Part shown: one piece after another, positions 1 through 64,000 of the stretch
Position numbering within the stretch: the first letter of the stretch is position 1
How the letters are laid out: the number at the start of each line of letters is the position of its first letter
Made by a program: the position numbers and the translations under genes
Origin: an uncultured Bradyrhizobium sp.
GTDB taxonomy: Bacteria; Pseudomonadota; Alphaproteobacteria; Rhizobiales; Xanthobacteraceae
DNA length: 64,000 nt
Reading direction: 5' to 3'
Assembly: GCF_936943645.1 (NCBI RefSeq)
Contig: NZ_CAKZJO010000082.1
Coordinates: 62,001 to 126,000, forward strand
Notes under the pieces: model-generated
What the model was told of the DNA's origin: nothing
Database searches by the model: none
The model's input: the letters and a program-made list of their open reading frames with translations, nothing else

Positions 1-482
1 TAGGTATAGGCCTCGACCGCGCCGAGAAAGATCACGTGGTCGCCGCCATAATAGCGATTGACGGACCGGCATTGAAAATTGGCAACGCTCTCGGCAAGCA
101 CCGGCGCATTGCCGAGGCCCGGCGTCCAGTCCACGCCGGTGAATTTGTCGTCCGAGGACTTGGCGAATTTGGTCGCAAGGGCCTGCTGCGAGGCGCCGAG
201 CACGTTGACCGTGAAATGGCTGGCGTTCTGGAAAATGGTCAGGCTCGAGGAATAGACAACCAGGCTCCATAGCACCAGCGGAGGATTCAGCGAGACGGAG
301 GCGAACGAATTGCATGTCAGCCCATAGGGCTTGCCGTCAGGCGCCGCGGCCGTGATGATCGTCACACCCGTTGCATAGGTTCCGAGCGCGTTGCGAAAGT
401 CGCGAGGATCGATCGGCGAGCTGTCGCTCGCGAATTCATTGGCTGGATCGGGACCGGCGGGCTGCTTCGGCAGATCATTCAT
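1..482 (-). CDS. flavin reductase domain protein (3' end outside window)
   Basis: Translating the minus strand from an ATG at 482 gives an unbroken frame running off the window edge. It contains the flavin-reductase-like core with RNALGTYATGVTIITA near residue 30, LTCNSFASVSLNPPLVLWSL near 55, and the H-F-V-N-V-L motif. Proteins of this family reduce FMN or FAD with NAD(P)H and pass it to a partner oxygenase. It starts 9 bases after the stop of the FAD monooxygenase gene, so the two probably form a two-component monooxygenase operon. The substrate cannot be read from the sequence. Confidence 0.85.
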   Translation of the reverse strand, partial: MNDLPKQPAGPDPANEFASDSSPIDPRDFRNALGTYATGVTIITAAAPDGKPYGLTCNSFASVSLNPPLVLWSLVVYSSSLTIFQNASHFTVNVLGASQQALATKFAKSSDDKFTGVDWTPGLGNAPVLAESVANFQCRSVNRYYGGDHVIFLGAVEAYT

Positions 483-491
483 CAGCCGGCC

Positions 492-1733
492 TCACAGCGT
501 GAGATTCTCGGAGGGCAGGCCCAGCGCCACCCGTCCATAGTTGGTCCCGGCCGCATCGAAATTGAATGCGAGATGCGAGTTGATGGCGTGTGCATCACGG
601 AACTGCCGCTGCAATACGCCGGTCGTGAACAGGCCGCGCGCACCGCTTGCGGCAAACAGCATCGAGACCGCGTCCGTGCACAGGTTCACTGAAAAGGACC
701 CGTCGCGCCGATATCTGGTCTTGGTCGCCATATCAGGAATGTGCCCGCGCCGCGCGTCTTCCATGGCATCGAGGCACGCCGACCGCATGATCAGGCGCGC
801 GGCGTCGATCTTCGCCGAGGCCTCCGCGATCTTGATCTGAGTGCTTTGGAAGTCGCTCAGCTTGGCTCGATTGTAGGTCGAGATACGGTGACGTGCGACC
901 TCCGTGTAATCGTCGAGGCACGCTTGCGCATTCCCCAGGGCGACGCCGGAAAGAACGTATGGAAACAACGAGAACACAGGCAGCGCATACAATGGATTCG
1001 GATTGATCTCGCTCCCCGGCGTCGGGCCACCTGCGAGCTCGCCGACAGCGACGGTCATGTGGTCGGCCACGAAGGCGTCCCTGACCTCCACGTCGCAAGA
1101 CCCCGTCCCGCGCAACCCCGCGACATTCCAGGTATCCAGCACCTTGTAGTCGCCCTTGGGCAGCAGAAAGATCCGATACTCGATGCCATCAGCCTCGTCT
1201 TCGGAATAGACCACGCTTGCCAGCATATTCCATTCGCAGGAGGCAACGCCGGACGAGAATGGCCAGCTGCCGCGCAGCTGGTATCCGCCCTCCACCCTCG
1301 TGGCGCGCCCGGCGGGAAAGATGAATGAGGAAGCGATCAGCGTGTCCGGATCACGGCCCCAGACCAGATCCTGCGCCTTCGGCTCGAACATGCCGAGCAT
1401 CCAGTGATGGCTCGCCAGATTGGCAAGATTCCAGGCCACCGACGCATCCGCTTGTCCGAGCAGCTCAGCGCAGTCGACGAGGGCGACATAATCAAGCTCG
1501 GCACCGCCAATCCGTGCCGGCTGGAGCATCCGGAACAGACCGCCGTCGTGGAGATCCTTCTCGGTTTCCGGCGGGAGATGCCGCATCTCCTCCGTTCGCG
1601 CCGCCCGCTCGCGAAGCCGGGGCACGAGGGCCTGAGCCTTCGCGATCATTTCCGCATAGGCGCGTTCGCTGGCATTTGATCCGGTGGGCTGACCCATGCT
1701 CGGCTTTCGACCCGGCGCCATTCTGTCCCTCAC
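492..1733 (-). CDS. acyl-CoA dehydrogenase-fold flavin-dependent monooxygenase, oxygenase component
   Basis: The 413-residue protein has the acyl-CoA dehydrogenase fold used by HsaA/HpaH-type group D flavin monooxygenases. It has a helical N-terminal domain, a mid region with GSWPFSSGVASCEWN (about residues 155-170) and GLRGTGSCDVEV (about 210), and a C-terminal helical domain. These enzymes hydroxylate aromatic or related substrates with reduced flavin supplied by a reductase, and the flavin reductase gene follows 9 bases downstream. A true dehydrogenase is less likely because of that partner. The start could also be the Met at residue 13. Confidence 0.8.
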   Translation of the reverse strand: MRDRMAPGRKPSMGQPTGSNASERAYAEMIAKAQALVPRLRERAARTEEMRHLPPETEKDLHDGGLFRMLQPARIGGAELDYVALVDCAELLGQADASVAWNLANLASHHWMLGMFEPKAQDLVWGRDPDTLIASSFIFPAGRATRVEGGYQLRGSWPFSSGVASCEWNMLASVVYSEDEADGIEYRIFLLPKGDYKVLDTWNVAGLRGTGSCDVEVRDAFVADHMTVAVGELAGGPTPGSEINPNPLYALPVFSLFPYVLSGVALGNAQACLDDYTEVARHRISTYNRAKLSDFQSTQIKIAEASAKIDAARLIMRSACLDAMEDARRGHIPDMATKTRYRRDGSFSVNLCTDAVSMLFAASGARGLFTTGVLQRQFRDAHAINSHLAFNFDAAGTNYGRVALGLPSENLTL

Positions 1734-1832
1734 TTCGCGTATTTATGCGGCCGCCCTTTCGCCAAATCAAGCCAATGCAGCTGACACCGCTTCAAAGCGG
1801 GCGCGTCGGACGCCATGGGACCGACCGCGAAC

Positions 1833-3098
1833 CTAGCCCGTCAAGGGTTTGCCTGCGCCAAAGACTCCCTTCTGGGTAAATGCCGTGATCCGACGCTCGT
1901 CATAACCGAGCACGTTGCGCAAGACGTCCTCGGTATGCTCCCCCAGCAGCGGAGCAGCAACGGGATCGACCGCACCGGTCAGGCTCATGGTAATCGGCGG
2001 CTCGATGTTGGGCACCCATTCGGCGGTACGATGCGGAATCCGGCTCAAGCGATGGCGTTCGCGAGCTTCGGGCGCATTGAACCCCTCCTCGACCGTCCGG
2101 AGATAGCCGACCGGAATATTGGCGAGCTTCATCTTTGCCATCCAGTTCTCGAGGGTATCGCCGGCAAAGACCTCGGCAATGGCTGCGCGCAAGAGCTCCT
2201 TGTTCTCGGAGCGGGCCTTGCGCGTGGAAAACTGCGGTTCGGTGATGAGATCCGGGCGGTTGAACACTTCGAGCACGAGCCGACGATAGAGCCGATCGTT
2301 GGCGCAGGCCATGTAAAGCGGTCCGTCCGAAGCCTCGTAAACGCCGACGGTGGGCGACCCGCTGGGTGAATTGCCGAACCGGCCGGGATTTTCACCATTG
2401 ATGAGATAGGCCATGCCGAAGAAGCCGGTCATCCCCATCGCGACGTCGAACAGAGCGACCTCGACATGCTGCCCGCGGCCGAGGCGGTCCCGCGCGAGCA
2501 GCGCCAACAGTATCGCATTACAGGCGGACATCCCTGTCGCCATGTCAACAATGGGGGGACCGGTACGCACCGCGGGGCCATCCGCAAATCCATTGAGCGA
2601 CATGAAACCGCTCTCGGCCTGCGTGATGGGATCGAAGCCGGGACGCGAGGCGAACGGTCCGGAACGTCCATAGGCGGAGATCGAGCAATAGATCAGCCGT
2701 GGATTGAGCGGTGCGACCGTCTCATAATCGAGCCCGAACTTCTTCATGACCCCGCTTGAGAAATTCTCCACGACCACGTCCGCCTTGCGGATCAGGTCAA
2801 GTGCGATCTCGCGGGCTTCGGGCACGGAAAAGTCGAGCGCAATGCCGCGCTTGTTGCGGTTCAGGCTCAGATACGCGGCGCTCTCGCCGCCAATCTCGGC
2901 GTGCTCATAGGCGCGGGTGTCGTCGCCGCCGTCGGGATTCTCGATCTTGATGACGTGCGCGCCGAAATCGGCGAGCGTCTGCGTGCAGGCCGGGCCGGCG
3001 ACGACACGCGTGAAATCGATGACGAGCAGGCCATCGAGCGCGGTTGCCCCTCCCGTCGCACGCGACGAACGTTCTGGCAATTCAGGCTTGTTGGGCAT
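1833..3098 (-). CDS. class III CoA-transferase (CaiB/BaiF/Frc family)
   Basis: The 421-residue protein is a full-length family III CoA-transferase. The N-terminal LDGLLVIDFTRVVAGPACTQ, the Rossmann-type DFGAHVIKIENP and the later GFDPITQAESGFMS are family hallmarks. The Asp in PPIVDMATGM (about residue 187) aligns by eye with the catalytic aspartate that forms the acyl-enzyme intermediate in formyl-CoA transferase. The family moves CoA between carboxylic acids. It lies upstream of the monooxygenase pair on the same strand with a 99-base gap and may activate a substrate or product of the same catabolic route; that link is an inference. Confidence 0.85.
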   Translation of the reverse strand: MPNKPELPERSSRATGGATALDGLLVIDFTRVVAGPACTQTLADFGAHVIKIENPDGGDDTRAYEHAEIGGESAAYLSLNRNKRGIALDFSVPEAREIALDLIRKADVVVENFSSGVMKKFGLDYETVAPLNPRLIYCSISAYGRSGPFASRPGFDPITQAESGFMSLNGFADGPAVRTGPPIVDMATGMSACNAILLALLARDRLGRGQHVEVALFDVAMGMTGFFGMAYLINGENPGRFGNSPSGSPTVGVYEASDGPLYMACANDRLYRRLVLEVFNRPDLITEPQFSTRKARSENKELLRAAIAEVFAGDTLENWMAKMKLANIPVGYLRTVEEGFNAPEARERHRLSRIPHRTAEWVPNIEPPITMSLTGAVDPVAAPLLGEHTEDVLRNVLGYDERRITAFTQKGVFGAGKPLTG

Positions 3099-3211
3099 CG
3101 ATGGCGCGCTCCCTTACATCGGCTTATGGCTGCCGAATTTCCCGCGACAGCAAACTTAAAGCCCGGCGCCGCCAACTTCGCAAGTGCTTCGCTGGCATGG
3201 GCTCAAAACGC

Positions 3212-3246
3212 AAAAAGGACCCGACAGCCGTCAGGCTGCCGGGTCC
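3212..3246 (-). terminator. Rho-independent terminator at the end of the phage-like late operon
   Basis: A long stem (GGACCCG...CGGGTCC, with an inner CAGCC/GGCTG arm) is followed on the minus strand by a run of five T. It lies just beyond the GNAT gene, the last gene of the minus-strand element, so it plausibly ends the whole late transcript and marks the left border. Confidence 0.75.
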
Positions 3247-3330
3247 TCGAGCATGCCAGGCATGCGGGGTCGAATTACAACTCGTTCTGGCTGTATGGCG
3301 CTATCGTTCCGTGTGGTGGGAAACCCCCGG

Positions 3331-3759
3331 TCAGTGAAGCCATTTCCTCCAATAGAGCGTATGCGCCCAAGCCCAAGGCATCTCGGGTTCGAAGAGCCGA
3401 TAACCTGCCTGAATGAAGTTGTTCGCAGACACCGGGTTATCCGTCGTGTCCGAGACGATGCTGTTCCATCCCACACGCCGTCCTCTCGCCTCGACGACGC
3501 GCATCAATCTGCGCTGGAGGCCGCGCCCCCAGTGACGCTGCAGAACACCAACTCGGGAGAAATACCCACCATTTCTGACATGCGTGGAGGGAACTACGCC
3601 GGCAAAGCCGATTGCATTATCATCGTGGTAGGCTAACCACCACGCCCCCAACTCGAATCGAGGCATGACGGCCGAATCCAGGAACGTCAACTGATGCAAA
3701 TCAGACAATGCATCAGCGACCTCGTCATCGGATGCATCGACGATGCGGATTCTGTACAT
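3331..3759 (-). CDS. GNAT-family N-acetyltransferase
   Basis: This 142-residue protein has the GNAT acetyl-CoA binding segment VGVLQRHWGRGLQRRLMRVV near residue 70, preceded by the beta-strand GFAGVVPS and followed by NNFIQAGYRLF. GNAT enzymes move an acetyl group from acetyl-CoA to an amine; the substrate is unknown. It is the last gene of the minus-strand phage-like block, next to the lysis cassette and the terminator, so it is probably an accessory gene of the element. Confidence 0.75.
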   Translation of the reverse strand: MYRIRIVDASDDEVADALSDLHQLTFLDSAVMPRFELGAWWLAYHDDNAIGFAGVVPSTHVRNGGYFSRVGVLQRHWGRGLQRRLMRVVEARGRRVGWNSIVSDTTDNPVSANNFIQAGYRLFEPEMPWAWAHTLYWRKWLH

Positions 3760-3824
3760 GGATCAGACCATTTGCGAGGAATGACATGACCGAAACTGCG
3801 GCGTTGCCGCCGGAGCGCGAATTC

Positions 3825-4124
3825 TCACTTGCCGAGCACGACTTTGACGCCTAGCCAAACGGCTCCCATCAATCCCGTGGCGACCACCGTGACCACGGCT
3901 TTGAAGGTGTAGCTCTGCGCCTGCTCCACGCTCTTGCGCCACCTGCGCAGGTGCTGGAAATCCGCCCTCAGTTCTTTGCGATCGTCATCTTCGATTCCAA
4001 AAGCCGCCAGCACGGATGCCACGGCCTTCAATACGATCGCATCGATGCTCTCCTGCTGGAGCCTGTGCTGCTCGGCCAGCGTCTCGGCGACAATGGCCTT
4101 GATCTCGTCGTCCGCCATCTTCAT
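3825..4124 (-). CDS. small membrane-anchored protein of the lysis cassette (DUF6127-like)
   Basis: A 99-residue protein with a charged helical N-terminus, an RRWRKSVEQ stretch and one C-terminal membrane segment (FKAVVTVVATGLMGAVWLGV). This resembles DUF6127 and other phage lysis-region proteins. Its ATG overlaps the stop of the preceding gene by four bases, showing translational coupling. A spanin or holin-accessory role is inferred from position only. The second ATG, two codons later, is an alternative start. Confidence 0.7.
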   Translation of the reverse strand: MKMADDEIKAIVAETLAEQHRLQQESIDAIVLKAVASVLAAFGIEDDDRKELRADFQHLRRWRKSVEQAQSYTFKAVVTVVATGLMGAVWLGVKVVLGK

Positions 4125-4504
4125 CGCTTGATGATCCTCGCAACATTCTCGAAGCCGCGCTTGGCGAAGTAGAACGATACGACCAGGTTCGCCGTGATCG
4201 CTGCAAATCCCGCCAGAGCGTCCGTCGAGCCCAATCCTAGAACCTTGTCCCAGACAAGGAGCTTCGCGAAATAAAGCGTCACGCAATAGCCCATCAACTT
4301 GTCCGGCTCGTACCAATGCCCGATCTCCGCGATGCGGTACTGCATGACAGCGTTGGTCTCGGCCGTCTGCGACGCGATCTCGCGCGCGGCGAGATCGGCC
4401 GCAATCTTGCTGTCGACATTTTCGGCCTTCAGCTTGGCGCTGTAGGCTTCGATCAGCGCCTTGACAACGGGGCCGCCGAGAAACGAGATGATCGTCATCC
4501 ACAT
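4121..4504 (-). CDS. putative holin-like membrane protein
   Basis: This 127-residue protein has an N-terminal segment MTIISFLGGPVVKALIEAY, a central membrane segment around YCVTLYFAKLLVW and a third hydrophobic stretch ALAGFAAITANLVVSFYFA, ending in basic residues. Several hydrophobic spans with a basic tail, directly downstream of other lysis genes and overlapping them, suggest a holin; the family is not certain. The start overlaps the upstream stop by one base (TGATG). Confidence 0.65.
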   Translation of the reverse strand: MWMTIISFLGGPVVKALIEAYSAKLKAENVDSKIAADLAAREIASQTAETNAVMQYRIAEIGHWYEPDKLMGYCVTLYFAKLLVWDKVLGLGSTDALAGFAAITANLVVSFYFAKRGFENVARIIKR

Positions 4505-4749
4505 CAGGTGCTCCTCCGCAGAGTTCGCAAGCGTGCGATGATCGTCACCACGGAGATCACCAACAGAATGCGTCCCGTTGTCTTGACGTCGCCGATGGCT
4601 GCGCCGATCTGGTCCTTGACGGCGGGATCTCCAAGCGTGTCGGCGAGGTCGTCAATGACCGAAGCCATCGCACCCGCGAGCGCGACGCAATAGCTCCACG
4701 CAATCGTCACGGAGTTCAGGCAGATCGCCTTGAGTCTTGCGAGCATCAT
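4504..4749 (-). CDS. small membrane protein of the lysis cassette
   Basis: This 81-residue protein has hydrophobic segments near residues 12-30 (SVTIAWSYCVALAGAMA) and 58-72 (ILLVISVVTIIARL), with an amphipathic linker that carries paired Asp residues. It overlaps both neighbours, so it is coupled within the lysis cassette. Holin or holin-partner are the obvious candidates, but no family is recognised. Confidence 0.6.
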   Translation of the reverse strand: MMLARLKAICLNSVTIAWSYCVALAGAMASVIDDLADTLGDPAVKDQIGAAIGDVKTTGRILLVISVVTIIARLRTLRRST

Positions 4750-4901
4750 GATTTCCTACGCAGCGCCGCTACCCGGGTCTTGACCGAGTTGATGAGAGCC
4801 TCAGTTCCAGACACCAGCTTGCGGAGCGGATCTCTGCAGAACCAGCAAGCTCCAAAGCCCGCAGCAAAGACGAAGATGTCGAGGATCGTCCGCATTTTCA
4901 T
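4746..4901 (-). CDS. 51-residue membrane protein of the lysis cassette
   Basis: A 51-residue protein starts at 4901, four bases inside the end of the endolysin gene, and ends four bases inside the next gene. It has one hydrophobic segment (ILDIFVFAAGFGACWF) and a basic C-terminus (RVAALRRKS). Tight overlap on both sides is the main reason to accept it. Its job in lysis is inferred. Confidence 0.6.
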   Translation of the reverse strand: MKMRTILDIFVFAAGFGACWFCRDPLRKLVSGTEALINSVKTRVAALRRKS

Positions 4902-5584
4902 GTCCTTCCGAGAATTGCTTTGAACAAATTGACGACGAACGCGCCGATCGAACCCTTCGATGGGTTCGCCAATGAGGGCTTCGCAGAACCTGCGACAGGC
5001 GGCCTCTCTGCATCCTTCGCCCTCGCAAGGCTGATTTCGGGATCGATCTCCATCAGCGCGATCAGAAGCGCCGCGCATCCGAGTTGCGGATCGACCTTGC
5101 CTGGGTCGTAAACGCCATCGCGGACATATTTCCCGGCGCGGTATTGGTCGGTACCGGACCAGAGATAGGGCGACGGCATGCCGCGGGTTGCGTAACCTAG
5201 CCCGTTGTAAGTCTCGAGCGCCGTCAACGCCGCTGCAACCGACCAGTCCTTGTGTCGCGCAAGGAAGGGAGGACACTTGGCCAGCGCATCGATCGCCGCA
5301 GCCTCCCATGAGGCGAACGGGCCACGCCGCGCCGGCACGTGGACCGACACGCGATCCCACGGGTCACCCTGCGCCAGCGATCCCCGCCAGTCCTGTGAGG
5401 ATTCCCGCTCATGAATGACGGCGATCGCCGGCCAGGGAACGCCGGTCTCGCGTTCGACGGCCTGGTATCGGGCCTTGGCCTTGTAGAGACGCAAGGCAAC
5501 CTTGGCCGCCTCGGCCTTCCGGGTCGGCCTGGCATTGGACCAGCGGTCCGCATTCGCCCGCGTGAGGGCGTTGAGGTCTACCAT
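4898..5584 (-). CDS. putative phage endolysin (lysozyme-like muramidase)
   Basis: The 228-residue protein starts at the ATG at 5584. Residues 35-75 read YQAVERETGVPWPAIAVIHE then RESSQDWRGSLAQGDPWDR, a lysozyme-fold signature with the Glu of HERES as likely catalytic acid. WEAAAIDAL and LALETYNGLGY-type helices follow. A basic/hydrophobic tail (SIGAFVVNLFKAILGRT) may help membrane association. It heads the chain of small membrane genes, as expected for a late lysis cassette. The exact glycosidase family needs a profile search. Confidence 0.75.
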   Translation of the reverse strand: MVDLNALTRANADRWSNARPTRKAEAAKVALRLYKAKARYQAVERETGVPWPAIAVIHERESSQDWRGSLAQGDPWDRVSVHVPARRGPFASWEAAAIDALAKCPPFLARHKDWSVAAALTALETYNGLGYATRGMPSPYLWSGTDQYRAGKYVRDGVYDPGKVDPQLGCAALLIALMEIDPEISLARAKDAERPPVAGSAKPSLANPSKGSIGAFVVNLFKAILGRT

Positions 5585-5782
5585 TGGGGGTACTCGATTA
5601 TGATTGAATGCGCTTTGTGTAGGCGACGCTGGCGGCCGCAAAGAACCGCACACGCAATCGAAATTCGAACCGTTTCCGTGGAAAAGGGGGCCGGGCGTAC
5701 GCTTCCGCGGATTGCCAGGCTATTTCCGAGTATTGCGCTATCTGAGGCTGTGCTATTACCTACAGACTAAGGGAGCGATTGA

Positions 5783-6484
5783 ATGGGACTGGTCAAAAAG
5801 ATCGAAAACAAAATCGTACGTCCCGCGTTGCGGTGGGCACGTCCGGCCAAGCGCGTAACGCTGGGCGGGATCACCATCGAATACAAGGCTGAGCTCGACG
5901 GCGGGGGAATCGAATTCGGCCAGGATTTCATTCCGTTCTTGCGATCCCGCAACATGCCTAAGCAACAGCGCGCTTTTGAATGGTGCTCCGGCCCTGCCTT
6001 CATAGGGTTTTCGCTACTGGGGAACGGTCTCTGCGAAACGCTCTGCTTGGCGGACATCAATCCGGCGGCCGTAGATTCCTGCCGGGGCACCGTACGACAG
6101 AACCGCCTTGAAAATAGCGTTTCAGTTTACCATTCGAACAACCTTCAGAGCATACCTGAGAGCGAGCGATGGGATTTGGTAGTAAGCAATCCGCCCCATT
6201 TCGTCGATCAGTACGAAGGGGATATCCGCGCACATGATCCCGGCTGGAACATCCACCGCGAGTTCTTCTCCACCGTACCCCAGTATCTTAAGGACGATGG
6301 AGTCATTGTTCTGCAAGAGAACAATCGCGGATCGACGGTCGAAACCTTCCGCGAGATGATCGAGCATGCCGGACTCGAAATCACCTTTACCCACGGTGAC
6401 AGCAAGGAACTCACTGCAACGAGTGAGTTCTTCTTTATCGGAATCGTGAAGAAAGGAGCCTCTCCGCCCAAATGGGCTAAATGA
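5783..6484 (+). CDS. class I SAM-dependent methyltransferase (moron on the opposite strand)
   Basis: This 233-residue protein shows a SAM-binding motif I around residues 61-75 (EWCSGPAFIGFSLLG), an acidic strand end (LADINPAA) and an N-P-P-H catalytic motif (LVVSNPPHF, about 137), as in RsmC/HemK-type N-methyltransferases. A GGGAG ribosome site precedes the ATG. It is the only plus-strand gene in this part of the minus-strand late operon and overlaps the tail fibre gene tail-to-tail by eight bases, so it is probably an independently transcribed moron. Substrate unknown. Confidence 0.75.
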   Translation: MGLVKKIENKIVRPALRWARPAKRVTLGGITIEYKAELDGGGIEFGQDFIPFLRSRNMPKQQRAFEWCSGPAFIGFSLLGNGLCETLCLADINPAAVDSCRGTVRQNRLENSVSVYHSNNLQSIPESERWDLVVSNPPHFVDQYEGDIRAHDPGWNIHREFFSTVPQYLKDDGVIVLQENNRGSTVETFREMIEHAGLEITFTHGDSKELTATSEFFFIGIVKKGASPPKWAK

Positions 6485-7457
6485 TCCTCAGGATTTTGTT
6501 TAGCATCATCGTTGGTTGCATATTGGTGAATACGGCAGAAACGCCACCTTGCGGGGCGCCAGCGAAGGTCGATGGTGCCTGTGACGCGCTTATCGGACTG
6601 CCATTATTCGTGGTACCGGCTCCGTTGCCGTTGGCCCAAAAGCTACCGGGGCAATTCACAACGCTTGGGCTGATCGTGATCGCGCCGTTGGCTATTGTGC
6701 CGGTAGGCGTATAGGGCGGAAGGTTCGCAGTAACAAGCTGGCTTGTTTGACCACCGCCCGTCGCGCCGCGAGTATTCCCATCTGGGTATATGGTTGCGGA
6801 ATTGACGACTGACGAACTGCTATCCAACATCGCCACTACGCGGCCTCGAAGATCTGGGACGTTGAAGGTCGTTGAGCCATCTCCGCTCCCGAAAGTCGTG
6901 CCCACGAGCGCGAAGTAGGCCGTGTAGGTGGAGCGCGAGATTGGTTGCCCCGCCGGAATTATAAAAGCTGAATTGGGCGCGATGGCACCTGTGTAATCGA
7001 TCAGCCCTCCAATTGGCACCAGATATGGAGATCCATAGAAGCCCCGCAAATAGAATGCCTGATCTGCGTGATTATACACCGCCACATAAGGAGTACCTTG
7101 GATCAGCACACCGACCGGAAGTTCCGCGCTCGGCGCAGATCGCAGTGGCTTCCCACCCAGCGAATCGACATTGATCGTCACAGTCGCGCCGTTCGTCGCA
7201 TGCGGCGTGAACGCGATCATTTGGCCGTTCAATTGCGCGAGCGACTGAAACACCTGGTAGGTACTGACGGCATAGGCGGTGCTGGTGCCGGTCGTGACGA
7301 TGGCGCCAGCGACGTCGTCGCGGTACTTCGCAATCGCCGCCATCATCGCGCGAGCCGAGTCGTTGACGCTGGCGGGCGACTGGCCTTCGGCCCAATTGAT
7401 CGTCGAATCTGCCGTGGCGTCGGCGGACGCCGTTTGCGACCATCTGTAAAGAGTCAT
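6477..7457 (-). CDS. phage tail collar/fibre protein
   Basis: The 326-residue protein contains a Phage Tail Collar domain in its middle: GLIDYTGAIAPNSAFIIPAG near residue 150, then GDGSTTFNVPDLRGRV near 195. A Ser/Thr/Asn-rich region with G-A-T-G-G-G-Q follows and the C-terminus is beta-rich. The N-terminal WSQTASADATADSTINWAEG is typical of a virion-attached start in podovirus fibres. It probably recognises the cell surface and sits upstream of the endolysin. Confidence 0.85.
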   Translation of the reverse strand: MTLYRWSQTASADATADSTINWAEGQSPASVNDSARAMMAAIAKYRDDVAGAIVTTGTSTAYAVSTYQVFQSLAQLNGQMIAFTPHATNGATVTINVDSLGGKPLRSAPSAELPVGVLIQGTPYVAVYNHADQAFYLRGFYGSPYLVPIGGLIDYTGAIAPNSAFIIPAGQPISRSTYTAYFALVGTTFGSGDGSTTFNVPDLRGRVVAMLDSSSSVVNSATIYPDGNTRGATGGGQTSQLVTANLPPYTPTGTIANGAITISPSVVNCPGSFWANGNGAGTTNNGSPISASQAPSTFAGAPQGGVSAVFTNMQPTMMLNKILRII

Positions 7458-7529
7458 CCATTATCCTTGTTCGATTGCGACGCCGTGAGGCGTCATCGCG
7501 CGGCCCGATAAGGTCGCGGCTAATTGCCT

Positions 7530-7751
7530 TCAGTCCGGCGCTTTCGTCTCATTGCCGCACAGCGCAATGTACTGATCGCAGCGACAGGATGGCGCCCGGG
7601 CCGTCAGGAGGTTGCGGATCACGCCTGCGGGGACGCCGGGACTTTCGCTTGCGATCCGGGCGACGCGCGCGTCGATGATGCCGTCGATCTCGGCTCGCAA
7701 TTCCTCGATGCGGTCTTCAATTCTGGTCGTGCGTTGCGGCTTCGTTACCAT
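7530..7751 (-). CDS. small phage protein, unknown
   Basis: A 73-residue protein starting MVTKPQRTTRIEDRIEELR. It has a charged coiled-coil-like N-terminal half and a C-terminus with three Cys (CRCDQYIALC). Its start lies inside the end of the preceding gene, so translation is coupled. No function recognised. Confidence 0.55.
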   Translation of the reverse strand: MVTKPQRTTRIEDRIEELRAEIDGIIDARVARIASESPGVPAGVIRNLLTARAPSCRCDQYIALCGNETKAPD

Positions 7752-8205
7752 TGGCGTCTCCGTCCTTCGCTTTGGCCTCGAGCGCTGCCAGCTTCTGGCG
7801 CGCGGAGGCAGCTTCGTTTTGCGCCCGCCGCAGCGCACGTTCGCGCTGCGCTTCGTGCGCGGCGAGATAAAGCTGGATGTCGTAAGGGAGCGCGGCGAAC
7901 CGCTGCTTGAACGGCCCCGGCCAGGACCGTGGTGGTGAGACGGCTGCGGTCGCGCTGATCGCGCTCGCCGCCGCGCCGCCGAGGGTCGGATCGGCGAGAC
8001 CGAGCGACACGTGCATCCGCGAGATATCCTGCACAGCCGGCCAGAGCCGGCTCATACCGAGCGAGGCGCAATCGGTCACGAAACGTGCGATCGACGCCGG
8101 CGCGGCTGGACAGGCGGTCACGCCGTTCAGTTCACACCATCTCGCGAATATCGGCGCATCGCGCAGGCGCGCCTGCGCAAGCGCCGTCAGCAGTGGATGG
8201 GTCAT
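7717..8205 (-). CDS. phage structural-region protein, unknown
   Basis: This 162-residue protein has an N-terminal ordered domain (PLLTALAQARLRDAPIFARW, CPAAPASIARFVTDC) and a C-terminal coiled coil rich in Ala, Arg and Glu (about 115-150). It overlaps the genes on both sides by four bases or more. Proteins of this type are common in the late regions of Rhizobiales podoviruses; the role is not known to me. Confidence 0.6.
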   Translation of the reverse strand: MTHPLLTALAQARLRDAPIFARWCELNGVTACPAAPASIARFVTDCASLGMSRLWPAVQDISRMHVSLGLADPTLGGAAASAISATAAVSPPRSWPGPFKQRFAALPYDIQLYLAAHEAQRERALRRAQNEAASARQKLAALEAKAKDGDANGNEAATHDQN

Positions 8206-8468
8206 CGCTTGGCTTTACGCAAGGCCTCATGAAGGCTGCCCATGTGCCGACGCAGATCGACGAGCTGAACCCGCTTTCGCAAGCTATGAGGGCTTGAGTC
8301 GATCTCTCCGCCCAATTCGGCGTCGAACCTCTCGAGCGCGGCCACGCGTTTCTTCAGTCCGTAGAGCGCGAAGTTCTCCGCGATGCGATCCGATGACATC
8401 GGCTCGCCATAGAGATTCCCGGTGATGGATTCGGCTCGTTCAATGATATTTCGGTCGTCTTCACTCAT
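8202..8468 (-). CDS. small phage protein, unknown
   Basis: An 88-residue hydrophilic helical protein (MSEDDRNIIERAESITGNLY...LHEALRKAKR). Its stop overlaps the next start by four bases. No recognisable domain; probably a minor structural or assembly protein. Confidence 0.55.
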   Translation of the reverse strand: MSEDDRNIIERAESITGNLYGEPMSSDRIAENFALYGLKKRVAALERFDAELGGEIDSSPHSLRKRVQLVDLRRHMGSLHEALRKAKR

Positions 8469-8503
8469 AATGCGCGTCCTCAGACATCATTTCGGTCGAC
8501 CGG

Positions 8504-9100
8504 TCAGTACGGCGAGAAAAAGATCGGCGGCGAGATACGAAGCTCGGGTCTTTCGGCCGGCTGCTGCGACGGCGTTGGCTGACCCATCGTGTCCGCCCTG
8601 GCTCCCGTTGCGGCAGGCGCGTTCATCTCATCCATGGGATACCCGAGGCCCGCGTACGGGTGGAGTTCATGCCGGATCCTGTGATCCGGCTCGGACCAGA
8701 TGAGCCGGGCTCGCTCGTTCAGACCGGGAAGAATTCCTGTCCCGTAGCCCTCGGTTACGACATACAGGTCGTCGCCTCTCTGCACGATCGAACGAAAGAC
8801 GTTGCCAGGATGGAGAACATGACCAGGCTTCGTGGTGTTCACGATCGTCAAGCGGTCGTCATCCACGTGCTGGCGAATGGGGCCCAATCCTGGGACATCC
8901 ATGACCGCTCCCTCGGCGCTGGTTTGGTCGCCTTGAAACGGTATCGCATGCCTTTTGAGGGCTTCAAACGCCGATAGAGGCGTGTTGCCCTGCTTGGTGT
9001 TTCCGACCCACTGTTCTGTTTGGTAGTGGTGCGGCCCGCTCGGCACCGTGATCTGCCGGCCGCCCGAGAAAGGAATTCGGTATTGTATTGGCGATTGCAT
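8504..9100 (-). CDS. putative class B effector of unknown activity
   Basis: The 198-residue reading (start at 9100, MQSPIQYRIPFSGG) has an N-terminal folded part with GNVFRSIVQRGDDLYVVTEG near residue 110. A Pro/Ala-rich C-terminus follows and ends in RISPPIFFSPY. That order matches the other class B effectors here. It follows two genes for membrane proteins (9338-9796, 9804-10061) that could be its immunity partners. The N-terminal fold resembles generic polymorphic-toxin domains but I cannot name a family. A start at 9157 is also open. Confidence 0.5.
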   Translation of the reverse strand: MQSPIQYRIPFSGGRQITVPSGPHHYQTEQWVGNTKQGNTPLSAFEALKRHAIPFQGDQTSAEGAVMDVPGLGPIRQHVDDDRLTIVNTTKPGHVLHPGNVFRSIVQRGDDLYVVTEGYGTGILPGLNERARLIWSEPDHRIRHELHPYAGLGYPMDEMNAPAATGARADTMGQPTPSQQPAERPELRISPPIFFSPY

Positions 9101-9337
9101 CGTAGGATCCACGCGTAACGCTCCACTTGCTTGCAATGGGAATTGAGCGCACGACATCTCGAAGCGCGCGAGCTCGATGATTGAGGATTGGAGATTGGCC
9201 CGTCAGCAACGGCGCTGACGCGGGGCTCGGCTGATCGCAGGAGCGACGCCGTTCAATGAACATCGGAACGCGCGACATCATGCTTGAGAGTCGAACGTCA
9301 CAATCTCGAAAATTTAAAGCGAACGCCGCAAGCCGGC

Positions 9338-9796
9338 TTAAGCGTCACACGTGGATCGGTCGACGCGCACACCGGCCTTGCGCCGCCGGATCAGGCACCC
9401 CGTGGCAGCAACCGTGAATAGCGAAAAGAGATTGGTGGCGGATAGGACAAGGGCCACGATGATAGGTCCATCTGCAGTTCGCGGAATGTCGTTCGGACCG
9501 GGCCAAAACAGCACGGTAAGCACCCCTACGAATAGTATATTGGCGAGCGTCACGCCCGCTGCGAACCTCGGCATCGGCGACAATCGGACACCAAACAGCT
9601 CGGGCGTCACGACGAGAGTTGCTCCCAGGAAAAGACAGACGAAATGCAACAACGATAGTGAAATGGCCGCTGGTGCGAACGAACCGATGGGTATCAATCC
9701 ATAGGATACGAAAAGGCCCACGGCCTCAACAAGCAAGAATTTGATGAAGAAATCGAGGACGATCATCGACAGCCACTGGGACACCGAAAAATTCAT
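9338..9796 (-). CDS. multi-pass membrane protein, candidate immunity
   Basis: From the Met at 9796 the 152-residue protein has about four hydrophobic segments (WLSMIVLDFFIKFLLVEAVG, ISLSLLHFVCLFLGATLVV, GVTLANILFVGVLTVLFW, IIVALVLSATNLFSLFTVAA) and a basic tail. It lies directly upstream of the putative effector at 8504-9100, the position held by immunity genes in the other class B modules. It could instead be an unrelated membrane moron. Confidence 0.55.
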   Translation of the reverse strand: MNFSVSQWLSMIVLDFFIKFLLVEAVGLFVSYGLIPIGSFAPAAISLSLLHFVCLFLGATLVVTPELFGVRLSPMPRFAAGVTLANILFVGVLTVLFWPGPNDIPRTADGPIIVALVLSATNLFSLFTVAATGCLIRRRKAGVRVDRSTCDA

Positions 9797-9803
9797 TCTG
9801 TCC

Positions 9804-10061
9804 TCATCCCGTGCCGATCGAATATCTGTCCGGCTTAACACGCGGAAGCGCTAGTCCTGAAGCGCACCATTTCGGGTCAAAAACGGAAGATATCCGATCC
9901 CCCAATGGAAATTCCGTACGACTTGGCGACGCCGGCCAAACCAGCTCGCGCAACTGAGAACCGATCCAGCTCAAACGACCGAGGTTACCTGGTCCCAGAT
10001 AAACACCCCCGACGAACATGGAACAAAAAGAGAACAATGTCAACAGCCGCAGTAATGTCAA
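9804..10061 (-). CDS. small secreted or membrane protein, unknown
   Basis: The 85-residue frame begins MTLLRLLTLFSFCSMFVGGV, a likely signal or anchor segment, and ends eight bases before the next gene. It starts six bases after the stop of the 398-residue coiled-coil gene. The tight spacing supports it, but composition gives no family. Confidence 0.45.
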   Translation of the reverse strand: MTLLRLLTLFSFCSMFVGGVYLGPGNLGRLSWIGSQLRELVWPASPSRTEFPLGDRISSVFDPKWCASGLALPRVKPDRYSIGTG

Positions 10062-10067
10062 TCAGGC

Positions 10068-11264
10068 TCATTCGCCATGAGCTCGTCTCGCCTGGTAGAG
10101 CGCGACCGCATCCTTGAGATCCCCCGAGCTCGAAAGCCGGGCGCTCAGCGTGCGCAAATCCTGCTGGCCGCGCTCTCCTCGGCTCGATGCCATGCCCGGC
10201 CTTTGCACCGGCGGCATTGGCTTCGCCGCAATCGCATCCTTCGCCTTCATCATCAATCGGTATTTTCCGGCATCATACATCATGCGCTGGAAGGTGGCAT
10301 TGCGCATCAAGGGCTCGCTTGCGAACAGGCGTTGCATTTCTTCTGCCTCGATGCCGCTGGCCTGGGCCGACGCCATGATCTCTTGCGCTACGGCCTGCCT
10401 GACGTCCCGCGTCTCCTCCTTCAGCATCGCTTCAAGCCGGGCATCTTCGGCTTTCGCATAATTCTGAAAGTTGTGCCGCGCGGCATCGGCCGTCCGCCGC
10501 ATCTCCTCATTCTGCCGGGCGCGCAATTGCTCGCTCCCCGCGATGATCGCCTGGATGCGCTGCAGCTTCGCGGGATCTTGTTGCGCGATTTGCGCAAGGG
10601 CTTCCGGCAGCCGCTCCGGCGCGAGGCTTGCCAGCTCCGGAAACTGGCTGATGAAGCTCACTTGGGCGACTTGCATGGCGGCATCGAGACCCTCGACATA
10701 GCTTCGCCGCGCGCGCTCGACCTCGCCGACTTTCTCCTCGAGCGCCAGCCGCACCTGCGGATGTTGCATGAGCTGCTCGAGATCGGGATCGAGCTGCGCC
10801 GCGCGCTTGCCTTGATCCTCTACCGCCTCCGCCGGCGCTCCGATGCCTTCATTGGGGTCATCACTGTGCTCGGGTGCCTCAAAGCCGTAGAACTCCGGCG
10901 CATCGGGATCGTTGGCAGTGACCTTCGCACGTAGCGCATCGATCCTGGCGGCCAGCGCTTCCGATGACTCGTTCTCGGCGATCTGCCTGTCGCCGGCCGT
11001 GGCGCTTGCGTAGTCCCGCGCGGCGCGCGCCAGTGTGACGGCTTCGGTCGCAGCCGCAGGCTTGCCCTCGCCGTCGGTGTATTGCCTCACGACGACTTTG
11101 GGCTGTTGATCTGACAATTGGTCCGCGGCATCGCGCAGCGAGGCGCTGTCGCCGTCGATGGAATCGGACAGCACTTGCTTCTCTGGATCTGGCATCTGCG
11201 CATAACCGGCGTTGGCCAAGTCGAAAGCGGCACCAGTCAGTTCCGTGTCGGTTTGGATCGTCAT
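10068..11264 (-). CDS. coiled-coil phage structural protein, possible ejection or internal protein
   Basis: The 398-residue protein is acidic and helical, with Ala/Glu/Gln-rich stretches at about 75-130 and 170-330. The C-terminus reads GERGQQDLRTLSARLSSSGD then LKDAVALYQARR, a common ending in podovirus internal or scaffold-like proteins. It is only one base from the preceding gene for the MGGQSTSTQ protein, so the two may act together in DNA ejection. Function is inferred from position and composition. Confidence 0.6.
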   Translation of the reverse strand: MTIQTDTELTGAAFDLANAGYAQMPDPEKQVLSDSIDGDSASLRDAADQLSDQQPKVVVRQYTDGEGKPAAATEAVTLARAARDYASATAGDRQIAENESSEALAARIDALRAKVTANDPDAPEFYGFEAPEHSDDPNEGIGAPAEAVEDQGKRAAQLDPDLEQLMQHPQVRLALEEKVGEVERARRSYVEGLDAAMQVAQVSFISQFPELASLAPERLPEALAQIAQQDPAKLQRIQAIIAGSEQLRARQNEEMRRTADAARHNFQNYAKAEDARLEAMLKEETRDVRQAVAQEIMASAQASGIEAEEMQRLFASEPLMRNATFQRMMYDAGKYRLMMKAKDAIAAKPMPPVQRPGMASSRGERGQQDLRTLSARLSSSGDLKDAVALYQARRAHGE

Positions 11265-11265
11265 G

Positions 11266-12126
11266 TTAGAACCCGTTCGGCTTGGCGGCCTTGATCAGAC
11301 CGCTAATTCCGTTCGCTATTGTCGCAAACTGATCGACGCCGGATTTCTGCTGCGTTCCCGTCGTCGTGCTGTTACCCTGCTGCCCGAGCTGCGCAATGGG
11401 CACGCCGATCTGCGCGAGCAAGCTCAGCGCCTGCACGGGAATGCCGCGTCGCTGCGCCTCTTCCGCGAGCGTGGCATTGGCTCCGTAATTCTTGGCATCG
11501 AGTGCCGCTTGCGCAGCGGTGACACCCTGACCGCGATTGGCGAGATCACTCTGCTGCATCTGCGTCAGCGTATTGGCCGTGGTATTGCCGGCATTGTAGA
11601 GCGCGCCCGCGGCGGCTAGCTGGTTTGCCACGTCCTGGTTGTATTGCGCGGCGATCACCGGCGCCTCGGCCGCCGTGACACCCCTGCCATAGGCCATCAA
11701 ATTGGCACCGCTGAAGTCGCGGCCTGCGGCAGCAAACTGCGAGTTGACGGAGTCGCCGACGTCGGAACGGATCTGGGCGAGCTGCGCCATCAAGGCTGGA
11801 TTGTTGCCGACCATGCTGCCAGTCGCGTAGGGATTCAGCATCTTGCGGTAGGCTGCGAGATTGTCCTGCACGGCGCCGGCCTGCGCAGTGGCGCCGCCGC
11901 CATTCAGCAACGAGTCCGCATAGCTTCCGATTTGACCGGCATAGGGATTGCCCGCGGCAGCGTTGTTCTTCAACGTATCGAGCGCGGAGGTCTCGGATGA
12001 CGTCAAGCCGGTGTTGTTGAGGCCCGTGCTGATCTGGCCCAACATCGTTTGCAGCGCCGGCTGCGCGGCAGCCCACGGTGCACTCTGTGACTGCACGGTC
12101 TGCGTGGAAGTGGATTGTCCGCCCAT
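11266..12126 (-). CDS. phage ejection-like structural protein
   Basis: The 286-residue protein starts MGGQSTSTQTVQSQSAPW and is Ala/Gln/Asn/Gly-rich with long amphipathic helices (QFAAAGRDFSGANLMAYGRG, ALLAQIG). Proteins with this start and composition lie beside tail genes in many podoviruses and are treated as DNA-ejection or internal virion proteins. It sits directly after the tail block and before the coiled-coil gene. Confidence 0.6.
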   Translation of the reverse strand: MGGQSTSTQTVQSQSAPWAAAQPALQTMLGQISTGLNNTGLTSSETSALDTLKNNAAAGNPYAGQIGSYADSLLNGGGATAQAGAVQDNLAAYRKMLNPYATGSMVGNNPALMAQLAQIRSDVGDSVNSQFAAAGRDFSGANLMAYGRGVTAAEAPVIAAQYNQDVANQLAAAGALYNAGNTTANTLTQMQQSDLANRGQGVTAAQAALDAKNYGANATLAEEAQRRGIPVQALSLLAQIGVPIAQLGQQGNSTTTGTQQKSGVDQFATIANGISGLIKAAKPNGF

Positions 12127-12212
12127 GGACGGTGCTCCTTCTGGTGTTGACTCTGCTGTGGGGGGCCCTGATCCGGGGGGCCGCGAAGCTGACGATGCGG
12201 CCGGACGACGGT

Positions 12213-12536
12213 TCAGGGGTCGTAAATCACCCGCCGGTTCAGGCCCAATCGTATCGTAATCTTGTCGACCTCTTCCTGGCTGTCTGGATAATGCTGGTCG
12301 CCGCCGGAGCTGCGAACGACGGCGAAGCCACGATCGGCAAGATCCGTCGCAACGGCCAAGTTCAGCTCCGACGTAATCACCCCGTCCAGGCAGAGCACCC
12401 GCTTGTCTGGGGACAGCGCCAGCGGGCGCGCGGCATCGCCACTACAGTAGTCAGCAGCACGGGCGGAAGGTTGCAAAATCCGTCTCTTGCGAGGCTGATG
12501 CGCCTCCCCCGCCAACGAGGAGGCAAAGGAGCGCAA
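12213..12536 (-). pseudogene. internally deleted remnant of a periplasmic COG3904-like protein
   Basis: Reading 107 codons on the minus strand gives RAADYC, LSPDKRVLCLDG and DRGFAVVRSSGGD, then jumps directly to YPDSQEEVDKI and RRVIYDP. The intact relative at 26142-27002 has the same blocks (RAADYC, LSDDQSILCLDG, FVVRSARGD, YPEGQAEVDEM, MKVIYDP) but about 130 residues between the RSARGD and YPEGQ blocks, including a C-SSC-type loop. The first part including the signal peptide is also missing, and the frame opens only at a TTG. This is a decayed immunity-type gene left by a lost cassette. Confidence 0.7.
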
Positions 12537-12806
12537 ATCCAGATCTCGTCAGCCAACAACGATTGGCCCGATTGCCTTGTCTCCCGCCCTGGCCGCGAAT
12601 GACAGCTCGTCTCGTTCAACCCGACCGGGTCCGGTGTCCGACATCTTCGATCTCTACAAATACGACGATCGAGAGCCAAGCTTATAGAACAAATAAGGAA
12701 CATGCGCAACGCCCGGCTGCATCGCACGATAATTTTTGTCAGCGGGTCGGCACGCCGCGCGAAAGTGTGACGCGAGCGCCCCTACGGTTGGCCTCGCCAT
12801 CATCGA

Positions 12807-13262
12807 CTACGGCAATCGCTTGTCGATGATCGCATAAGTCTGCTGGTATCCGTCTAGCACGCGCGCCCAACCTTTGCGTCCGAAGATGCGCACGCAGCAA
12901 CATCCTTCCGCCTTCGCATAGGTTTCGATGCCGCGGATCAGCGGCAACCAGCGCGACATGCCCGCGCCCGCGCACGCCGTGATGACGCAGACCTTGCCGG
13001 CATCCGTTTGCTGAAGGCTCGTGGCAGCAGCCGCTTCGATTATTGCACCATTCCAGGCGACCCACAGCACCGAGGCGCCGACGAGGATGTCGCGCTCAAT
13101 GGTGGCGAACGCCGACAACCCTGTCGTGACAATCGCCCGCTCAATGAGTGGAGCGACAAGCGGCCAGACCTCGCGCACGTGGTCCGGATCGACGCAGACG
13201 AGTCGCGCGCCGTGATGTCCATCCGGCCACAAGCCGGGTGCCTGCGGCACACCATTTCTCAT
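12807..13262 (-). CDS. phage protein with GNAT-like C-terminus
   Basis: From the ATG at 13262 (MRNGVPQAPGLWP) the 151-residue protein reads ERDILVGASVLWVAWNG then VCVITACAGAGMSRWLPLI and IETYAKAEGCCCVRIFGRKG. The last part resembles a degenerate acetyltransferase fold seen in a common small podovirus late-gene product. A conserved gene of this kind usually lies close to the tail and ejection genes, as here. The frame stays open upstream to 13361. Confidence 0.6.
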   Translation of the reverse strand: MRNGVPQAPGLWPDGHHGARLVCVDPDHVREVWPLVAPLIERAIVTTGLSAFATIERDILVGASVLWVAWNGAIIEAAAATSLQQTDAGKVCVITACAGAGMSRWLPLIRGIETYAKAEGCCCVRIFGRKGWARVLDGYQQTYAIIDKRLP

Positions 13263-13509
13263 GTGAACAATTCCGAATGAAGACGGTGAATGACACGCCG
13301 ACTCCCGACGACGGCGCGAAACCTCGCCCGCCGTCAGCGACGTCACGGCTTCAATGGGCACGCGGACCCACTCTGGCCGACGGAGCGGTCCTCATTCATG
13401 CGGGTCGTCAGGCTCGTCGCGGGAAATTGCCGGCAATGGCGCGATACGCTACCCGACCGCGATTTTGGTCAGGAGTTGCCCATCCGTACCTTCCCAGCAC
13501 ATGCTGCGA

Positions 13510-13743
13510 TTAGAGCTGCGGCGAAAGATCTGCGATAGCGTAATCGCCCCTCCAGATCAGCCCCCATTCTGCGCTCCGCGCAACCAGATCTCGCCTCAGC
13601 TCCAAATTGCTCTTCGCAAGGAAAGGAGCGATGAGCGCCTGGCATCGTGCGCTGAAGCTCGCATGCTCGTGCTCCGCCGCCTCTTCGATGGGTTCAAGTG
13701 AAGGAGTAACGATGTCAGAACCCTGCGAACTCATGTGAAACAC
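13510..13743 (-). CDS. small protein, unknown
   Basis: A 77-residue frame (starts MFHMSSQGSDIVTP) with a plausible helical middle and W/Y-containing end (WGLIWRGDYAIADLSPQL). It follows the TPR gene in the same direction. It may be a second immunity-type gene of the 14-15 kb cassette or a remnant; support is weak. Confidence 0.35.
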   Translation of the reverse strand: MFHMSSQGSDIVTPSLEPIEEAAEHEHASFSARCQALIAPFLAKSNLELRRDLVARSAEWGLIWRGDYAIADLSPQL

Positions 13744-13773
13744 CGGATCGCGAAGGCAGGAATGATCGACGCT

Positions 13774-14385
13774 TTACATTCGATCGTCTGCCGGTTCGTA
13801 TGGTGGTGGTTCATCACCTGAACCGTCCTCCGGACGCCTGGGACGAAACTCGTTGTAGCGATCGAGAACGCTCTTTCGGATGAGCCCTGGCGGTGCGCTA
13901 TCAACGAAATCGCGCTCGCGACCGATATCGGGCACGCCCGGTATCATTTGAAGAGACATGATCTCCTCGAGGACATCCGATAGCTCGTCCCCACGCCCGA
14001 GTTTCACCAATATCCGCGCCTTAGTCCCCAGCGCTTCCCTACGAAAAAGACCGGTCGCGTTGGCACGCTCAAGAGCGGCATCGATCGCCTTCAGTGCGTC
14101 TATCGGTTGGTCAAGTGAAACAAAGTAGATGTTTGCCTTGGTTATTGCAGGTCGCACATCGCGTGGGTCGCATCGCAGCATGTCTTCCAAGATATCTATC
14201 GCCTCAATATCCCGCTCTTCCTCTCTCAATAGCCAGACTAGCTCGTGCGAAAGATAACGAAGATCATCACCTTTTACTGATACTAAACGTTCCGCCACCG
14301 CGCGAATGACATCGGGCAGCGGTAACTTCCGTCGAAGATCTTTGATCCAATCGTGAAAGATATCAATCGAGTCAAAGGAAACCAT
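13774..14385 (-). CDS. TPR-like protein, candidate immunity to the 14.5-kb effector
   Basis: The 203-residue protein is helical with at least three degenerate tetratricopeptide pairs (ERDIEAIDILEDMLRCDPRD near residue 56, LDQPIDALKAIDAALERA near 90, RREALGTKARILVKLGRGDE near 115). It has no signal peptide. It lies directly downstream of the effector gene 14453-15487, the position of immunity genes in class A modules. TPR immunity proteins are known in polymorphic toxin systems; pairing here is inferred from position. Confidence 0.6.
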   Translation of the reverse strand: MVSFDSIDIFHDWIKDLRRKLPLPDVIRAVAERLVSVKGDDLRYLSHELVWLLREEERDIEAIDILEDMLRCDPRDVRPAITKANIYFVSLDQPIDALKAIDAALERANATGLFRREALGTKARILVKLGRGDELSDVLEEIMSLQMIPGVPDIGRERDFVDSAPPGLIRKSVLDRYNEFRPRRPEDGSGDEPPPYEPADDRM

Positions 14386-14452
14386 GTCTACATCATGAAC
14401 CGCACCCGGGCACGCACAAGCCTATCTGCTCTTGAATGGTTCGACAATCCTA

Positions 14453-15487
14453 CTAGCGTTGTGAATTGTACCATTCTTCCTCGTCGGGAATTCCCCATTC
14501 CGCCAGCTTGTTATCCTTGTTGAGGTTACGCAAACAAAGTCGATATCTGTCGCCTGCGCGGTCAAGACAGCCAATCAGGAAGTGAGTCCATGGAAACGTG
14601 TCGAGCCCAATTGCCTTGCGTTCGTTCCAAGTCTGCCGACACGCTTTCTCCTCCGCCTCTTTTTGCCGACTACAGTACCTCTTGCCACCATTTCCTTTTT
14701 TGCGGCCGCCTATCTTGTTGCCGCCCGCACCAGAAGCAGTGATCTCGGAACGCTTTCGTTCGGGGGGCGCTTGCTCTGGCGCCAATGGCGGAGACTCGAT
14801 TTCGTGTCGCGGCTCGTCCTCATCACCGGGTCTGGACAGCACTACGCGTCGGGGATTCGCGTCGATGCGAGTTAACTCCCGATGATCGCTTGGCAAGCCC
14901 GTAAGCCCTATAATCGAGGGGGGCAAGCGGCCACCGCCGCTCGCCTCGGGCGCGGACGGTGGCTTGATCGGCGACATTCGCGGAATTGGCTTGTCGCTAA
15001 ACGCATTCGAAATACCAAGAGACTTGTTGGCACCGGGTCCGATTGGCGGGAGGGCTTGGCGCCCGACGCCAACGGGCAGCGGACCACCGAGGCCAGCTGG
15101 CAGCGCGTCTGGAGGCAGAAGGGCTCGCATCCACCACGGCAATTCAGCCGGTGATGAAGTCAATCCACCACGTATCCCGTTCCCTGCACTTTCGGTACCG
15201 GCCGGTCTCAAGACTGCAGGCGGCTGAATATAGGTCTCGGATCGAGCAGGCCGCGGACCAACTGAGAGAACACCGTTCGTAGGTTGCAACGTGCGCTCAG
15301 TGCCAAGTGCTGAGCCTCCAGCCGGCCTGATGGGAAGGCCTCCCACCACTTTGGGCACCGTAGGAGTAGCTGCGCTTGCTACCTCGAAACCAGCGCGCGG
15401 CAGATACTCGCGCGCCTTGTTGTATATGTAAGCTTCTTCCTCAGTCGTGGGAGCCGGACCGGTAGCAACACGGGAGGCGTCGATCAT
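14453..15487 (-). CDS. putative class A effector with Cys-containing C-terminal domain
   Basis: The 344-residue protein has a long Pro/Gly/Ser-rich N-terminal two thirds. A basic linker (IGGRKKGNGGKRYC) leads to a compact end with Cys and Trp at spaced positions (EKACRQTWNERKAIG, FLIGCLDRAGDRYRLCLRNL, IPDEEEWYN). Disordered arm plus small C-terminal domain plus a downstream helical gene is the polymorphic-toxin layout. The domain is not one I recognise. A short frame at 15491-15625 lies immediately upstream in the same phase, separated only by a TGA and one codon, so the original protein may have been longer. Confidence 0.6.
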   Translation of the reverse strand: MIDASRVATGPAPTTEEEAYIYNKAREYLPRAGFEVASAATPTVPKVVGGLPIRPAGGSALGTERTLQPTNGVLSVGPRPARSETYIQPPAVLRPAGTESAGNGIRGGLTSSPAELPWWMRALLPPDALPAGLGGPLPVGVGRQALPPIGPGANKSLGISNAFSDKPIPRMSPIKPPSAPEASGGGRLPPSIIGLTGLPSDHRELTRIDANPRRVVLSRPGDEDEPRHEIESPPLAPEQAPPERKRSEITASGAGGNKIGGRKKGNGGKRYCSRQKEAEEKACRQTWNERKAIGLDTFPWTHFLIGCLDRAGDRYRLCLRNLNKDNKLAEWGIPDEEEWYNSQR

Positions 15488-15490
15488 ATT

Positions 15491-15625
15491 TCAGATGGTT
15501 TCAGGAAAATCCCTCAGTGCTTTGATTTGTGCAAAGACGCTACCCGGGGTTGGGTGGTCCCAGACGTCCTGAAATCGCTCCGAGAACGAGCGGAGCGGAC
15601 GTTCAGGCTGGTCTACGTATGACAT
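15491..15625 (-). CDS. 44-codon frame in phase with the downstream effector (possible detached leader)
   Basis: The ATG at 15625 opens MSYVDQPERPLRSFSERFQD and continues to a TGA at 15491. One codon after that TGA comes the ATG of the 344-residue effector in the same phase. This is either a small separate gene or the true N-terminal leader of the effector cut off by a nonsense mutation. The SVFAQIKALRDFP segment gives no family. Confidence 0.4.
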   Translation of the reverse strand: MSYVDQPERPLRSFSERFQDVWDHPTPGSVFAQIKALRDFPETI

Positions 15626-15824
15626 CGAATTTTCCTCACAAGATTCTGCCAATTGGCTCTGGACCACGATCCAGTCCGATCGCTCTCGTCCATCTCCCCC
15701 GATCGAAGCGCGAGCGTCCCTGCAGGCGTGCACCACACGTGCGAGACTGGATCTTGATGTTGATTTGATTACGTGCAGGCGGACGAACAATCAGTCCTAG
15801 CGGTTTGACAGCGAGGCATCTCCC

Positions 15825-16139
15825 TCACCCCACCACCGCCCACAAAAACACCCGCCCCGTCGTCGCCGAGTTCGCATGCGCGATCGTGAACGCGCCGTTC
15901 GCGACCGCGCCCACATACATCGTGCCGTTGCCGACCTCCGCCGCCGCGTTCGCGGACGCCGGCACCAGGATCGGCACCGATCCCACGGCGCAATTTGCCG
16001 TCGTCACCGTCGTGCTCGATGCGCCCGTCGCCAGCGTCACACTTCCGACGGCATTGGAGCGTCCGGCTGCGAGCTGCTGGATCGCGAGCACGATCTTCTT
16101 CAGGTCGGTCTCGGTGATCCCTGGGACATAAGCCGTCAT
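15825..16139 (-). CDS. phage tail protein, unknown
   Basis: A 104-residue protein starting MTAYVPGITETDLKKIVLAI, with a beta-rich Ala/Thr/Val C-terminal part (VGSVTLATGASSTTVTTANC, AFTIAHANSATTGRVFLWAV). It overlaps the stop of the 490-residue tail gene by four bases. The beta region resembles phage decoration or fibre-associated proteins. Confidence 0.65.
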   Translation of the reverse strand: MTAYVPGITETDLKKIVLAIQQLAAGRSNAVGSVTLATGASSTTVTTANCAVGSVPILVPASANAAAEVGNGTMYVGAVANGAFTIAHANSATTGRVFLWAVVG

Positions 16140-17608
16140 AGCGTGCCGTTCGGTGTGAGATCCGGGACGAGGCCGGCGCAGAACGACCAGTTCGTCGCGG
16201 CGGGGATGCGGACCTTGAAACGGGAGTAGCGGGTGTCGCGCCGGATATCACAACGGCCGGTCCGGGCGTTGACCAGCACTTCCGCGCCCGGCGTTGCCGC
16301 TGCCGCCGGCGTGTCACGCCAGGACACCGAGCCGAACAGCGTCGCCGCATCGGTGATCGGGCGAAAGCCGCGGATGGTGATACGGTTCTCGTCGGTGCCC
16401 TGCTCCGCGCTCTCCAGCGTCGCTTCCAGACTCGGGCCACGGAAGAAGCCGAGCACATGGGCGTTGGAGAACTGTGCGATCTCGGGCTGCACCGCGGTCG
16501 CATAGGCATCGAGACTCAGCGTCAGCGCATCCAGTGACGAGGAGATGCTGTCGAGATTCTCGAGCGTCAATCCTGTCTGCGAGATACCGAGCAGATACTC
16601 GCCGGCCACCGCCACCGGAAAGAAACGGTCGAGCAGAAAATCGTAGCCGAGCAGCTTGTCGTAAGCGCCGACGGTGCCAGACACCGATTTGTAGGCCCAG
16701 TAGACCCGTGTCGAGCGTGGATCGGCAGCCCCCATGAAGAGCTGGAGATTGCCCTTGTCGAGATCGGCGAGGAAGCTGCGATCGACCTTCTCGCGACCGA
16801 TCTGCTGCGGCACGCCGCCCGGCTCGATCTTGTGAAAGCCCTGGCCGGCGTAGAAGAAGATGCGCTCGCCGGCGCGGATGATCGAGTACGGCGCGTAGAG
16901 GCCCTTGTCCTGGGTGATGCGATCGATCTGGAAGATGATCGGCGAACCCGGCACGTAGGACATGCGGCGGATCGCCTGATCCTGGAATACGATGCCGGAT
17001 TCCCCGCCGGCGACGCCGCGAACGATGCCGCCGTCCGGGAAGTCCTGGAAGTCGGACGACTTGATCCCGCTGGTCCAGCTGTCCGCCGCATTGAAATTGT
17101 TCAGCCCGGACCACTGGATCCGATACGGCGTGGATAGCAGCCCCGACAGCACCAGAAAACGGCCGACCACGCTGATATAGGCGGCCTGCGGCGGTGCCCC
17201 CAATGCGTCGGCAAAAGCCGTGGACGACGAGAGGTCGAAGACTTGCAGCACCGCGTTGGCCTGCGTCGCAAAGACGAAGTTGCCGGTCTGCGCGAACTGC
17301 CATTGCGCGGTCGCCGACAGGGCTGAATACGAACCTCCTGCTTTGGAGACGTCCACCCAGGTGAAGTCGATGTTGTTGAGCCGGTAGAGCTTGGTGCCCG
17401 TGCCCGCAAAGGTGACGACGGTGCCGTCGGACTTCAGCGCATAGAACGCGCCGCGGCACGGCGCCGGCAGCGCAGACGTGTAGGCCGAAAAAGACGGAAA
17501 TGGTCCATAGCCGTCGCCGCGCGGGATGACATTGAGGATGTTGCGCGAGGCCTGGCCTTCATAGTCGCTGACATCCGGGCGATATTCGCCGTAGGAAAGG
17601 AGTGGCAT
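16136..17608 (-). CDS. phage tail hub / packaged-DNA stabilisation (P22 gp10-like) protein
   Basis: The 490-residue protein starts MPLLSYGEYRPDVSDYEG and contains beta-propeller-like blades (KLYRLNNIDFTWVDVSKAGG, VVGRFLVLSGL, GIVFQDQAIRRMSYVPGSP, ITQDKGLYAPYSIIRAGERI, TRVYWAYKSV). This matches the layout of phage stabilisation proteins that plug the portal-tail channel. It is full length. A decayed copy of its first codons lies upstream at 19105-19177, beyond the inserted cassette, which shows that cassette split it from its original upstream neighbour. Confidence 0.65.
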   Translation of the reverse strand: MPLLSYGEYRPDVSDYEGQASRNILNVIPRGDGYGPFPSFSAYTSALPAPCRGAFYALKSDGTVVTFAGTGTKLYRLNNIDFTWVDVSKAGGSYSALSATAQWQFAQTGNFVFATQANAVLQVFDLSSSTAFADALGAPPQAAYISVVGRFLVLSGLLSTPYRIQWSGLNNFNAADSWTSGIKSSDFQDFPDGGIVRGVAGGESGIVFQDQAIRRMSYVPGSPIIFQIDRITQDKGLYAPYSIIRAGERIFFYAGQGFHKIEPGGVPQQIGREKVDRSFLADLDKGNLQLFMGAADPRSTRVYWAYKSVSGTVGAYDKLLGYDFLLDRFFPVAVAGEYLLGISQTGLTLENLDSISSSLDALTLSLDAYATAVQPEIAQFSNAHVLGFFRGPSLEATLESAEQGTDENRITIRGFRPITDAATLFGSVSWRDTPAAAATPGAEVLVNARTGRCDIRRDTRYSRFKVRIPAATNWSFCAGLVPDLTPNGTL

Positions 17609-17926
17609 CTTTTGATCCTATTCGAAAGTGTACGCGCCAAATGCGCGCGTGCCGCCCGTGTTCGGCGGCTCCAGGAGCCACGGCTCGCAACGCGGCTCTC
17701 CATCTCCTCAACGTGAGCCCGGATCAGCCGCCATCGACTTGCCAGACCTGTGGCAAGGATCTTCGGCTTGGAGATGTGATCTTTAAGATCGTAACAGGCA
17801 AACGCTGAACGACGGAGTCTTCGCAGCTTCCGATCATTCACTGCTCGCTTCCGCACGTGAGCAAAGGAATGCCCGCTCGCGCTGCGCGCGCAACCGGGAC
17901 ATGCAGGCCGGCAATTTGATATCAGC
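17609..17926. other. intergenic stretch at the cassette end
   Basis: No minus-strand gene is convincing. A plus-strand frame reads STCQTCGKDLRLGDVIFKIV near 17730-17800 with no plausible start, so it may be a fragment or chance. Confidence 0.4.
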
Positions 17927-18337
17927 TTATGAGCGGGACTTTCTCTGACGACGCAGCCTGGAAATCTGTCTCTTCTTCTGCGTCACGCACTCGTCCACCA
18001 TCCGACATAGCTGACGATGAAAGTCGACACCGTAGCAGAACGGCAAATATCGTGGAAAAACGACTTCGTAAGACTCCCTCTCGAATTTGATCATCTTCAA
18101 ACGGTCAAGCGACGCGCGAACAGCCATACTCGCGATTGTCAGGGCCTGAAGCCCATCCACCCCTCGAGCTCGACGAACTCTACTGTCTTTGAACCCTTCG
18201 ATCTGAAATGAACAAGCCCATTCAACCTCATACGCTTCATCACGCTCGGGAAAACCTAGCCGAGCTACCGCCTTGCGCTGGAGCTTACCGTAGTTGAATT
18301 CATACTCTATCAGCGCGCGTTCATTCCACGTCATCAA
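17927..18337 (-). CDS. candidate immunity protein (DUF6968-like)
   Basis: The 136-residue cytosolic protein contains RARGVDGLQALTIASMAVRA near residue 58, which resembles DUF6968-type immunity or accessory proteins, and a very basic end (KKRQISRLRRQRKSRS). It starts about 100 bases downstream of the effector gene 18441-18986 in the same direction, so it is probably the immunity gene. The cassette is visibly less GC-rich than its structural neighbours, suggesting separate origin. Confidence 0.6.
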   Translation of the reverse strand: MMTWNERALIEYEFNYGKLQRKAVARLGFPERDEAYEVEWACSFQIEGFKDSRVRRARGVDGLQALTIASMAVRASLDRLKMIKFERESYEVVFPRYLPFCYGVDFHRQLCRMVDECVTQKKRQISRLRRQRKSRS

Positions 18338-18440
18338 CGAGGCCCGTTCAAATGTTCAGACTATAGCGATCCAAAAGGCACCGACCGCACCTTCCATTAT
18401 TGCACTGATCTAAGAACAAATGAGGAACGACGTCAAGTCG

Positions 18441-18986
18441 CTAGGGAGGGTCGAAGTTGCCGAATTGATTGTCACACCATTCGGTCTTGTTGTTTCCACT
18501 CTCATACGTTTTCGACCAGCAAGCTCGTTTGGCGGTCTCGCCTCCGACTGTCTTACTCGTCGAACCTGATGGGATACTTCGGCAAAATTCTTCCCAATCT
18601 TCAGTGCTTCCACTGGCAGCTCGTAGACAACGATTAAAGTCGCTGCCCCCTCCACCAGACGCTCCGACCCGAGGCGAAATAAGGCTCCAGAATTCTTTCA
18701 GCCGCCGCCAGAACTCTTGCGCCGGCGCCTCTGAGCCTTCGGGAGCGGGGACAGGTCCAAACGGCGGAAGAGGCCTCGGCCGCGAGAATTGACCAAATCC
18801 AGCGGCGACCGGGGCTACTCGGTCACTTGATTGAGGACTGGCAAATTTTGATTGGGGCCCGTTCGCATTGTTGCGCTCAAGCGAAGCCGAGAGACCATCT
18901 TGTTGAATTGCTATGCTATTGCTGGTTTGCGACGAGTCTTTCCGAGTGAGTTGTCTGTAGTTCGGATCAAAGCGTGGATTACTCAT
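18441..18986 (-). CDS. putative class A effector with a new Cys/Trp C-terminal domain
   Basis: From the ATG at 18986 the 181-residue protein has a polar N-terminus with YRQLTRKDSSQTSN (close to the RRLTR element of class B tails) and a Pro-rich middle (RPRPLPPFGPVPAPEG). The compact C-terminus carries four Cys at regular spacing (DFNRCLRAAS, DWEEFCRSI, TAKRACWSKTY, TEWCDNQFG). It is followed by a probable immunity gene and inserted between two tail genes. I do not recognise the domain; membrane-active or disulfide-stabilised enzyme are both possible. Confidence 0.6.
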   Translation of the reverse strand: MSNPRFDPNYRQLTRKDSSQTSNSIAIQQDGLSASLERNNANGPQSKFASPQSSDRVAPVAAGFGQFSRPRPLPPFGPVPAPEGSEAPAQEFWRRLKEFWSLISPRVGASGGGGSDFNRCLRAASGSTEDWEEFCRSIPSGSTSKTVGGETAKRACWSKTYESGNNKTEWCDNQFGNFDPP

Positions 18987-19104
18987 GTAATTCCTCTGTT
19001 CAACTAGATGGCTTTGTCGGACGCTCGTCACGTGGGTTGAGCAGCCCAAATGCGCCGGGTGAAATGAAATGCACTATTGGCGAACGTGATGTGAGCACTC
19101 TCGC

Positions 19105-19177
19105 CGAGAATCCGCGAATCCTGGCCTTTTCAGTCGCTGAGGTTAGGGCGATATTCGCCGTAGGCAGGGAGGGGCGT
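19105..19177 (-). repeat. decayed duplicate of the 5' end of the gp10-like gene
   Basis: On the minus strand this stretch reads PLPAYGEYRPNLSD followed by a stop, against PLLSYGEYRPDVSD at the start of the gene ending at 17608. The initiating ATG has become ACG. It abuts the stop of the upstream tail gene at 19177, so the ancestral order was tail gene then gp10-like gene; the 17.9-19.0 kb cassette inserted between them and left a duplicated border. Confidence 0.8.
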
Positions 19178-19785
19178 TATTCAATCGTCCAAGGTTCGGG
19201 TTCGATCAAGATTGGTGTCCAGGCATTCGCCGTCTGCGCGCCAACCGTCCATGCGCCTGCAGCGTCGGTGGATCCACTCCACGCTGGCGACGGTAACGTC
19301 GCCTCCACCTGCCACGACATCGTGTCGAACGGCCGCCGAACCCAGGCTTCATGGTCCCGGCCAGGTGTGGAGTCGCCGCCCGCCCAGATGAAGGCACCGC
19401 GTTCGGATGTGAGCGATGCAGAGAATTGGCAGGCCATTCCCAAGACCAGCGCCGCGCCTTGAGCGGCGAGCACGCGCGCTGTCGCCTTGGTCGGTACGCC
19501 TGTCAGCAGAAATGAGCCGCCGAGGCTCAGTTGCTTCGGTGTGAACGCGATTGCATTGCCGGCACAGATGAAAGCTGCGGGGCTGGCCGCTTCTGCGATT
19601 CTGAAACTCACCGGAATCCCGGTCGCCAGAGCGCCAGCGGTCGCGACAGCCTGCGACATGCTAAATGTCGATGCTCGTCCGGCGAGACCGACCGGGCCCT
19701 TAGCCGCCACAAGCAAAAAATTGCTGCTGCCCGGCAATTGACCGAGTGCCCAGCGTCCAAGAGCGTCAAAGCCCAGCAAAGACAT
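19177..19785 (-). CDS. phage tail-associated protein, unknown
   Basis: A 202-residue protein starting MSLLGFDALGRWALGQLPGS. It has repeated beta-strand units (SFRIAEAASPAAFICAGNAI, GGSFLLTGVPTKATARVLAA, ERGAFIWAGGDSTPG) and a Trp-rich end (WTVGAQTANAWTPILIEPEP). It starts three bases after the preceding tail gene. Probably a tail or fibre component; no named family. Confidence 0.65.
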   Translation of the reverse strand: MSLLGFDALGRWALGQLPGSSNFLLVAAKGPVGLAGRASTFSMSQAVATAGALATGIPVSFRIAEAASPAAFICAGNAIAFTPKQLSLGGSFLLTGVPTKATARVLAAQGAALVLGMACQFSASLTSERGAFIWAGGDSTPGRDHEAWVRRPFDTMSWQVEATLPSPAWSGSTDAAGAWTVGAQTANAWTPILIEPEPWTIE

Positions 19786-19788
19786 GAC

Positions 19789-20937
19789 TTATCCAACCAA
19801 CGCGATCGCGGCCATACCTTGATAGGTGGCGACAGAGACCGTGCCACCGCCCACCGTTCTCATCCCGAATGACACGTAATGGTATCCCTCTGACGAGACA
19901 TTAGTCGGCCACAACGGATTGTAGCTCGCGCGCCCACCTGTAGTGACGATATTCCAATCAAGTCCGATGCCGGTTAAAACGCCATCAAGGAAGACCTGTA
20001 GTCCCGTCCAACCGTTTGACGTGTTCGTCATCATGCCGTAGGCGCCAGCAAGAATAGCGTCATCGGCAAAACAGACGAATTCGGCCTTCGACACCAGCTT
20101 TTCAATATAGGCGCTGGTGTTTGTCTCGGTCGAAGTCGTGTCGGTTGCTCCGGTCACGGACAAGCGCGCCCGGTTGAACCAGGTTCGTACAAAGCGTTGA
20201 GCTGCAGTGTCTTGCCAGGCTGGGCCGGAAACCGCGCGAGCGATGCCGACAAGCGAACGTGTGTCATCGCCGCTCTTGATTTCGGTGCCGACATTGCCGG
20301 ACGTTGCCGACGTCGCATGACCGATCGTCGACGCTTCAAGTCCATTGACAGCGACGCCGGAGCCGGTCGCATAGATGTAGTAGGTTACACCGGCAGTCAG
20401 GCCGGTCGGAGCCAATGACAAGCCTCCGGCCGGAATGGCGCACGCTACGCCGTTGATCGTGAGCAAATTGCCATTTAGGGGCAACAGCACAAGATTTGCA
20501 CCGGATTTCACCAGCCTGCATTGACCATATGCGCGAACGTCGATGTTCTGCCGCGCCTGCGCCTTCTGCGCGTCGGTAAATGCGTTCGCCTCCTCGATCG
20601 AAATCAGGTCTTCCTTGATGCCGACGACGGCAACGTTTGGCGCAGCGATGAAGCTGACCTTCGAGCCGGCACCCGATTGTCCTGCAGCCATCCCTGACCC
20701 CGACGAATTGCAAAGCACGGTCGTGCGGGCAAACGTTCCGCTTGCCGCCGTGTAGGCGCCCTCGGCAATCTCCCACTGGGTCAGGTCGCCGCTGATTGCG
20801 ATGAACTTGTACTTGCGACCATCGACCGCTCCGGCCAGCACCGGCGACTGACAGCCGCCGACCGTCGATGAATACACCCAATCCGTGGTGCCGCCAGACG
20901 CGGGAATGAACCGGCAGTTGTTGAGAAATGCAGCCAT
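19789..20937 (-). CDS. phage tail fibre/stem protein
   Basis: The 382-residue protein starts MAAFLNNCRFIPASGGTTDW, and TVGGCQSPVLAGAVDGRKYK with EGAYTAASGTFARTTVLCNS follow, a common N-terminal unit of Rhizobiales phage fibres. The middle region EEANAFTDAQKAQARQNIDV is a short helix seen in fibre stems, and the C-terminus is a beta domain. It lies between two tail genes with one- to three-base gaps. Confidence 0.7.
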   Translation of the reverse strand: MAAFLNNCRFIPASGGTTDWVYSSTVGGCQSPVLAGAVDGRKYKFIAISGDLTQWEIAEGAYTAASGTFARTTVLCNSSGSGMAAGQSGAGSKVSFIAAPNVAVVGIKEDLISIEEANAFTDAQKAQARQNIDVRAYGQCRLVKSGANLVLLPLNGNLLTINGVACAIPAGGLSLAPTGLTAGVTYYIYATGSGVAVNGLEASTIGHATSATSGNVGTEIKSGDDTRSLVGIARAVSGPAWQDTAAQRFVRTWFNRARLSVTGATDTTSTETNTSAYIEKLVSKAEFVCFADDAILAGAYGMMTNTSNGWTGLQVFLDGVLTGIGLDWNIVTTGGRASYNPLWPTNVSSEGYHYVSFGMRTVGGGTVSVATYQGMAAIALVG

Positions 20938-20938
20938 G

Positions 20939-21370
20939 TCAGGTGATCGTCAGGATGCCATTGGTCTGATCGAGATCGATGGTGAAGGTATTGCCGTTGG
21001 TCAGCGTGATCGCGGTGCCATAATCCCACCAGCCGATCAGCGGCTTGGTCGACGACGTCGAATTGTAGAGCACCGCGTACTGAAACGGCCCGATCGAACC
21101 GCCGGATGCCGTCCACGCCGGATCCGTCGCGCCGACGAACTTGAAGGTGCCCGTCGTTTGCGCGCCCGTGATGGTGCCGACACTGTTGCCGCCGGCCGTA
21201 TAGCCGTTGCCCGCAGCCAGATCCGCGGGCGCGTTGTAGACCGTGTTGGTGACGACCGGAGCCGTATTGGTCAGGTAAACCTTGTAGACCTGCGGCGTCC
21301 CCGTCTTCATGTCGTGCAGCGCATTGGCGACATCCTGCACGAAGCAATAGAACTTGTTGAAACTTGCCAT
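20939..21370 (-). CDS. phage tail protein
   Basis: The 143-residue protein starts MASFNKFYCFVQDVANALHD and is beta-rich after residue 40 (QVYKVYLTNTAPVVTNTVYN, GYTAGGNSVGTITGAQTTGT, FQYAVLYN). This small tail protein commonly follows the adaptor gene in this type of podovirus. It lies one base from the next gene. Confidence 0.7.
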   Translation of the reverse strand: MASFNKFYCFVQDVANALHDMKTGTPQVYKVYLTNTAPVVTNTVYNAPADLAAGNGYTAGGNSVGTITGAQTTGTFKFVGATDPAWTASGGSIGPFQYAVLYNSTSSTKPLIGWWDYGTAITLTNGNTFTIDLDQTNGILTIT

Positions 21371-21379
21371 ATCGCCCTC

Positions 21380-22033
21380 CTAGATCACCTGTCCCGAAAC
21401 GCGCACCGTCATCGGCCCGGCATTGAAGGTCGATGTCAGCCCGAGATTGTTGAGGTCGGCCAGCGCCGACGTGAAGCCGAGCCCCCAGGTCTGGATGCGC
21501 GCGTCTTCCTTGATGTACGGTGCGGATTCCAGCAGCGCGCCGTAAAGATAGAGATCGGGCGCCATGCTCAGCAGCCAGTTGGTCCCGTTCGCTGCGAGCG
21601 GCGGAATGGTCTGGCGATAGACCATTTCGATCGTGTAGGCAGCGTCGGGCGTCGGTGCGAGCTCGAGTTCGCCTCCGAACACGGTGAAATAGCGCGGCCG
21701 TGCGGCTACGTCGGATGTCGCGAAGCGATACTCGTCCATCTGCGTTCCCGACTTGAATTCGAGGCATGGCTTGCCCGTCACGCTCGACAGCCGAACCCGG
21801 CGCATGGACTGGAAATCCGACGGCAGCGAGATGAACTCCGGCTCGCTTGAGCCGAGGTCGACCAGCGCGGTCGCCCGCTGCTCCATCTGCCGCACGAACA
21901 GCTGGCGGTTGAACTTGGATTCCGCGAGCTGGACGAAGGTCGGGATGCGCGCGATCAGCGTCGTATCCTGGTCGCGCGCGAGGTATTCGGTCACAGCCAG
22001 CTGCAGTGAGGTGTAGTCGGTGATCTCAGTCAT
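21380..22033 (-). CDS. phage head-tail adaptor protein
   Basis: From the ATG at 22033 the 217-residue protein reads ITDYTSLQLAVTEYLARDQD then IPTFVQLAESKFNRQLFVRQ, the helical start of SU10/P22 gp4-type adaptor proteins that attach beneath the portal. EFISLPSDFQSMRRVRL and a C-terminal beta part complete the usual length. It overlaps the preceding gene by four bases. Confidence 0.75.
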   Translation of the reverse strand: MTEITDYTSLQLAVTEYLARDQDTTLIARIPTFVQLAESKFNRQLFVRQMEQRATALVDLGSSEPEFISLPSDFQSMRRVRLSSVTGKPCLEFKSGTQMDEYRFATSDVAARPRYFTVFGGELELAPTPDAAYTIEMVYRQTIPPLAANGTNWLLSMAPDLYLYGALLESAPYIKEDARIQTWGLGFTSALADLNNLGLTSTFNAGPMTVRVSGQVI

Positions 22034-22362
22034 TTGAGCTCCGCTGACCAGCCGGCCTGCAATTTCGGCCTGTCGGTTCGCAAATGGGCCCATTCGGGAT
22101 CGTCCAGCTTCCGCTGCACGATCGCGTCGAATTCGGGCGTGAATAGCCGCAGCGAGGTGTTTCCCCTCGCCTGCTCCTCGTTGAGCCATTGGACGTAGAT
22201 GACATTGGGGATGCGGGCGACGTGCCGCCCCCAGTCGCCGCGCTGCTCGTCCCGGCGCGCCTGCCTGTTCCATTCCAGGATCGGCGCCACGTCCTGGACA
22301 TGCTCGATCGCAAGCTCGCGCCCGTTGCTGTCGAGATGAGGCCTGATCAGGACACCGTCCAT
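22030..22362 (-). CDS. small phage head-tail region protein
   Basis: From the ATG at 22362 the 110-residue protein reads MDGVLIRPHLDSNGRELAIE, then VAPILEWNRQARRDEQRGDW and ARIPNVIYVQWLNEEQARG. This hydrophilic protein is typical of the position between decoration and adaptor genes in podovirus late operons. Start and stop overlap neighbours, indicating coupling. Confidence 0.65.
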   Translation of the reverse strand: MDGVLIRPHLDSNGRELAIEHVQDVAPILEWNRQARRDEQRGDWGRHVARIPNVIYVQWLNEEQARGNTSLRLFTPEFDAIVQRKLDDPEWAHLRTDRPKLQAGWSAELK

Positions 22363-22673
22363 CACGAGAGCTCCGTCACCCACAGCGTGCCGGCAGTCGC
22401 CGTGACCAGGCCGTTGGTCGCGGCCTTCAGCGCAGCGATGCGCTGGCCAGGACTGACGGTGACATATTCGACGGTGTTGGCCGGAAGGTAAGGATCCGAA
22501 ATGGTCGCGGTCTGCGCGCCGTCGCCGACGCGAAAGCAACAGCCGGAATTGGCGACCAGGCGGAGCTGATCGGTTTCCGGCCCGAACGCGCTGGCCGCAC
22601 CGACGCTGCTGTCATAAGCGATCGTCTGCGTGGGGCCGACGCGCGAAGAGTTCTGCTTGTAGAAAAACGGCAT
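22362..22673 (-). CDS. small phage head protein
   Basis: The 103-residue protein starts MPFFYKQNSSRVGPTQTIAY and is beta-rich with a C-terminal QRIAALKAATNGLVTATAGT. Its stop and the next start share one base (TGATG). Probably a head completion or fibre-base protein. Confidence 0.6.
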   Translation of the reverse strand: MPFFYKQNSSRVGPTQTIAYDSSVGAASAFGPETDQLRLVANSGCCFRVGDGAQTATISDPYLPANTVEYVTVSPGQRIAALKAATNGLVTATAGTLWVTELS

Positions 22674-22674
22674 G

Positions 22675-23037
22675 TCAGGCGGCCCTCACGGAGATCGAGA
22701 AATGCATGGGAATCGTCGCACCGGACGCACCGGAGGGCGTCAGGATGATCACGTCGTCCTCGTTGAGATAGGTCGGCGACGGCGGCACGGCCGAGAACAA
22801 CTGGCCCGCTGCAGATCCCGCCTGCGTCACGGTGAAGGTCGCCAGCGTCGTCGCGTTCGCCGCGACAGTGATGGTGCCATCGGCAGTCGTGATCGCACCG
22901 CCGAGGATGCCGGCGACTTTCAGCACGCGGCAGCGAAAGGGAACGCGGACATAGGCAGCGACAGGGCTCGCGCCGCAGGACGGCGTGTAAGCGGTGAGAT
23001 CGGCGGTATTGAGGGTGCGATTGCCGGGAAGCGGCAT
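22675..23037 (-). CDS. small phage head decoration-like protein
   Basis: From the ATG at 23037 the 120-residue beta-rich protein reads MPLPGNRTLNTADLTAYTPS and continues with FRCRVLKVAGILGGAITTAD. It directly follows the major capsid gene and its terminator, the usual place of a decoration or capsid-stabilising protein. Confidence 0.65.
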   Translation of the reverse strand: MPLPGNRTLNTADLTAYTPSCGASPVAAYVRVPFRCRVLKVAGILGGAITTADGTITVAANATTLATFTVTQAGSAAGQLFSAVPPSPTYLNEDDVIILTPSGASGATIPMHFSISVRAA

Positions 23038-23049
23038 CTTGGCTCTCCA

Positions 23050-23083
23050 AAAAGAAGGGGCAGCCCGAAGGCTGCCCCAAGGT
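23050..23083 (-). terminator. terminator behind the major capsid gene
   Basis: A perfect GGGGCAGCC/GGCTGCCCC hairpin (23057-23078) is followed on the minus strand by TTCTTTTTGG. A partial terminator here would keep capsid transcripts higher than those of the downstream tail genes. Confidence 0.75.
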
Positions 23084-23108
23084 TGGGATGAATGATGAGT
23101 GTGACCGA

Positions 23109-24071
23109 TCAGGAGGTGGTGTTGTCGAACACGCCGCCGGAGGCCTTCTCGTTGCGGGCCACCAGCGCGTATTCGGCCAGGATCTGCCGACGATCGGAGT
23201 CGCCGGTCTTGGCCAACGGGATCGAGATCATGTTGCGGCCGTTGAGATAGGCGACCGCCCATTTGTCGAGCTCGAGCACCAGGACATCGCGCGGACGCTG
23301 GAAGCGGTTGGCGACCACCTTGAGCTTGCCGAAGTCCGATTCATAGGCATCGACGGACGCCACGATCTTCTTCGACTTGGATTCCTCGATCGCAGTAGAC
23401 CGGCCGGTGAAGGTAGAGAACACCTGCTTGTTGAAAGCGCCGGTCATGATCGTGCCCGGCTTGCCGCCATTGCCCCAGATCGAGGACAGCACGGTCTTCA
23501 GGCGCACCTCGGTGAAGGCGAGCTGCGTGCCGTCGATTCGCGTGCCGGTGCCGTCGGCCGCGGCCGGATCCGCCGCACCGCCTGCCGTCCCCTTGGACGT
23601 GTTCGAGAAAATCCAGGAGAGGACGGAAGCGCTCTTGCGCGGCGTCGTGGTGTTGCCGACGACCTTGGCCTGGTTGGTGCCGCACAGGATGGTTTCGAGG
23701 TCGCGCTTGAGTTCGAGCCCCTTGAGCATTTCCTGATAGGCCAGCTCGTTGTCGCGGCCGGCGTGGTCGACCGCCTGCTGGGTGCCCGAGACCCGGGCGA
23801 CCTTGTAGGAGATCTGGCAGAGATTGCCGAGGCGCACGGTCGGCGTGGTCGTGTTGGTGTTGGGATCGTCGCCCTCGAGCTGGGCGTTGTTGGCGTCGGC
23901 ACCGGCGAGCGCCTGGGTCTGCCATTCATGATTGACGGCAGTCGCCTTCTCCTTGTCGACGCCGCTCATGAACGGCGTGTCGACGGGGTCGATGCGATAG
24001 ATCATGTCGCTGAGGTCTTCGCGGTTGCCCACCGCGGAGTAAGTAACGAAGGTGGAGGTCGGTAGAGTCAT
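23109..24071 (-). CDS. major capsid protein (DUF5309-like)
   Basis: From the ATG at 24071 (MTLPTSTFVTYSAVGNREDL) the 320-residue protein has DMIYRIDPVDTPFMSGVDKE near residue 23, VNHEWQTQ, the mid RDNELAYQEMLKGLELKRDL, and IWGNGGKPGTIMTGAFNKQV, all typical of the HK97-like DUF5309 group. The C-terminus VFDNTTS is the normal end. It is intact and strongly positioned after the portal block, with its own terminator downstream. Confidence 0.8.
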   Translation of the reverse strand: MTLPTSTFVTYSAVGNREDLSDMIYRIDPVDTPFMSGVDKEKATAVNHEWQTQALAGADANNAQLEGDDPNTNTTTPTVRLGNLCQISYKVARVSGTQQAVDHAGRDNELAYQEMLKGLELKRDLETILCGTNQAKVVGNTTTPRKSASVLSWIFSNTSKGTAGGAADPAAADGTGTRIDGTQLAFTEVRLKTVLSSIWGNGGKPGTIMTGAFNKQVFSTFTGRSTAIEESKSKKIVASVDAYESDFGKLKVVANRFQRPRDVLVLELDKWAVAYLNGRNMISIPLAKTGDSDRRQILAEYALVARNEKASGGVFDNTTS

Positions 24072-24377
24072 CTGGGTTCCCCGATGAAGGCCGATTGCGT
24101 CGCGTGACGCGCAGGGGTTTCCTGCGCGGCAGCCCGCAAAGGCGTAGGTGTTTCTGGTTGCTACGTTGCGATCTCGCTGCCCCGATGGCGCGGAAGTCAT
24201 TTCCGGTTCGATATGGCGAGCCTTAGCTGCCGGGAACCTGCGTTATCCACGCAAGGGCGGCATCGACGGATAGAAGCGTCGAGAAGTCTATGCGAAGCCG
24301 ACGATCATTATCCGCACCCGGTACCAGGCGCCCGGTTAGGAAAATCCGGGAGAGGGAAGTTGCGGTCTTACGCGGCA
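24072..24377. other. gap upstream of the capsid gene
   Basis: No gene is convincing in these 306 bases between the effector-like gene and the capsid gene. It may hold the leader of the capsid mRNA or a cassette border. Confidence 0.4.
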
Positions 24378-24965
24378 TCAGCTTGACCGTGCACGCGTCA
24401 AACGCCGGATAAGCGACTTGTCTTGAGAGCGATCGTCTCCAGCCAGCTCGTTTGAGGGCGCAAGCGCGGCCGTGGGAGCGAACGGCAGGGGCGCCGCTCC
24501 AGCGTCGAAAACGGACGATTGGTGTCCATCGGCGTTCGGCTGTTGCTGACGCCGGATATGGTCGATGACGAGATCTGCCATCGACATAGGAGGCTCTTGC
24601 GGCTCAGTCGGAGGCACGGCTTGGCTCATGGGCGGCGCGCATGCCCGCAGTGCGTCGGCAATTGAATCATTGACGCGCGACTCGATTGCCTGCGGGCTCG
24701 GGTCAGGAATATCGAACCTGGTCAAGGCGTTTCGGAGCGCCTTCTGCACCGCATTGCTGAGCGCTGATCGATTGATGCGACATAGATCCTTATCGTTGAG
24801 AAACTGGATGCTATGATTGGAAAAGCGGGGATGCTGATAGTACGGGCTGTTCGGATTGTAAAATTCTCCCTTGGAGTCGCGATATGCCTCCGCAGTTCCG
24901 GTTACCCGCGCACCATTTTCGTCCGTGACGTCGAAAGTCTCGATGGGCAAGATGATTCCTTTCAT
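24378..24965 (-). CDS. putative class B effector with conserved C-terminal tail
   Basis: From the ATG at 24965 (MKGIILPIETFDV) the 195-residue protein has a compact N-terminal domain with YYQHPRFSNHSIQFLNDKDL near residue 40 and a helical segment. Its C-terminus carries the shared tail elements SSVFDAGAAPLPFAP and IRRLTRARSS. The same elements close the transglycosylase (41408) and AHH (51196) effectors. The N-terminal domain is unknown to me. The secreted-protein gene 25011-26075 directly upstream is a candidate immunity partner. Confidence 0.6.
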   Translation of the reverse strand: MKGIILPIETFDVTDENGARVTGTAEAYRDSKGEFYNPNSPYYQHPRFSNHSIQFLNDKDLCRINRSALSNAVQKALRNALTRFDIPDPSPQAIESRVNDSIADALRACAPPMSQAVPPTEPQEPPMSMADLVIDHIRRQQQPNADGHQSSVFDAGAAPLPFAPTAALAPSNELAGDDRSQDKSLIRRLTRARSS

Positions 24966-25010
24966 CCGGCGTCCTCCGCCGGAAGTTATCAATCCAATCC
25001 CGTTGGAAGT

Positions 25011-26075
25011 TCAGTCGGACGCTTTGCAAGCCGGCGGCAGCAGGACGTACAGACCTTTCGATCCGTCCGGACTGAAGCGTGCAACCGTCGCAATGTCGTC
25101 GTCACGGCTCAGCTCAAGCACTTGCCGGCAAAAATCAGAGTAACGCGCGCTCTCGGCCTTCCTGAGCGGCATCGTGAACCAGATATCACCAAAATGGTCG
25201 TAGGTACGACACGACGCGCGCGCGATGGAGTCGTAGCCGACCCCCAAGTTCGATCGGTCATCTTGGTTACAGGCAAATCGTCGCCTCGCCTTCTCATCGA
25301 TGGAAAACGTCTCGTCGTGCCCCAAGAACAACGCGATCAGTGCCGCAATCCCGGCAGGCTCGCCATCAACGGCCAGGACGCCGGCGGGCATGCGAGGCGA
25401 TGCCAGCGAGCTGATCGGTTGCAGGACCATTGGGTCGGGCACGGGAAGACCAAGTGATTCAAGCAGCCTGTTTGGACCATGGAACGAGAATCTCGCCGCC
25501 TTGCGGCTGCGCTCGAGCCAGAGCGAGAATTCATCGAATGACAGCATCGCTATTGCGTTCGCATCGACCGAAAGTAGCTGGTGGAGTGGAGAATGCCTTC
25601 GATAGATCGAGAGAAGTGCCATGCGTTCCGCAACATCGTCCGCTCGTTGCGAGTACTTCGCGGCTAGCTCGAAATGTTCTCTTTCCACGCGGACATTGGA
25701 AGCGCGAGCGGCAAGAAAGTCGACCTCGGCAATGTCTTCGTGCAGGACATAGCGGACCACGCCACGAAGACACTTCTCGAGCATGGCCGGATTGTAGTGT
25801 CGCGCAGTCACGGCGAAATCGCCGAAGACATAGTCGATTTGATAGGGATGGGACAATTCGCAGGGCGCGACGTCGGGAAGCCGGCGGGCATTGAGCAACA
25901 GCGCACGCAGTATTTCCTGATTGACATGCTGATCGTAAAACGACAGTTCGGGAGACATGGCCAGATGGATGCCCAGGATGGCACTCGTTCCGGCCTCTTG
26001 CGACGAGGCCGGCTGGCTCGTAAGGGCGAGCGACATGCAGATTGCGGCGATGCGCCTGAAATTTTGGATCAGCAT
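25011..26075 (-). CDS. secreted periplasmic protein, candidate immunity
   Basis: From the Met at 26075 (MLIQNFRRIAAICMSLALTS) the protein has a signal peptide ending near SSQEAG and a mature part of about 330 residues with four or more Cys (CELSHPYQ, CLRGVVRYV, FACNQDD, SCRTYDHF). The rest is mixed helix and strand (VEREHFELAAKYSQRADDVA). No family recognised. It sits directly upstream of the class B effector 24378-24965 and shares an ML-x-NF-R-type start with the neighbour 26142-27002, so both are probably periplasmic protectors brought by cassettes. Confidence 0.6.
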   Translation of the reverse strand: MLIQNFRRIAAICMSLALTSQPASSQEAGTSAILGIHLAMSPELSFYDQHVNQEILRALLLNARRLPDVAPCELSHPYQIDYVFGDFAVTARHYNPAMLEKCLRGVVRYVLHEDIAEVDFLAARASNVRVEREHFELAAKYSQRADDVAERMALLSIYRRHSPLHQLLSVDANAIAMLSFDEFSLWLERSRKAARFSFHGPNRLLESLGLPVPDPMVLQPISSLASPRMPAGVLAVDGEPAGIAALIALFLGHDETFSIDEKARRRFACNQDDRSNLGVGYDSIARASCRTYDHFGDIWFTMPLRKAESARYSDFCRQVLELSRDDDIATVARFSPDGSKGLYVLLPPACKASD

Positions 26076-26141
26076 GCTGTTCGCCGCCTGCCTGGCCACG
26101 GAAAGGGTCGTGTTTACTTCGATCTCGACCGAGTTCGCGGA

Positions 26142-27002
26142 CTACGGATCGTAAATGACCTTCATATCGAGACGCAGCCGAGCTACCATCTCGTCCACCT
26201 CGGCCTGCCCTTCCGGATAGGACTCGTAGACAATCCTGGCCTTGAACAATCTCGCGATATATCTGGGGTGAAGAGTCCACCCGACATGATGGTAAGCCTG
26301 AGTATCGGGATAGCGTGACTTGACGACTTTTCGCAGATAGCGATTGTCCGGCGGCGGCTCAAAGTGCGGGTCGAGCACGCGCTGCTTGTAAGAGCCAGCC
26401 TGAGCCAGCACGATCTCCTGCCAATGAGCCTCGTCGGCCGGCAAGGGCCGACAGGACCCGTGCTGCAGGCGGTAATCTCCATCTCGCGTCTTTTCCATCG
26501 CGAATTCGGCGCATGATGGCAGCGCGGGATCGGTGCTCTCATAGTCCCACGCGACCAATGCGCCCTTGAGCACATGAGCCCGATCGGACGCGATCAAGAG
26601 ATAGTTGGCGCAGCTCGACAGACACTGGTCGTACACAACGACCACAGCGTGTCGTTCACGGACTACCTCGGCAAGAGCAATTGCCGCCGCAATATCGCCT
26701 CTTGCGCTTCGAACGACGAAGAGACCGCCTTCCTTCAGCTTCTTCGCCGGCGATATGTCGGCATGATCCTCGATCCGGCCGTCAAGACACAGGATTGACT
26801 GATCGTCGCTGAGCGCGATTGGGCGCACGGCAACACTGCGGCAATAGTCAGCCGCGCGATGGAATGCCTCCTTGTCGAACAAGCTCTCTTGGGCACCTGA
26901 CGGACCGAAAAGGAAAAGAGTGAAAGCGCAGAAGGAGAGCAGTGCTGTGAGTGAACGAAATATGCCGATCACACCGACGCGCGTGAAGTTTCGTACCAGC
27001 AT
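26142..27002 (-). CDS. secreted COG3904-like periplasmic protein, candidate immunity
   Basis: From the Met at 27002 (MLVRNFTRVGVIGIFRSLTA) the 286-residue protein has an N-terminal signal/anchor. LSDDQSILCLDGRI, FVVRSARGDIAAAIALAEVV and VVVVYDQCLSSCANYLLIAS follow, the crotonase/ClpP-like layout of COG3904 predicted periplasmic proteins with the C-x3-C-type loop. It ends YPEGQAEVDEMVARLRLDMK then VIYDP. It lies just downstream of the M23 effector and upstream of another class B module. A deleted paralogue is at 12213-12536. Confidence 0.65.
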   Translation of the reverse strand: MLVRNFTRVGVIGIFRSLTALLSFCAFTLFLFGPSGAQESLFDKEAFHRAADYCRSVAVRPIALSDDQSILCLDGRIEDHADISPAKKLKEGGLFVVRSARGDIAAAIALAEVVRERHAVVVVYDQCLSSCANYLLIASDRAHVLKGALVAWDYESTDPALPSCAEFAMEKTRDGDYRLQHGSCRPLPADEAHWQEIVLAQAGSYKQRVLDPHFEPPPDNRYLRKVVKSRYPDTQAYHHVGWTLHPRYIARLFKARIVYESYPEGQAEVDEMVARLRLDMKVIYDP

Positions 27003-27068
27003 GCTGATCGCCGCCAGGTTTCCGACTGGCCTCACGAGCGCGCGAGCGCTAATGTATCGTCGCCGTAG

Positions 27069-27911
27069 TCACCTTGACTCCCAGTGCGACGACAATTGGC
27101 GAATGGCAGGCCAGTCGCCGAAGCGATCGTTGAAACTGGCGGACCGACCTTCCGACAAGGGATCATCTTCCCTGACGAATGGCACCGCGGGTAAGCCATT
27201 GGTTGTCTGCGAGGTGCCTGCCGTTCCCCGGCTCTGGCGCAGATAGTCGGCAATCATTCCCGGCAATCCTCCGGGCTGCGGTGCCGCCGCCGATTGAGCG
27301 GCGGCAGGGCCACCCGGCAGAGAATTCCAGGCGCCGTAGCGATCGGCAACAACACCGTCGCGACTTGGAAAGCCCAATCCACGCAGCGGAGCCGAACTGA
27401 CCGGCCCCCCGGCTGCGGCCGCCGCCTGAACCAGATGAGGGACACTGGTGTCAAATCTGGCAGGGTCAATCGTGGTGCCGCCGTTTACGGCAACGCCAAG
27501 AGGTCCCCCATTTCGATGTTTTTCTCCCAAGGCCGGGGTCGCATCTTCATTTTTAATGACCGAGTAATGCAAATGAGGTCCGGTGCTGCGGGCACCAGTG
27601 CTTCCGACGTTGCCTATGATATCTCCGGGCCAGACGCGCTGGCCGGGCTTCGGCATCGAGCTGCCCTCCTGCATATGAGCGTAGAGGCTATAGCCCGCTT
27701 CATTCCTCACGATGACGGTGTTGCCAAAGTTGTCGTTGAAACCAGAATAAACGACTGTGCCAGGTGTCGCCGCCGGAATCGGAGTGCCCGGGCGCGCCGC
27801 GAAATCCTGTCCTGAGTGGAATTTTCCGAGTTCGCCCGTGATCGGATCTTTTCGCCTGCCATAGGCCGAGGTGCGGCGAAACGGCGGCCCGGGATTGTAG
27901 GGATCACTCAT
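27069..27911 (-). CDS. class B effector: M23 metallopeptidase with conserved tail
   Basis: The 280-residue protein has an N-terminal M23 (lysostaphin-type) endopeptidase: H32 and D36 in KFHSGQDF, H79 in YAHM, and H113/H115 in PHLHYSV give the zinc site, so it should cut peptidoglycan cross-links. After residue 160 comes an Ala/Gly/Pro-rich linker, then GGLPGMIADYLRQSRG, LPAVPFV and FNDRFGDW, the tail elements shared by the other class B effectors. There is no signal peptide. The ATG overlaps the stop of the secreted 27908 gene by four bases, tying effector to candidate immunity. Confidence 0.8.
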   Translation of the reverse strand: MSDPYNPGPPFRRTSAYGRRKDPITGELGKFHSGQDFAARPGTPIPAATPGTVVYSGFNDNFGNTVIVRNEAGYSLYAHMQEGSSMPKPGQRVWPGDIIGNVGSTGARSTGPHLHYSVIKNEDATPALGEKHRNGGPLGVAVNGGTTIDPARFDTSVPHLVQAAAAAGGPVSSAPLRGLGFPSRDGVVADRYGAWNSLPGGPAAAQSAAAPQPGGLPGMIADYLRQSRGTAGTSQTTNGLPAVPFVREDDPLSEGRSASFNDRFGDWPAIRQLSSHWESR

Positions 27912-29026
27912 TTAATGGCCTTTCCGATATCCAATATCCAGCCGGCCCGACATTTGTTGTTGGCCGGATCAGGACATAAGCGCTCCGTCAGCCTCCAGGA
28001 CAGCACTGCCGTGGCGCCCGTTGGGGACACATACAGCCGAGGCATGGTTTGACCGGCTGCCAAGGTAAACTCCTGCCGGAACAGCAGACGAAATGAATTG
28101 TCGCGGAGTTCTGCCGCGTAACGCGAGTAGATCGCTTGCCACTCCTGGTCGGATGGCTCTCGCGGATCGAGTGGCCCGACTGTGCCTATGAAACCCTTGC
28201 CGCCGCCCGAGGCCTGCTCGACCCGCTCCTTCACCCGCACGCATCGCCAATTCGCGATGCGGCATCTGACAAGAGGACCACCGGACTCGTCGGCCTCCGT
28301 CACGAGGAACAGAAAAAGCGACTTCTGTTCAACGTCAAACCAGCCTGTACGAACGTACGATCCCTTCAGAAGCCTGCCTCCCCCGATCTTTTTGCCCTGC
28401 ATGTCCAGGACATCGATCGTGTCGGAGTCGGTTGCAAAAAACTTTGAGCTGTCGGGAGCCCAGACGACTTCCGAAACGGGGTGACCAATCGCCTCCGATA
28501 GGTTAATCGTGCGCAACTCTCCCGCTTCCGCCGTCAGTTGCAGCGGCCGGGTTGAGGCCACGATCTTCAGGTCGGGTGAGAATGATACCTTGATGCTGGG
28601 GTACGACTGCTTTTGGAATGTTGCGAGGATCTCGCTTTTGCCAGTCTCCAGTTCGAATTTCCTTACGCGCCCCGCATCATTCTCGACAAAGGCGATATAG
28701 CGACCGTCCACGTCGCATTGAGCTGGACCCCGGGTCGGCGACGGAGCGGAGATCTTCGTGCTCCCATCGTATGCGTCGACATACCGACCATCCGTCGCGA
28801 GCAGATAGCGCTCCCGATCCCCGCACCACGCGATGAACTCGCCTTTCGGCAGCGGCGTATGCGGTAATTTCTCGAAAGCCGGAACGGCTCGAGGCTTGGT
28901 TGGCGGTGCAGGCGAAGCCCCTTCTGCACGGCACGCAGTGGCCGTGACGAGCAGCCCCAGCACAGCCAAAAAGAACGAAGAACGCAGATCAAGATCAATC
29001 GAACGGAACCGCATGCAAGCACTCAT
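27908..29026 (-). CDS. secreted beta-propeller-like protein, candidate immunity to the M23 effector
   Basis: Starting at 29026 (alternative 29014), the protein has a signal peptide (SSFFLAVLGLLVTATACRAE), possibly with a lipobox-like LVTATAC. Repeated WD/TolB-like blades follow (EFIAWCGDRERYLLATDGRY, KVSFSPDLKIVASTRPLQLT, EVVWAPDSSKFFATDSDTID). Paired Cys near the end suggest a periplasmic location. It lies directly upstream of and overlaps the M23 effector, so it plausibly protects the producer's cell wall; no known immunity family was recognised. Confidence 0.6.
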   Translation of the reverse strand: MSACMRFRSIDLDLRSSFFLAVLGLLVTATACRAEGASPAPPTKPRAVPAFEKLPHTPLPKGEFIAWCGDRERYLLATDGRYVDAYDGSTKISAPSPTRGPAQCDVDGRYIAFVENDAGRVRKFELETGKSEILATFQKQSYPSIKVSFSPDLKIVASTRPLQLTAEAGELRTINLSEAIGHPVSEVVWAPDSSKFFATDSDTIDVLDMQGKKIGGGRLLKGSYVRTGWFDVEQKSLFLFLVTEADESGGPLVRCRIANWRCVRVKERVEQASGGGKGFIGTVGPLDPREPSDQEWQAIYSRYAAELRDNSFRLLFRQEFTLAAGQTMPRLYVSPTGATAVLSWRLTERLCPDPANNKCRAGWILDIGKAIK

Positions 29027-29117
29027 TCCTTGGGTGCGGCCGTGTACATGGCCCCCCATCAACAATTCTGGAACAAACACGGAACATTGTCGAGTATTCT
29101 CGCCTTGGTTGCAAGAG

Positions 29118-29417
29118 CTAAATGATCCCGAACCTCTTCCGCCGCTCCGCGGTTTCCGCAAGCTCCTTCAGCTCCGCGCGCGCCAGCTTGCCGTTGGCGA
29201 CGACGCCAGCCAGGTGATCGCGTACCTTGCCGACGATGTTGATGGCGAGGAACAACTTTTCGCGACCGGCGGCGTCGTCTACGCTGGTTGCGCGCCAGGC
29301 CGCGATGTAGCTGTTCTCGAGCGCCGCAAACGCCTCGTTCAGAATTTCATCATCGCATAATGCTTCGGCACGAGCCGCCCTCGCAGCCGCCCTCTCCAGA
29401 GCGCTCTCGTCAGACAT
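29118..29417 (-). CDS. small phage head-region protein
   Basis: From the ATG at 29417 the 99-residue helical protein reads MSDESALERAAARAARAEAL, then LNEAFAALENSYIAAWRATS and GREKLFLAINIVGKVRDHLA. It is a conserved small protein that lies between portal and capsid genes in related podoviruses. Its presence shows that the toxin modules at 29.8-34.97 kb are wedged between it and the portal gene. The frame stays open upstream to 29636. Confidence 0.65.
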   Translation of the reverse strand: MSDESALERAAARAARAEALCDDEILNEAFAALENSYIAAWRATSVDDAAGREKLFLAINIVGKVRDHLAGVVANGKLARAELKELAETAERRKRFGII

Positions 29418-29781
29418 CGGCTTCCTCTCCTCGTGATTTCGTCGTCGCGTCTTCAGATCGTGGCGCATGGCGCATCCGGCGAGATCGAGCGACGCCTTGG
29501 CAGCATCCATCCCGCGCTGCACCTTCGCGCATTGTATCTTCTGCTGCTGATTGAGCGTCTTCGGGTGCGCATCCAGGGGCACGATGTTCGTACCCAACCG
29601 CTGCGAGCGCCGTCTCGGCATCTGTAACGAGGACAATAGCGTCGGATCGGGTGCCGGCCGCGGCGGGTGTGTGAATTGTGCGGCCTGTCTCTAGCTGCCA
29701 ACTGCCTCGCCATCATCGGCTGTTTGAATATCCATGAGGCATGCCACCGCATTCACCGTAGCGAGTTCAAGCCTATTTGGT
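29418..29781. other. gap at the left edge of the class A array
   Basis: No gene can be supported in these 364 bases. The frame of the 99-residue gene is open through most of it without a credible start. A frame containing LNQQQKIQCAKVQRGMDAAK could be a short lost gene. Confidence 0.35.
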
Positions 29782-30033
29782 TTAGCGATGCTTCCTAGCA
29801 TTTTTCCAGGAATTATCACCTTCGCCTAGATCCGCGGCGCGTACGGGATAGACTCCTAGCGTATCCTCCCCGTTCGCGTCCCGACCGTATTCATCCACTG
29901 CGTCCGGAAACTCGACCAGAAATCCTGATGGATCGTCGTCAGGCACGTACACAATGGTTCCTTGAGAACCGGCCGGCACCGGTATCCCGGGTATCGCATG
30001 CTTGAGTATAATGACGTCATGTAACTCGAACAT
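29782..30033 (-). CDS. DUF4926-like immunity protein
   Basis: The 83-residue protein (MFELHDVIILKHAIPGIPVP, then AGSQGTIVYVP and GFLVEFPDAVDEYG) fits DUF4926, a small SH3-like family commonly encoded next to DUF6883 toxin domains. It starts six bases downstream of the DUF6883-like toxin end. It remains intact although the toxin gene is frameshifted, as expected when losing immunity is costlier than losing the toxin. Confidence 0.75.
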   Translation of the reverse strand: MFELHDVIILKHAIPGIPVPAGSQGTIVYVPDDDPSGFLVEFPDAVDEYGRDANGEDTLGVYPVRAADLGEGDNSWKNARKHR

Positions 30034-30038
30034 TGGAT

Positions 30039-30814
30039 CTACCTGCTTGGGAAGGCTGTGTTGAGCCGTGGCACTCCGTCTTTTCCGATCGTCCAGCCCG
30101 TGATGACCGGGATCGTGCGGCCGTTGGCGCCAGTGACGTGGATGGGCTGGTTAAACACCGTCCCGTGCTGCGTGATAGCTTTTTGGACTGCCTGAGATTT
30201 ATCGAAGACCAATTGCTTTGCAAGGTCTTCTGTATTTTCGCGACCGAAGCCGAGCGCCTGTTCGAACCATCTTGCCTTCGGACCACCACTAATGTGCTCC
30301 GGACTAAGCAGATAGCGATTCAGCTTATCGCGCACGCTGGCGGCGGACTCTTCGGCTGGACTCGCCGCCACCGGTATCGACCTGCTTGCCAGCGTCCGGC
30401 CCGCTGCAAAGCTGTCCGTAACCGCGGGCGCGACCGTTTCCGCGGCGCACCAGGCACCACAGCGTTGATGGTGCCTCGCAATAGACCCTTACCGAATAAC
30501 GAACCATCGCCATTACTTGCCGACCCGGGGGCGGAGATCGCGTCGTCTAAGCCACTTCCTGCATGGCCGCCGGCAACGTCGCCACTCGATCCAACAGGGA
30601 CGTTTCCCGTCGCCGCTCCATTGACGGCGGGCCGACTGGCGCCCGCTGCAGACTTTTGCGGCTGGGCTTGCGGCGCTGACTGCGTTTGCGCTTGTTCAAA
30701 CCGCGCCTGCGGGAACGTGCCGCTATCACTGAACGGATCGTGTTCGACCGGAACGAGGGTGATGTTTTCAAAGTCCGGCTGATGCTCGACCGGCACCAGA
30801 GAATAATCAGACAT
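30039..30814 (-). pseudogene. class A effector with DUF6883-like toxin domain, frameshifted
   Basis: The first part starts at 30814 with the leader SDYSLVPVEHQPDFEN then LVPVEHDPF and a Gln/Ala-rich arm up to GTINAVVPGA. The correct continuation (AETVAPAVTDSFAAG, then NRYLLSPEHISGGPKARWFE, the DUF6883-like domain) is in another frame, so one net indel occurred near 30440-30455. Without it the product would be about 258 residues. The original frame instead runs into an Arg-rich nonsense end. The domain end follows immediately before the DUF4926 immunity gene. Internal initiation at 30371 could still give the toxin domain alone. Confidence 0.75.
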
Positions 30815-31065
30815 GATGAACGACCTGCAGAACTTTTCCGGCGGGGGGCATCAGGCAGACATTGATGGCCGCCTCTCGTCTTGCGTGCGCCCGCCGGATA
30901 CGCCCGCTGCGCCTTCCCCATTTCGATCGCCGCCTTCAGATGGGTCTCCAGCACCGTCATCTTGGCGTCGAGCGCAGCCTTGATCTTGGCGAGCTCGATC
31001 TCCCCTTGCGTCTTGACCTGGAGATGGATCGCGTCGGCCTGCGCCCGGCGGCTCTCCGGCAAGGT
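30814..31065 (-). repeat. decayed copy of the portal 3' end (module 1 border)
   Basis: The minus strand reads QADAIHLQVKTQGEIELAKI then LDAKMTVLETHLKAAIEMGK and ending GARKTRGGH, matching the authentic portal C-terminus at 34968-35230 with scattered changes and a frame loss near the end. It runs directly into the start of the class A leader at 30814, exactly as the authentic portal end runs into the leader at 34975. Confidence 0.85.
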
Positions 31066-31552
31066 TCAGACAGACGGAGTAAACCGTCCTACGACAACCG
31101 GGGACTCAACATCCAGATACAGATTGGCGCGTGCGTAAAGACCGATGACATGCTCACCAGCTTTGACGCTCGCTTCACTCGGATACAAAAGTTTCTCGGT
31201 GGGAAACAGACCATGCTTCTTCGCATCAAGCGATAGCTGCTGTCGATTCTGCTTGAAGAACGTACCCTCGACGAGGCCGTACACCGGCCCTTTGAAGTCG
31301 ACGACGAAGTTACCGTCGCGCATCGGCCTGACCGAAAAGTCTGGCATATGGGTCACAACGTCCAGCAGCGCCGCATTACACATTACACTTGGCAATATCC
31401 GGCTCGGATGAGCCATTGTCAAAAACCGCAGTCCCATGCTCGTAGACCAGAAAGCTCCTCTGCCGGTCCGTGTAATGCGCCATCCGATCCACAAACCAGG
31501 CCGGCGCTTCTACGCGGGTGAGTCCTCGCCAGGTGGGCGCGGGATATTTCAT
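31066..31552 (-). pseudogene. immunity-region gene broken by a 7-bp tandem duplication
   Basis: The ATG at 31552 opens KYPAPTWRGLTRVEAPAWFV, continues to HGTAVFDNGSSEPDIAKCNV and stops. The coherent continuation NAALLDVVTHMPDFSVRPMR and on to VVGRFTPSV is one frame away. The cause is visible: the heptamer CATTACA occurs twice in tandem (31374-31387); removing one copy restores a single open frame of about 159 residues. The start overlaps the preceding stop (ATGA). Function unknown; it belongs to the ART module. Confidence 0.8.
31374..31387. repeat. tandem heptamer CATTACA x2 (frameshifting duplication)
   Basis: Two adjacent identical heptamers inside the broken gene. Reading with only one copy restores the frame (AKCNAALLD). 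Slipped-strand duplication is the simplest origin, and it could revert by the same route. Confidence 0.9.
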
Positions 31553-31908
31553 GCTTCGGCCTCCGATGCATCTTTGCTCTGCTCGGACAATATCGCGCGA
31601 ATTAAAGCAACAACCCTTCGGATGGCTAACATGGTACTGGCATCGGGCTCGCGGCTCATATGATTCCAGCGCCGCTGCTCCAAGAACAGGTGTGCCCGAA
31701 GCCGCACCAGGCCGCTGTCGGCTGACAAGGCGGGCAAGTCCCGCCAGTTGAGCTTGTATGGGTCATCCTCGGACGGATGAAAAGTCAGCGCGAAGCGTCC
31801 GATGATCGGCCAAGGCTCTGATTCGCTCGGCACAGCAGACAGCTTGAGACTCTTCGTCGGAATGATTGCTGGAAATGGAGGAGATGGAGGAGATCGAAAT
31901 GTCGGCAT
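31549..31908 (-). CDS. candidate immunity protein for the ART effector
   Basis: From the ATG at 31908 the 119-residue cytosolic protein reads MPTFRSPPSPPFPAIIPTKS, then FALTFHPSEDDPYKLNWRDL and VRLRAHLFLEQRRWNHM. It starts 13 bases after the stop of the ADP-ribosyltransferase-like effector and overlaps the next (broken) gene by four bases. Position is the evidence for immunity; the fold is not recognised. Confidence 0.55.
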   Translation of the reverse strand: MPTFRSPPSPPFPAIIPTKSLKLSAVPSESEPWPIIGRFALTFHPSEDDPYKLNWRDLPALSADSGLVRLRAHLFLEQRRWNHMSREPDASTMLAIRRVVALIRAILSEQSKDASEAEA

Positions 31909-31921
31909 GTCGTACCTGAGC

Positions 31922-32974
31922 CTACGGAAGCGTACCTTTGATTTCGTCCGGTGAGATGTAGTGCGGAACCAGGTACTCGCTTTCGCTATATAGGCTGTAT
32001 GGGTTTGGAGTTGCTCGGCCCGGCGCCAATTGCAGCCGGTAGGTCGTGTCACCGTGTATTCGCGCAACGTTAGGATCGGTGGTTACGGCGATATATGGAG
32101 ACGGCGGATTGCGGCTGTCAAGCGCGTGCTTCGTCATCAAGTCGTGCTGGTCCCCTTCTGCCAAGACCGCTTCGGAGTAGGCTTGGCCTCCCGCTCGTGC
32201 CGCATGCGACCGGAATTCCGTGAGGCCGGCTTGATCGCCTCTATAGAAAGTTTGTGGCGCATTCTCTGCCGCTTGTCCAAACCTCGCGCTCGCTTCTTCT
32301 GCGGCGGGCGGCAGAGTCTGCGCGGCGCGTGCTCCCGTTCCTAACCTGGCTGCACCGAGCGGACCGAGCACGCCGAGTGCGCCGCCGGCGAATCGGAGAG
32401 GCACCTCCCAAGGAGTCCCCTCGCCAAGCTGGCCTCCGGCTTCGCTCCCCAGGCCGCCCAGCACAGCCGCTCCGACTTTGAGAGGCACGCCTCCAGGCGC
32501 TACATAGGAAGCGGGATTGCCGAGAAATTCCCCGACTGATGCACCGAATTGGCCCGCCCGGCCTTCCGGCCTGTACATCGGCCCCGTGACTTCCTTCTCG
32601 AGAATCTGCATTCCCTGTTCTGGAGTCGGCGCGTCGACGTCTTGCCCCATCTCGGCCTGTGTGGCGCGTCCCAATGCGCTCGCCGCGCTGTTGAAGCCAG
32701 AGACGACCCCGCGAGGGATGGACTTGAAGAAGTCACCGGCCCCTGCCGCGAGGGTAGATCCGGTGGAGCCTGTTGTTGCCACGCCAGGTATCGGTGCGCT
32801 GGATCTGCCTGCTCCCATCGCAGACTGTTGAGTCTGCGCCTGTTGCGCCTGCGCTTGCAGGCTTTGCGCTTGCTGGGGCTCATCCTCAGGGAATGGGTTG
32901 TGGTCGACTGGAACGAGAGTGGCATTCTCGAAGTCCGGCTGATGCTCGACCGGCACCAGAGAATAATCAGCCAT
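31922..32974 (-). CDS. class A effector with ADP-ribosyltransferase-like toxin domain
   Basis: The 350-residue protein has the leader ADYSLVPVEHQPDFEN and LVPVDHNPFPEDEPQQAQ, then a Gln-rich arm. A hydrophobic Gly-rich middle (GQFGASVGEFLGNPASYVAP, VGAAVLGGLGSEAGGQLGEG) resembles phage internal/ejected proteins. The C-terminal domain shows TFYRGDQAGLTEF (Arg motif), SPYIAVTTDPNVARIHG (ST-like strand) and YSESEYLVPHYISP (E-x-E-like), the R-S-E layout of ADP-ribosyltransferase toxins. It would modify a cytosolic target of the recipient. Candidate immunity genes follow. Confidence 0.75.
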   Translation of the reverse strand: MADYSLVPVEHQPDFENATLVPVDHNPFPEDEPQQAQSLQAQAQQAQTQQSAMGAGRSSAPIPGVATTGSTGSTLAAGAGDFFKSIPRGVVSGFNSAASALGRATQAEMGQDVDAPTPEQGMQILEKEVTGPMYRPEGRAGQFGASVGEFLGNPASYVAPGGVPLKVGAAVLGGLGSEAGGQLGEGTPWEVPLRFAGGALGVLGPLGAARLGTGARAAQTLPPAAEEASARFGQAAENAPQTFYRGDQAGLTEFRSHAARAGGQAYSEAVLAEGDQHDLMTKHALDSRNPPSPYIAVTTDPNVARIHGDTTYRLQLAPGRATPNPYSLYSESEYLVPHYISPDEIKGTLP

Positions 32975-33312
32975 GATGAACGACCAGGAGATATTTGCCG
33001 GGACGGCCCGAGTCCGGCAGATAGTGGTGGCCGTCCCTCGCCTTGCGTGCGCCTGGCGGATATGACCGCTGCACCTTGCCTGCTTCGATCGCCGCCTTCA
33101 GATGCGTCTCCAGCACCGACATCTTGGCATCGAGGGCGGCCTTGATCTTGGCGAGCTAGATCTCTCCTTGGGTCTTGACCTGGAGATGGATCGCGTCGTT
33201 CTGCTGCTGGATCTGCGCCTAATGCGCGGCGGTCGCGGCGTCGACCTGCACTCGCGCCAGCACGGCCTGTAATTTTGGATCGGGCGACAGTCGATGCGGC
33301 AGGGAGCCGTAT
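32974..33312 (-). repeat. more decayed copy of the portal 3' end (module 2 border)
   Basis: About 340 bases match the authentic portal end at 34974-35300, including the ACGACCAG and GATATTTGCCGGGACGG elements and the helix coding for the QTQGEIELAKIK-type segment. In-frame stops and several indels show it is not coding. It runs into the ART effector leader at 32974. Confidence 0.85.
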
Positions 33313-33409
33313 TAGCAAACGTTCGGTTCTTGTGCCCTCATCCTGGATGCATCCAGCCCCACAATCACGATCTTACGAGAAGACGCGTAACCGCCCGGCT
33401 TTATTGCCC

Positions 33410-33865
33410 CTACAACCCTTCAGGTAGTTCAGTGAGAGAATCGATAAACTGCTTCAGTGTTGGGGCGAGAAACACAATGTATCGATCAGGGTCCTCATAA
33501 TCTTCATGAGAAATGAACATGATATTTCCGAAAGACTCTGGCCTCACACTATAAAGAAACTTGTCCCCAGAGGGATCGTCCGCGAACGGTATGAGCCCCT
33601 GCGGAAAGTCCGGCGTTTGATCCACCATCATGACATAGGTGTCTTCGAAGGTAGTTCCGATGGGATCTTCTACGTTCATAGGCAGGAATGTTTCGACGTC
33701 ATATGCGTCTCCATCCTTGGGAAAAAATTGAGGGCGGGGCGTGCCGCCGTTGTGCCGAAGGTAGTGTTCCTTGAGATCCTGCGGCAAGCGAATACCGAGG
33801 CGATTCTCCACGCGCTTGATATCCAGTTCGGAAAGCGGTGGAGCAGTACGCTCAAAGACAACCAT
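33410..33865 (-). CDS. SUKH (SMI1/KNR4) family immunity protein
   Basis: The 151-residue protein has the SUKH fold signatures ELDIKRVENRLGIRLPQDLK then EHYLRHNGGTPRPQFF near residue 35, the mid FPQGLIPFADDPSGDKFLYS and the end VFLAPTLKQFIDSL. SUKH proteins are broad immunity proteins against diverse nuclease and other toxins. It lies in the class A module of the DUF4951-like effector, downstream of it and of the 87-residue gene, and could be the protector or a leftover of an older module. Confidence 0.85.
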   Translation of the reverse strand: MVVFERTAPPLSELDIKRVENRLGIRLPQDLKEHYLRHNGGTPRPQFFPKDGDAYDVETFLPMNVEDPIGTTFEDTYVMMVDQTPDFPQGLIPFADDPSGDKFLYSVRPESFGNIMFISHEDYEDPDRYIVFLAPTLKQFIDSLTELPEGL

Positions 33866-33902
33866 TGCCTGTCTCCTCTAACGCTCGCGCTGGCCAACCT
33901 AC

Positions 33903-34166
33903 TTAGGGAGATGGCCTTAGAAGCCATGGCAAATTCAGATCCTGACCATTCAAAGCAAGCATCGCTCGACACCCGGTCCAAACCCACACGGTAAGGAAGT
34001 TGGGGCTCGGTACCACTTCCAGCACACCTTCCCTGTCGCAGAGGACCGTCAGCAACAGTTGAGAATCCGGCGAAAGAACAACCTCCTCAGCCCAAGGTTC
34101 CACGATCACCGTCAACGGCCCGGGGTTGTGGTTGATTACGACGTATTTTACGGTCGTATCTGTCAT
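33903..34166 (-). CDS. small protein downstream of the DUF4951 effector, candidate immunity
   Basis: The 87-residue beta-rich protein (MTDTTVKYVVINHNPGPLTV, EVVLSPDSQLLLTVLC, NFLTVWVWTGCRAML) starts four bases inside the end of the effector gene, so it is translationally coupled to it. The position makes it the first immunity candidate. No family name. Confidence 0.6.
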   Translation of the reverse strand: MTDTTVKYVVINHNPGPLTVIVEPWAEEVVLSPDSQLLLTVLCDREGVLEVVPSPNFLTVWVWTGCRAMLALNGQDLNLPWLLRPSP

Positions 34167-34975
34167 TGGAAGTTCCTCAAGATTTTCGCCAGCAACGCTG
34201 CGCGATGGACTGCCGACAGGTTGGATGGATTGTCACGCGCCACACCCTCATAGATTTTTTGGAAGGCCGCAATAGATCGTGCGGTAATGCCGGCCGATTT
34301 GAGTCTCGATATTATTTCGGCAGTCGCTTCGGTGGAAGCCGCGCGTGATGCTTCCAGCCCTTGTTCGAAACCGGCAAGTCGCCCAAATTGCGCTCGCTTT
34401 ATTCCTTCGGGCAAGGTGGCTTCCGCTTCGGCAATGGCTTGTCTGGCGGCGCTGCCCGCAGCAGCTCTACCTGCCGCAGAGACTGTTGACCCGGCCAGCC
34501 CGTCAGCAACCGCGGAGCCTCCCACGCCAAACAGACCGAGCGCCTCGGCACCCGCAATCGCCAGCGGCGGAAGCAGCAGCGAACCGACCCCAAACGCTCC
34601 CTCGATCTTTGCAGCTGTCGGATTATTCCGCACAAGATCTGTCACCCCTTCCGATTGAGCGAGTTCGGGAGCGGCTAGCTGATTAAAGAACTTGACGAAG
34701 GGCGAACCCGAACCACCTCCGACCGCAGAATCACCGGAAACAGCCGACTTTGGCTGGGCGGACAGCACGGGCTGCGGCTGGCTTTGCGGTTGAGCCTGTG
34801 TCAACTGGGGCTGCACTCTCTGCCCCGATTGCGCCAGCGCCGGCTCACTCTGCGCTTGCGGGCTTTGCGCCTGCTGGGGCTCATCCTCAGGGAATGGGTT
34901 GTGGTCGACTGGAACGAGAGAGGCATTCTCGAAGTCCGGCTGATGCTCGACCGGCACCAGAGAATAATCAGCCAT
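34163..34975 (-). CDS. class A effector with DUF4951-like toxin domain
   Basis: The 270-residue protein has the leader ADYSLVPVEHQPDFEN / LVPVDHNPFPEDEPQQAQ, a Gln/Pro-rich arm, a hydrophobic Ala/Gly segment (FGVGSLLLPPLAIAGAEALG) and a C-terminal domain FGRLAGFEQGLEASRA, SAGITARSIAAFQKIYEGVA, NPSNLSAVHRAALL. That end resembles DUF4951, a polymorphic-toxin domain (recalled, not searched). It overlaps the authentic portal gene end by eight bases, so it is the module closest to the portal and probably the youngest. Confidence 0.7.
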   Translation of the reverse strand: MADYSLVPVEHQPDFENASLVPVDHNPFPEDEPQQAQSPQAQSEPALAQSGQRVQPQLTQAQPQSQPQPVLSAQPKSAVSGDSAVGGGSGSPFVKFFNQLAAPELAQSEGVTDLVRNNPTAAKIEGAFGVGSLLLPPLAIAGAEALGLFGVGGSAVADGLAGSTVSAAGRAAAGSAARQAIAEAEATLPEGIKRAQFGRLAGFEQGLEASRAASTEATAEIISRLKSAGITARSIAAFQKIYEGVARDNPSNLSAVHRAALLAKILRNFQ

Positions 34976-36629
34976 GATGAACGACCAGCAGATATTTGCC
35001 GGGACGGTTAGAATCCGACACGTAGTGGTGGCCGTCCCTCGCCTTGCGGGCGCCCGGCGGATATGACCGCTGCACCTTCCCCCCTTCGATCGCCGCCTTC
35101 AGATGCGTCTCCAGCACCGTCATCTTGGCGTCGAGCGTGGCCTTGATCTTGGCCAGCTCGATCTCCCCTTGCGTCTTGACCTGGAGATGGATCGCGTCCG
35201 CTTGCGCCTTCTCGCGTTCGATCTGCACCCGGTGGGCGGCGGCAAGCTGGTCGGCCTGAACGCGCGCCTGCAGCGCCAGCAATTTCGGATCGGGCGGCGG
35301 CTGCGGTGGCGTCGGCGGCGGATGCAACAGCTGCCCGGTCTGCGGATTGACGGCCATGGGATCGCAAAAGAACTGGTCCGGGTTGCGATGCCCCATGATC
35401 CGCGTCAGCTCGGCCGCGGTGTTGTAGAGCTGACGGTCGCCGACCAGGTTGAGCTTGCCGCCGGCGAGCAGCTCCTTCTGCACGTTGGCGATCGCCATGG
35501 TCTGGGCGAATTGCTGGGCCTTGCCGCCGGCGCCGAGGCCGACATTAATGGTCATGTCCTCGCGCGTCTTCCAGTTGCGCGGATTGACGGCGACCCAGGC
35601 ATTGCGCAGCCGCACCGTCTCCTCGCGCTGGCCATGCTTGCGGATGGTGCCGTGCAGCAGCGCGAAGATATCGCGCACGCCTTCGGCCATGACACGCGCG
35701 ATCAGCTTGATGCGCATCTGCGAGGCAGAGAACACCTGCGCGACCGCGGTCGCCGATTGGTTCTGCAACGCGTTGGCGTCGATGCCCTGCGCCTGCTTGG
35801 CGAGGCCGGTGCGGATCTCGAGCTCGGCGTCGAGATATTGCAGCATCGGATAGATCGACGTGGTGATATCAGGCACCACCTGCCAGTTCAGCCCGCCTGC
35901 CGTCTTGGTGCGGACCACTCCGCCCGGCCGCGACACCAGCAGGTCGTCGAGCGTATTCGGCCCGGCGTTCTGCTCGGCGACCTCGACGCGCGGATTGTTG
36001 TGCAGATAGAGATTGTCCAGCGCGCCGCGCTTCAGCGCTGTCTTCTCGCGCTGCAACGGCATCACGAGATCGGCGATCGAGCGGCCGAAGAAGCGATGGG
36101 TCACCGGCACCGGCGTGGTCGCCGCGAACGGCATCTCGTCGAACGGCGTGATGCAGTCCTTGCCGTCCTTGCGCAGGATCTCGGCCTGGTCGCCGCCCGT
36201 GATGACCTGGTAGAGGCAGGGACGGCCCGAGCCCTCGTAGTCCATGCGAACATAGTGCTCGGTGATGCGCACCAGCCGCGCCGCAGCGTTGGCGCTGCCG
36301 CCGCCTGATGTCGCGGACAGATGCTCCTCCACCGTGTCGCGCGCCAGCGTCTCGATCTCGGTCATGCCGGTATGCGGCAGCAGGGCCCTGATCTGGCCGG
36401 CCTCGAAACCTTCCGCGATCAGCTGCGCCTCGGTCTTGGTGACGACCTCGTGGAAGCAATAGTTGCAGTCGCGGATGCTGCGTGCACCGCGCTCGATGCC
36501 GAATTCTTCGGGCGGCACACCCATCACCCGCGCCTGCGCGAGTTTGCGCGTGGTGACGATGGTGACGTCATGCGTGACGAGAGAGCCCATCGGCGCGGGT
36601 TGCGCCGGGGCTAGCAAGGGAACGGGCAT
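34968..36629 (-). CDS. portal protein, C-terminal part (split gene)
   Basis: The 553-residue frame starts MPVPLLAPAQPAPMGSLVTH and continues DVTIVTTRKLAQARVMGVPP, GIERGARSIRDCNYC, then FFGRSIADLVMPLQREKTAL and EIRTGLAKQAQGIDANALQN, the central and C-terminal parts of a P22/SU10-type portal. A long coiled coil (residues 460-530) ends it. The first about 190 residues of the portal are encoded separately at 40788-41372, so a block of about 4.2 kb interrupts the gene. Whether the two halves assemble is unknown. Confidence 0.8.
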   Translation of the reverse strand: MPVPLLAPAQPAPMGSLVTHDVTIVTTRKLAQARVMGVPPEEFGIERGARSIRDCNYCFHEVVTKTEAQLIAEGFEAGQIRALLPHTGMTEIETLARDTVEEHLSATSGGGSANAAARLVRITEHYVRMDYEGSGRPCLYQVITGGDQAEILRKDGKDCITPFDEMPFAATTPVPVTHRFFGRSIADLVMPLQREKTALKRGALDNLYLHNNPRVEVAEQNAGPNTLDDLLVSRPGGVVRTKTAGGLNWQVVPDITTSIYPMLQYLDAELEIRTGLAKQAQGIDANALQNQSATAVAQVFSASQMRIKLIARVMAEGVRDIFALLHGTIRKHGQREETVRLRNAWVAVNPRNWKTREDMTINVGLGAGGKAQQFAQTMAIANVQKELLAGGKLNLVGDRQLYNTAAELTRIMGHRNPDQFFCDPMAVNPQTGQLLHPPPTPPQPPPDPKLLALQARVQADQLAAAHRVQIEREKAQADAIHLQVKTQGEIELAKIKATLDAKMTVLETHLKAAIEGGKVQRSYPPGARKARDGHHYVSDSNRPGKYLLVVHHG

Positions 36630-36686
36630 GTGTGATTGAACTCTCGGTTCTGCGCAAAGGCTCGCCGCTCGATGCGGCGGGCCGGG

Positions 36687-37746
36687 TTAGTAACCGTTGT
36701 TGCGCATATATTCCTGGATCATGCCGAGCAGGCCGCCTGCCGGCACCCGATCGGGACTCGATGGATCGATGGCTGTAACCGATGGGCCGGCTAGGACAGC
36801 GGCAGTATCCCGCACAGGTCGAGACGCGTCCTTCCGCGGCGAGGCCAAGGCCCATTGATCCAACGCGCGTTTGGGGGCGGAGGCAAACAGCGCCTCGAGT
36901 GGAAACCGCTCCGTTGGAAGCGACGTCGAGGTCGACCGATCGCCCGCGTTGCCGCCGCGTGCAGCAGGTCGTGGCGACAGCGCTGACGAACTCGTATCTG
37001 GCTGCGCAGTCCCATCAATGAACGAGGCAAGCCTACGAAACGAATCCGGCGAGACGTCCCGGAATGGCGCAGGAGCAACGCTGTCCCACCGATCGCCGAT
37101 GCCGTTGCTGTCACCGATCGGCCCGACCCCCCTGAGTACAGCGTCCGGTTGCATGTCCGGAAACATACGCGGCGCACCGAATGAAGGCGTCCGCAAGCTC
37201 GGGGCGTTACGCCCCGATGCGGTTGGTGCGCCACCCGGCCCGCCCACGGCATCGGAGCGTATTCCAATCTGATGTAATTCACCGCCAGGCGCACTCTTTC
37301 CCGGATCTGTTGGAGCAAACGGATCTGCTGACCCCGGCGTCATGGGAACATGAGCACTATTGATCGAATCCGACGTGGCCGGGGGCGGAAGCGTAATATT
37401 GTCTGTGATGCCCAAGTCGCCTGCGACTGCCGCATGCCGGAGCCGCTTGAGAGTTAGGTCGATCGATTCAATTACGGATTTTAGGACGCCACTCTGATCG
37501 TCAACGGATTGCTGCGCGCTGAGAATCGAATTCTTGGAATTTGTTAGGTCTCGAACAGTACTGTCATAACCAGGCTCGTCACTGAGCGGCTTTCGAATCC
37601 CCTCGACATTAAAGGATCCCGACCCGTTCAGATAATGATCAATAACGTCGTTCGCTTGACCGATAATCTCCGCTCTATCGGCTTCGGTGATTGTTGTGGC
37701 CGAATGACCTGGAGGCGGGCAACGGGCGCCTTTCGATGGTCGCCAT
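36687..37746 (-). pseudogene. class B effector frame with conserved tail, start lost or shifted
   Basis: The minus-strand frame is open for about 360 codons from the stop at 37770 to 36687 but has no ATG or GTG at its beginning. The only near start, an ATG at 37746 (MATIER), is in another frame, so a shift near 37730 is likely. The encoded chain has GHSATTITEADRAEIIGQAN and SILSAQQSVDDQSGVLKSVI, then a Pro/Ser-rich linker, and ends VPAGGLLGMIQEYMRNNGY, the class B tail. A TTG at 37415 could give a truncated product. N-terminal activity unknown. Confidence 0.6.
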
Positions 37747-37769
37747 ACTGTACTTAATCCGTCTGTGTT

Positions 37770-38267
37770 TCAACGATTTCGATGAAGTCGTATTCTAATA
37801 TAGAGAGTGCCCGCGTACTCATTCTGAATAAACAGAGCGCCCTGGGCCGGCCGCCCGCGATAGAAAGGAACTATTGATAGCGGCTTGGCCGGATCTATGT
37901 TCACGAAATCCGCGGCACCGACGAAATAGCAGCAACTGAGTTCGCTGCCGTATAAGTGAATCGTGGCACTCCGAGTCTCGTAAGGAAGCACGATTATCGT
38001 CAGCCACAATCCGAACGCCTCGATGTCCGCGCTACATACTTGATCAAATCGACACCTAACTGAGCCTGCGTCCTTGGCGCCTCGAACCTCAGCGCCAAAA
38101 TCAACATCATAATCGTCTGCCCATGACCGACCGGTCGAGGCAAGCAGGCAAAAAAGGAACAAGATCAAAGTACCCAACAAAGGGACGTATCGCGCAGAAG
38201 CTCCGACCTCGGAGCGCTTGTCACGGGCGAGCTCCGCCTTGACGATACGATATTGACCTTCCGCCAT
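37770..38267 (-). CDS. membrane-anchored or secreted protein, candidate immunity
   Basis: The 165-residue protein has a cytosolic basic start, a hydrophobic segment YVPLLGTLILFLFCLLASTG and a mature part with Cys pairs (VRCRFDQVCSAD, ELSCCYFVGAADFV) and a beta-rich end (GALFIQNEYAGTLYIRIRLH). It precedes the class B frame 36687-37746 in the same direction, the position of periplasmic immunity genes in this element. No family recognised. Confidence 0.5.
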   Translation of the reverse strand: MAEGQYRIVKAELARDKRSEVGASARYVPLLGTLILFLFCLLASTGRSWADDYDVDFGAEVRGAKDAGSVRCRFDQVCSADIEAFGLWLTIIVLPYETRSATIHLYGSELSCCYFVGAADFVNIDPAKPLSIVPFYRGRPAQGALFIQNEYAGTLYIRIRLHRNR

Positions 38268-38270
38268 ACT

Positions 38271-38724
38271 TCACTCCCATTCATCGGGAACGTAACGTTT
38301 ATGAACTTGCACGACGGCGTCATGCGGTTTTAGACAGGAGAGGGGCACGTCAACATGATAGACTTTTTGTGCTCTGTAGTCGGGGTCATCGCGCGGGACA
38401 TATCGCTGGTCGTCTCGGACCCAGCATTCGCCCGAATAGCTGCAGGCCTTGCTGGGTGCCGGGGCGCACTGCAAACCAAGAGCTTCTGCATCGTCGCGAG
38501 AGATGTCCCTGGCAGACGTCTGCTCGATGATGAACGTTTCGTCAATTGCTTCAGACCATCGACGTCATGATTGGAGTTGCGGCCAATGAATTTCGCCAGT
38601 TGGCCTTCGCCCGATCCCGTAGGATCGATGTCGACGCGAGGCCACGGCCAGACCAGGAGCATCCGGATATGATGAAAGCAATGGCCAGCAGCGAGAGAAC
38701 GTTGAGTATCGGAAACTTCGGCAT
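38271..38724 (-). pseudogene. lipoprotein gene, frameshifted
   Basis: The Met at 38724 starts PKFPILNVLSLLAIAFIISG then CSW, a clear lipoprotein signal with lipobox Cys. The frame stops at SLAATPIMTSMV. The coherent remainder (SEAIDETFIIEQTSARDISR, ACSYSGECWVRDDQRYVPRD, VVQVHKRYVPDEWE) is in another frame, so one indel lies near 38560. Together they would give a periplasm-facing lipoprotein of about 150 residues, another probable cassette immunity gene. Confidence 0.6.
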
Positions 38725-38956
38725 TCCAAGTGCTTCTCCGGGCAAATACTTGATCTGCTCATCCTTCGGGAATCGCGTGTAGCTGCCTCGATCGGCCGCG
38801 ATGCAAAGCGGCCAACAACAGCTAAACGTCTTTCGCCGTATGAGCGCGCGCGCACTTCACCACTATCTCTAATTTAGATAGAACAAAGCCAGAACTTAGT
38901 CAAACGAGACCTTGGGCTGCCGAACCGCCACAGTCCGTCCGCGGATAACGCATCGC
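38725..38956. other. intergenic stretch inside the portal insertion
   Basis: No supported gene. It contains an A/T-rich part near 38870-38900 that could hold the promoter of the lipoprotein gene. Confidence 0.35.
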
Positions 38957-39051
38957 CAATGCCCATCAGCCGCGCCTGCGCGAACTTGCGCGAGGTGACG
39001 ACGGAGATCCCGTCGGCGCTGACGCGCCGGAGCTAGCAAGGGAATGGGCAT
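38957..39051 (-). repeat. decayed fragment of the portal interior (start of the C-terminal part)
   Basis: On the minus strand it begins PIPLLAPA and carries the block coding for TSRKFAQARLMG in a shifted frame, matching PVPLLAPA and TTRKLAQARVMG at the start of 34968-36629. It follows a class B tail end (39091) just as the authentic portal part follows the class B tail end at 36687, so cassette plus portal border has been duplicated. Confidence 0.8.
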
Positions 39052-39090
39052 GCGCGATACGCGCGGCGCTGAATTGCATCAAACCGCCAA

Positions 39091-39756
39091 CTAGTAAGCG
39101 TTGTTGCGCGTGTATTCCCGGATCATGCCGAGCAGTCCGCCGGGCTGCTGCTCTTCGGGCGCATATTGGCCATCTCTCAAGCCGGCAAGCCCGGTCGAAG
39201 CTCTCCAGTCGCCCATCCCGCTCCCGAGTGAATTCCGATCCTCCATGCCCAAATTTCTCACCGGGGCAGCGCTGTCGGGGCCGATCGATCCCATGCGGGA
39301 TGTCAGCGTCCGGACAAGTGGTGATGCTTCATCGATCGGCCCCATTGCAGGAGGCGCGAAGAACATTCTCAAGCGCTCGGCAAGCTGTTCTGGGGTCCAC
39401 GTGTATGTGGCCGCCAGGCCGGGGCGCGCCGGTCCGATCTCGAGAGAGGACACCTTGCTCTTCGACGGCTGTGGAATCCCATTCGCGTCCGGAATGGATA
39501 CGTTCAAGGTAGGGACGAATGGAAAGAGATTTCCACTCGCGCCATATCCGAGAGTGTCATCCGACTTGATTCCGGCCGTCAGGAACGACAACCCAAGCCC
39601 CCCTCCTCCCAAACCCAAGCCACCTGTCACCGTGACCGGCGGAGACGTCGGCGAACCCGGATTCCAGTAATATGAGCCACCGATCCCAAAAGGACCAATC
39701 GGCAGAGAGAGTGAGACTCCATCGGCTCGAAGATTCCCATTCTCGTTGACGGACAT
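39091..39756 (-). CDS. putative class B effector with Gly-rich N-terminal domain
   Basis: The 221-residue protein starts MSVNENGNLRADGVSLSLPI and is Gly-rich with alternating hydrophobic strands up to residue 75 (GPFGIGGSYYWNPG, GGLGLGGGGLGLSFLTAGIK). YTWTPEQLAERLRMFFAPPA follows, then a linker and the tail QQPGGLLGMIREYTRNNAY. The amphipathic Gly-rich start would suit a membrane-active toxin, but that is a guess. Its partner may be the broken lipoprotein downstream or may have been lost. Confidence 0.55.
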   Translation of the reverse strand: MSVNENGNLRADGVSLSLPIGPFGIGGSYYWNPGSPTSPPVTVTGGLGLGGGGLGLSFLTAGIKSDDTLGYGASGNLFPFVPTLNVSIPDANGIPQPSKSKVSSLEIGPARPGLAATYTWTPEQLAERLRMFFAPPAMGPIDEASPLVRTLTSRMGSIGPDSAAPVRNLGMEDRNSLGSGMGDWRASTGLAGLRDGQYAPEEQQPGGLLGMIREYTRNNAY

Positions 39757-39942
39757 TGCGATGATTACCCCAATTGCGATTTCACAAAGATTGATCTGGC
39801 ACGCTTGCCGAAGCTTACTCAGGCGCCGTTCGACGGTCAGTTGCGATGATCTGACGGCGACGACGCTCGCTTGCTCTCATTGCAAGTTGTCACGCGGATG
39901 AGCTAAGATTGCAGAAAACGTCTGATCATTGGGCGGTGGAAC

Positions 39943-40248
39943 ATGAATGGGCTGCAAATCGGCTTCACATTGATCTGGGTCGCCGGCCTTGCCTTTCTAT
40001 TTGCCCGCGCCTTGAATTACAGCCGCCTCGTCCTCAACAATCTCGCACCCGGTGAGACTTGCTGGGAGCCCTCCGATTTTCGGCTGTTCTTCAGCTTCAG
40101 GCGCTTTCGCTTGTTCGGCAACTACGTCGAACCGACCCATCTGACAGACCTCGGCCGGGAATATCAGAAACGTGTCCGCCAGACCGACGTCATCGCCTTT
40201 TTCTGGACGCTCGGCGGCCTCGTGGCTCTGGCGATCTTCTTTTCGTGA
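39943..40248 (+). CDS. two-span membrane protein of host type
   Basis: The 101-residue plus-strand protein has an N-terminal span (IGFTLIWVAGLAFLFARALN), a soluble middle with FRLFFSFRRFRLFGNYVEPT and a C-terminal span (TDVIAFFWTLGGLVALAIFF). It is followed by the same terminator-plus-repeat arrangement found behind host genes on the right side of the window. It therefore looks like chromosomal DNA caught inside the phage-like block. Function unknown. Confidence 0.65.
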   Translation: MNGLQIGFTLIWVAGLAFLFARALNYSRLVLNNLAPGETCWEPSDFRLFFSFRRFRLFGNYVEPTHLTDLGREYQKRVRQTDVIAFFWTLGGLVALAIFFS

Positions 40249-40317
40249 AGAGATGCAGTTCGCGCAGCGGTCAAGAAGCGGTGGAAGAAGCTCACCCCGA
40301 TCGGCCATCGGAATGAA

Positions 40318-40347
40318 AAAACCCGCAGCGGATTTTCCGCGCGGGTT
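40318..40347 (+). terminator. terminator of the 101-residue membrane protein gene
   Basis: AAAAACCCGC...GCGGGTT hairpin 70 bases after the stop, followed by the conserved intergenic repeat. It resembles the hairpins at 47.6, 48.6 and 49.3 kb. Confidence 0.6.
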
Positions 40348-40380
40348 GATCTTAACTCTTTCGATGATGCCACTTTAGAG

Positions 40381-40401
40381 GTGTTTTGCCCGACGCGTCA
40401 A
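40381..40401. repeat. intergenic repeat copy 1 (GTGTTTTGCCCGACG family)
   Basis: Core GTGTTTTGCCCGACGCGTCA preceded by TCGATGATGCCACT. It lies behind a hairpin, as at the six close copies to the right, and is the only copy inside the phage-like block. Confidence 0.85.
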
Positions 40402-40416
40402 GCCGATTTCGGATTT

Positions 40417-40656
40417 TTAGATCTGACCCACGACTTGGCCCGGCGGCGAATAGCCGTTATTGCGCATGTCGTCCTGGATCATGCCGAGCAGTCCGCCGGC
40501 CGTGCCGCTTGTCGCGGCATTGCTTGTATCGCCTCGCATCGACGATGCCATGGACAAGCCGGGCTCATTTGCGAACACGCCGATCGGCCGGCTGGCCTGC
40601 AACGGCTGGGGCCCATTGAGCAGTCCGCGCAATTCTGCTCGTAGATCCTCGAACAT
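40417..40656 (-). CDS. short class B tail frame, effector remnant
   Basis: The 79-residue frame from the ATG at 40656 (MFEDLRAELRGLLNGPQP) ends TAGGLLGMIQDDMRNNGYSP and about ten further residues. The class B tail is clear but there is no room for an N-terminal toxin domain. An overlapping frame codes for a hydrophobic stretch (MVFGVLFLAAFVYSVFYAIK). It looks like the leftover end of a cassette inserted at the portal break. Confidence 0.45.
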   Translation of the reverse strand: MFEDLRAELRGLLNGPQPLQASRPIGVFANEPGLSMASSMRGDTSNAATSGTAGGLLGMIQDDMRNNGYSPPGQVVGQI

Positions 40657-40787
40657 TTGATGGCGTAAAACACGCTGTAAACAAAGGCCGCCAAGAACAA
40701 CACGCCGAAGACCATCGCATCCGCCCTCCCCAAGGCCGCCCTCCAAGGGATGTCTGGCCGGCCGGCCACAGCGATGAATGGCTAACG

Positions 40788-41372
40788 TCAAACGACCTCG
40801 CGCAAAGCCTGCAGAGTATCTCCCTGATCTGTCCCCTCGTGCACCGTGTGCGCGACGATCTTCATCGCGCCGTTCGATTCCGCGACGTCCTGGGCCAGCA
40901 GCGCGAACTGGTCGTCTGTGAGGTCGTAATAGGTCTCGCGGCTCTCCTCCTCCCGCTCCTCCCACCAGACCTTGACGATGCCGGCCTTCGACAGCAGCGC
41001 GTCCTTGATGAAGGAATACAGCACCATGAAGCCGCCGTTCTGCTGCATGAAGACGTGATTGACGTAGTCCGTCTCCTGCTGCGCAGCGGCGACATCCTCC
41101 GGCCCCACCGGCTCGAAGCGCACGACCTCGTCGGAGCCGGCAAAGATGTCCATCAGCTGCGGCATCAGACCTTCGACGGTGTCGGCAACGTCGGTCGACA
41201 CCGCGCGCGAGCGGCCGTCCTGCGCCGGCATGTCCTTGCGCATGTCACCGAGATAATAGTCCATCGCATCCGCCCGCTCCTCGGCGAGCCGCGCTGCCGA
41301 CATCGCGGCAAGCGCATTGGCCTTCTCGGAGGCGAGCATCGCCTTCACTTCGGAAATCGACATCATTGTCAT
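40788..41372 (-). CDS. portal protein, N-terminal part (split gene)
   Basis: From the ATG at 41372 (MTMMSISEVKAMLASEKANA) the 194-residue frame reads RADAMDYYLGDMRKDMPAQD, STDVADTVEGLMPQLMDIFA, FEPVGPEDVAAAQQETDYVN and DALLSKAGIVKVWWEE, the classic N-terminal region of P22/SU10-type portals. It ends TVHEGTDQGDTLQALREVV at the break; the remainder is at 34968-36629. The last about 15 residues are probably not ancestral. Its start lies just downstream of the transglycosylase effector stop. Confidence 0.8.
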   Translation of the reverse strand: MTMMSISEVKAMLASEKANALAAMSAARLAEERADAMDYYLGDMRKDMPAQDGRSRAVSTDVADTVEGLMPQLMDIFAGSDEVVRFEPVGPEDVAAAQQETDYVNHVFMQQNGGFMVLYSFIKDALLSKAGIVKVWWEEREEESRETYYDLTDDQFALLAQDVAESNGAMKIVAHTVHEGTDQGDTLQALREVV

Positions 41373-41407
41373 GAGATACCTTTGGTCAAAACTCATACAC
41401 CGCAGCT

Positions 41408-42412
41408 TCACCGGCGCGACAGATACGGCACCGGCGGAGCACCCGTCGTAAACACATTCGCCTCGTTCGAATCATCGCGCCGGGTCAACCGGCGGATGTC
41501 ACTGCGACGGATAGCGGGCGCATCGACGGCGTTCTGTTCTTCGAGCGCGTTCGGAGCCAGCGCGCTGGCAGCCGGAGACCACGGCGCATCGTATCGATCT
41601 CCGATGGCCGAATAGCTTGCACTTGCCGGGCCCAAGACCCCACCGAGGCCGCTCCATTTGCCGAAGCGATCGGAGAGATCCCAGGGCGCGGCACCAGGCG
41701 CTGGAAGTGAATTGTCGAGCACCTGTTGGGCCCGTGTCGTTCCGGCCAGGAAGGGGATCGGCGCAGTGGTCGGGGCTCCGGCAATGCGACTGGCCGCATC
41801 CGGCGACAACATGTTGGGCGGAGCGGGATGTTGCGGCCAGCTCGTGGCGCCGAACGCCGGCTCTACCGCCTGCGTTTGCGCGAGCCAAGGAATGGGTTGG
41901 CTGCCGGCGTCCCACGGCGCGTGGCGGGACGCTGCGGTATGTCGAGACGCTGCGGCGTGCTCCATCTTCTTGTTTGCCCAGGAGATAACCCAGCTGGCTG
42001 TCTTGCCACGAAGGAAGGGATTGGCCTTGATGGCGTTGTCGTCGAGAATCGACTCCACCGGCGTATTCGGATCCGCCTTCATCAATTTGACGCCGCCACC
42101 CGGGCCGGCAAAGTGCATGAGATAGGTCGATGTCGGCGTGACGGGGACGCCGGCCCGGCGAAGCCTTGCTTGGTTCTCCGCCGCATAACTGGCGGTCATC
42201 TCTTTCGAAAGGTCGGCATCTTTGCGAAGCTCAAGGATCTCTGCGTCCGATTTGCCTCGCGCCAGCTCGGGCTTGAGGCGCTTGATCATCTCGAGCCAGG
42301 TCCCGTTGATGAACTGCCCGAGCCCGAGCGCGCTCGATGTCTTGTTCGGCTGGTTCGCCTTCTTGAGATTGCCGCTGCTCTCGGCCGAAATGATCTTGTC
42401 TAGAATGTCCAT
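41408..42412 (-). CDS. class B effector: lytic transglycosylase with conserved tail
   Basis: From the ATG at 42412 (GAAGG ribosome site) the 334-residue protein begins MDILDKIISAESSGNLKKAN, with the Glu of AESSG as likely catalytic acid. SALGLGQFINGTWLEMI and YLMHFAGPGGGVKLMKAD follow, a lysozyme-like transglycosylase fold that cleaves glycan strands. A long Ala/Pro-rich linker contains DLSDRFGKWSG. The end reads IRRLTRRDDSNEANVFTTGA then PPVPYL, the shared tail. There is no signal peptide. The Ivy-like inhibitor gene lies upstream, giving an effector/immunity pair. Confidence 0.75.
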   Translation of the reverse strand: MDILDKIISAESSGNLKKANQPNKTSSALGLGQFINGTWLEMIKRLKPELARGKSDAEILELRKDADLSKEMTASYAAENQARLRRAGVPVTPTSTYLMHFAGPGGGVKLMKADPNTPVESILDDNAIKANPFLRGKTASWVISWANKKMEHAAASRHTAASRHAPWDAGSQPIPWLAQTQAVEPAFGATSWPQHPAPPNMLSPDAASRIAGAPTTAPIPFLAGTTRAQQVLDNSLPAPGAAPWDLSDRFGKWSGLGGVLGPASASYSAIGDRYDAPWSPAASALAPNALEEQNAVDAPAIRRSDIRRLTRRDDSNEANVFTTGAPPVPYLSRR

Positions 42413-42428
42413 ATTGCCTTCCACAAAC

Positions 42429-42453
42429 GAGAAAGGCGGCCCGCGAGGACCGC
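42429..42453 (-). terminator. possible attenuator between the Ivy-like gene and the transglycosylase
   Basis: A GCGGTCC...GGGCCGC hairpin (one G-T pair) followed on the minus strand by TTTCTCG lies between the immunity and effector genes. It could lower effector expression relative to immunity. Confidence 0.45.
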
Positions 42454-42607
42454 TTGCCTGATTTCAAGGATTGACGTTGTCGGCGCGAGCCGTGCGGGGG
42501 CGCAGCGAGCCACCCAACGACTCGATCTGATCAGTAACTGTCGACTGGCAACCGCCAGAAATGGTCACACTGCGGTCAGAGCTGCCCCGCGCCGCGGCGT
42601 CGTCGCA

Positions 42608-43417
42608 TTACTTGCCACTCGGAGATCCCCACTTGCGTTCATCGGGATTGAGAGCCTCTCTCATCACGGCAAGCTGCGCGTCGGTGGCGGCGCCGAGATA
42701 GGACATGACACCTTCGTGGACAAGCACACCCCACGCCTGGGTGCCGCTCGGCGCAAACATGAGGGCCAAGTGCGTGCGACTGCAATTGTATTCCTTCGCG
42801 CAGACCGTGAATACTTCGTATTTGACTCCGTGTATGTCGACCAGCTCGGCGGAACTGCTGCTATAAGCAACATCGTTCCTGGCGAGAACATCCCGGGCCC
42901 AGCCCGGCAGCTTGCCGGCATGCTCGATCAGATTCTTTGACGCTTGCGCATAGGCAGGCCTCTTGAGCACGTCGAACAAATACGGGGTTGTCACCTTTGG
43001 CGGCAATTCGGGGACAGCGAGCTGCTTTCTCAGCACCGCCTGCTGCGCATCGGTCGGATTTCCAAGGAAGGACACAACCCCTTTTTCGCGCAGGCCGGCC
43101 CACGCCTGCGCGCCATTCGGCGCAAACAGGAGGACAATTGTGGTGTCGTCGCAATTCGGCTGAGGCACGCACATGTGGAATTGCTCGTGGGTAATGCCGG
43201 CAATGTTCTCGGTGGTGCGCACGCCACTGATGTAAGGCCCGTTTTTCTTCAGGATTTCCCTGGTCCAGCCAGGAGCGTTACCGAGCAGGGTCATCAGGCT
43301 CTGAACGTAGGCAGGCTTTTGCAAAACCCCGGACAGATAGCCGATGGCCATTGCCGGTGAACAGGCAATGCACAATGTAACCAGACCGATGGCTGTCCAA
43401 CGAACTTGTCGTCTCAT
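42608..43417 (-). CDS. two-domain Ivy-like lysozyme inhibitor, probable periplasmic immunity
   Basis: From the ATG at 43417 (GGGGG ribosome site) the 269-residue protein has a signal peptide (IGLVTLCIACSPAMA) and two tandem domains with matching order: YLSGVLQKPAYVQSL...CVPQPNC...GAQAWAGLREKGVVSFLG and YLFDVLKRPAYAQAS...CAKEYNC...GTQAWGVLVHEGVMSYLG. This is the Ivy (inhibitor of vertebrate lysozyme) layout with the C-x5-C loop that plugs lysozyme active sites. Placed directly upstream of the transglycosylase effector, it should protect the producer's peptidoglycan. Confidence 0.8.
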   Translation of the reverse strand: MRRQVRWTAIGLVTLCIACSPAMAIGYLSGVLQKPAYVQSLMTLLGNAPGWTREILKKNGPYISGVRTTENIAGITHEQFHMCVPQPNCDDTTIVLLFAPNGAQAWAGLREKGVVSFLGNPTDAQQAVLRKQLAVPELPPKVTTPYLFDVLKRPAYAQASKNLIEHAGKLPGWARDVLARNDVAYSSSSAELVDIHGVKYEVFTVCAKEYNCSRTHLALMFAPSGTQAWGVLVHEGVMSYLGAATDAQLAVMREALNPDERKWGSPSGK

Positions 43418-43738
43418 GGGTCCCCCTTCGGATGAACCAGTCATCTCACTACCACAGGTCGCGCCACGGCGAACAGATTGTGGCTATGAACAATTAGCCA
43501 AATAGCAGCAACGTCGGAGCCATCCGGATCAAACTGCGGACATCGGCGAGCCGCACGGTGTCTTCGACGTAAACCTGCTGCGGGTTCGTCTCCTTGATAA
43601 AGGGAAGCGCCGCAGCATTCACCCCTATTCGCGCCAAGTAATTCCATACGTGTCATTTCCAAAATAAAGCCGAAGCACGACGCAGCCTCCTGTCGGTGGA
43701 CAGGGCCCTTGCGTCAACCTTCGAACGCGGAGCCAGTA

Positions 43739-43975
43739 TCAGAATGACTGGGCACCAAAGACGATCGCAAGAAATACAACGACCATGATCAAGAAGCCGA
43801 TGAAGCCGGCAACATCTCGCGCGATCACCACGCGGCCGGCGCCGTCACGGCAAAAACCAAGCCAGTTGAAGCGCTCTTGAGCGACGTTCGGCGAATGCAC
43901 ATAGGCCCGACCAAACGACAATGTCGGAATGACGATTCGCGCGATCGAACATCCGATGAATTCGAAGAAGAGCAA
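43739..43975 (-). CDS. small membrane protein, paralogue of the next gene
   Basis: The 78-residue frame (FFEFIGCSIARIVIPTLSFG, then RDGAGRVVIARDVAGFIGFL) aligns along its length with the neighbour 44012-44266 (ELIGYTVARAALPLLSSG, RDADGRIELRQDAAGWIGFA). An ATG at about 44000 (MANGIAAVLAL) is in another frame, so the start is uncertain and a frameshift is possible. Tandem duplication of a small two-span membrane protein. Role unknown. Confidence 0.5.
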   Translation of the reverse strand: MLFFEFIGCSIARIVIPTLSFGRAYVHSPNVAQERFNWLGFCRDGAGRVVIARDVAGFIGFLIMVVVFLAIVFGAQSF

Positions 43976-44011
43976 GTACAGCAGCTATTCCATTGGCCAT
44001 GCCCTCCGTCC

Positions 44012-44266
44012 TCACGACAACATGCCGTAACAAATCGCCGCCATCGCGAGCAGCACCGAAAGGCACATCGCAAACCCGATCCAACCCGCAGCGTCCTGTC
44101 GCAACTCGATCCGTCCATCCGCGTCGCGACGATACCAGGGACGACGCAGCGGCGACGTCGATGTGCTGAACGGCTCGACATAGATATGTCCGGATGAAAG
44201 GAGTGGCAAAGCAGCTCGCGCCACCGTGTACCCGATCAGCTCGGCCAGCATTCGCAACGCCGGCAT
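44012..44266 (-). CDS. small two-span membrane protein
   Basis: From the Met at 44266 (MPALRMLAELIGYTVARAAL) the 84-residue protein has an N-terminal hydrophobic segment, a polar middle (RRPWYRRDADGRIELRQDAA) and a C-terminal span (WIGFAMCLSVLLAMAAICYG). It has a diverged copy just downstream. It lies between terminase and the Ivy module and may be a membrane immunity or accessory protein. Confidence 0.55.
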   Translation of the reverse strand: MPALRMLAELIGYTVARAALPLLSSGHIYVEPFSTSTSPLRRPWYRRDADGRIELRQDAAGWIGFAMCLSVLLAMAAICYGMLS

Positions 44267-44357
44267 CGCAAAACTCACGCAGTGATAGAGACTACACCAA
44301 TTAGAACATAACAAGAACACTTGTCAACCACTGGTACTACTCCGCTGCTGGTCCGTC

Positions 44358-45644
44358 TCACATCCATCCCCGCTCGGCATACCGGATCGGCCGGTTGAAC
44401 GCGGCGACCCTGCCCGGTTGCTCGTAGCAGATCGCCATCAGTCCCAGCGCGTCCGCAGCGTGGCTCGACCAGTCGTGCTCGGGACCGAGACCGATGTTGC
44501 GCGTCTCGTCCTTGCGCTCGTGATAGAAGCCGAGCGCTTCGCGGCCGGCCTCCGTCGTGTCGGTGTTGAACCAGAGCTGCGGGCCGAGCCGCCGCAGCGC
44601 CTCGATCCGCATCATGGCCGCGCCCGGCCCCTGGTTCTTCACCGGCGGCTCGACCTTGAAGCCGGCCTCGCGCAGATGATCCTCATAGCGCTTGCCGGTG
44701 ACGTTGTTGGCGGCCATGCCATCGTGCGGAAGATAGAGCACGGCGTTGTCATAGCCGCGCGAGCGCAGCCAGTTGACGTGAAACGCCAGCACCTGGCCGA
44801 CGCTTTCGTAATAATCCAGGATGCGAATTTCGCTGCCGACCCATTGCACGATCCACATCGTGAAAGCATCCGCCGCAGCGCCGGCGCCGCCGATGTCGAT
44901 GAAGGCGCGCAGCGGCAGGAGAGGATCGGCCGAGACTTTTCCGATCCGTCCTCCGGCACGCGCCTCCGACAGCAGCGAGGCAAAGTAGGCGCCCTCGAAG
45001 GCGCGGGCGTACTCGCCTTCCCAGATGTGATCGTAGCGCTCGGGGTAGAGCTTTTGATCCAGGAGCCGCTCCTCCCCGAGCACATCGGGAAACCACGGAT
45101 TGTCGCGCCAGTTGGCTTTCACCACCACCGCGCCGTCCGGCTGGCGCCCGCGCAGAAAATCGTCGATCGCATCGCTCTTGCGGCGCGGATTCCAGCTGGC
45201 CCAGAGCTCGGAATCCTTGGCGCGGATCGTCGGCCGCAGCAGCGCGAGGCTGCGTGCGCTTAAGGATTGCGCCTCGTCGATCCAGGCGATGCGAAATCCC
45301 TCCAGGGATTTGATCGAGTCCGCCGTGTGATCCTGAAGCCCGCGGAAGATGATGAGCCCGTCGCCGGGCGTCTCGATCTTGTCGCTGAAAAGCCTGAAGC
45401 CGTGGCCGAGCCGAAGGCTCGCGATCTTGCCCTCGATCAGCCGCTTGGAAGACTGCGCCAGCGAACGCTGCGCCTCGCGAATGCAGACCGCGAGCGTGCC
45501 GCGCTCGGCCTGGCAGGTCTCGACCAGGAGCTCGCCGAAGAAATGCGACTTGCCCGAGCCACGTCCGCCGTAAACGCCCTTGTAGCGCGCAGGCTTCAGC
45601 AGCGGCTCGAAGATCTTCGCCGTCGGAATTTTCAGGATGGACAA
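44358..45644 (-). CDS. phage terminase large subunit
   Basis: The 428-residue protein has the packaging ATPase Walker A GGRGSGKS at residues 26-33 and Walker B FRIAWIDEAQSL with D123/E124. The nuclease domain follows with AFIDIGGAGAAADAFTMWIV and later acidic residues. WEGEYARAFEGAYFASLL is typical of the PBSX-type terminases. It is intact, so DNA packaging could still work. It lies upstream of the portal block on the same strand. Confidence 0.9.
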   Translation of the reverse strand: MSILKIPTAKIFEPLLKPARYKGVYGGRGSGKSHFFGELLVETCQAERGTLAVCIREAQRSLAQSSKRLIEGKIASLRLGHGFRLFSDKIETPGDGLIIFRGLQDHTADSIKSLEGFRIAWIDEAQSLSARSLALLRPTIRAKDSELWASWNPRRKSDAIDDFLRGRQPDGAVVVKANWRDNPWFPDVLGEERLLDQKLYPERYDHIWEGEYARAFEGAYFASLLSEARAGGRIGKVSADPLLPLRAFIDIGGAGAAADAFTMWIVQWVGSEIRILDYYESVGQVLAFHVNWLRSRGYDNAVLYLPHDGMAANNVTGKRYEDHLREAGFKVEPPVKNQGPGAAMMRIEALRRLGPQLWFNTDTTEAGREALGFYHERKDETRNIGLGPEHDWSSHAADALGLMAICYEQPGRVAAFNRPIRYAERGWM

Positions 45645-45662
45645 TGGCTAAGCTCGCTCACC

Positions 45663-46484
45663 CTAGGGCAGGCCGGTGCGCCTGCGCCACATCGCGGACC
45701 AGTCTTCGATGTCTGGAGTTTCAGGTTGCCCTTGCCGAGTTTGGCCCAGGTCAGGAGAGGCCGCGTTTTCAGAGAATGGCGGCCAGAGCCCGAAGAGCCC
45801 TCCGAACTGTTTCTGCGCAGCTGGTGGGAACGTGGAAGCGGGGCCGACGTTCGGAACCTCCGTCGGGTTTGTGTCGAACGCGGATCGGTTTGGTATTCCT
45901 GCAGGCATTCTCGTCAGGATCCGCACGTGTTCAGGAGACGTTGCAGGCACCACGCGGGCGTTCCGGAGATATTGCCGATACTCGGGGATGTAAGCTGGCG
46001 ATGCCGGATTCGGGTCGAATGGCCCCAAGGCATCGGCAAACGCGCTTGGATCCATGAGGCGTCCTTCAGAATCTTTGATCTGATAGTGAACATGTGGATC
46101 TCCCGGCGTCCCATCACGGCGGAAAACGCCCGTATTCCCCATCGTCCCAATGAGCTGGCCCGCGGCCACTGGATCGCCGATCTTCACATGTCTGGCGTTG
46201 GTGTGGAGGATTTGATGAAGGAGGCCGTTCTTGTCTCTGATCGCGATCGTTCCCCACTTGTCCTCACCGGCGTTTTCAACCACACCGTCGACGGGCGATC
46301 GCACCGCCGGATTGCTCTTGTTCAAACGCGCCTCTCGTCCACCGACATAGTTGAAGTCGATACCTCGATGCGGATTCGATGAGCCGGGCGGTCTGTTGGA
46401 CGTCTCTCCGTATCCACTCCTGACATGGGGCGGCACGCTTCCGATGGGTTGCAGGATCCTCCGCATCATATCTTCCCAGGACAT
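45663..46484 (-). CDS. class B effector: second M23 metallopeptidase
   Basis: From the ATG at 46484 (GGAG six bases before it) the 273-residue protein has M23 zinc-site residues H39 and D43 in PHRGIDFNY, H94 in ILHTNARH and H131/H133 in DPHVHYQI, so it should cut peptidoglycan cross-links. The C-terminal half has EHVRILTRMPAGIPNRSAFD, similar to the RRLTR element, and KQFGGLFGLWPPF. There is no signal peptide. It ends 18 bases before the terminase start; the secreted 46643-47590 protein lies head-to-head beside its N-terminal end. Confidence 0.75.
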   Translation of the reverse strand: MSWEDMMRRILQPIGSVPPHVRSGYGETSNRPPGSSNPHRGIDFNYVGGREARLNKSNPAVRSPVDGVVENAGEDKWGTIAIRDKNGLLHQILHTNARHVKIGDPVAAGQLIGTMGNTGVFRRDGTPGDPHVHYQIKDSEGRLMDPSAFADALGPFDPNPASPAYIPEYRQYLRNARVVPATSPEHVRILTRMPAGIPNRSAFDTNPTEVPNVGPASTFPPAAQKQFGGLFGLWPPFSENAASPDLGQTRQGQPETPDIEDWSAMWRRRTGLP

Positions 46485-46642
46485 ATTCAACTCCATTCGA
46501 AAGCGGCAAGCCAGCGCGCTCGCCTACACCTTACGATGGTGCGGTTTCAGCCGGCTTGCTCAACCACTGATAATTGTCTAACTACGTTGCGCGCAGGGCA
46601 CGCAGGACGTGACCGCTCAATCTGCTCGACACGGAGACACGT

Positions 46643-47590
46643 GTGAGAAAGTTCCTCGTCCTCGGAATTCTAGGTCATGCGATGCTGATGCTGGTGGCGT
46701 TCGCCCCCGTTGCGATCGCACAAGAGCGCCCCGCGCCGGCATTCGACAAATGGCGTCCGAAGGCCGGTGCCTATGCCGAACCCGGCAAGAATTTCGAGTC
46801 GAACTGCGACGAAGGCAACGACATGACGATCGGCGCAAAGTCGGTCAGCGGTTCCGAATGGGTCTGCGATTTCAAGAAAATCACCGATCTAGGACCGGGC
46901 TCGCTGAAGGTTGAAATGGTCTGCGACGATTACAATCTGGCGCAGAACCTCAACCCGCGCGATCCCAACTGGGCGAGCAGGCAATTCAACGAAGTCATGT
47001 TCGTCAAGCGGATTGATGACGCGACAATCTCCGTTCAGAAAAGCCTGAACGGGAAGTTCAAAGACCCTCCCTGGCGTGCAGCCTATTGCCCTCTGAAGAC
47101 GCAGCGCGCGCTCGCCGAGGCCACGCTGAGAGCCAAGGTGGAAGCAAAGCAGAAGGCCGAAGTGGAACTCACTCTCAAGAGCGCTCATCCGCAGGATGGC
47201 GTCTACGCCGCGGCAGGTGCTGATTTTGAGGAACGTTGTGCAAGATTCAGGGACACGGTCGTTGCATTCGCCAGGAAGTCGATCACGACGGCCTCGAATA
47301 TCTGCCAGATCAGGAATACGCAGGTTCAGCTTCCCGACACGGTCAGGATCGACGCCGACTGCATGTTGCAATCGGCCCCAGGCCCTGACGCCGTCCGCGT
47401 GCAGGACCCGGACACCATTCAGGACCGCAAGAACCTGATGTTCAAGAAGATCGACGACAAGACCGTCATCCTCTGGATCATCAACAACGGACACTTTACA
47501 GGCGATGGCCGGAAGCTGTCCTATTGCAGCGACCAGGTGCAGCGCGCCTATGCCGGGCAGCGCCGGACCGGCAAGCAGAGCAAGAACTAG
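46643..47590 (+). CDS. secreted two-repeat protein, candidate immunity to the M23 effector
   Basis: The 315-residue protein has a signal peptide (ILGHAMLMLVAFAPVAIA, cut near QERP) and two related halves: PKAGAYAEPGKNFESNCDEG and PQDGVYAAAGADFEERCARF, each followed by a Cys (WVCDF, NICQI). A charged helix (residues 155-185) joins them. It is divergently transcribed from the M23 effector with a 158-base gap. The periplasmic location fits a protector of peptidoglycan; it could instead be an ordinary host secreted protein. No known family. Confidence 0.6.
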   Translation: MRKFLVLGILGHAMLMLVAFAPVAIAQERPAPAFDKWRPKAGAYAEPGKNFESNCDEGNDMTIGAKSVSGSEWVCDFKKITDLGPGSLKVEMVCDDYNLAQNLNPRDPNWASRQFNEVMFVKRIDDATISVQKSLNGKFKDPPWRAAYCPLKTQRALAEATLRAKVEAKQKAEVELTLKSAHPQDGVYAAAGADFEERCARFRDTVVAFARKSITTASNICQIRNTQVQLPDTVRIDADCMLQSAPGPDAVRVQDPDTIQDRKNLMFKKIDDKTVILWIINNGHFTGDGRKLSYCSDQVQRAYAGQRRTGKQSKN

Positions 47591-47606
47591 GGATCACCGA
47601 AATGAA

Positions 47607-47637
47607 AAACCCGCGCCGGGATGCTTCCCCGCGGGCT
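47607..47637 (+). terminator. terminator behind the secreted two-repeat gene
   Basis: CCCGCGCCGGG...CCCCGCGGG hairpin 20 bases after the stop, preceded by AAAA and followed by the intergenic repeat. Confidence 0.65.
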
Positions 47638-47670
47638 GAACCAAACCCTTTCGATGATGCCATTCTGCCA

Positions 47671-47692
47671 GTGTTTTGCCCGACGTGTCAAA
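47671..47692. repeat. intergenic repeat copy 2
   Basis: Core GTGTTTTGCCCGACGTGTCA preceded by TCGATGATGCCATTCTGCCA. Same order (hairpin, about 35 bases, core) as the other copies. Confidence 0.9.
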
Positions 47693-47907
47693 GCAGCAAT
47701 CCCAATTTCAGTTCGAGGTGCCTGATAGCGCCGTGCTTCAGGCACACTGGATGCGTTAGCTCGCCGCAGGGTCGCGATCATGCAGAATTTGATGAAAGAC
47801 GCCATCCATGTCTCTGATGGCTTCTCTCGCTCGTCCATCGCCCGCATGCTCTCCCCCGGCACCAACCGAAGATCGAGACGAACACCAGATCGAGATACTC
47901 CGGCATC

Positions 47908-48240
47908 TCAGGCCTCGAGGCCAGCATCGCCCTTGACGGCGTCCTCCGGACGCACGATGACGCGCTCGACCCGGTGAATCGTTTCACCGTCTTCGCCGTT
48001 CTCGATCGGCTGTGCGGCCTTGCCCCAGCCGCGATCGAGGATCGCGTTGGCCGCCGATAGGCGCACGGCCGGCGTGGCGTCGTCGCTGCGCATGATGCCG
48101 ACGAGCACCCGGAGGGCCGTCCTGGTGTGGCCGCGCGCCAGCGAGCGGATCTCGGTCAGGGTCCGTGCCCTCGACGTCTTCCTGACCGCGGACGAACGCG
48201 CCGGCGCGCTCTCCGGATCGTTTTTCATATCCTCGCTCAC
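47908..48240 (-). CDS. phage terminase small-subunit-like protein
   Basis: The chosen start is the GTG at 48240, which has GGGAG eight bases upstream and overlaps the stop of the 24-residue gene (GTGA). An ATG four codons later is the alternative. The 110-residue protein reads RTLTEIRSLARGHTRTALRV then SDDATPAVRLSAANAILDRG and WGKAAQPIENGED, a short helical-repeat protein that often lies near the terminase gene in Rhizobiales phages. Small terminase function is likely but not proved. Confidence 0.55.
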   Translation of the reverse strand: MSEDMKNDPESAPARSSAVRKTSRARTLTEIRSLARGHTRTALRVLVGIMRSDDATPAVRLSAANAILDRGWGKAAQPIENGEDGETIHRVERVIVRPEDAVKGDAGLEA

Positions 48241-48311
48241 GACAACATCTCCCACAGCACGATTGCAACGAGGCCCGCAAGCGCGAGCGATATCAGATAG
48301 GCTGTCATCAT
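48237..48311 (-). CDS. 24-residue membrane peptide coupled to the terminase-small-like gene
   Basis: GAGGGA is followed by ATGATG, opening MMTAYLISLALAGLVAIVLW and ending EMLS, a single membrane span. Its TGA overlaps the GTG start of the next gene. A good ribosome site and coupling support translation, perhaps mainly to drive the downstream gene. Confidence 0.55.
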   Translation of the reverse strand: MMTAYLISLALAGLVAIVLWEMLS

Positions 48312-48565
48312 TCCCTCCACGAGAAAAGAAATGCGCGGCAGATCGCGCAAGGCGAGGCGCGATCGTTTCGGGCGCGAACCCTATCTCCGTGTCTTCCGGA
48401 GGCCGCAGCGGCGCGGGCGATTGGCCCGGCGCCGCGGGCCGGCACGGTCGCGCGTGCACGGCCAGCAATGGTTCGGACGGCGGCGCGCCTGTCGGCGCTC
48501 CATGAACGTCACGTCGAGTGCGTGGCCGGATGCGCGGCCACCGTCCGATTCTGGAATCGAGACGA
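48312..48565. other. intergenic stretch
   Basis: No supported gene. The plus-strand frame here is almost pure Arg/Pro, typical of an antisense GC-rich artefact. Confidence 0.4.
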
Positions 48566-48597
48566 AAAAACCCGCAGCGGATGTGGCCGCGCGGGTG
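48566..48597. terminator. hairpin preceding intergenic repeat copy 3
   Basis: AAAAAACCCGCAGCGGATGT and CCGCGCGGGT form a stem like those behind neighbouring genes. The terminated transcript is uncertain because no convincing gene precedes it. Confidence 0.5.
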
Positions 48598-48630
48598 AAC
48601 CAAACTCGTCTCGATGATGTCATTCTGCCG

Positions 48631-48652
48631 GTGTTTTGCCCGACGTGTCAAA
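48631..48652. repeat. intergenic repeat copy 3
   Basis: Core GTGTTTTGCCCGACGTGTCA preceded by CTCGATGATGTCATTCTGCC. Confidence 0.9.
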
Positions 48653-48697
48653 CGAACGAATGCGCGGAGCGGAAGTTGGTCGATCAGGAGGATCGTC

Positions 48698-48904
48698 ATG
48701 ACACTCAGCACAGATCGCAAGCCGCGCAACGAAAAGTCGCCCCGCAACGAAGATGCGCCGCGCATCGAGGAGAAACGCCCGCTGCACGAGGCAATCATTG
48801 AAGATGCCGGCGAGACCGGAGACGGGGATCGCGACCTCGTGCACGGCGACGGCGGCACCATTGACCTTCCCGCCAAGCCCGGCGATCTGTCGAAGGACGA
48901 CTAG
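48698..48904 (+). CDS. small acidic hydrophilic protein
   Basis: AGGAG precedes the ATG at 48698. The 68-residue protein (MTLSTDRKPRNEKSPRNEDA, then GDGDRDLVHGDGGTIDLP) is highly charged and probably disordered. Similar small proteins are frequent in Bradyrhizobium; role unknown. Confidence 0.6.
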   Translation: MTLSTDRKPRNEKSPRNEDAPRIEEKRPLHEAIIEDAGETGDGDRDLVHGDGGTIDLPAKPGDLSKDD

Positions 48905-48967
48905 ACGTGCCGGAACTTACCCGACCAAGCTTGCGTTGATGCCCTCGTTGGAAGGAACGCTGGTGCG

Positions 48968-49309
48968 ATGAGGCACACTGTCCTGGTTGTTGACGACGAT
49001 CCCGCCGTCCTCGACGTAATCGTGGGCATGCTGGAGGATTTCGGTTGCCAGGTGATCTCCGCCCATAGCGGCGCGGATGCGCTCGAACGGCTCGAGCAGA
49101 ACCGGGACATCTCGGTCCTCATCACTGACATCAACATGCCTGGCATGGATGGCCATGAGCTGGCCGAGCTGGCGCGGCGCGCCCGCCCGGAGCTGAAAAT
49201 CCTGCAATTGTCGGGACGCGAGCCGCGGCGCGGCGGCCTGCCGATGATCAGGAAGCCGTTCTCGTTCGAGGAACTCGCCGACATCCTGCAGCGAACAGGC
49301 ATTTGCTGA
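48968..49309 (+). CDS. single-domain response regulator (CheY-like receiver)
   Basis: The 113-residue protein is a receiver domain alone: acidic pair D9-D11 in VVDDDPAV, phosphoacceptor D54 in VLITDINMPGMDG, T/S position in LQLSGREP and K96 in IRKPFSFEE. It has no output domain, so it should act by protein contact or phosphotransfer with an unlinked histidine kinase. Followed by a terminator and repeat. Confidence 0.9.
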   Translation: MRHTVLVVDDDPAVLDVIVGMLEDFGCQVISAHSGADALERLEQNRDISVLITDINMPGMDGHELAELARRARPELKILQLSGREPRRGGLPMIRKPFSFEELADILQRTGIC

Positions 49310-49326
49310 CCGCCGCGCCCAAAACA

Positions 49327-49357
49327 AAACCCGCGGCGGATGGCGTCCGCGCGGGTG
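49327..49357 (+). terminator. terminator behind the response regulator
   Basis: AAACCCGCGGCGGATG...CGTCCGCGCGGG hairpin 20 bases after the stop, followed by the intergenic repeat. Confidence 0.65.
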
Positions 49358-49390
49358 AACCAAACTTGTCTCGATGATGCCAATATGCCG

Positions 49391-49411
49391 GTGTTTTGCC
49401 CGACGGGTCAA
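49391..49411. repeat. intergenic repeat copy 4
   Basis: Core GTGTTTTGCCCGACGGGTCA preceded by CTCGATGATGCCAATATGCC. Confidence 0.9.
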
Positions 49412-49545
49412 CAAGACATCGTGGAAAGAGAAGCCCCTCCTCCCAGCTCTATATGTGGTGCGCAAGGGGCTTGCTTCAAGTCCCCGCCCCTGCCGTAGAA
49501 CCCCCGACCCAACGAACATCCAAGGCAACCAACCGAGGGGTCAAC

Positions 49546-51078
49546 ATGCCTGTCCTGCTTCCGACATCCCGTTCGCGCCGCCGCGCCCCGAGCGCTGACG
49601 CCGCGGTCGAGACGCTGACCGACCACGCCATCGTGATCGCCGGCGGCGGGCCGACCGGCCTGATGCTGGCCGCCGAGCTCGCACTCGCCGATGTCGACGT
49701 CGCCGTGGTCGAGCGGCGCGCCGACCAGGCGATCGTCGAGACGCGCGCCGGTGGCCTGCACGCACGCACCATCGAGCTGCTCGATCAGCGCGGCGTCGCC
49801 GACCGCTTCCTGCGCGAAGGAGAGATTCTCCAGCTCGCCGGCTTTGCCTGGACCCGGCTCGATATCAGCGATCTCCCCACGCGGCACCCTTACGGGCTCA
49901 AGCTGCGGCAGGCGCGCATCGAGCAAATTCTGGCCGATTGGGCCGAAGAGCTCGGCGTCACCTTCCATCGCAGCCGCGAGGTCACGGGCTTTGCGGAAGA
50001 CGAGGCCGGGGTGGATGTGACGCTATCCGATGGCGAGCCGTTGCGTGCCAATTATCTCGTCGGCTGCGACGGCGGCCGCAGCCTGGTGCGCAAGGCTGCC
50101 GGCATCGCATTCCCCGGCGCCGCACCGACGCTGAGCAATCTCATGGCCGAGGTCGAGCTGAGCGAGGCGCCACAGCTCGGCCTGCGCCGCGATGGGCTCG
50201 GCTTTCACGGCCTCAGCAAGACCGAGAGCGGACGCGTGCTGGTCGTATTGACCGAAGCAACGATCGCGCGAACCAGCGAGCCGACCTTGCGCGATCTCAG
50301 CGAGGCCCTTATCGCCGTCTACGACACCGACTTCGGTGTGAAAAATCCCGCCTGGATCTCCCGCTTCACCGATGCGGCGCGGCAGGCCGCATCCTATCGC
50401 AAGGGCCGCGTGCTGCTCGCCGGTGACGCCGCGCATATCCACCACTCCGTCGGCGGACAAGGTCTTAACCTCGGTGTACAGGACGCCGTCAATCTCGGCT
50501 GGAAGCTGGCGCACGTGGTCAAGGGCATCTCGCCGGAGAGCCTGCTCGACAGTTACCATTCCGAGCGCCATCCCGTGGCCGCGCGCGTCCTGAAGCACAC
50601 CATGGCGCAGATCGCCCTGCTCCGCCGCGGCGACGACGGCCGCAAGGCCGCGCGCGACGCCCTCGCGGAGCTGCTCGCCATGGACGAGCCGCGCCGGCGC
50701 TTCGGCGCGATGATGAGCGGGCTCGACATCGCCTACGATCTCGGCGAAGGCCACGCGCTGCTCGGGCGACGCATGCCGGATCTTGATGTGACGATCGACG
50801 GACAGACGCGAAAGCTATTCACGCTCCTGCACGGCGCGCGGGGCGTGCTGCTCGATTTCGGCCAGCGAAGCGGCATCGACATCGCGCCATGGGCGGAGCG
50901 CGTCGATGTCGTCGATGCCACCTATGGCGGTTCATGGGAGCTTCCGGTGATCGGACAGGTCGCTGCGCCCGACGCCGTACTGGTGCGGCCCGACGGGCAC
51001 GTGGCTTGGGCCGGAGACGAGAGCCAGCAAGGGCTCGAGAAGGCATTGATGCGGTGGTTCGGGCCGCCTGCTGGGTAG
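49546..51078 (+). CDS. FAD-dependent aromatic/rifampicin-type monooxygenase
   Basis: The start at 49546 has GAGGGG upstream. The 510-residue protein has the dinucleotide motif GGGPTG at 33-38, VVERRADQAIVETRAGGLHA, the DG motif LVGCDGGRSLVRKAAG near 175, and the second FAD motif LLAGDAAHIHHSVGGQGLNL near 292. A C-terminal thioredoxin-like domain follows. This is the class A flavin hydroxylase family (PheA/TfdB and rifampicin monooxygenases), which hydroxylate aromatic rings with NAD(P)H and oxygen. Substrate unknown. Host gene, single. Confidence 0.85.
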   Translation: MPVLLPTSRSRRRAPSADAAVETLTDHAIVIAGGGPTGLMLAAELALADVDVAVVERRADQAIVETRAGGLHARTIELLDQRGVADRFLREGEILQLAGFAWTRLDISDLPTRHPYGLKLRQARIEQILADWAEELGVTFHRSREVTGFAEDEAGVDVTLSDGEPLRANYLVGCDGGRSLVRKAAGIAFPGAAPTLSNLMAEVELSEAPQLGLRRDGLGFHGLSKTESGRVLVVLTEATIARTSEPTLRDLSEALIAVYDTDFGVKNPAWISRFTDAARQAASYRKGRVLLAGDAAHIHHSVGGQGLNLGVQDAVNLGWKLAHVVKGISPESLLDSYHSERHPVAARVLKHTMAQIALLRRGDDGRKAARDALAELLAMDEPRRRFGAMMSGLDIAYDLGEGHALLGRRMPDLDVTIDGQTRKLFTLLHGARGVLLDFGQRSGIDIAPWAERVDVVDATYGGSWELPVIGQVAAPDAVLVRPDGHVAWAGDESQQGLEKALMRWFGPPAG

Positions 51079-51111
51079 TGCAGACGACTTCGCAACGTGT
51101 CCTAATGAAGA

Positions 51112-51130
51112 ACGCCCGCGGCATCCCGCG
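51112..51130 (+). terminator. weak hairpin behind the monooxygenase
   Basis: CGCCCGCGGCATCCCGCGAG can fold weakly; it occupies the terminator position relative to repeat copy 5. Confidence 0.35.
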
Positions 51131-51169
51131 AGCTCGATCCGGACATCTCTCAATAATGTCGTTTTACCG

Positions 51170-51191
51170 GTGTTTTGCCCGACGCATCAAA
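51170..51191. repeat. intergenic repeat copy 5
   Basis: Core GTGTTTTGCCCGACGCATCA preceded by TCAATAATGTCGTTTTACC. The stop codon of the AHH effector lies five bases to the right, so the effector module was placed directly against the repeat. Confidence 0.9.
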
Positions 51192-51195
51192 CGAT

Positions 51196-52918
51196 TTATT
51201 GCGGTGGAAGCAACGGCCGCACCCAGCGCGAGAACCACTCCTCGGCTTCATTGCTCGGCTTGCCTGGACCATCTACGCCGAAGATCGGTGGCGGAATGAG
51301 GTAGCTTGGTTCGTCCGCGAACGCACCGACCGGCTTGCTCGGCTGCGGTTGGCCGCTGCTAGCACTCGGGAAGGTCCAATTGCCAAACCGCTCGTTGAAT
51401 TCCGTGGACGGCAGATATGGCACCGGAGCACTCCCCGCGCTGAACACACTACCCGCGTTCGACTCGTTGACCTGCGTGAGGCGCCGAACGTTCTCGGGCG
51501 GGACTGATCCGCGTGCTGGAGCGTCCGGCATCTTATAAGGGTCTGCCGTCTCGTTGGGCACAGATCCGTTCGTACCGCCCCAATTGCCAAAGCGATCCGC
51601 AAAAGTGCTCGCGCGGGTCGCCGCATCGGTCGAAGAAGCTCCGCCCAGTTGCCGCCCAAAGCTCGATGAGGCCGAAGAGCCGCTGTTCCCGGCTGTGTTG
51701 TCGACGTTAAGTCCGTTGCCTATGGTGTCGAGCGGCGAGGCTCCTGTCGAGAACACTCCTCCGCTGGGAGCGGCGGCGCCCCTCGCCGGGCCGGAACTGC
51801 TTTCTCCCGCAGTGGCAGCGCGCGTGAGCGCCAACACGGCCATGATGCCAAGCAGCCAAGCGGGAGTGAAGGCAGCCGCTACGCCGACCCCGGCCGCACC
51901 GGCCAACCAGGGGAGAATATCACGCTCCGGAGATGCGCCTCCAGCCAACGGATTCTCATAGTACGGAGACATCACTCCGGAGTGCGGATCGGATTGGAGC
52001 ACAAACGGAGCTGCTGGAGTGGCTGTTGTCGGAGGTAACTGACCGAGCCGCTGTTCACCGGGATCTGGTGCTGGAAATGCCGGCAACGCGCCCGTGAAGC
52101 GCGGATCACTCGGTCCGAGCCCTTCTGGCTCGCTAAGCCACCCGAGAAACGGAGGAAAGAAGGGGGGCGGCAATGGAATGTCTTGCGGGTTGGCCGGCGT
52201 CGTCGGAGGGACCAGGAAATCATCATCGACGGGGGCAAACTTGGAGTACTGCGTTCCGCGCAGATTCTTGTTTTCTGACGTGATCTTGACGTTTGGATTA
52301 CTCTCAATCGCGTCATGCAGCAGTTTCTCTCGTCGCGCATCGTCCCGTATTGTTGACCACAGCAGCAGATGTTCGTGACCCGCCTCCAATCCCTCTTGTT
52401 CAGTATCCCGAATTCCTTTTCGTGCATCCGGATGGATGCTCAACATAGGCCTCATTGCGCTTGATGACCTTTTCGAGAGTCGATTTGAACTCTTCCAGTG
52501 TTTTTCCATCTGGCAAATTTGTATGGAGCTCACCATTGCCGAAACCGATGCGCATTGCGTCCAATAGAGTCCGTATCTTCGCCTCACGCACGTCCGCTTG
52601 GGGAATTTTTGCGATTCGATCGAGAACGCATTTTATAGTGCCGAAGTAAATGTCCGGGTGCCCACCGGCATGCGGCGATAAGCCCATAGCCGCAGCCAAT
52701 CGGCGCCCCACTGGCAGATAGATGCCGTTGGCGATGGAGTCGATCCCCAGTTTCTGCTGATCGATGCCATCAAATGCAGGATGACCTCTGAGCAATTGCG
52801 GGATCATACGGTGATAGGCTAAAATTGACATTCTGCCACGACGCTCGATAGCTTCTGGGTGAAATGAATAGGATTGAGCTTCGACAGACCTGGCTCTGAT
52901 GCGGTCCAACTGCCGCAC
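51196..52918 (-). pseudogene. class B effector with AHH nuclease domain, frameshifted
   Basis: The N-terminal part (GTG at 52918) reads MSILAYHRMIPQLLRGHPAF, LGIDSIANGIYLPV and PHAGGHPDIYFGTIKCVLDR, matching the AHH family of HNH/EndoVII nuclease toxins. It runs out of frame at EHPSGCTKRNSGY. The rest is one frame away (IHPDARKGIRDTEQEGLEAG, then a Pro-rich arm, a hydrophobic segment near WLAGAAGVGVAAAFTPAWLL and the tail VRRLTQVNESNAGSVFSAGS, APVPYLP, FNERFGNW). One indel near 52430-52450 separates them. Imm11-type immunity lies upstream and is intact. A sequencing error cannot be excluded. Confidence 0.75.
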
Positions 52919-53174
52919 GCACAGATGCAGCCGCCGCGCGCGCGGATGTTCGGCGCGGCTAAGAGGCTGACTAGAAGCGAGTGCAAGTCCTGATGAGGGT
53001 CGCCCGGGACACGCTTAGGTTATGCTCGGCAAAGGGCGATATTGCCGAGCTAAGGTCCGTGCCGCCGCCCGGGCGCGACAAGCGACACCGGGCCGTGAGA
53101 ATTTTAGTTAGGATGCGTTTGACTGCCTTGGCCGCGAATCCAACTCGAAAGTCTTCCGTGGCTCGGCCGAGTGA
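52919..53174. other. gap between Imm11 gene and AHH effector
   Basis: 256 bases without a supported gene; may hold the effector leader. Confidence 0.35.
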
Positions 53175-53843
53175 TCATCGGGAGGGAGAAGCCTTACGTC
53201 GCCTTGGGAGTGTTAGCATCGGGAGATAGGACGCGTCTTCGAACAGCACACCCCTGAGTCCCGCCGATTTCCAAGCGTCCTTCAGAACTTGGTCGCATAT
53301 GATACGCAGCTCAGCGTGCGCCATTCGAAATACATGCGCATCACCGACCAGTTCTTCCTTGAAAACGAGTTCGACATCCCCAAAAAAATCGTAGCACTTC
53401 TGACCGAAGTCCCGGGCGGCCGGATCGTCAGAAATCCCGATCTCCAGCTTTGATCGTTCCTCGTCCACTGCGTCGAGAAAACGCCGAACGTCGCAGAACC
53501 AGTACCGAGGTCCATCCCAGACTCCGTTCTGAACATCAACGTCGCAGGCAAGGAAAGAAAACGCCTCGGGGTCGACGGCTTCGAACACGCTTTTCGCCCG
53601 GTCAGAGATCAGCCACAACCCGTACCAGCCCTCACAGTCTCGAGGCCGACGACTTTTCCGATCAAGTGTGATACGCGGCGTCGGCCCGGTAAAATTCGAC
53701 AAGTGCCCCAAACCCAGACGAACATGGCTATTGTCAGTGATTTGACATCTAATAGCATCGCCTGTTCGATAAAAATCCATCTGGTAGAACTTACGCTCCC
53801 GCAAGGAGGAGCGTTTGCTTCGCTTCGGCTGTCCATTACTCAT
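53175..53843 (-). CDS. Imm11 (DUF1629)-like immunity protein
   Basis: The 222-residue cytosolic protein contains RKFYQMDFYR, RPRDCEGWYGLWLISDRAKS, AFSFLACDVDV and DGPRYWFCDVRRFLDAVDEE, the pattern of Imm11/DUF1629 proteins that often accompany AHH nuclease toxins. It lies directly upstream of the AHH effector in the same direction. Imm11 with AHH is a known pairing; the specific assignment here is inferred. An internal Met at 53780 is an alternative start. Confidence 0.75.
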   Translation of the reverse strand: MSNGQPKRSKRSSLRERKFYQMDFYRTGDAIRCQITDNSHVRLGLGHLSNFTGPTPRITLDRKSRRPRDCEGWYGLWLISDRAKSVFEAVDPEAFSFLACDVDVQNGVWDGPRYWFCDVRRFLDAVDEERSKLEIGISDDPAARDFGQKCYDFFGDVELVFKEELVGDAHVFRMAHAELRIICDQVLKDAWKSAGLRGVLFEDASYLPMLTLPRRRKASPSR

Positions 53844-53957
53844 CTGAATATACCAGCTGTTCGAGGCTTCGACGGAATGAACATCTGAGGTTGTTCAATC
53901 GAAAGAGCGTTTGGACTTGATGACGATCATGGGCGCATGCCCTGAACGTGTCACAAA

Positions 53958-53987
53958 AAAAGCCCGCGGCGCACTGCGGGCATTTTT
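53958..53987. terminator. hairpin preceding intergenic repeat copy 6
   Basis: AAAGCCCGCGGCGCACTGCG then GGCATTTTT forms a strong stem with T tract on the plus side and A tract on the other, so it may act in both directions. Confidence 0.7.
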
Positions 53988-54016
53988 CAAATCTTGCCGA
54001 TGATGCCACTCTGGCA

Positions 54017-54038
54017 GTGTTTTGCCCGACGTGTCAAA
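54017..54038. repeat. intergenic repeat copy 6
   Basis: Core GTGTTTTGCCCGACGTGTCA preceded by CCGATGATGCCACTCTGGCA. Confidence 0.9.
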
Positions 54039-54083
54039 CTATCGATCTCGCGGGATTCAACGGCAAGCATGAGCTTGTCAACA

Positions 54084-54863
54084 TCAGTGCTTGAACTCAT
54101 CAACGCAGTAAAACACCGGCAGTCCGCCAAACACATCGGAGTTCCTGTGACGCACCTGAATGCGCTCGCTCGCACTTGCCCCGATGGTGTCGCCGTCCTT
54201 CACCACGCTGCCGTGTTCGATCAGATACACGGAAAGGCCGGCCACCTTGTCGAACAATTCCGGAAGCGTGAGCTTGCCGGTCACGAACTCGATCTCACGG
54301 TCGACGAAGGCCGCCAGCCCCATCGTGACCGCGCCGATCTTGGCGCCTGACCGGAACGGCAGAATGTCGACCCACAGCCTGAAGGGGTAGTCGGGATATG
54401 GTGCGAACGAATAGCTGGACGTCTCGAGCCAGAGGTCGGCGGCCCGCGCGACCCGGCCTGCCCACACCACGCCGCAAGCTTCCGGCATCGTCGCAATCAA
54501 CGCGCCGATGACCGCCGTCGTGATGCGCGCCGCGACCAGCGGCTGCTCGCTCTTTCCGAGCATCGAGACGATCACGTGACCGCGATGCCGGGCGGCCACC
54601 GCCTTGCTCTCCGGCCAATTCGTGGCAGCGCGCGCCCAGAGCCCCTGGTCGTGCGGAATGGGCGCCGGCATCGGCATGACGGCAACGAGCTCTGTGCCGC
54701 AGCGAATGAGCGGTGAGTTTGCCGGAGCCTTGTGTGCACCTCCGTCGTCCTCCGCCTTCGTTGCCAATTCCGGGTGTCGGTCGTGAAGTATTTTGGCGAC
54801 CGCTGACATGTCCGGCGTCACCGGATCGTCCAATAAGACGACGGCGAGAAGCGAGCTACTCAT
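54084..54863 (-). CDS. DUF4261-like protein
   Basis: The 259-residue cytosolic protein has RHRGHVIVSMLGKSEQPLVA near residue 90, SYSFAPYPDYPFRLWVDILP near 150 and GAVTMGLAAFVDREIEF near 175, the pattern of DUF4261, a family commonly found as an orphan or immunity-type gene. It stands alone downstream of no recognisable toxin, so it could be an orphan immunity gene or a host gene. Function unknown. Confidence 0.65.
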   Translation of the reverse strand: MSSSLLAVVLLDDPVTPDMSAVAKILHDRHPELATKAEDDGGAHKAPANSPLIRCGTELVAVMPMPAPIPHDQGLWARAATNWPESKAVAARHRGHVIVSMLGKSEQPLVAARITTAVIGALIATMPEACGVVWAGRVARAADLWLETSSYSFAPYPDYPFRLWVDILPFRSGAKIGAVTMGLAAFVDREIEFVTGKLTLPELFDKVAGLSVYLIEHGSVVKDGDTIGASASERIQVRHRNSDVFGGLPVFYCVDEFKH

Positions 54864-55548
54864 CGACTGCCCCGCAAAAAATCGTGAACGAATTCAACTT
54901 GGCCATTCGCCCACAGGTTGAAACGCCACCTGCGTAGAACAAAAGAAGAACACAGTCAATAGGCGCTTTTTGTCTTCGAACTGATGCTTCGCCGAACGGC
55001 GGCTTCGACCCCGAGCGGAGACATCTAGTTCGATCATCTGCGACGCGACTTTCGTGTATCGCACGCGAACCCGCGCCGCGGCTCGTCTCCCGGCATCCGC
55101 GTCCGACTCGCGCTCCTTCGGCGGCGGCTCCATCGTCTTGCGTTCCCAAGACGTATCGGGCGTCGGCTGTGCCAGCAGCGCGCGAGACTTTGCGCACATT
55201 CTCTCGCATGATTTCGGACTGCTGATGGTCGGTAGGCGATGGCCGACAGTCGCATCCCCATGCTCCCTTCGCTCAGCGAGCGGGAGCACGCTTCCTCTCT
55301 CAGCCACCAACTCCTACAGACGAACGCTTTGTTCAAAAGTGCACTTAAGCAACGCTCGCATCAGATGAGTAAGTGGCTCAAAAGGCTCAAGCTTCCCGGT
55401 GAAGATTTAATGTACCGCCATATCAAAAGATACAGACTCTCCGCCGCCGCAGGCGTAGGCTTCGTGCATCACCGCAAGGCCCGTGGCAGAGATCGGTGAT
55501 GAGAACGCCAGTTGCGCTCCCGCCCCACTCGAACGAGGGAGCAGCGCC
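54864..55548. other. 685-base stretch without a supported gene
   Basis: Several frames of 75-140 codons exist on both strands but their products are Arg/Ser-rich and none has a convincing start and composition. Probably degraded or regulatory DNA at the right edge of the accessory region. Confidence 0.5.
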
Positions 55549-55749
55549 ATGCTGAAGCGGCGTCGTTTCAAACAGATCACGACACTCACCGAAAGACTCA
55601 GCGAGGAAGCCGCGCGCTGCCGCGACGAGGCGCGCACGCTCGCGCCGGGTCGCCGCCGCGAGATGCTGTTGCGCCGGGCGCGGCAGGACGAAATGGCGAT
55701 GCAGATCGACGCCTGGCTGCGCTCGCCCGGCCTGAGGGCGCCGACATGA
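55549..55749 (+). CDS. small basic helical protein
   Basis: GAGGGAGC precedes the ATG at 55549. The 66-residue protein (MLKRRRFKQITTLTERLSEE, RDEARTLAPGRRREMLLRRA) is a basic amphipathic helix. Its stop overlaps the next start (ATGA). Widespread in Bradyrhizobium by recollection; role unknown. Confidence 0.65.
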   Translation: MLKRRRFKQITTLTERLSEEAARCRDEARTLAPGRRREMLLRRARQDEMAMQIDAWLRSPGLRAPT

Positions 55750-55973
55750 CGCAACAATATCGCGCTTATCTCGTCGGCGAAGACGGCGTCTTCCGTTCGG
55801 CCGAGGCCTTCGAGGCCGCATCCGACGAATCCGCCCTCACCTTCGCCCGGCAGTTCACCCGGCTCGGCAAGGTCGAGGTCTGGCAGCTCGGCCGCAAGAT
55901 CGCGGTGCGGGAGTCCGGGCAATCGTTTCCGCCGCCGGCGACGCAAACCTTGCCGCCCTTGACGCGTCAGTGA
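55746..55973 (+). CDS. small protein coupled to the previous gene
   Basis: The 75-residue protein (MTQQYRAYLVGEDGVFRSAE, FARQFTRLGKVEVWQLGRKI) overlaps the upstream stop by four bases and ends seven bases inside the convergent DUF6894-like gene. Function unknown. Confidence 0.65.
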   Translation: MTQQYRAYLVGEDGVFRSAEAFEAASDESALTFARQFTRLGKVEVWQLGRKIAVRESGQSFPPPATQTLPPLTRQ

Positions 55974-56233
55974 TCGCCCGATGACCCGGGCGGCCTGAAG
56001 GTCTCGATCGCGAAGGACAGCGTCACCTGCATGACGGGCCCGCTGGCGTCGCGAACGGCGATTTCCATTCTCTGCCTCCCCGCTGCCGGCGCGGAGATGA
56101 TGGCATCCCGCGCCATGTCGCCGACCGATTTGGCGGCCTCGGCCTGGACCGCCCGCATGCTGGACAGATCCAGGCCTTCCTCGTCGAGCGCCGTACCCCG
56201 CTCGTCGGTCAAGTCGAAGTAATACCGCGGCAT
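55967..56233 (-). CDS. DUF6894-like small protein
   Basis: From the ATG at 56233 the 88-residue protein begins MPRYYFDLTDERGTALDEEG and continues LDLSSMRAVQAEAAKSVGDM, the DUF6894 pattern, many copies of which occur in Bradyrhizobium. It overlaps the convergent gene by seven bases. Function unknown. Confidence 0.75.
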   Translation of the reverse strand: MPRYYFDLTDERGTALDEEGLDLSSMRAVQAEAAKSVGDMARDAIISAPAAGRQRMEIAVRDASGPVMQVTLSFAIETFRPPGSSGDH

Positions 56234-56370
56234 GTTTTCATGTTCCTCTGCCCTATTAGGCCCGGGGCGGGACAAAGGTTTCCAAAGGCGAAAAAATTCT
56301 GCCGGGCCACGGCTTCCCGGAAGCGGCCTGTTTCGGCAAGAGCGAGGCTGCGCCAGCCTCGCACGCGCCC

Positions 56371-56619
56371 TCATTCCTCCGCGAGCTTGTGCTCGATATA
56401 GGCATCCACCGTTTCGGCGAAGGAGCGTTGCACGCCGACCGCGACATCATGCTGGTCGAGCGCGTCGCGCTGGAGCACGCGCAGGCCGCGCCCGCGGGCG
56501 CTGACCGGCGCGGTGTTGAGATATTGATCGATGGCGCCCTTGGCGAGCGGGATGGCCTTGGGATCGCCCCTGGCGATCAGGAGCCTGAGCAGGCTCTGGC
56601 ATTCGGCCAAGCCGGGCAT
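56371..56619 (-). CDS. small protein, unknown
   Basis: The 82-residue frame (MPGLAECQSLLRLLIARGDP, KAIPLAKGAIDQYLNTAPVS, AYIEHKLAEE) follows the 34-residue gene closely. Composition is protein-like and helical; no family. Confidence 0.45.
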   Translation of the reverse strand: MPGLAECQSLLRLLIARGDPKAIPLAKGAIDQYLNTAPVSARGRGLRVLQRDALDQHDVAVGVQRSFAETVDAYIEHKLAEE

Positions 56620-56631
56620 GGAATCGGCCTT

Positions 56632-56736
56632 TCACCTTTGCTGCGATTTCGGCTTCGGCCGCTTCACCGGCTGGGTGTGGGTGCCGAACAGCGCCAGCAG
56701 GAACGCGACTTCTTCCTTCGAACCGATCTGGATCAT
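56632..56736 (-). CDS. 34-residue basic peptide
   Basis: GGAG six bases before the ATG at 56736 opens MIQIGSKEEVAFLLALFGTH, ending PVKRPKPKSQQR. It lies 12 bases before the next minus-strand gene. Too short for family assignment; accepted for its ribosome site and spacing. Confidence 0.45.
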   Translation of the reverse strand: MIQIGSKEEVAFLLALFGTHTQPVKRPKPKSQQR

Positions 56737-56948
56737 GATGATCTCCTTTTCGCTCCGTTGGTCGAGGCCCGGAGCGAAGGAGTTCAGGGCAATCGGGTTT
56801 CAGCACTGTTTCAACCGTGTTTCGTCGCGCCCTGGCATCAGGTCCCGCCTGCTTGTGTACACAATTGAACATCGCTGCACGCTTCTCGGTTCCTTAACGG
56901 GTGCTGCGTAACGTCCACGCCATTGCAGGACTTGCGGGAGTATTCGGG

Positions 56949-57719
56949 ATGGTCGTGAAGTGCGCAGGATGCGCTGACGGAACGGAGCTGCCGTTCGAAT
57001 TCAAGATGGCGTTTCAGCCGATCGTCGACGTCGCCGCGCAGCGGATCTGGGGCTATGAAGCGCTGGTGCGTGGCCCGGGCGGCGAGAGCGCGCACAGCGT
57101 GCTGAGCCAGCTCACCGACGAGCAGCTCTACCGCTTCGACCAGGCCGCCCGCGTCATGGCGATCGAAACCGCAGGCAGGCTGTTTACGGATCCGCACGCA
57201 CGGCTCTCGATCAACTTCATGCCGAATGCCGTCTACGAGCCGCGCGCCTGCATCCAGAAATCGCTGCAAGCCGCGCGACGCGCCAATTTCCCCGCGGCCA
57301 ATCTGATGTTCGAGTTCACCGAGAACGAGCGGATGAGCGACCCCGCGCATGTCGAGAACATCGTGCAGTCCTACAAGGCGCTCGGCTTCTGGACGGCGCT
57401 GGACGATTTCGGCGCGGGCTATGCCGGCCTCGGCCTGTTGGCCCGGCTGCAGCCGAACCTGATCAAGATCGACATGGAGCTGCTGCGCGACATCCATCTC
57501 AGCCATCCCAAGCAGGTCATCGTCGCCGGCCTTGCCGGAATGGCGCGCGCGCTCGATATCACGGTGCTGGCCGAGGGCGTCGAGAACGAGGCCGAGCTCA
57601 CCACCCTGCGCGCCGCGGGGATTTCGCTGTTTCAGGGCTATCATTTCGCAAGGCCCGGCTTCATGTCGCTGCCGACGGTGCGTGGGCTCGAGCCGACGGC
57701 CGTGTCGCTCGCCGGGTGA
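56949..57719 (+). CDS. EAL-domain c-di-GMP phosphodiesterase
   Basis: The chosen start at 56949 (MVVKCAGCADG) keeps a CxxC-type pair that may bind metal or heme. The 256-residue protein is essentially one EAL domain: AFQPIVDVAAQRIWGYEALV with E37-A38-L39, INFMPNAV, FEFTENERM, DDFGAGYAGL near 153, KIDMELLRDI, VLAEGVENEAEL, and a QGYHFARPGF end. The catalytic acidic residues are present, so hydrolysis of cyclic di-GMP is likely. No sensor domain besides the short N-terminus. Confidence 0.85.
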   Translation: MVVKCAGCADGTELPFEFKMAFQPIVDVAAQRIWGYEALVRGPGGESAHSVLSQLTDEQLYRFDQAARVMAIETAGRLFTDPHARLSINFMPNAVYEPRACIQKSLQAARRANFPAANLMFEFTENERMSDPAHVENIVQSYKALGFWTALDDFGAGYAGLGLLARLQPNLIKIDMELLRDIHLSHPKQVIVAGLAGMARALDITVLAEGVENEAELTTLRAAGISLFQGYHFARPGFMSLPTVRGLEPTAVSLAG

Positions 57720-57765
57720 GATGAGCCGGTTTTCGACTGCCCCGAACGAGAGCGTTCATCAGCCA

Positions 57766-57797
57766 AAAGCCCGCGCGGATCGCTCCACGCGGGCTTT
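57766..57797 (+). terminator. terminator behind the EAL gene
   Basis: AAAGCCCGCGCGG...CACGCGGGCTTT hairpin about 45 bases after the stop with T-rich 3' side; A tract on the other side allows bidirectional use for the convergent 26-residue gene. Confidence 0.7.
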
Positions 57798-57860
57798 CTC
57801 TTGCCGCTCGCCGAGCTTCGCTCGAAAGCTCGCATCGCCAGGCAGACGCAAGTTTTCGTC

Positions 57861-57941
57861 TCAGTGCATGTGGCCGATCAGATAGACACCACCACCGAGA
57901 ATGAGCACGGCCGGAACGGCCCAGATCAGAAGTACGGGCAT
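57861..57941 (-). CDS. 26-residue membrane peptide
   Basis: AGGAGAG precedes the ATG at 57941, opening MPVLLIWAVPAVLILGGGVY and ending LIGHMH: one membrane span with a His-containing tail. It is 11 bases downstream of the next gene's stop and in the same direction. Function unknown. Confidence 0.6.
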   Translation of the reverse strand: MPVLLIWAVPAVLILGGGVYLIGHMH

Positions 57942-57952
57942 GGTTTCTCTCC

Positions 57953-58180
57953 TCAGTTGGTCGTGCAGACCTTGACGGTCTTCATGCCGGTCTCGGCTTC
58001 AGACCGGGTCTTGTAGACGGTGTCGCCGCTGACGACGGTGGTTTCCGTGGTCGTCGGCTTCGCCTCCGTGATGGTGCACTTCTTGGTCTTGACGTCCTGC
58101 ACCACGTAGAACGACTGCGCGAATGCAGGCGCCGCGAACGACGTCAACACGGCAGCGGCAATGATGGTCTTGATCTTCAT
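57953..58180 (-). CDS. small secreted protein
   Basis: From the ATG at 58180 (GGAGGA upstream) the 75-residue protein has a signal peptide MKIKTIIAAAVLTSFAAPAF cut after AQS and a mature part with two Cys (KKCTITEAKPTTTETTVVSG, VKVCTTN). A common small periplasmic protein in this genus by recollection; role unknown. Confidence 0.75.
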   Translation of the reverse strand: MKIKTIIAAAVLTSFAAPAFAQSFYVVQDVKTKKCTITEAKPTTTETTVVSGDTVYKTRSEAETGMKTVKVCTTN

Positions 58181-58310
58181 CGTGTCCTCCTCCAGCAGCC
58201 CGGTCATCCGGTTCTGTGCTTCTTCAAACCTTCAAAATTGCCACTTGTTCCCGGTCGAGGTGAGAACCAAAAGCCGCCGTCAGCGTTGATGCGCCAAACA
58301 GGAGGCCAAG

Positions 58311-58505
58311 ATGCTTGATGTGAGACTCGTGACGACGTCGCTGGCGATGCTGATTGCTCTGGTGTCGGTGGCGCTGGCCGAACCTGCGAAGGATCAGGCC
58401 CGGCCAGCCGCGGAAGCTGCCAGCGAAGCTCGCCCGATCCGCGTCATCCTGCCTGCGCCCTGGCAGCCCGCCACGGTGCGAGCCGACGCGCAATCGACGA
58501 AGTGA
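58311..58505 (+). CDS. small secreted protein
   Basis: AGGAGG precedes the ATG. The 64-residue protein has a signal peptide (TTSLAMLIALVSVALA) and a short Ala/Pro-rich mature part (ARPIRVILPAPWQPATVRAD). Function unknown. Confidence 0.65.
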   Translation: MLDVRLVTTSLAMLIALVSVALAEPAKDQARPAAEAASEARPIRVILPAPWQPATVRADAQSTK

Positions 58506-58732
58506 ACGGCTGCCGCTTTTGCAGTGGCGCGGTGTGCTCATAGCCACGTAATCCGCGCTTGGACTCCATGCCTTGTCGCTCGAGGGTGAGATCCCGGCGC
58601 GAAGCAATCGAGTTCCCTGCGCAGATTGCCGCTTTCTCCTGCGCACATGCGCTGTTCCGCGATCGCCTTCACCTTGCATTCATGGCCCCGCCCCTAAACA
58701 CCTCGCCGACATAACGGCAGGCAGGGTGAACC

Positions 58733-59059
58733 ATGTCCTTTGACCCGATGGCCGCTGCGGTCGATTGGCTCGATGCCTACCGCGCCGGCGACATCGACAC
58801 TGTTCTCGAAATGTATGCGGACGGCGCCGTGATTCAGTGCGGCTGCGGCGGACTGAAGACGAGTTCGGGCCGGGAAGGCCTGCGCGCCTATTGGCTCGAC
58901 CGGTTCGCGCACTATCCCGCCTCCGGTCTCGACAACCTGCTGCCGTCGGGAGACACGGTGCTGGTCTCGTATCTCGCGCGCGGCGTGGTCGTCAGCGCAA
59001 ACCTGACCTTCGATGCCCTCGGCAAGATTGCCTGCCACGTCTGCGGTCCGCAAAATTAG
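58733..59059 (+). CDS. NTF2/SnoaL-like protein
   Basis: The 108-residue protein (AAAVDWLDAYRAGDIDTVLE, MYADGAVIQCGCGGLKTSSG, YLARGVVVSANLTFDALGKI) has the alpha/beta cone layout of nuclear transport factor 2-like proteins. These bind small hydrophobic ligands or act as simple enzymes. A CGCGG pair is unusual. Alone in its orientation context; role unknown. Confidence 0.75.
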   Translation: MSFDPMAAAVDWLDAYRAGDIDTVLEMYADGAVIQCGCGGLKTSSGREGLRAYWLDRFAHYPASGLDNLLPSGDTVLVSYLARGVVVSANLTFDALGKIACHVCGPQN

Positions 59060-59122
59060 CTCCCGCCGGAACCTTTGTGCACTTCGGTACTTAGGAACTC
59101 GCCTTATCAAAGAGGTGAGTCG

Positions 59123-59292
59123 TGTCCGAACCCAGGGAAGCTGAGCCATCACCCCGGCCCCCGCAGCCAGGGCCACCATGCCCGAAGTGCAACATGCCTT
59201 CGCGCTACACCACATCCGTGCTCGACCTGAAGAACGACCGCATGGTGCCGATCTATCGGTGCACCGACTGCGATCACGAGGTGTGGCGCTGA
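59123..59292 (+). pseudogene. small zinc-ribbon gene with a frameshift in a C/G run
   Basis: A GTG at 59123 opens MSEPREAEPSPRP. The zinc-ribbon part (PPCPKCNMPSRYTTSVLDLK, YRCTDCDHEVWR) is one base out of phase, and its own frame has a stop just upstream. The change lies in the C/G run near 59153-59162, so a true frameshift or a sequence error is likely. Intact, it would be a 56-residue protein with two CxxC knuckles. Confidence 0.55.
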
Positions 59293-59425
59293 GCAAGGTG
59301 GCTTCGATCAGCGTCGCCACCGGGTGGCGGCGCAAGCGAAGCCGCTGCACGCGGCATGTAAACGAAAGCAACCAATTCGACTCTCACCTGTTGTCGCCGG
59401 CACATTCACTGCCGGAGGACAAAAA

Positions 59426-59746
59426 ATGCGACGTCTCACTCTACTTGCCACCACCCTGTTGCTGCTCGGCGCGGTGCAGGCCGACGCGCAGTCGCAGCCT
59501 GCGCAAAGCGGGCCGGGCAACAACGCCGTCAACAGCTCGGATCACAACAACTCCAACAAGCCGGTCGCGGGGCGCAACAGCTTCACCGAAGGCCAGGCGA
59601 AATCGAAGATCGAAGAGGCGGGATATTCCAACGTCTCCGGCTTGAAGAAGGACGACCAGGGCGTCTGGCGCGGCAAGGCCGACAAGGCCGGCACCAAGAC
59701 CGACGTCAGCCTGGACTTCCAGGGCAACGTCAATCCCGCCAAGTAA
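59426..59746 (+). CDS. secreted PepSY-like protein
   Basis: GGAGG precedes the ATG at 59426. The 106-residue protein has a signal peptide (LTLLATTLLLLGAVQADA), an Asn/Ser-rich linker and a C-terminal PepSY-like unit (FTEGQAKSKIEEAGYSNVSG, GVWRGKADKAGTKTDVSLDF). It lies 23 bases upstream of the stress-type gene and may share its transcript. Role unknown. Confidence 0.7.
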   Translation: MRRLTLLATTLLLLGAVQADAQSQPAQSGPGNNAVNSSDHNNSNKPVAGRNSFTEGQAKSKIEEAGYSNVSGLKKDDQGVWRGKADKAGTKTDVSLDFQGNVNPAK

Positions 59747-59769
59747 CCAACCAATCAGGAGACCGAACA

Positions 59770-60396
59770 ATGACCGTCACCATCTCCCGCCTTTATGACA
59801 ATTACACCGATGCCGAGCGCGCCGTGACCCGGCTCGAAGGCGCCGGCGTGCCGCATTCGGACATCAGCCTCGTCGCCAACAATTCCGACAATTGGTACGG
59901 CTCGCGCTCCGGCAAGGTCGACCGTGATCGCGACGGCGTCGACGATCGTGCCGAAGGCGCCGGCACAGGTGCCGGCATCGGCGCGGGCATCGGCGGCGCG
60001 GCAGGTCTGCTCGCGGGCCTCGGCCTGCTCGCCATTCCCGGCCTCGGACCGGTCGTCGCGGCGGGCTGGCTTGCCTCGACCGCCGTCGGTGCCGCGGCCG
60101 GCGCTGCCACCGGCGGAATCGTCGGCGCCCTGACGGAAGCCGGTGTCTCCAGGGAAGACGCCTCGCGCTATGCCGAAGGTGTTCGCCGCGGCGGCACGCT
60201 GGTGACCGCGCGCGTGCCCGACCAAGATCGCGCCCGCCTCGATGCGTTGCTCAACGAGCGGGCGGTGAACCTGCAGGAGCGCAGCACGGCCTGGCAGAAG
60301 GCCGGATGGAACGACTTCGATGCCGCCAGCCCCCCGCTGTCGCCGGAGGACATCGGCCGCGAGCGCGAGCTCTACGGCGCCGGCACGCGGCGATAG
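59770..60396 (+). CDS. general stress protein 17M-like protein with Gly-rich helices
   Basis: The 208-residue protein starts with an alpha/beta unit (MTVTISRLYDNYTDAERAVT, LEGAGVPHSDISLVANN) like GSP17M proteins. A long Gly/Ala-rich hydrophobic region follows (GAGIGAGIGGAAGLLAGLGL, AAAGAATGGIVGALTEAGVS), then LVTARVPDQDRARLDALLNE. It is likely a stress-associated membrane-inserting protein. Followed by a strong terminator. Confidence 0.8.
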   Translation: MTVTISRLYDNYTDAERAVTRLEGAGVPHSDISLVANNSDNWYGSRSGKVDRDRDGVDDRAEGAGTGAGIGAGIGGAAGLLAGLGLLAIPGLGPVVAAGWLASTAVGAAAGAATGGIVGALTEAGVSREDASRYAEGVRRGGTLVTARVPDQDRARLDALLNERAVNLQERSTAWQKAGWNDFDAASPPLSPEDIGRERELYGAGTRR

Positions 60397-60410
60397 CGTT
60401 CTCCAATACG

Positions 60411-60439
60411 AAAAGGCCCCGCGGTGCGGGGCCTTTTTT
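60411..60439 (+). terminator. terminator behind the stress-protein gene
   Basis: AAAAGGCCCCGCGGTGCGGG then GCCTTTTTT: a near-perfect stem with seven T (the A tract makes it bidirectional). Confidence 0.85.
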
Positions 60440-60498
60440 CCTGTCGAAGGCTGGCGATCATCACGGCGCCGCCACGCGCTCATGATGGCATCCTGCCG

Positions 60499-60520
60499 GT
60501 GTTTTGCCCGACAGGTCAAA
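60499..60520. repeat. intergenic repeat copy 7
   Basis: Core GTGTTTTGCCCGACAGGTCA preceded by CTCATGATGGCATCCTGCC. Confidence 0.9.
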
Positions 60521-60630
60521 CTTTATCTTAAATGCAGCAAAGCGGATTCGGCGAAACGCAATCTCTTCGCGCCATGCTGGGACATGCCCCATGCGCGGGC
60601 GCAATCGGGAAAGCTTCGGAGAGACCGCCT

Positions 60631-60816
60631 ATGTACTACGTCGCCGCTGCATTGCTGGTGCTGTCGGGACTGTTTTATTCGGCGAGCCGTCATGAGCTCG
60701 GCCAGTTCGGAGCGGACGTGTGCAGCTATGGCGGCGCGTTCTGCGACAATCCGGTGGTCCTCTTCACCGGCGCGGCGCTGGCCGCGGCCTGGGGCATGTT
60801 CGTCAGCATCAAGTAG
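60631..60816 (+). CDS. small two-span membrane protein
   Basis: The 61-residue protein (MYYVAAALLVLSGLFYSASR, DVCSYGGAFCDNP, VVLFTGAALAAAWGMFVSIK) has two membrane spans joined by a loop with two Cys. GGAGAG lies upstream. Conserved-type small inner-membrane protein; role unknown. Confidence 0.7.
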   Translation: MYYVAAALLVLSGLFYSASRHELGQFGADVCSYGGAFCDNPVVLFTGAALAAAWGMFVSIK

Positions 60817-60924
60817 CGAAGCAGCGCAAGTCTTCATCGGGCAGCATTCGAGACCCGGCCGGCGAGGCAGCGCCTTGCGGACCGTCATTGAAATGCGGGA
60901 GATCTTGCGAGGACGGCAATCTAC

Positions 60925-60948
60925 ACTTGTTTTGCCCGGCAGTCAAGC
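60925..60948. repeat. diverged intergenic repeat copy 8
   Basis: ACTTGTTTTGCCCGGCAGTC matches the repeat core with several changes and without a hairpin in front; the oldest-looking copy. Confidence 0.55.
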
Positions 60949-61055
60949 CGAATTAGCCTTTTCAGAAATCATGAGCGCGGCGCAGATTGAGGAACTTTTG
61001 TTCCCCGATTTGCATTTTGCTAGGAGAACCCTTCCCCATCGAGGTCTCCCATTCC

Positions 61056-62342
61056 ATGAGCGAGAGCGCCCTCACCCCGACGAAGTCCGCGCCGACGCTG
61101 TTGCAAAGACTGGGGCCGGGCCTGATCACCGGAGCCGCCGACGACGATCCGTCGGGCATCGCCACCTATTCGCAGGCCGGCGCGCAATTCGGTTACGGGC
61201 TGTTGTGGACCGTCTTCCTCACGACGCCCTTCATGATCGCGATCCAGCTCGTCAGCGCGCAGATCGGCCGCGTCACCGGCAAGGGGCTCGCCGCCAATGT
61301 CATGAAGGTCGCACCACGCTGGGCGGTGCTCGGCCTCGTCGCCCTGCTGGTGGCCGCCAATACCTTCAATATCGCCGCCGACATCGCCGCGATGGCCGAG
61401 GCGCTCTCGCTCGTCATCGGCGGGCTCAACCACGAGCATGCGCTGATCTTCGCAGCGGGCTCCACGCTGCTGCAGGTCTTCCTGCCCTATCGCCGCTATT
61501 CGCCGGTGCTGAAATTCCTCACCCTGGCGCTGTTCGCCTATGTCGCGACCGCCTTCACCGTGAAGATCCCCTGGAGCACGGCGCTGCTCGCCGCGGTGTG
61601 GCCCAAGGCCAATTTCAGCGCCGACTATCTGATGATGGTGGTGGCCATGCTCGGCACCACGATCAGCCCGTATCTGTTCTTCTGGCAGGCCTCGCAGGAA
61701 GTCGAGGAGATGAACCAGGGCAAGCGCGACAGGCCGCTGCGCGAGCTCAAGCGCGGCGGCACCCATGAACTCGACCGCATCAAGACCGACACCTTCTCGG
61801 GCATGCTGCTCTCCAACGGCATCGCCTTCTTCATCATCCTCACGACCGCTTCCGTGTTGCATGCGAACGGCGTCACCAGGATCAATTCGGCGACCGAGGC
61901 GGCCGAAGCGCTGCGGCCGCTTGCCGGCGACTTCACCTTCGCGCTGTTCGCGCTCGGCATCATCGGCACGGGACTGCTGGCGATCCCGGTGCTGGCGGGC
62001 TCGGCGGCCTATGGCGTTGCGGAGATCTTCGGCTGGCGGGCCACGCTGGAGGCCAAGCCCGACGAGGCGGCCGGCTTCTACACCATCATCGCCGCGGCGA
62101 CGATCATCGGCTTCGGCCTCGGCTTCACCGGGATCGACTCCATCCACATGCTGGTGTGGAGCGCGGTGCTCAACGGCATCGTCGCGGTCCCGATCATGGC
62201 GATGATGATGCTGATCGTCTCGAACCGCGCGATCATGGGCCGCTTCCGCGGCCGGACCTGGCTGATCTGGCTGGGCTGGGGCGGCACCGCGCTGATGGCG
62301 CTGGCCGTCCTCGCCATGTTCGGTTCGTCGCTGATCGGCTGA
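61056..62342 (+). CDS. Nramp-related divalent metal transporter
   Basis: From the ATG at 61056 (MSESALTPTKSAPTLLQRLG) the 428-residue protein has about eleven membrane spans in LeuT-fold order: GLITGAADDDPSGIATYSQA near residue 25, TISPYLFFWQASQEVEEM near 210, and later spans (FALGIIGTGLLAIPVLAGSA). The first-helix motif is DPSG, not the usual DPGN, and the sixth-helix Met-Pro-His is replaced by ISPY. The substrate may therefore be magnesium or another hard metal rather than manganese or iron; that is inferred. Confidence 0.8.
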   Translation: MSESALTPTKSAPTLLQRLGPGLITGAADDDPSGIATYSQAGAQFGYGLLWTVFLTTPFMIAIQLVSAQIGRVTGKGLAANVMKVAPRWAVLGLVALLVAANTFNIAADIAAMAEALSLVIGGLNHEHALIFAAGSTLLQVFLPYRRYSPVLKFLTLALFAYVATAFTVKIPWSTALLAAVWPKANFSADYLMMVVAMLGTTISPYLFFWQASQEVEEMNQGKRDRPLRELKRGGTHELDRIKTDTFSGMLLSNGIAFFIILTTASVLHANGVTRINSATEAAEALRPLAGDFTFALFALGIIGTGLLAIPVLAGSAAYGVAEIFGWRATLEAKPDEAAGFYTIIAAATIIGFGLGFTGIDSIHMLVWSAVLNGIVAVPIMAMMMLIVSNRAIMGRFRGRTWLIWLGWGGTALMALAVLAMFGSSLIG

Positions 62343-62344
62343 CG

Positions 62345-62446
62345 CTAAACCGGCGACAGCGCCGCCGAGATCTGCGAGGCGATGATGAAGGCCGCGAACA
62401 CGGCCGGCACGCTGATGAACCGCAAGAACTGATCTATCGAAAGCAT
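62345..62446 (-). CDS. 33-residue membrane peptide
   Basis: GGGGGGA lies six bases before the ATG at 62446, which opens MLSIDQFLRFISVPAVFAAF then IIASQISAALSPV: one membrane span. It is convergent with the transporter gene, ending two bases from its stop. Function unknown. Confidence 0.55.
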   Translation of the reverse strand: MLSIDQFLRFISVPAVFAAFIIASQISAALSPV

Positions 62447-62485
62447 CTGTCCCCCCAAAGACAAGAAGCGCCCTCGTCCGCCGCG

Positions 62486-62596
62486 CTATTCCGCCCCTTG
62501 CGCGACGTGCTGCCCGGCCGTCAAAAGCTGATCGGAAATGGCGGCCCCGCTCATGGTGAGCAGCGCCAGAATCGTAATCACGCCCAGGAATTTCAT
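62486..62596 (-). CDS. 36-residue secreted or membrane peptide
   Basis: The ATG at 62596 opens MKFLGVITILALLTMSGAAI then SDQLLTAGQHVAQGAE, a signal-peptide-like segment with a short mature end. Precedes the 33-residue gene in the same direction. Function unknown. Confidence 0.5.
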   Translation of the reverse strand: MKFLGVITILALLTMSGAAISDQLLTAGQHVAQGAE

Positions 62597-62849
62597 GGCC
62601 GGGAACGTCGCCTCCGATTGTGGCCAAAACGTCAGACTCTGGTTCGATTCAGCGACGATTCCGGGAAGATCAAGGCTATCCCCACCGGATTCTACGGGGT
62701 TTTTCCGCAAACCGGCCGCAATGCTTCCGCTCGCCGCATGACGTCGGGCTTCACGGCGCGGCACAGCTCGCCTAACAATTGCGGCCGGGCCCTGGTCTGC
62801 GACCGGGCCACAAGAAAACGAAATCCGCTTCGGGCGGCAGGGGAGCGAC

Positions 62850-64000
62850 ATGACAGCCTCATCAAAAGCGACAAGCCTCGAAATCCTCGCCTGCGATGCC
62901 GGCTGGAGAAACTACCATTTCGTCAAGCTGACGACCGAGGACGGCATCGTTGGCTGGAGCGAGTTTGACGAGGGGTTTGGCTCGCCCGGTGTCGGGGCCG
63001 CCATCCAGCGCCTCTCTGTCCGCGTCATCGGGCAGAACGTCTTCCAGCACGAGCGCATCCATGCCGAGTTGTTCGCGGCGACGCGCCCCGCAGCCGGCGG
63101 CGTGGTGGCGCAAGCGTTGGGTGCGATCGAGAACGCGCTGCTCGATGCCAAGGCGAAGTGCCTTGGCGTACCTTGTTACGAGCTGCTCGGCGGCAAGCTC
63201 CGCGACCGCATCAGGGTCTATTGGTCGCATTGCGCCACATGGCGCATCAATCATCCGTCCTGGTACAAGCCGCCGATCGAAAACCTCGACGGCGTCAAGG
63301 CGATGGGCCGCGAGGTGCGCGAGAAGAAGTTCACCGCGCTCAAGACCAACATCTTTTCCTATGACGGCGGCAAGCCGACCGGCTGGCGCCCCGGCTTCGG
63401 CTCGCCCTTCGCGCCCGAGATCAACGTCGATCGCAAAATCCTGCGCGACCTGCACATGCACCTGGAAGCGATCCGCGACGGTGCCGGCCCTGACGTCGAC
63501 ATTCTGCTGGACTGCAACTTCAACGCCAAGACCGAAGGCTACTTGAAGATCCTGCGCACCATCGCCGACATCGACATGTTCTGGGTCGAGATCGACAGCT
63601 TCAATCCGGAAGCCCTCGGTTATATCCGCAGGCAGAGCCCGCATCCGATTTCCTCCTGCGAAACGCTGCTCTCGTTGCGCGAATTCCTGCCCTATTTCCA
63701 GGCGCAGGCCATGGACGTTGCGATCATCGACACGCCCTGGAACGGTGTCTGGCAATCGATGAAGATCGCAGCCGCCGCGGAAGCTTTCGAGGTCAACGTC
63801 GCCCCGCACAATTTCTATGGGCATCTCTGCTCGATGACGAATGCGCATTTCTGCGCCGCCGTTCCGAACCTGCGCATCATGGAAATCGACATCGATCGTC
63901 TCGCCTGGGACCGCGAGCTCTTCACCCACGAGCCTGAGATCGAGAACGGCCATCTGATCGTACCGGACCGGCCCGGCTGGGGCACCGAACCGAACGAAGA
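62850..64000 (+). CDS. mandelate racemase/muconate lactonising enzyme family protein (3' end outside window)
   Basis: GGGAG precedes the ATG at 62850. The frame (MTASSKATSLEILACDAGWR) runs to the window edge with at least 383 residues. It shows the enolase-superfamily order: capping domain, LKTNIFSYDGG (Lys on strand 2), DVDILLDCNFNAKTEGY (metal Asp), MFWVEIDSF and PISSCETLLSLREF (metal Glu residues), and NVAPHNFYGHLCSM (His). It should abstract an alpha proton from a carboxylate such as a sugar acid. The substrate cannot be told. Confidence 0.85.
   Translation, partial: MTASSKATSLEILACDAGWRNYHFVKLTTEDGIVGWSEFDEGFGSPGVGAAIQRLSVRVIGQNVFQHERIHAELFAATRPAAGGVVAQALGAIENALLDAKAKCLGVPCYELLGGKLRDRIRVYWSHCATWRINHPSWYKPPIENLDGVKAMGREVREKKFTALKTNIFSYDGGKPTGWRPGFGSPFAPEINVDRKILRDLHMHLEAIRDGAGPDVDILLDCNFNAKTEGYLKILRTIADIDMFWVEIDSFNPEALGYIRRQSPHPISSCETLLSLREFLPYFQAQAMDVAIIDTPWNGVWQSMKIAAAAEAFEVNVAPHNFYGHLCSMTNAHFCAAVPNLRIMEIDIDRLAWDRELFTHEPEIENGHLIVPDRPGWGTEPNE

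What the first reader, a model, noticed from the sequence alone, without database searches (positions are those of the whole stretch)
38957..39051. Portal fragment repeated behind a class B tail end
The fragment lies 40 bases beyond the tail end at 39091, and the authentic portal C-part lies 58 bases beyond the tail end at 36687. The repeated unit is thus tail end plus portal start, the mirror image of the class A junction (portal end plus leader). Cassettes have entered on both sides of the same portal segment, using its sequence as homology.
Basis: seen in the sequence. Interest (0 to 1): 0.75.

Follow-up and report, generated by a model that had tools for sequence, protein, structure and literature searches.

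The report
Scar of stacked phage toxin cassettes
A short broken copy of the start of a phage portal gene marks where a new gene cassette, probably for an antibacterial effector, was pushed in next to that gene; similar scars in related prophages suggest that these phages swap and stack such cassettes around a core virion gene.

Summary
38961-39051 is a decayed copy of the first ~110 bases of the portal C-part (36520-36629), 39 bases behind a class B tail stop. In relative L066 the homologue of gene 39091-39756 sits directly before the functional portal C-part, and the window aligns with it in one 848-bp block: gene, spacer, 110 bp of portal. The fragment is thus the former portal start of that cassette, cut off when a further cassette with its own portal start arrived. 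Such scars recur: 90 fragments of terL, portal-N or portal-C in 103 loci, all on the genes' strand; 17 of 17 start fragments lie upstream and 51 of 52 end fragments downstream of the intact gene. A class B tail precedes 8 of 10 portal-C start fragments (control 90 of 2000). Breakpoints vary, which fits recombination anchored on one side by portal homology. Class A genes include polymorphic-toxin domains; most class B genes lack a known domain. The portal is two genes in 89 of 92 loci. Displacement arrays are known from rhs and T6SS loci; a portal gene as anchor on both sides is a new variant. Virion delivery is inferred.

The parts
44358..45644 (-). terminase large subunit (terL)
   Evidence: Pfam Terminase_3 E 8.9e-23
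42608..43444 (-). Ivy-domain protein (lysozyme-inhibitor family), candidate immunity protein
   Evidence: Pfam Ivy E 3e-11; immunity role inferred
41408..42424 (-). transglycosylase-like cargo gene directly before portal-N (no Pfam hit; label recalled from its sequence)
   Evidence: pieces of it match between portal-N and portal-C in L034, L035, L038 and L055
40788..41411 (-). portal gene, N-part
   Evidence: SU10_portal profile 3-163 of 593; portal chain 7sxk residues 27-166
40417..40656 (-). remnant of an older class B gene with the third tail copy (40448-40515)
   Evidence: longer homologues L033 4284-5039, L039 6831-7580 and L067
39943..40248 (+). small hydrophobic protein divergent from class B gene B2, candidate membrane immunity protein
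   Evidence: a homologue lies 60-208 nt away on the opposite strand at 16 of 32 B2-family rows; L078 and L079 among them are 100% matches to the window and some others are duplicate contigs
39091..39756 (-). class B gene B2: beta domain, low-confidence linker, C-terminal helix at the tail GGLLGMIREYTRNNAY
   Evidence: second-look match to Vap proteins Z 10.5
38961..39051 (-). the finding: displaced start of the portal C-part (codons 1-37, about 19 nt lost inside, frame broken)
38230..38903 (-). left part of the next cassette, decayed
   Evidence: 84% to L039 8204-8900
37770..38267 (-). ORF that begins like an effector (MAEGQYRIVK, as L039 8863; L044 587 is similar) and continues as a protein with a signal-peptide-like stretch; looks hybrid
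   Evidence: by eye
36687..37415 (-). class B gene B1 with tail, directly before the functional portal C-part; start uncertain, 5' part possibly lost
   Evidence: frame open to 37769, first usual start codon at 37415
34968..36629 (-). portal gene, C-part (intact copy)
   Evidence: SU10_portal profile 171-591 of 593, E 4e-122
34163..34975 (-). class A gene 1: leader MADYSLVPV.. plus DUF4951
33410..33865 (-). SMI1/KNR4 (SUKH) immunity-type protein
   Evidence: Pfam E 3.8e-23
32970..33327 (-). displaced portal C-part end (codons from about 427) before the second leader
31922..32974 (-). class A gene 2: leader plus a C-terminus without Pfam hit
30812..31047 (-). second displaced portal C-part end (codons from about 462)
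30320..30814 (-). class A gene 3: leader, short ORF

Best explanation
The fragment is a recombination scar in a prophage's effector-cassette array. This podovirus-type prophage has its portal in two genes, and cassettes accumulate between them and behind the second. At some time the B2 cassette (39091-39756 with its divergent partner 39943-40248) stood directly before the portal C-part, as its homologue still does in L066. A later piece of DNA from a related phage, carrying another cassette followed by its own portal-C start, recombined with the resident portal through portal homology on one side and joined non-homologously about 110 bases into the old portal gene on the other. This kept one intact portal C-part, added the new cassette next to it and left the old start behind as a dead fragment. 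On the other side of the same gene the same process leaves portal-end fragments before leader genes. The constant end of each effector gene (C-terminal tail before the portal, N-terminal leader behind it) faces the portal, so that portal and tag form one anchor for exchange. Shown: the repeats, collinearity with L066 and L063, strand and end bias, variable breakpoints, purifying selection on both portal halves. Inferred: the recombination route and its order (B1 after B2), that class B genes are antibacterial effectors, and that tags load them into virions.
For: One 848-bp block (80.5%) joins B2, spacer and fragment to the B2 homologue, spacer and functional portal start (+110) in L066; a 2000-bp block (81.4%) does the same for L036 against L063 (+259). 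L071 shows a recent case: 710 bp repeated at 95% (about 99% over the last ~530 bp), ending 163 bp into the portal, with N-terminal parts of the two class B genes that look unrelated. 90 of 90 fragments lie on the genes' strand, 17 of 17 start fragments upstream, 51 of 52 end fragments downstream. A tail precedes 8 of 10 portal-C start fragments, control 90 of 2000. Fragment ends differ: portal +110, +259, +163 and about +196. The window's fragment matches the L036 junction better than its own (140 against 81.5 bits), and the L033 end fragment is 91.9% to L034 but 83.8% to its own portal. Identity among 10 loci before the portal is at shuffled level further out (0.51-0.59, control 0.54), 0.81 at the tail and 0.71 in the spacer. 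Tail motif in 38 of 3454 forward and 0 of 3914 reverse ORFs; leaders 57 of 57 downstream of portal-C, none on the reverse strand. dN/dS medians 0.087 portal-N, 0.156 portal-C, 0.132 terL.
Against: Several fragments are closest to their own genome's gene: start fragments of L042, L067, L071, end fragments of L038, L043, L060, L068, L070, and portal-N fragments of L042, L049, L052; local duplication would give that too. One portal-N end fragment (L036, 1018-1284) lies upstream of the intact gene. L088 and L151 have no tail before their start fragment. The order on the B side is not proven: B2 plus fragment inserted to the left of a resident B1 would look alike. At most 5 of 37 class B proteins have a Pfam match. 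Of 63 cassette-bearing loci, 14 show no recognisable tail between the portal halves and 36 have one ending within 200 nt of portal-C. With the wider tail pattern of that of 7914 reverse ORFs match as well. Scars in related loci (for example L033 and L080) are not independent events.
Confidence: 0.85

Rival explanations
1. Local tandem duplication within one genome copied tail, spacer and portal start, and other genes later filled the gap.
For: The L071 fragment is 98.8% identical to its own junction, and several fragments match their own genome's gene best.
Against: In the window, L033 and L036 the fragments match other genomes' portals better than their own (for the L033 start fragment only slightly, 93.3 against 88.7 bits), and the window and L036 cassettes are collinear with L066 and L063 through the junction. 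The N-terminal parts of the neighbouring class B genes look unrelated (by eye).
Confidence: 0.1
2. Site-specific recombination or transposition inserts cassettes at a fixed target.
For: Cassettes repeatedly sit at the same gene junction.
Against: Fragment ends differ from case to case. No inverted repeats of 40 nt or more in the window; at 20 nt or more one 78% pair in 36000-41500, away from the fragment's ends.
Confidence: 0.03
3. The fragment is kept for a function, for example as a translational leader or as a silent recombination site.
For: Tag plus portal start would be a ready homology block (inference).
Against: Its frame is broken and it has a deletion; in 9 of 10 start fragments an ORF was found and it runs 28-141 aa instead of about 553, in L088 none was found; 93 of 103 loci have no portal-C start fragment that was detected.
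Confidence: 0.04

Closest known systems
Rhs C-terminal displacement arrays (Jackson et al. 2009, PMC2935791; passages seen)
   Same: Old toxin tips are shunted away from an intact core gene and keep a fragment of the core sequence; homologous recombination in the core proposed.
   Different: There the constant part belongs to the toxin gene itself; here the anchor is a phage portal gene with cassettes on both sides, and class B genes carry their constant part at the C-terminus.
V. cholerae T6SS effector/immunity arrays by sequential displacement (Kirchberger et al. 2017, PMC5361080; passages seen)
   Same: Homology-facilitated illegitimate recombination proposed, with one conserved stretch as anchor; older modules kept in arrays.
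   Different: Secretion-system clusters with orphan immunity genes; here a prophage packaging module with scars of core genes at several junctions.
MuF polymorphic toxins of temperate phages (BMC Biol. 2017, PMC5576092; passages seen)
   Same: Polymorphic toxins encoded right behind the portal gene of temperate phages.
   Different: No MuF family among the Pfam matches of the 23 leader proteins; the constant part is a short leader with two SLVPV-type repeats, and a second class sits before the portal.
Bradyrhizobium phage ppBeUSDA76-2 (OP596614.1)
   Same: Same portal family (portal-C 70.3% identical), portal in two genes that overlap as TGATG.
   Different: No cassette between the portal halves; no match to the tail or leader pattern on the forward strand of the 41,069 bases fetched.

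Membership tests
Displacement array of polymorphic toxins (rhs/CDI/T6SS kind) | Variable toxin parts joined to a constant part | tested here: met
   Class A: constant leader and, among 23 proteins, Pfam matches to WHH (4), Colicin-DNase (4), Tox-ART-HYD1, DUF6883, DUF4951, NucA/NucB, CHAP and TruB-C_2 (1 each; the last E 0.0038). Class B: constant tail and variable N-termini, mostly without known domain, so met for class A and only in form for class B.
Displacement array of polymorphic toxins (rhs/CDI/T6SS kind) | Displaced modules keep fragments of the constant or anchor sequence | tested here: met
   90 fragments in two panels
Displacement array of polymorphic toxins (rhs/CDI/T6SS kind) | Cognate immunity genes | tested here: inconclusive
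   SUKH, Ivy and a divergent small hydrophobic protein are in place; cognate action untested
Displacement array of polymorphic toxins (rhs/CDI/T6SS kind) | Toxicity and delivery | not testable with these tools
   needs experiment
MuF polymorphic toxins | MuF domain | tested here: not met
   no MuF family among Pfam matches of 23 class A proteins at E 0.01
MuF polymorphic toxins | Gene located just behind the portal gene | tested here: met
   57 of 57 leader matches lie downstream of portal-C; the first of an array overlaps the portal end in most loci listed
SU10_portal family | Match to the family profile over both halves | tested here: met
   profile 3-163 and 171-591 of 593; solved portal chains 7sxk and 7z44 matched by both halves

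The most novel reading that the evidence does not exclude
Bradyrhizobium podophages are carriers of polymorphic effectors: two tag systems, a C-terminal GGLLGMIQDYMRNN helix and an N-terminal SLVPVDHDPF leader, load many kinds of antibacterial proteins into the virion, and the portal gene, lastingly split in two, is the exchange anchor from which cassettes are gained on both sides. The phage would inject effectors together with its DNA and protect its lysogens with the stacked immunity genes.
Probability: 0.3. Interest if true: 0.85.

Novelty: new variant of a known kind. Interest (0 to 1): 0.62.

Why it matters
Displacement arrays explain how toxin repertoires grow in rhs and T6SS loci. This case moves the process into the packaging module of a temperate phage, with an essential virion gene as anchor, and keeps a fossil record of the events as fragments of core genes. 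It makes two questions testable: whether phage heads carry tagged effectors, and why the effector tags sit at the end that faces the portal. It also shows a portal encoded as two genes, both under purifying selection, which matters for portal assembly.

Tried and rejected
Chance match: rejected (E 2.3e-14; collinearity). Assembly error: rejected, similar scars occur in other genomes, among them L071 on a single 7.7-Mb contig. Transposon or integrase: no supporting repeats. MuF membership: not met. Pfam and NCBIfam gave nothing for B2. Foldseek gave no match to the B2 model below E 0.001; the best was R. equi VapB at 0.0096. The second look at Foldseek's own candidates gave four Vap entries at Z 10.5, 9.7, 9.2 and 9.1, next row 5.4, from a model of mean pLDDT 69 whose first 120 residues are at about 85-91 apart from the first ten; no function follows from it. 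Papers, in the held open-access library only: no paper holds 'split portal' with 'portal protein' and 'phage', none 'ppBeUSDA76', none the six terms; some searches were seen as listings. That nearer end fragments on the A side are usually longer than farther ones I judged by eye and did not test.

Counts and what was dropped. Genome panel: 41 loci (window, L033-L065 without L058, L066-L072, L074). Viral panel: 62 of 80 loci, after dropping 18 whose portal-C is at least 98.5% identical to one already held. Fragments counted are over 40 bases at E up to 1e-6; 'start' means beginning before codon 60 of portal-C or 30 of portal-N and terL, 'end' means reaching past codon 470, 180 or 415; 21 are internal. 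From 49 raw fragments of the genome panel I left out 4 that are pieces of a broken gene itself (L065 three, L033 terL one). L073, L075, L076 and L077 were fetched but left out, because their contig lengths equal those of L057, L065, L059 and L052. L078 and L079 are near-copies of the window. One of the 38 tail hits (L069, 159 aa) looks like chance and was left out of the 37-member alignment. L157 was left out of the tree counts because its portal-N assignment is doubtful.

Full report
Observation. The window lies in a prophage; its genome's relatives with this portal are of the genus Bradyrhizobium (43 of 265 genomes searched in the genus, own genome included; named records). On the minus strand the order is terL, Ivy-domain gene, transglycosylase-like gene, portal N-part, remnant class B tail, B2, the fragment, a decayed cassette start, B1, portal C-part, class A genes. 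A major head protein (23109-24200), a scaffold-like and several tail-type proteins follow. The fragment 38961-39051 repeats portal-C codons 1-37 (counterpart 36520-36629) with an internal loss of about 19 nt, and the tail before it is repeated too.

What it is. Relatives settle the origin. In L066 (portal-C 95% identical) the B2 homologue ends 59 nt before the functional portal C-part, and the window's B2, spacer and fragment align with that stretch in one block of 848 bp up to portal position +110. L036 against L063 gives a second pair: 2000 bp in one block up to +259. L071 gives a recent case: 710 bp at 95%, ending at +163. So the fragment is what remains of a former portal start.

Generality. 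With all intact terL, portal-N and portal-C genes as queries I found 45 fragments in the 41 genome loci, after leaving out four pieces of broken genes, and 45 in the 62 viral-contig loci. All 90 lie on the strand of the genes. Of fragments with a gene start 17 of 17 lie upstream of the intact gene, of those with a gene end 51 of 52 lie downstream, 21 are internal. Related loci share scars, so these are not 90 events. Portal-C start fragments occur in 10 of 103 loci; a tail motif lies within 400 nt before 8 of them, against 90 of 2000 random positions.

The portal. Portal-N and portal-C match successive parts of one portal family (that chain 7sxk is from phage PaP3 and 7z44 from SU10 is recalled). 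Of 92 loci with both halves in view 3 have one open frame (L045, L061, L074), 17 overlap or lie within 60 nt, 9 have 60-400 nt and 63 at least 400 nt between them; L157 among the 17 is doubtful. In phage ppBeUSDA76-2 the halves overlap as TGATG. B. elkanii USDA 76 is reported to release a siphophage and a podophage, and the TerL of its prophage ppUSDA76Be-2, which I take to be this record, groups with headful-packaging terminases (PMC10127595, passages). On a FastTree tree of portal-C the cassette state needs 12 changes, at least 8 forced by starred branches, and the deepest rows lack cassettes (two long branches meet at the base). Both halves are under purifying selection among cassette-bearing loci (median dN/dS 0.087 in 1249 pairs and 0.156 in 1846; terL 0.132 in 816).

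The cassettes. Class B genes end in a common tail: 38 of 3454 forward ORFs and 0 of 3914 reverse ORFs, 33 of the 38 between the portal halves. Known domains are rare: DUF6973 in 3 and peptidase M23 in 2 of 37; three single NCBIfam matches, one to a peptidoglycan metallopeptidase. B2 is predicted as a beta domain (residues 1-120), a low-confidence linker and a C-terminal helix at the tail; the domain resembles Vap proteins of Rhodococcus equi (Z 10.5, rmsd 2.7, 104 residues; Foldseek E 0.0096 at best). That Vap proteins act at membranes is recalled. A divergent small hydrophobic gene stands 60-208 nt from 16 of 32 B2-family rows, some of them duplicate contigs. Class A genes start with a double SLVPV-type leader; several carry known toxin domains, and SUKH proteins lie nearby.

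Mechanism. Strand, end bias, variable fragment ends, collinearity and the intact portal are accounted for by one homologous crossover in the portal combined with a non-homologous joint (homology-facilitated illegitimate recombination, as proposed for V. cholerae T6SS arrays, PMC5361080), or by insertion of a circle through one crossover, as proposed for rhs (PMC2935791). I cannot separate the two. Fragments that match another genome's portal better than their own (window, L033, L036) argue for DNA from related phages; others match their own best. L039 carries the same decayed cassette start as the window (84%), joined inside its B2 remnant without a portal fragment: a later deletion or a separate event.

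Why the tag faces the portal. Identity before the portal rises from shuffled level to 0.81 at the tail (-110 to -60), 0.71 in the spacer and 0.90 in the portal start (10 loci, 45 pairs). Tail plus portal start, and portal end plus leader, each form one continuous anchor. That this layout is selected for exchange is my inference.

Limits. Toxicity, immunity and virion loading were not shown. The label transglycosylase-like for 41408-42424 is recalled resemblance.

Noticed in passing
window 19113-19186 and 17544-17617: The start of the structural gene 16136-17608 is repeated in decayed form 1.5 kb upstream on the same strand (77%; translation), with a 202-aa ORF without Pfam hit and a DUF6968 gene (E 1.1e-11) between: the same kind of scar at a junction of the virion genes away from the portal.
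   Followed up: partly
L050 9759-9944: A 61-aa ORF between the portal halves resembles the Acb2/Tad1 hairpin domain (E 1.8e-4, 22.1 bits, below the 27-bit cut-off), a hint of an anti-defence gene in the same slot.
   Followed up: partly
window 40364-40403 and six further copies between 47654 and 60521: A seven-copy intergenic repeat, preceded by a hairpin-like stretch, has one copy inside the cassette array and six to the right of terL.
   Followed up: no
window 27069-27911: An M23 peptidase gene away from the portal carries a tag-like motif GGLPGMIADYLRQSR inside.
   Followed up: no
L045 9410-11548: Portal in one open frame inside the clade of split portals, perhaps fused again.
   Followed up: no
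L070 (turned so that portal-C is on the + strand) 7678-7809: A terL end fragment lies directly before portal-N, as if a terL-end/portal-N block had been brought in.
   Followed up: no
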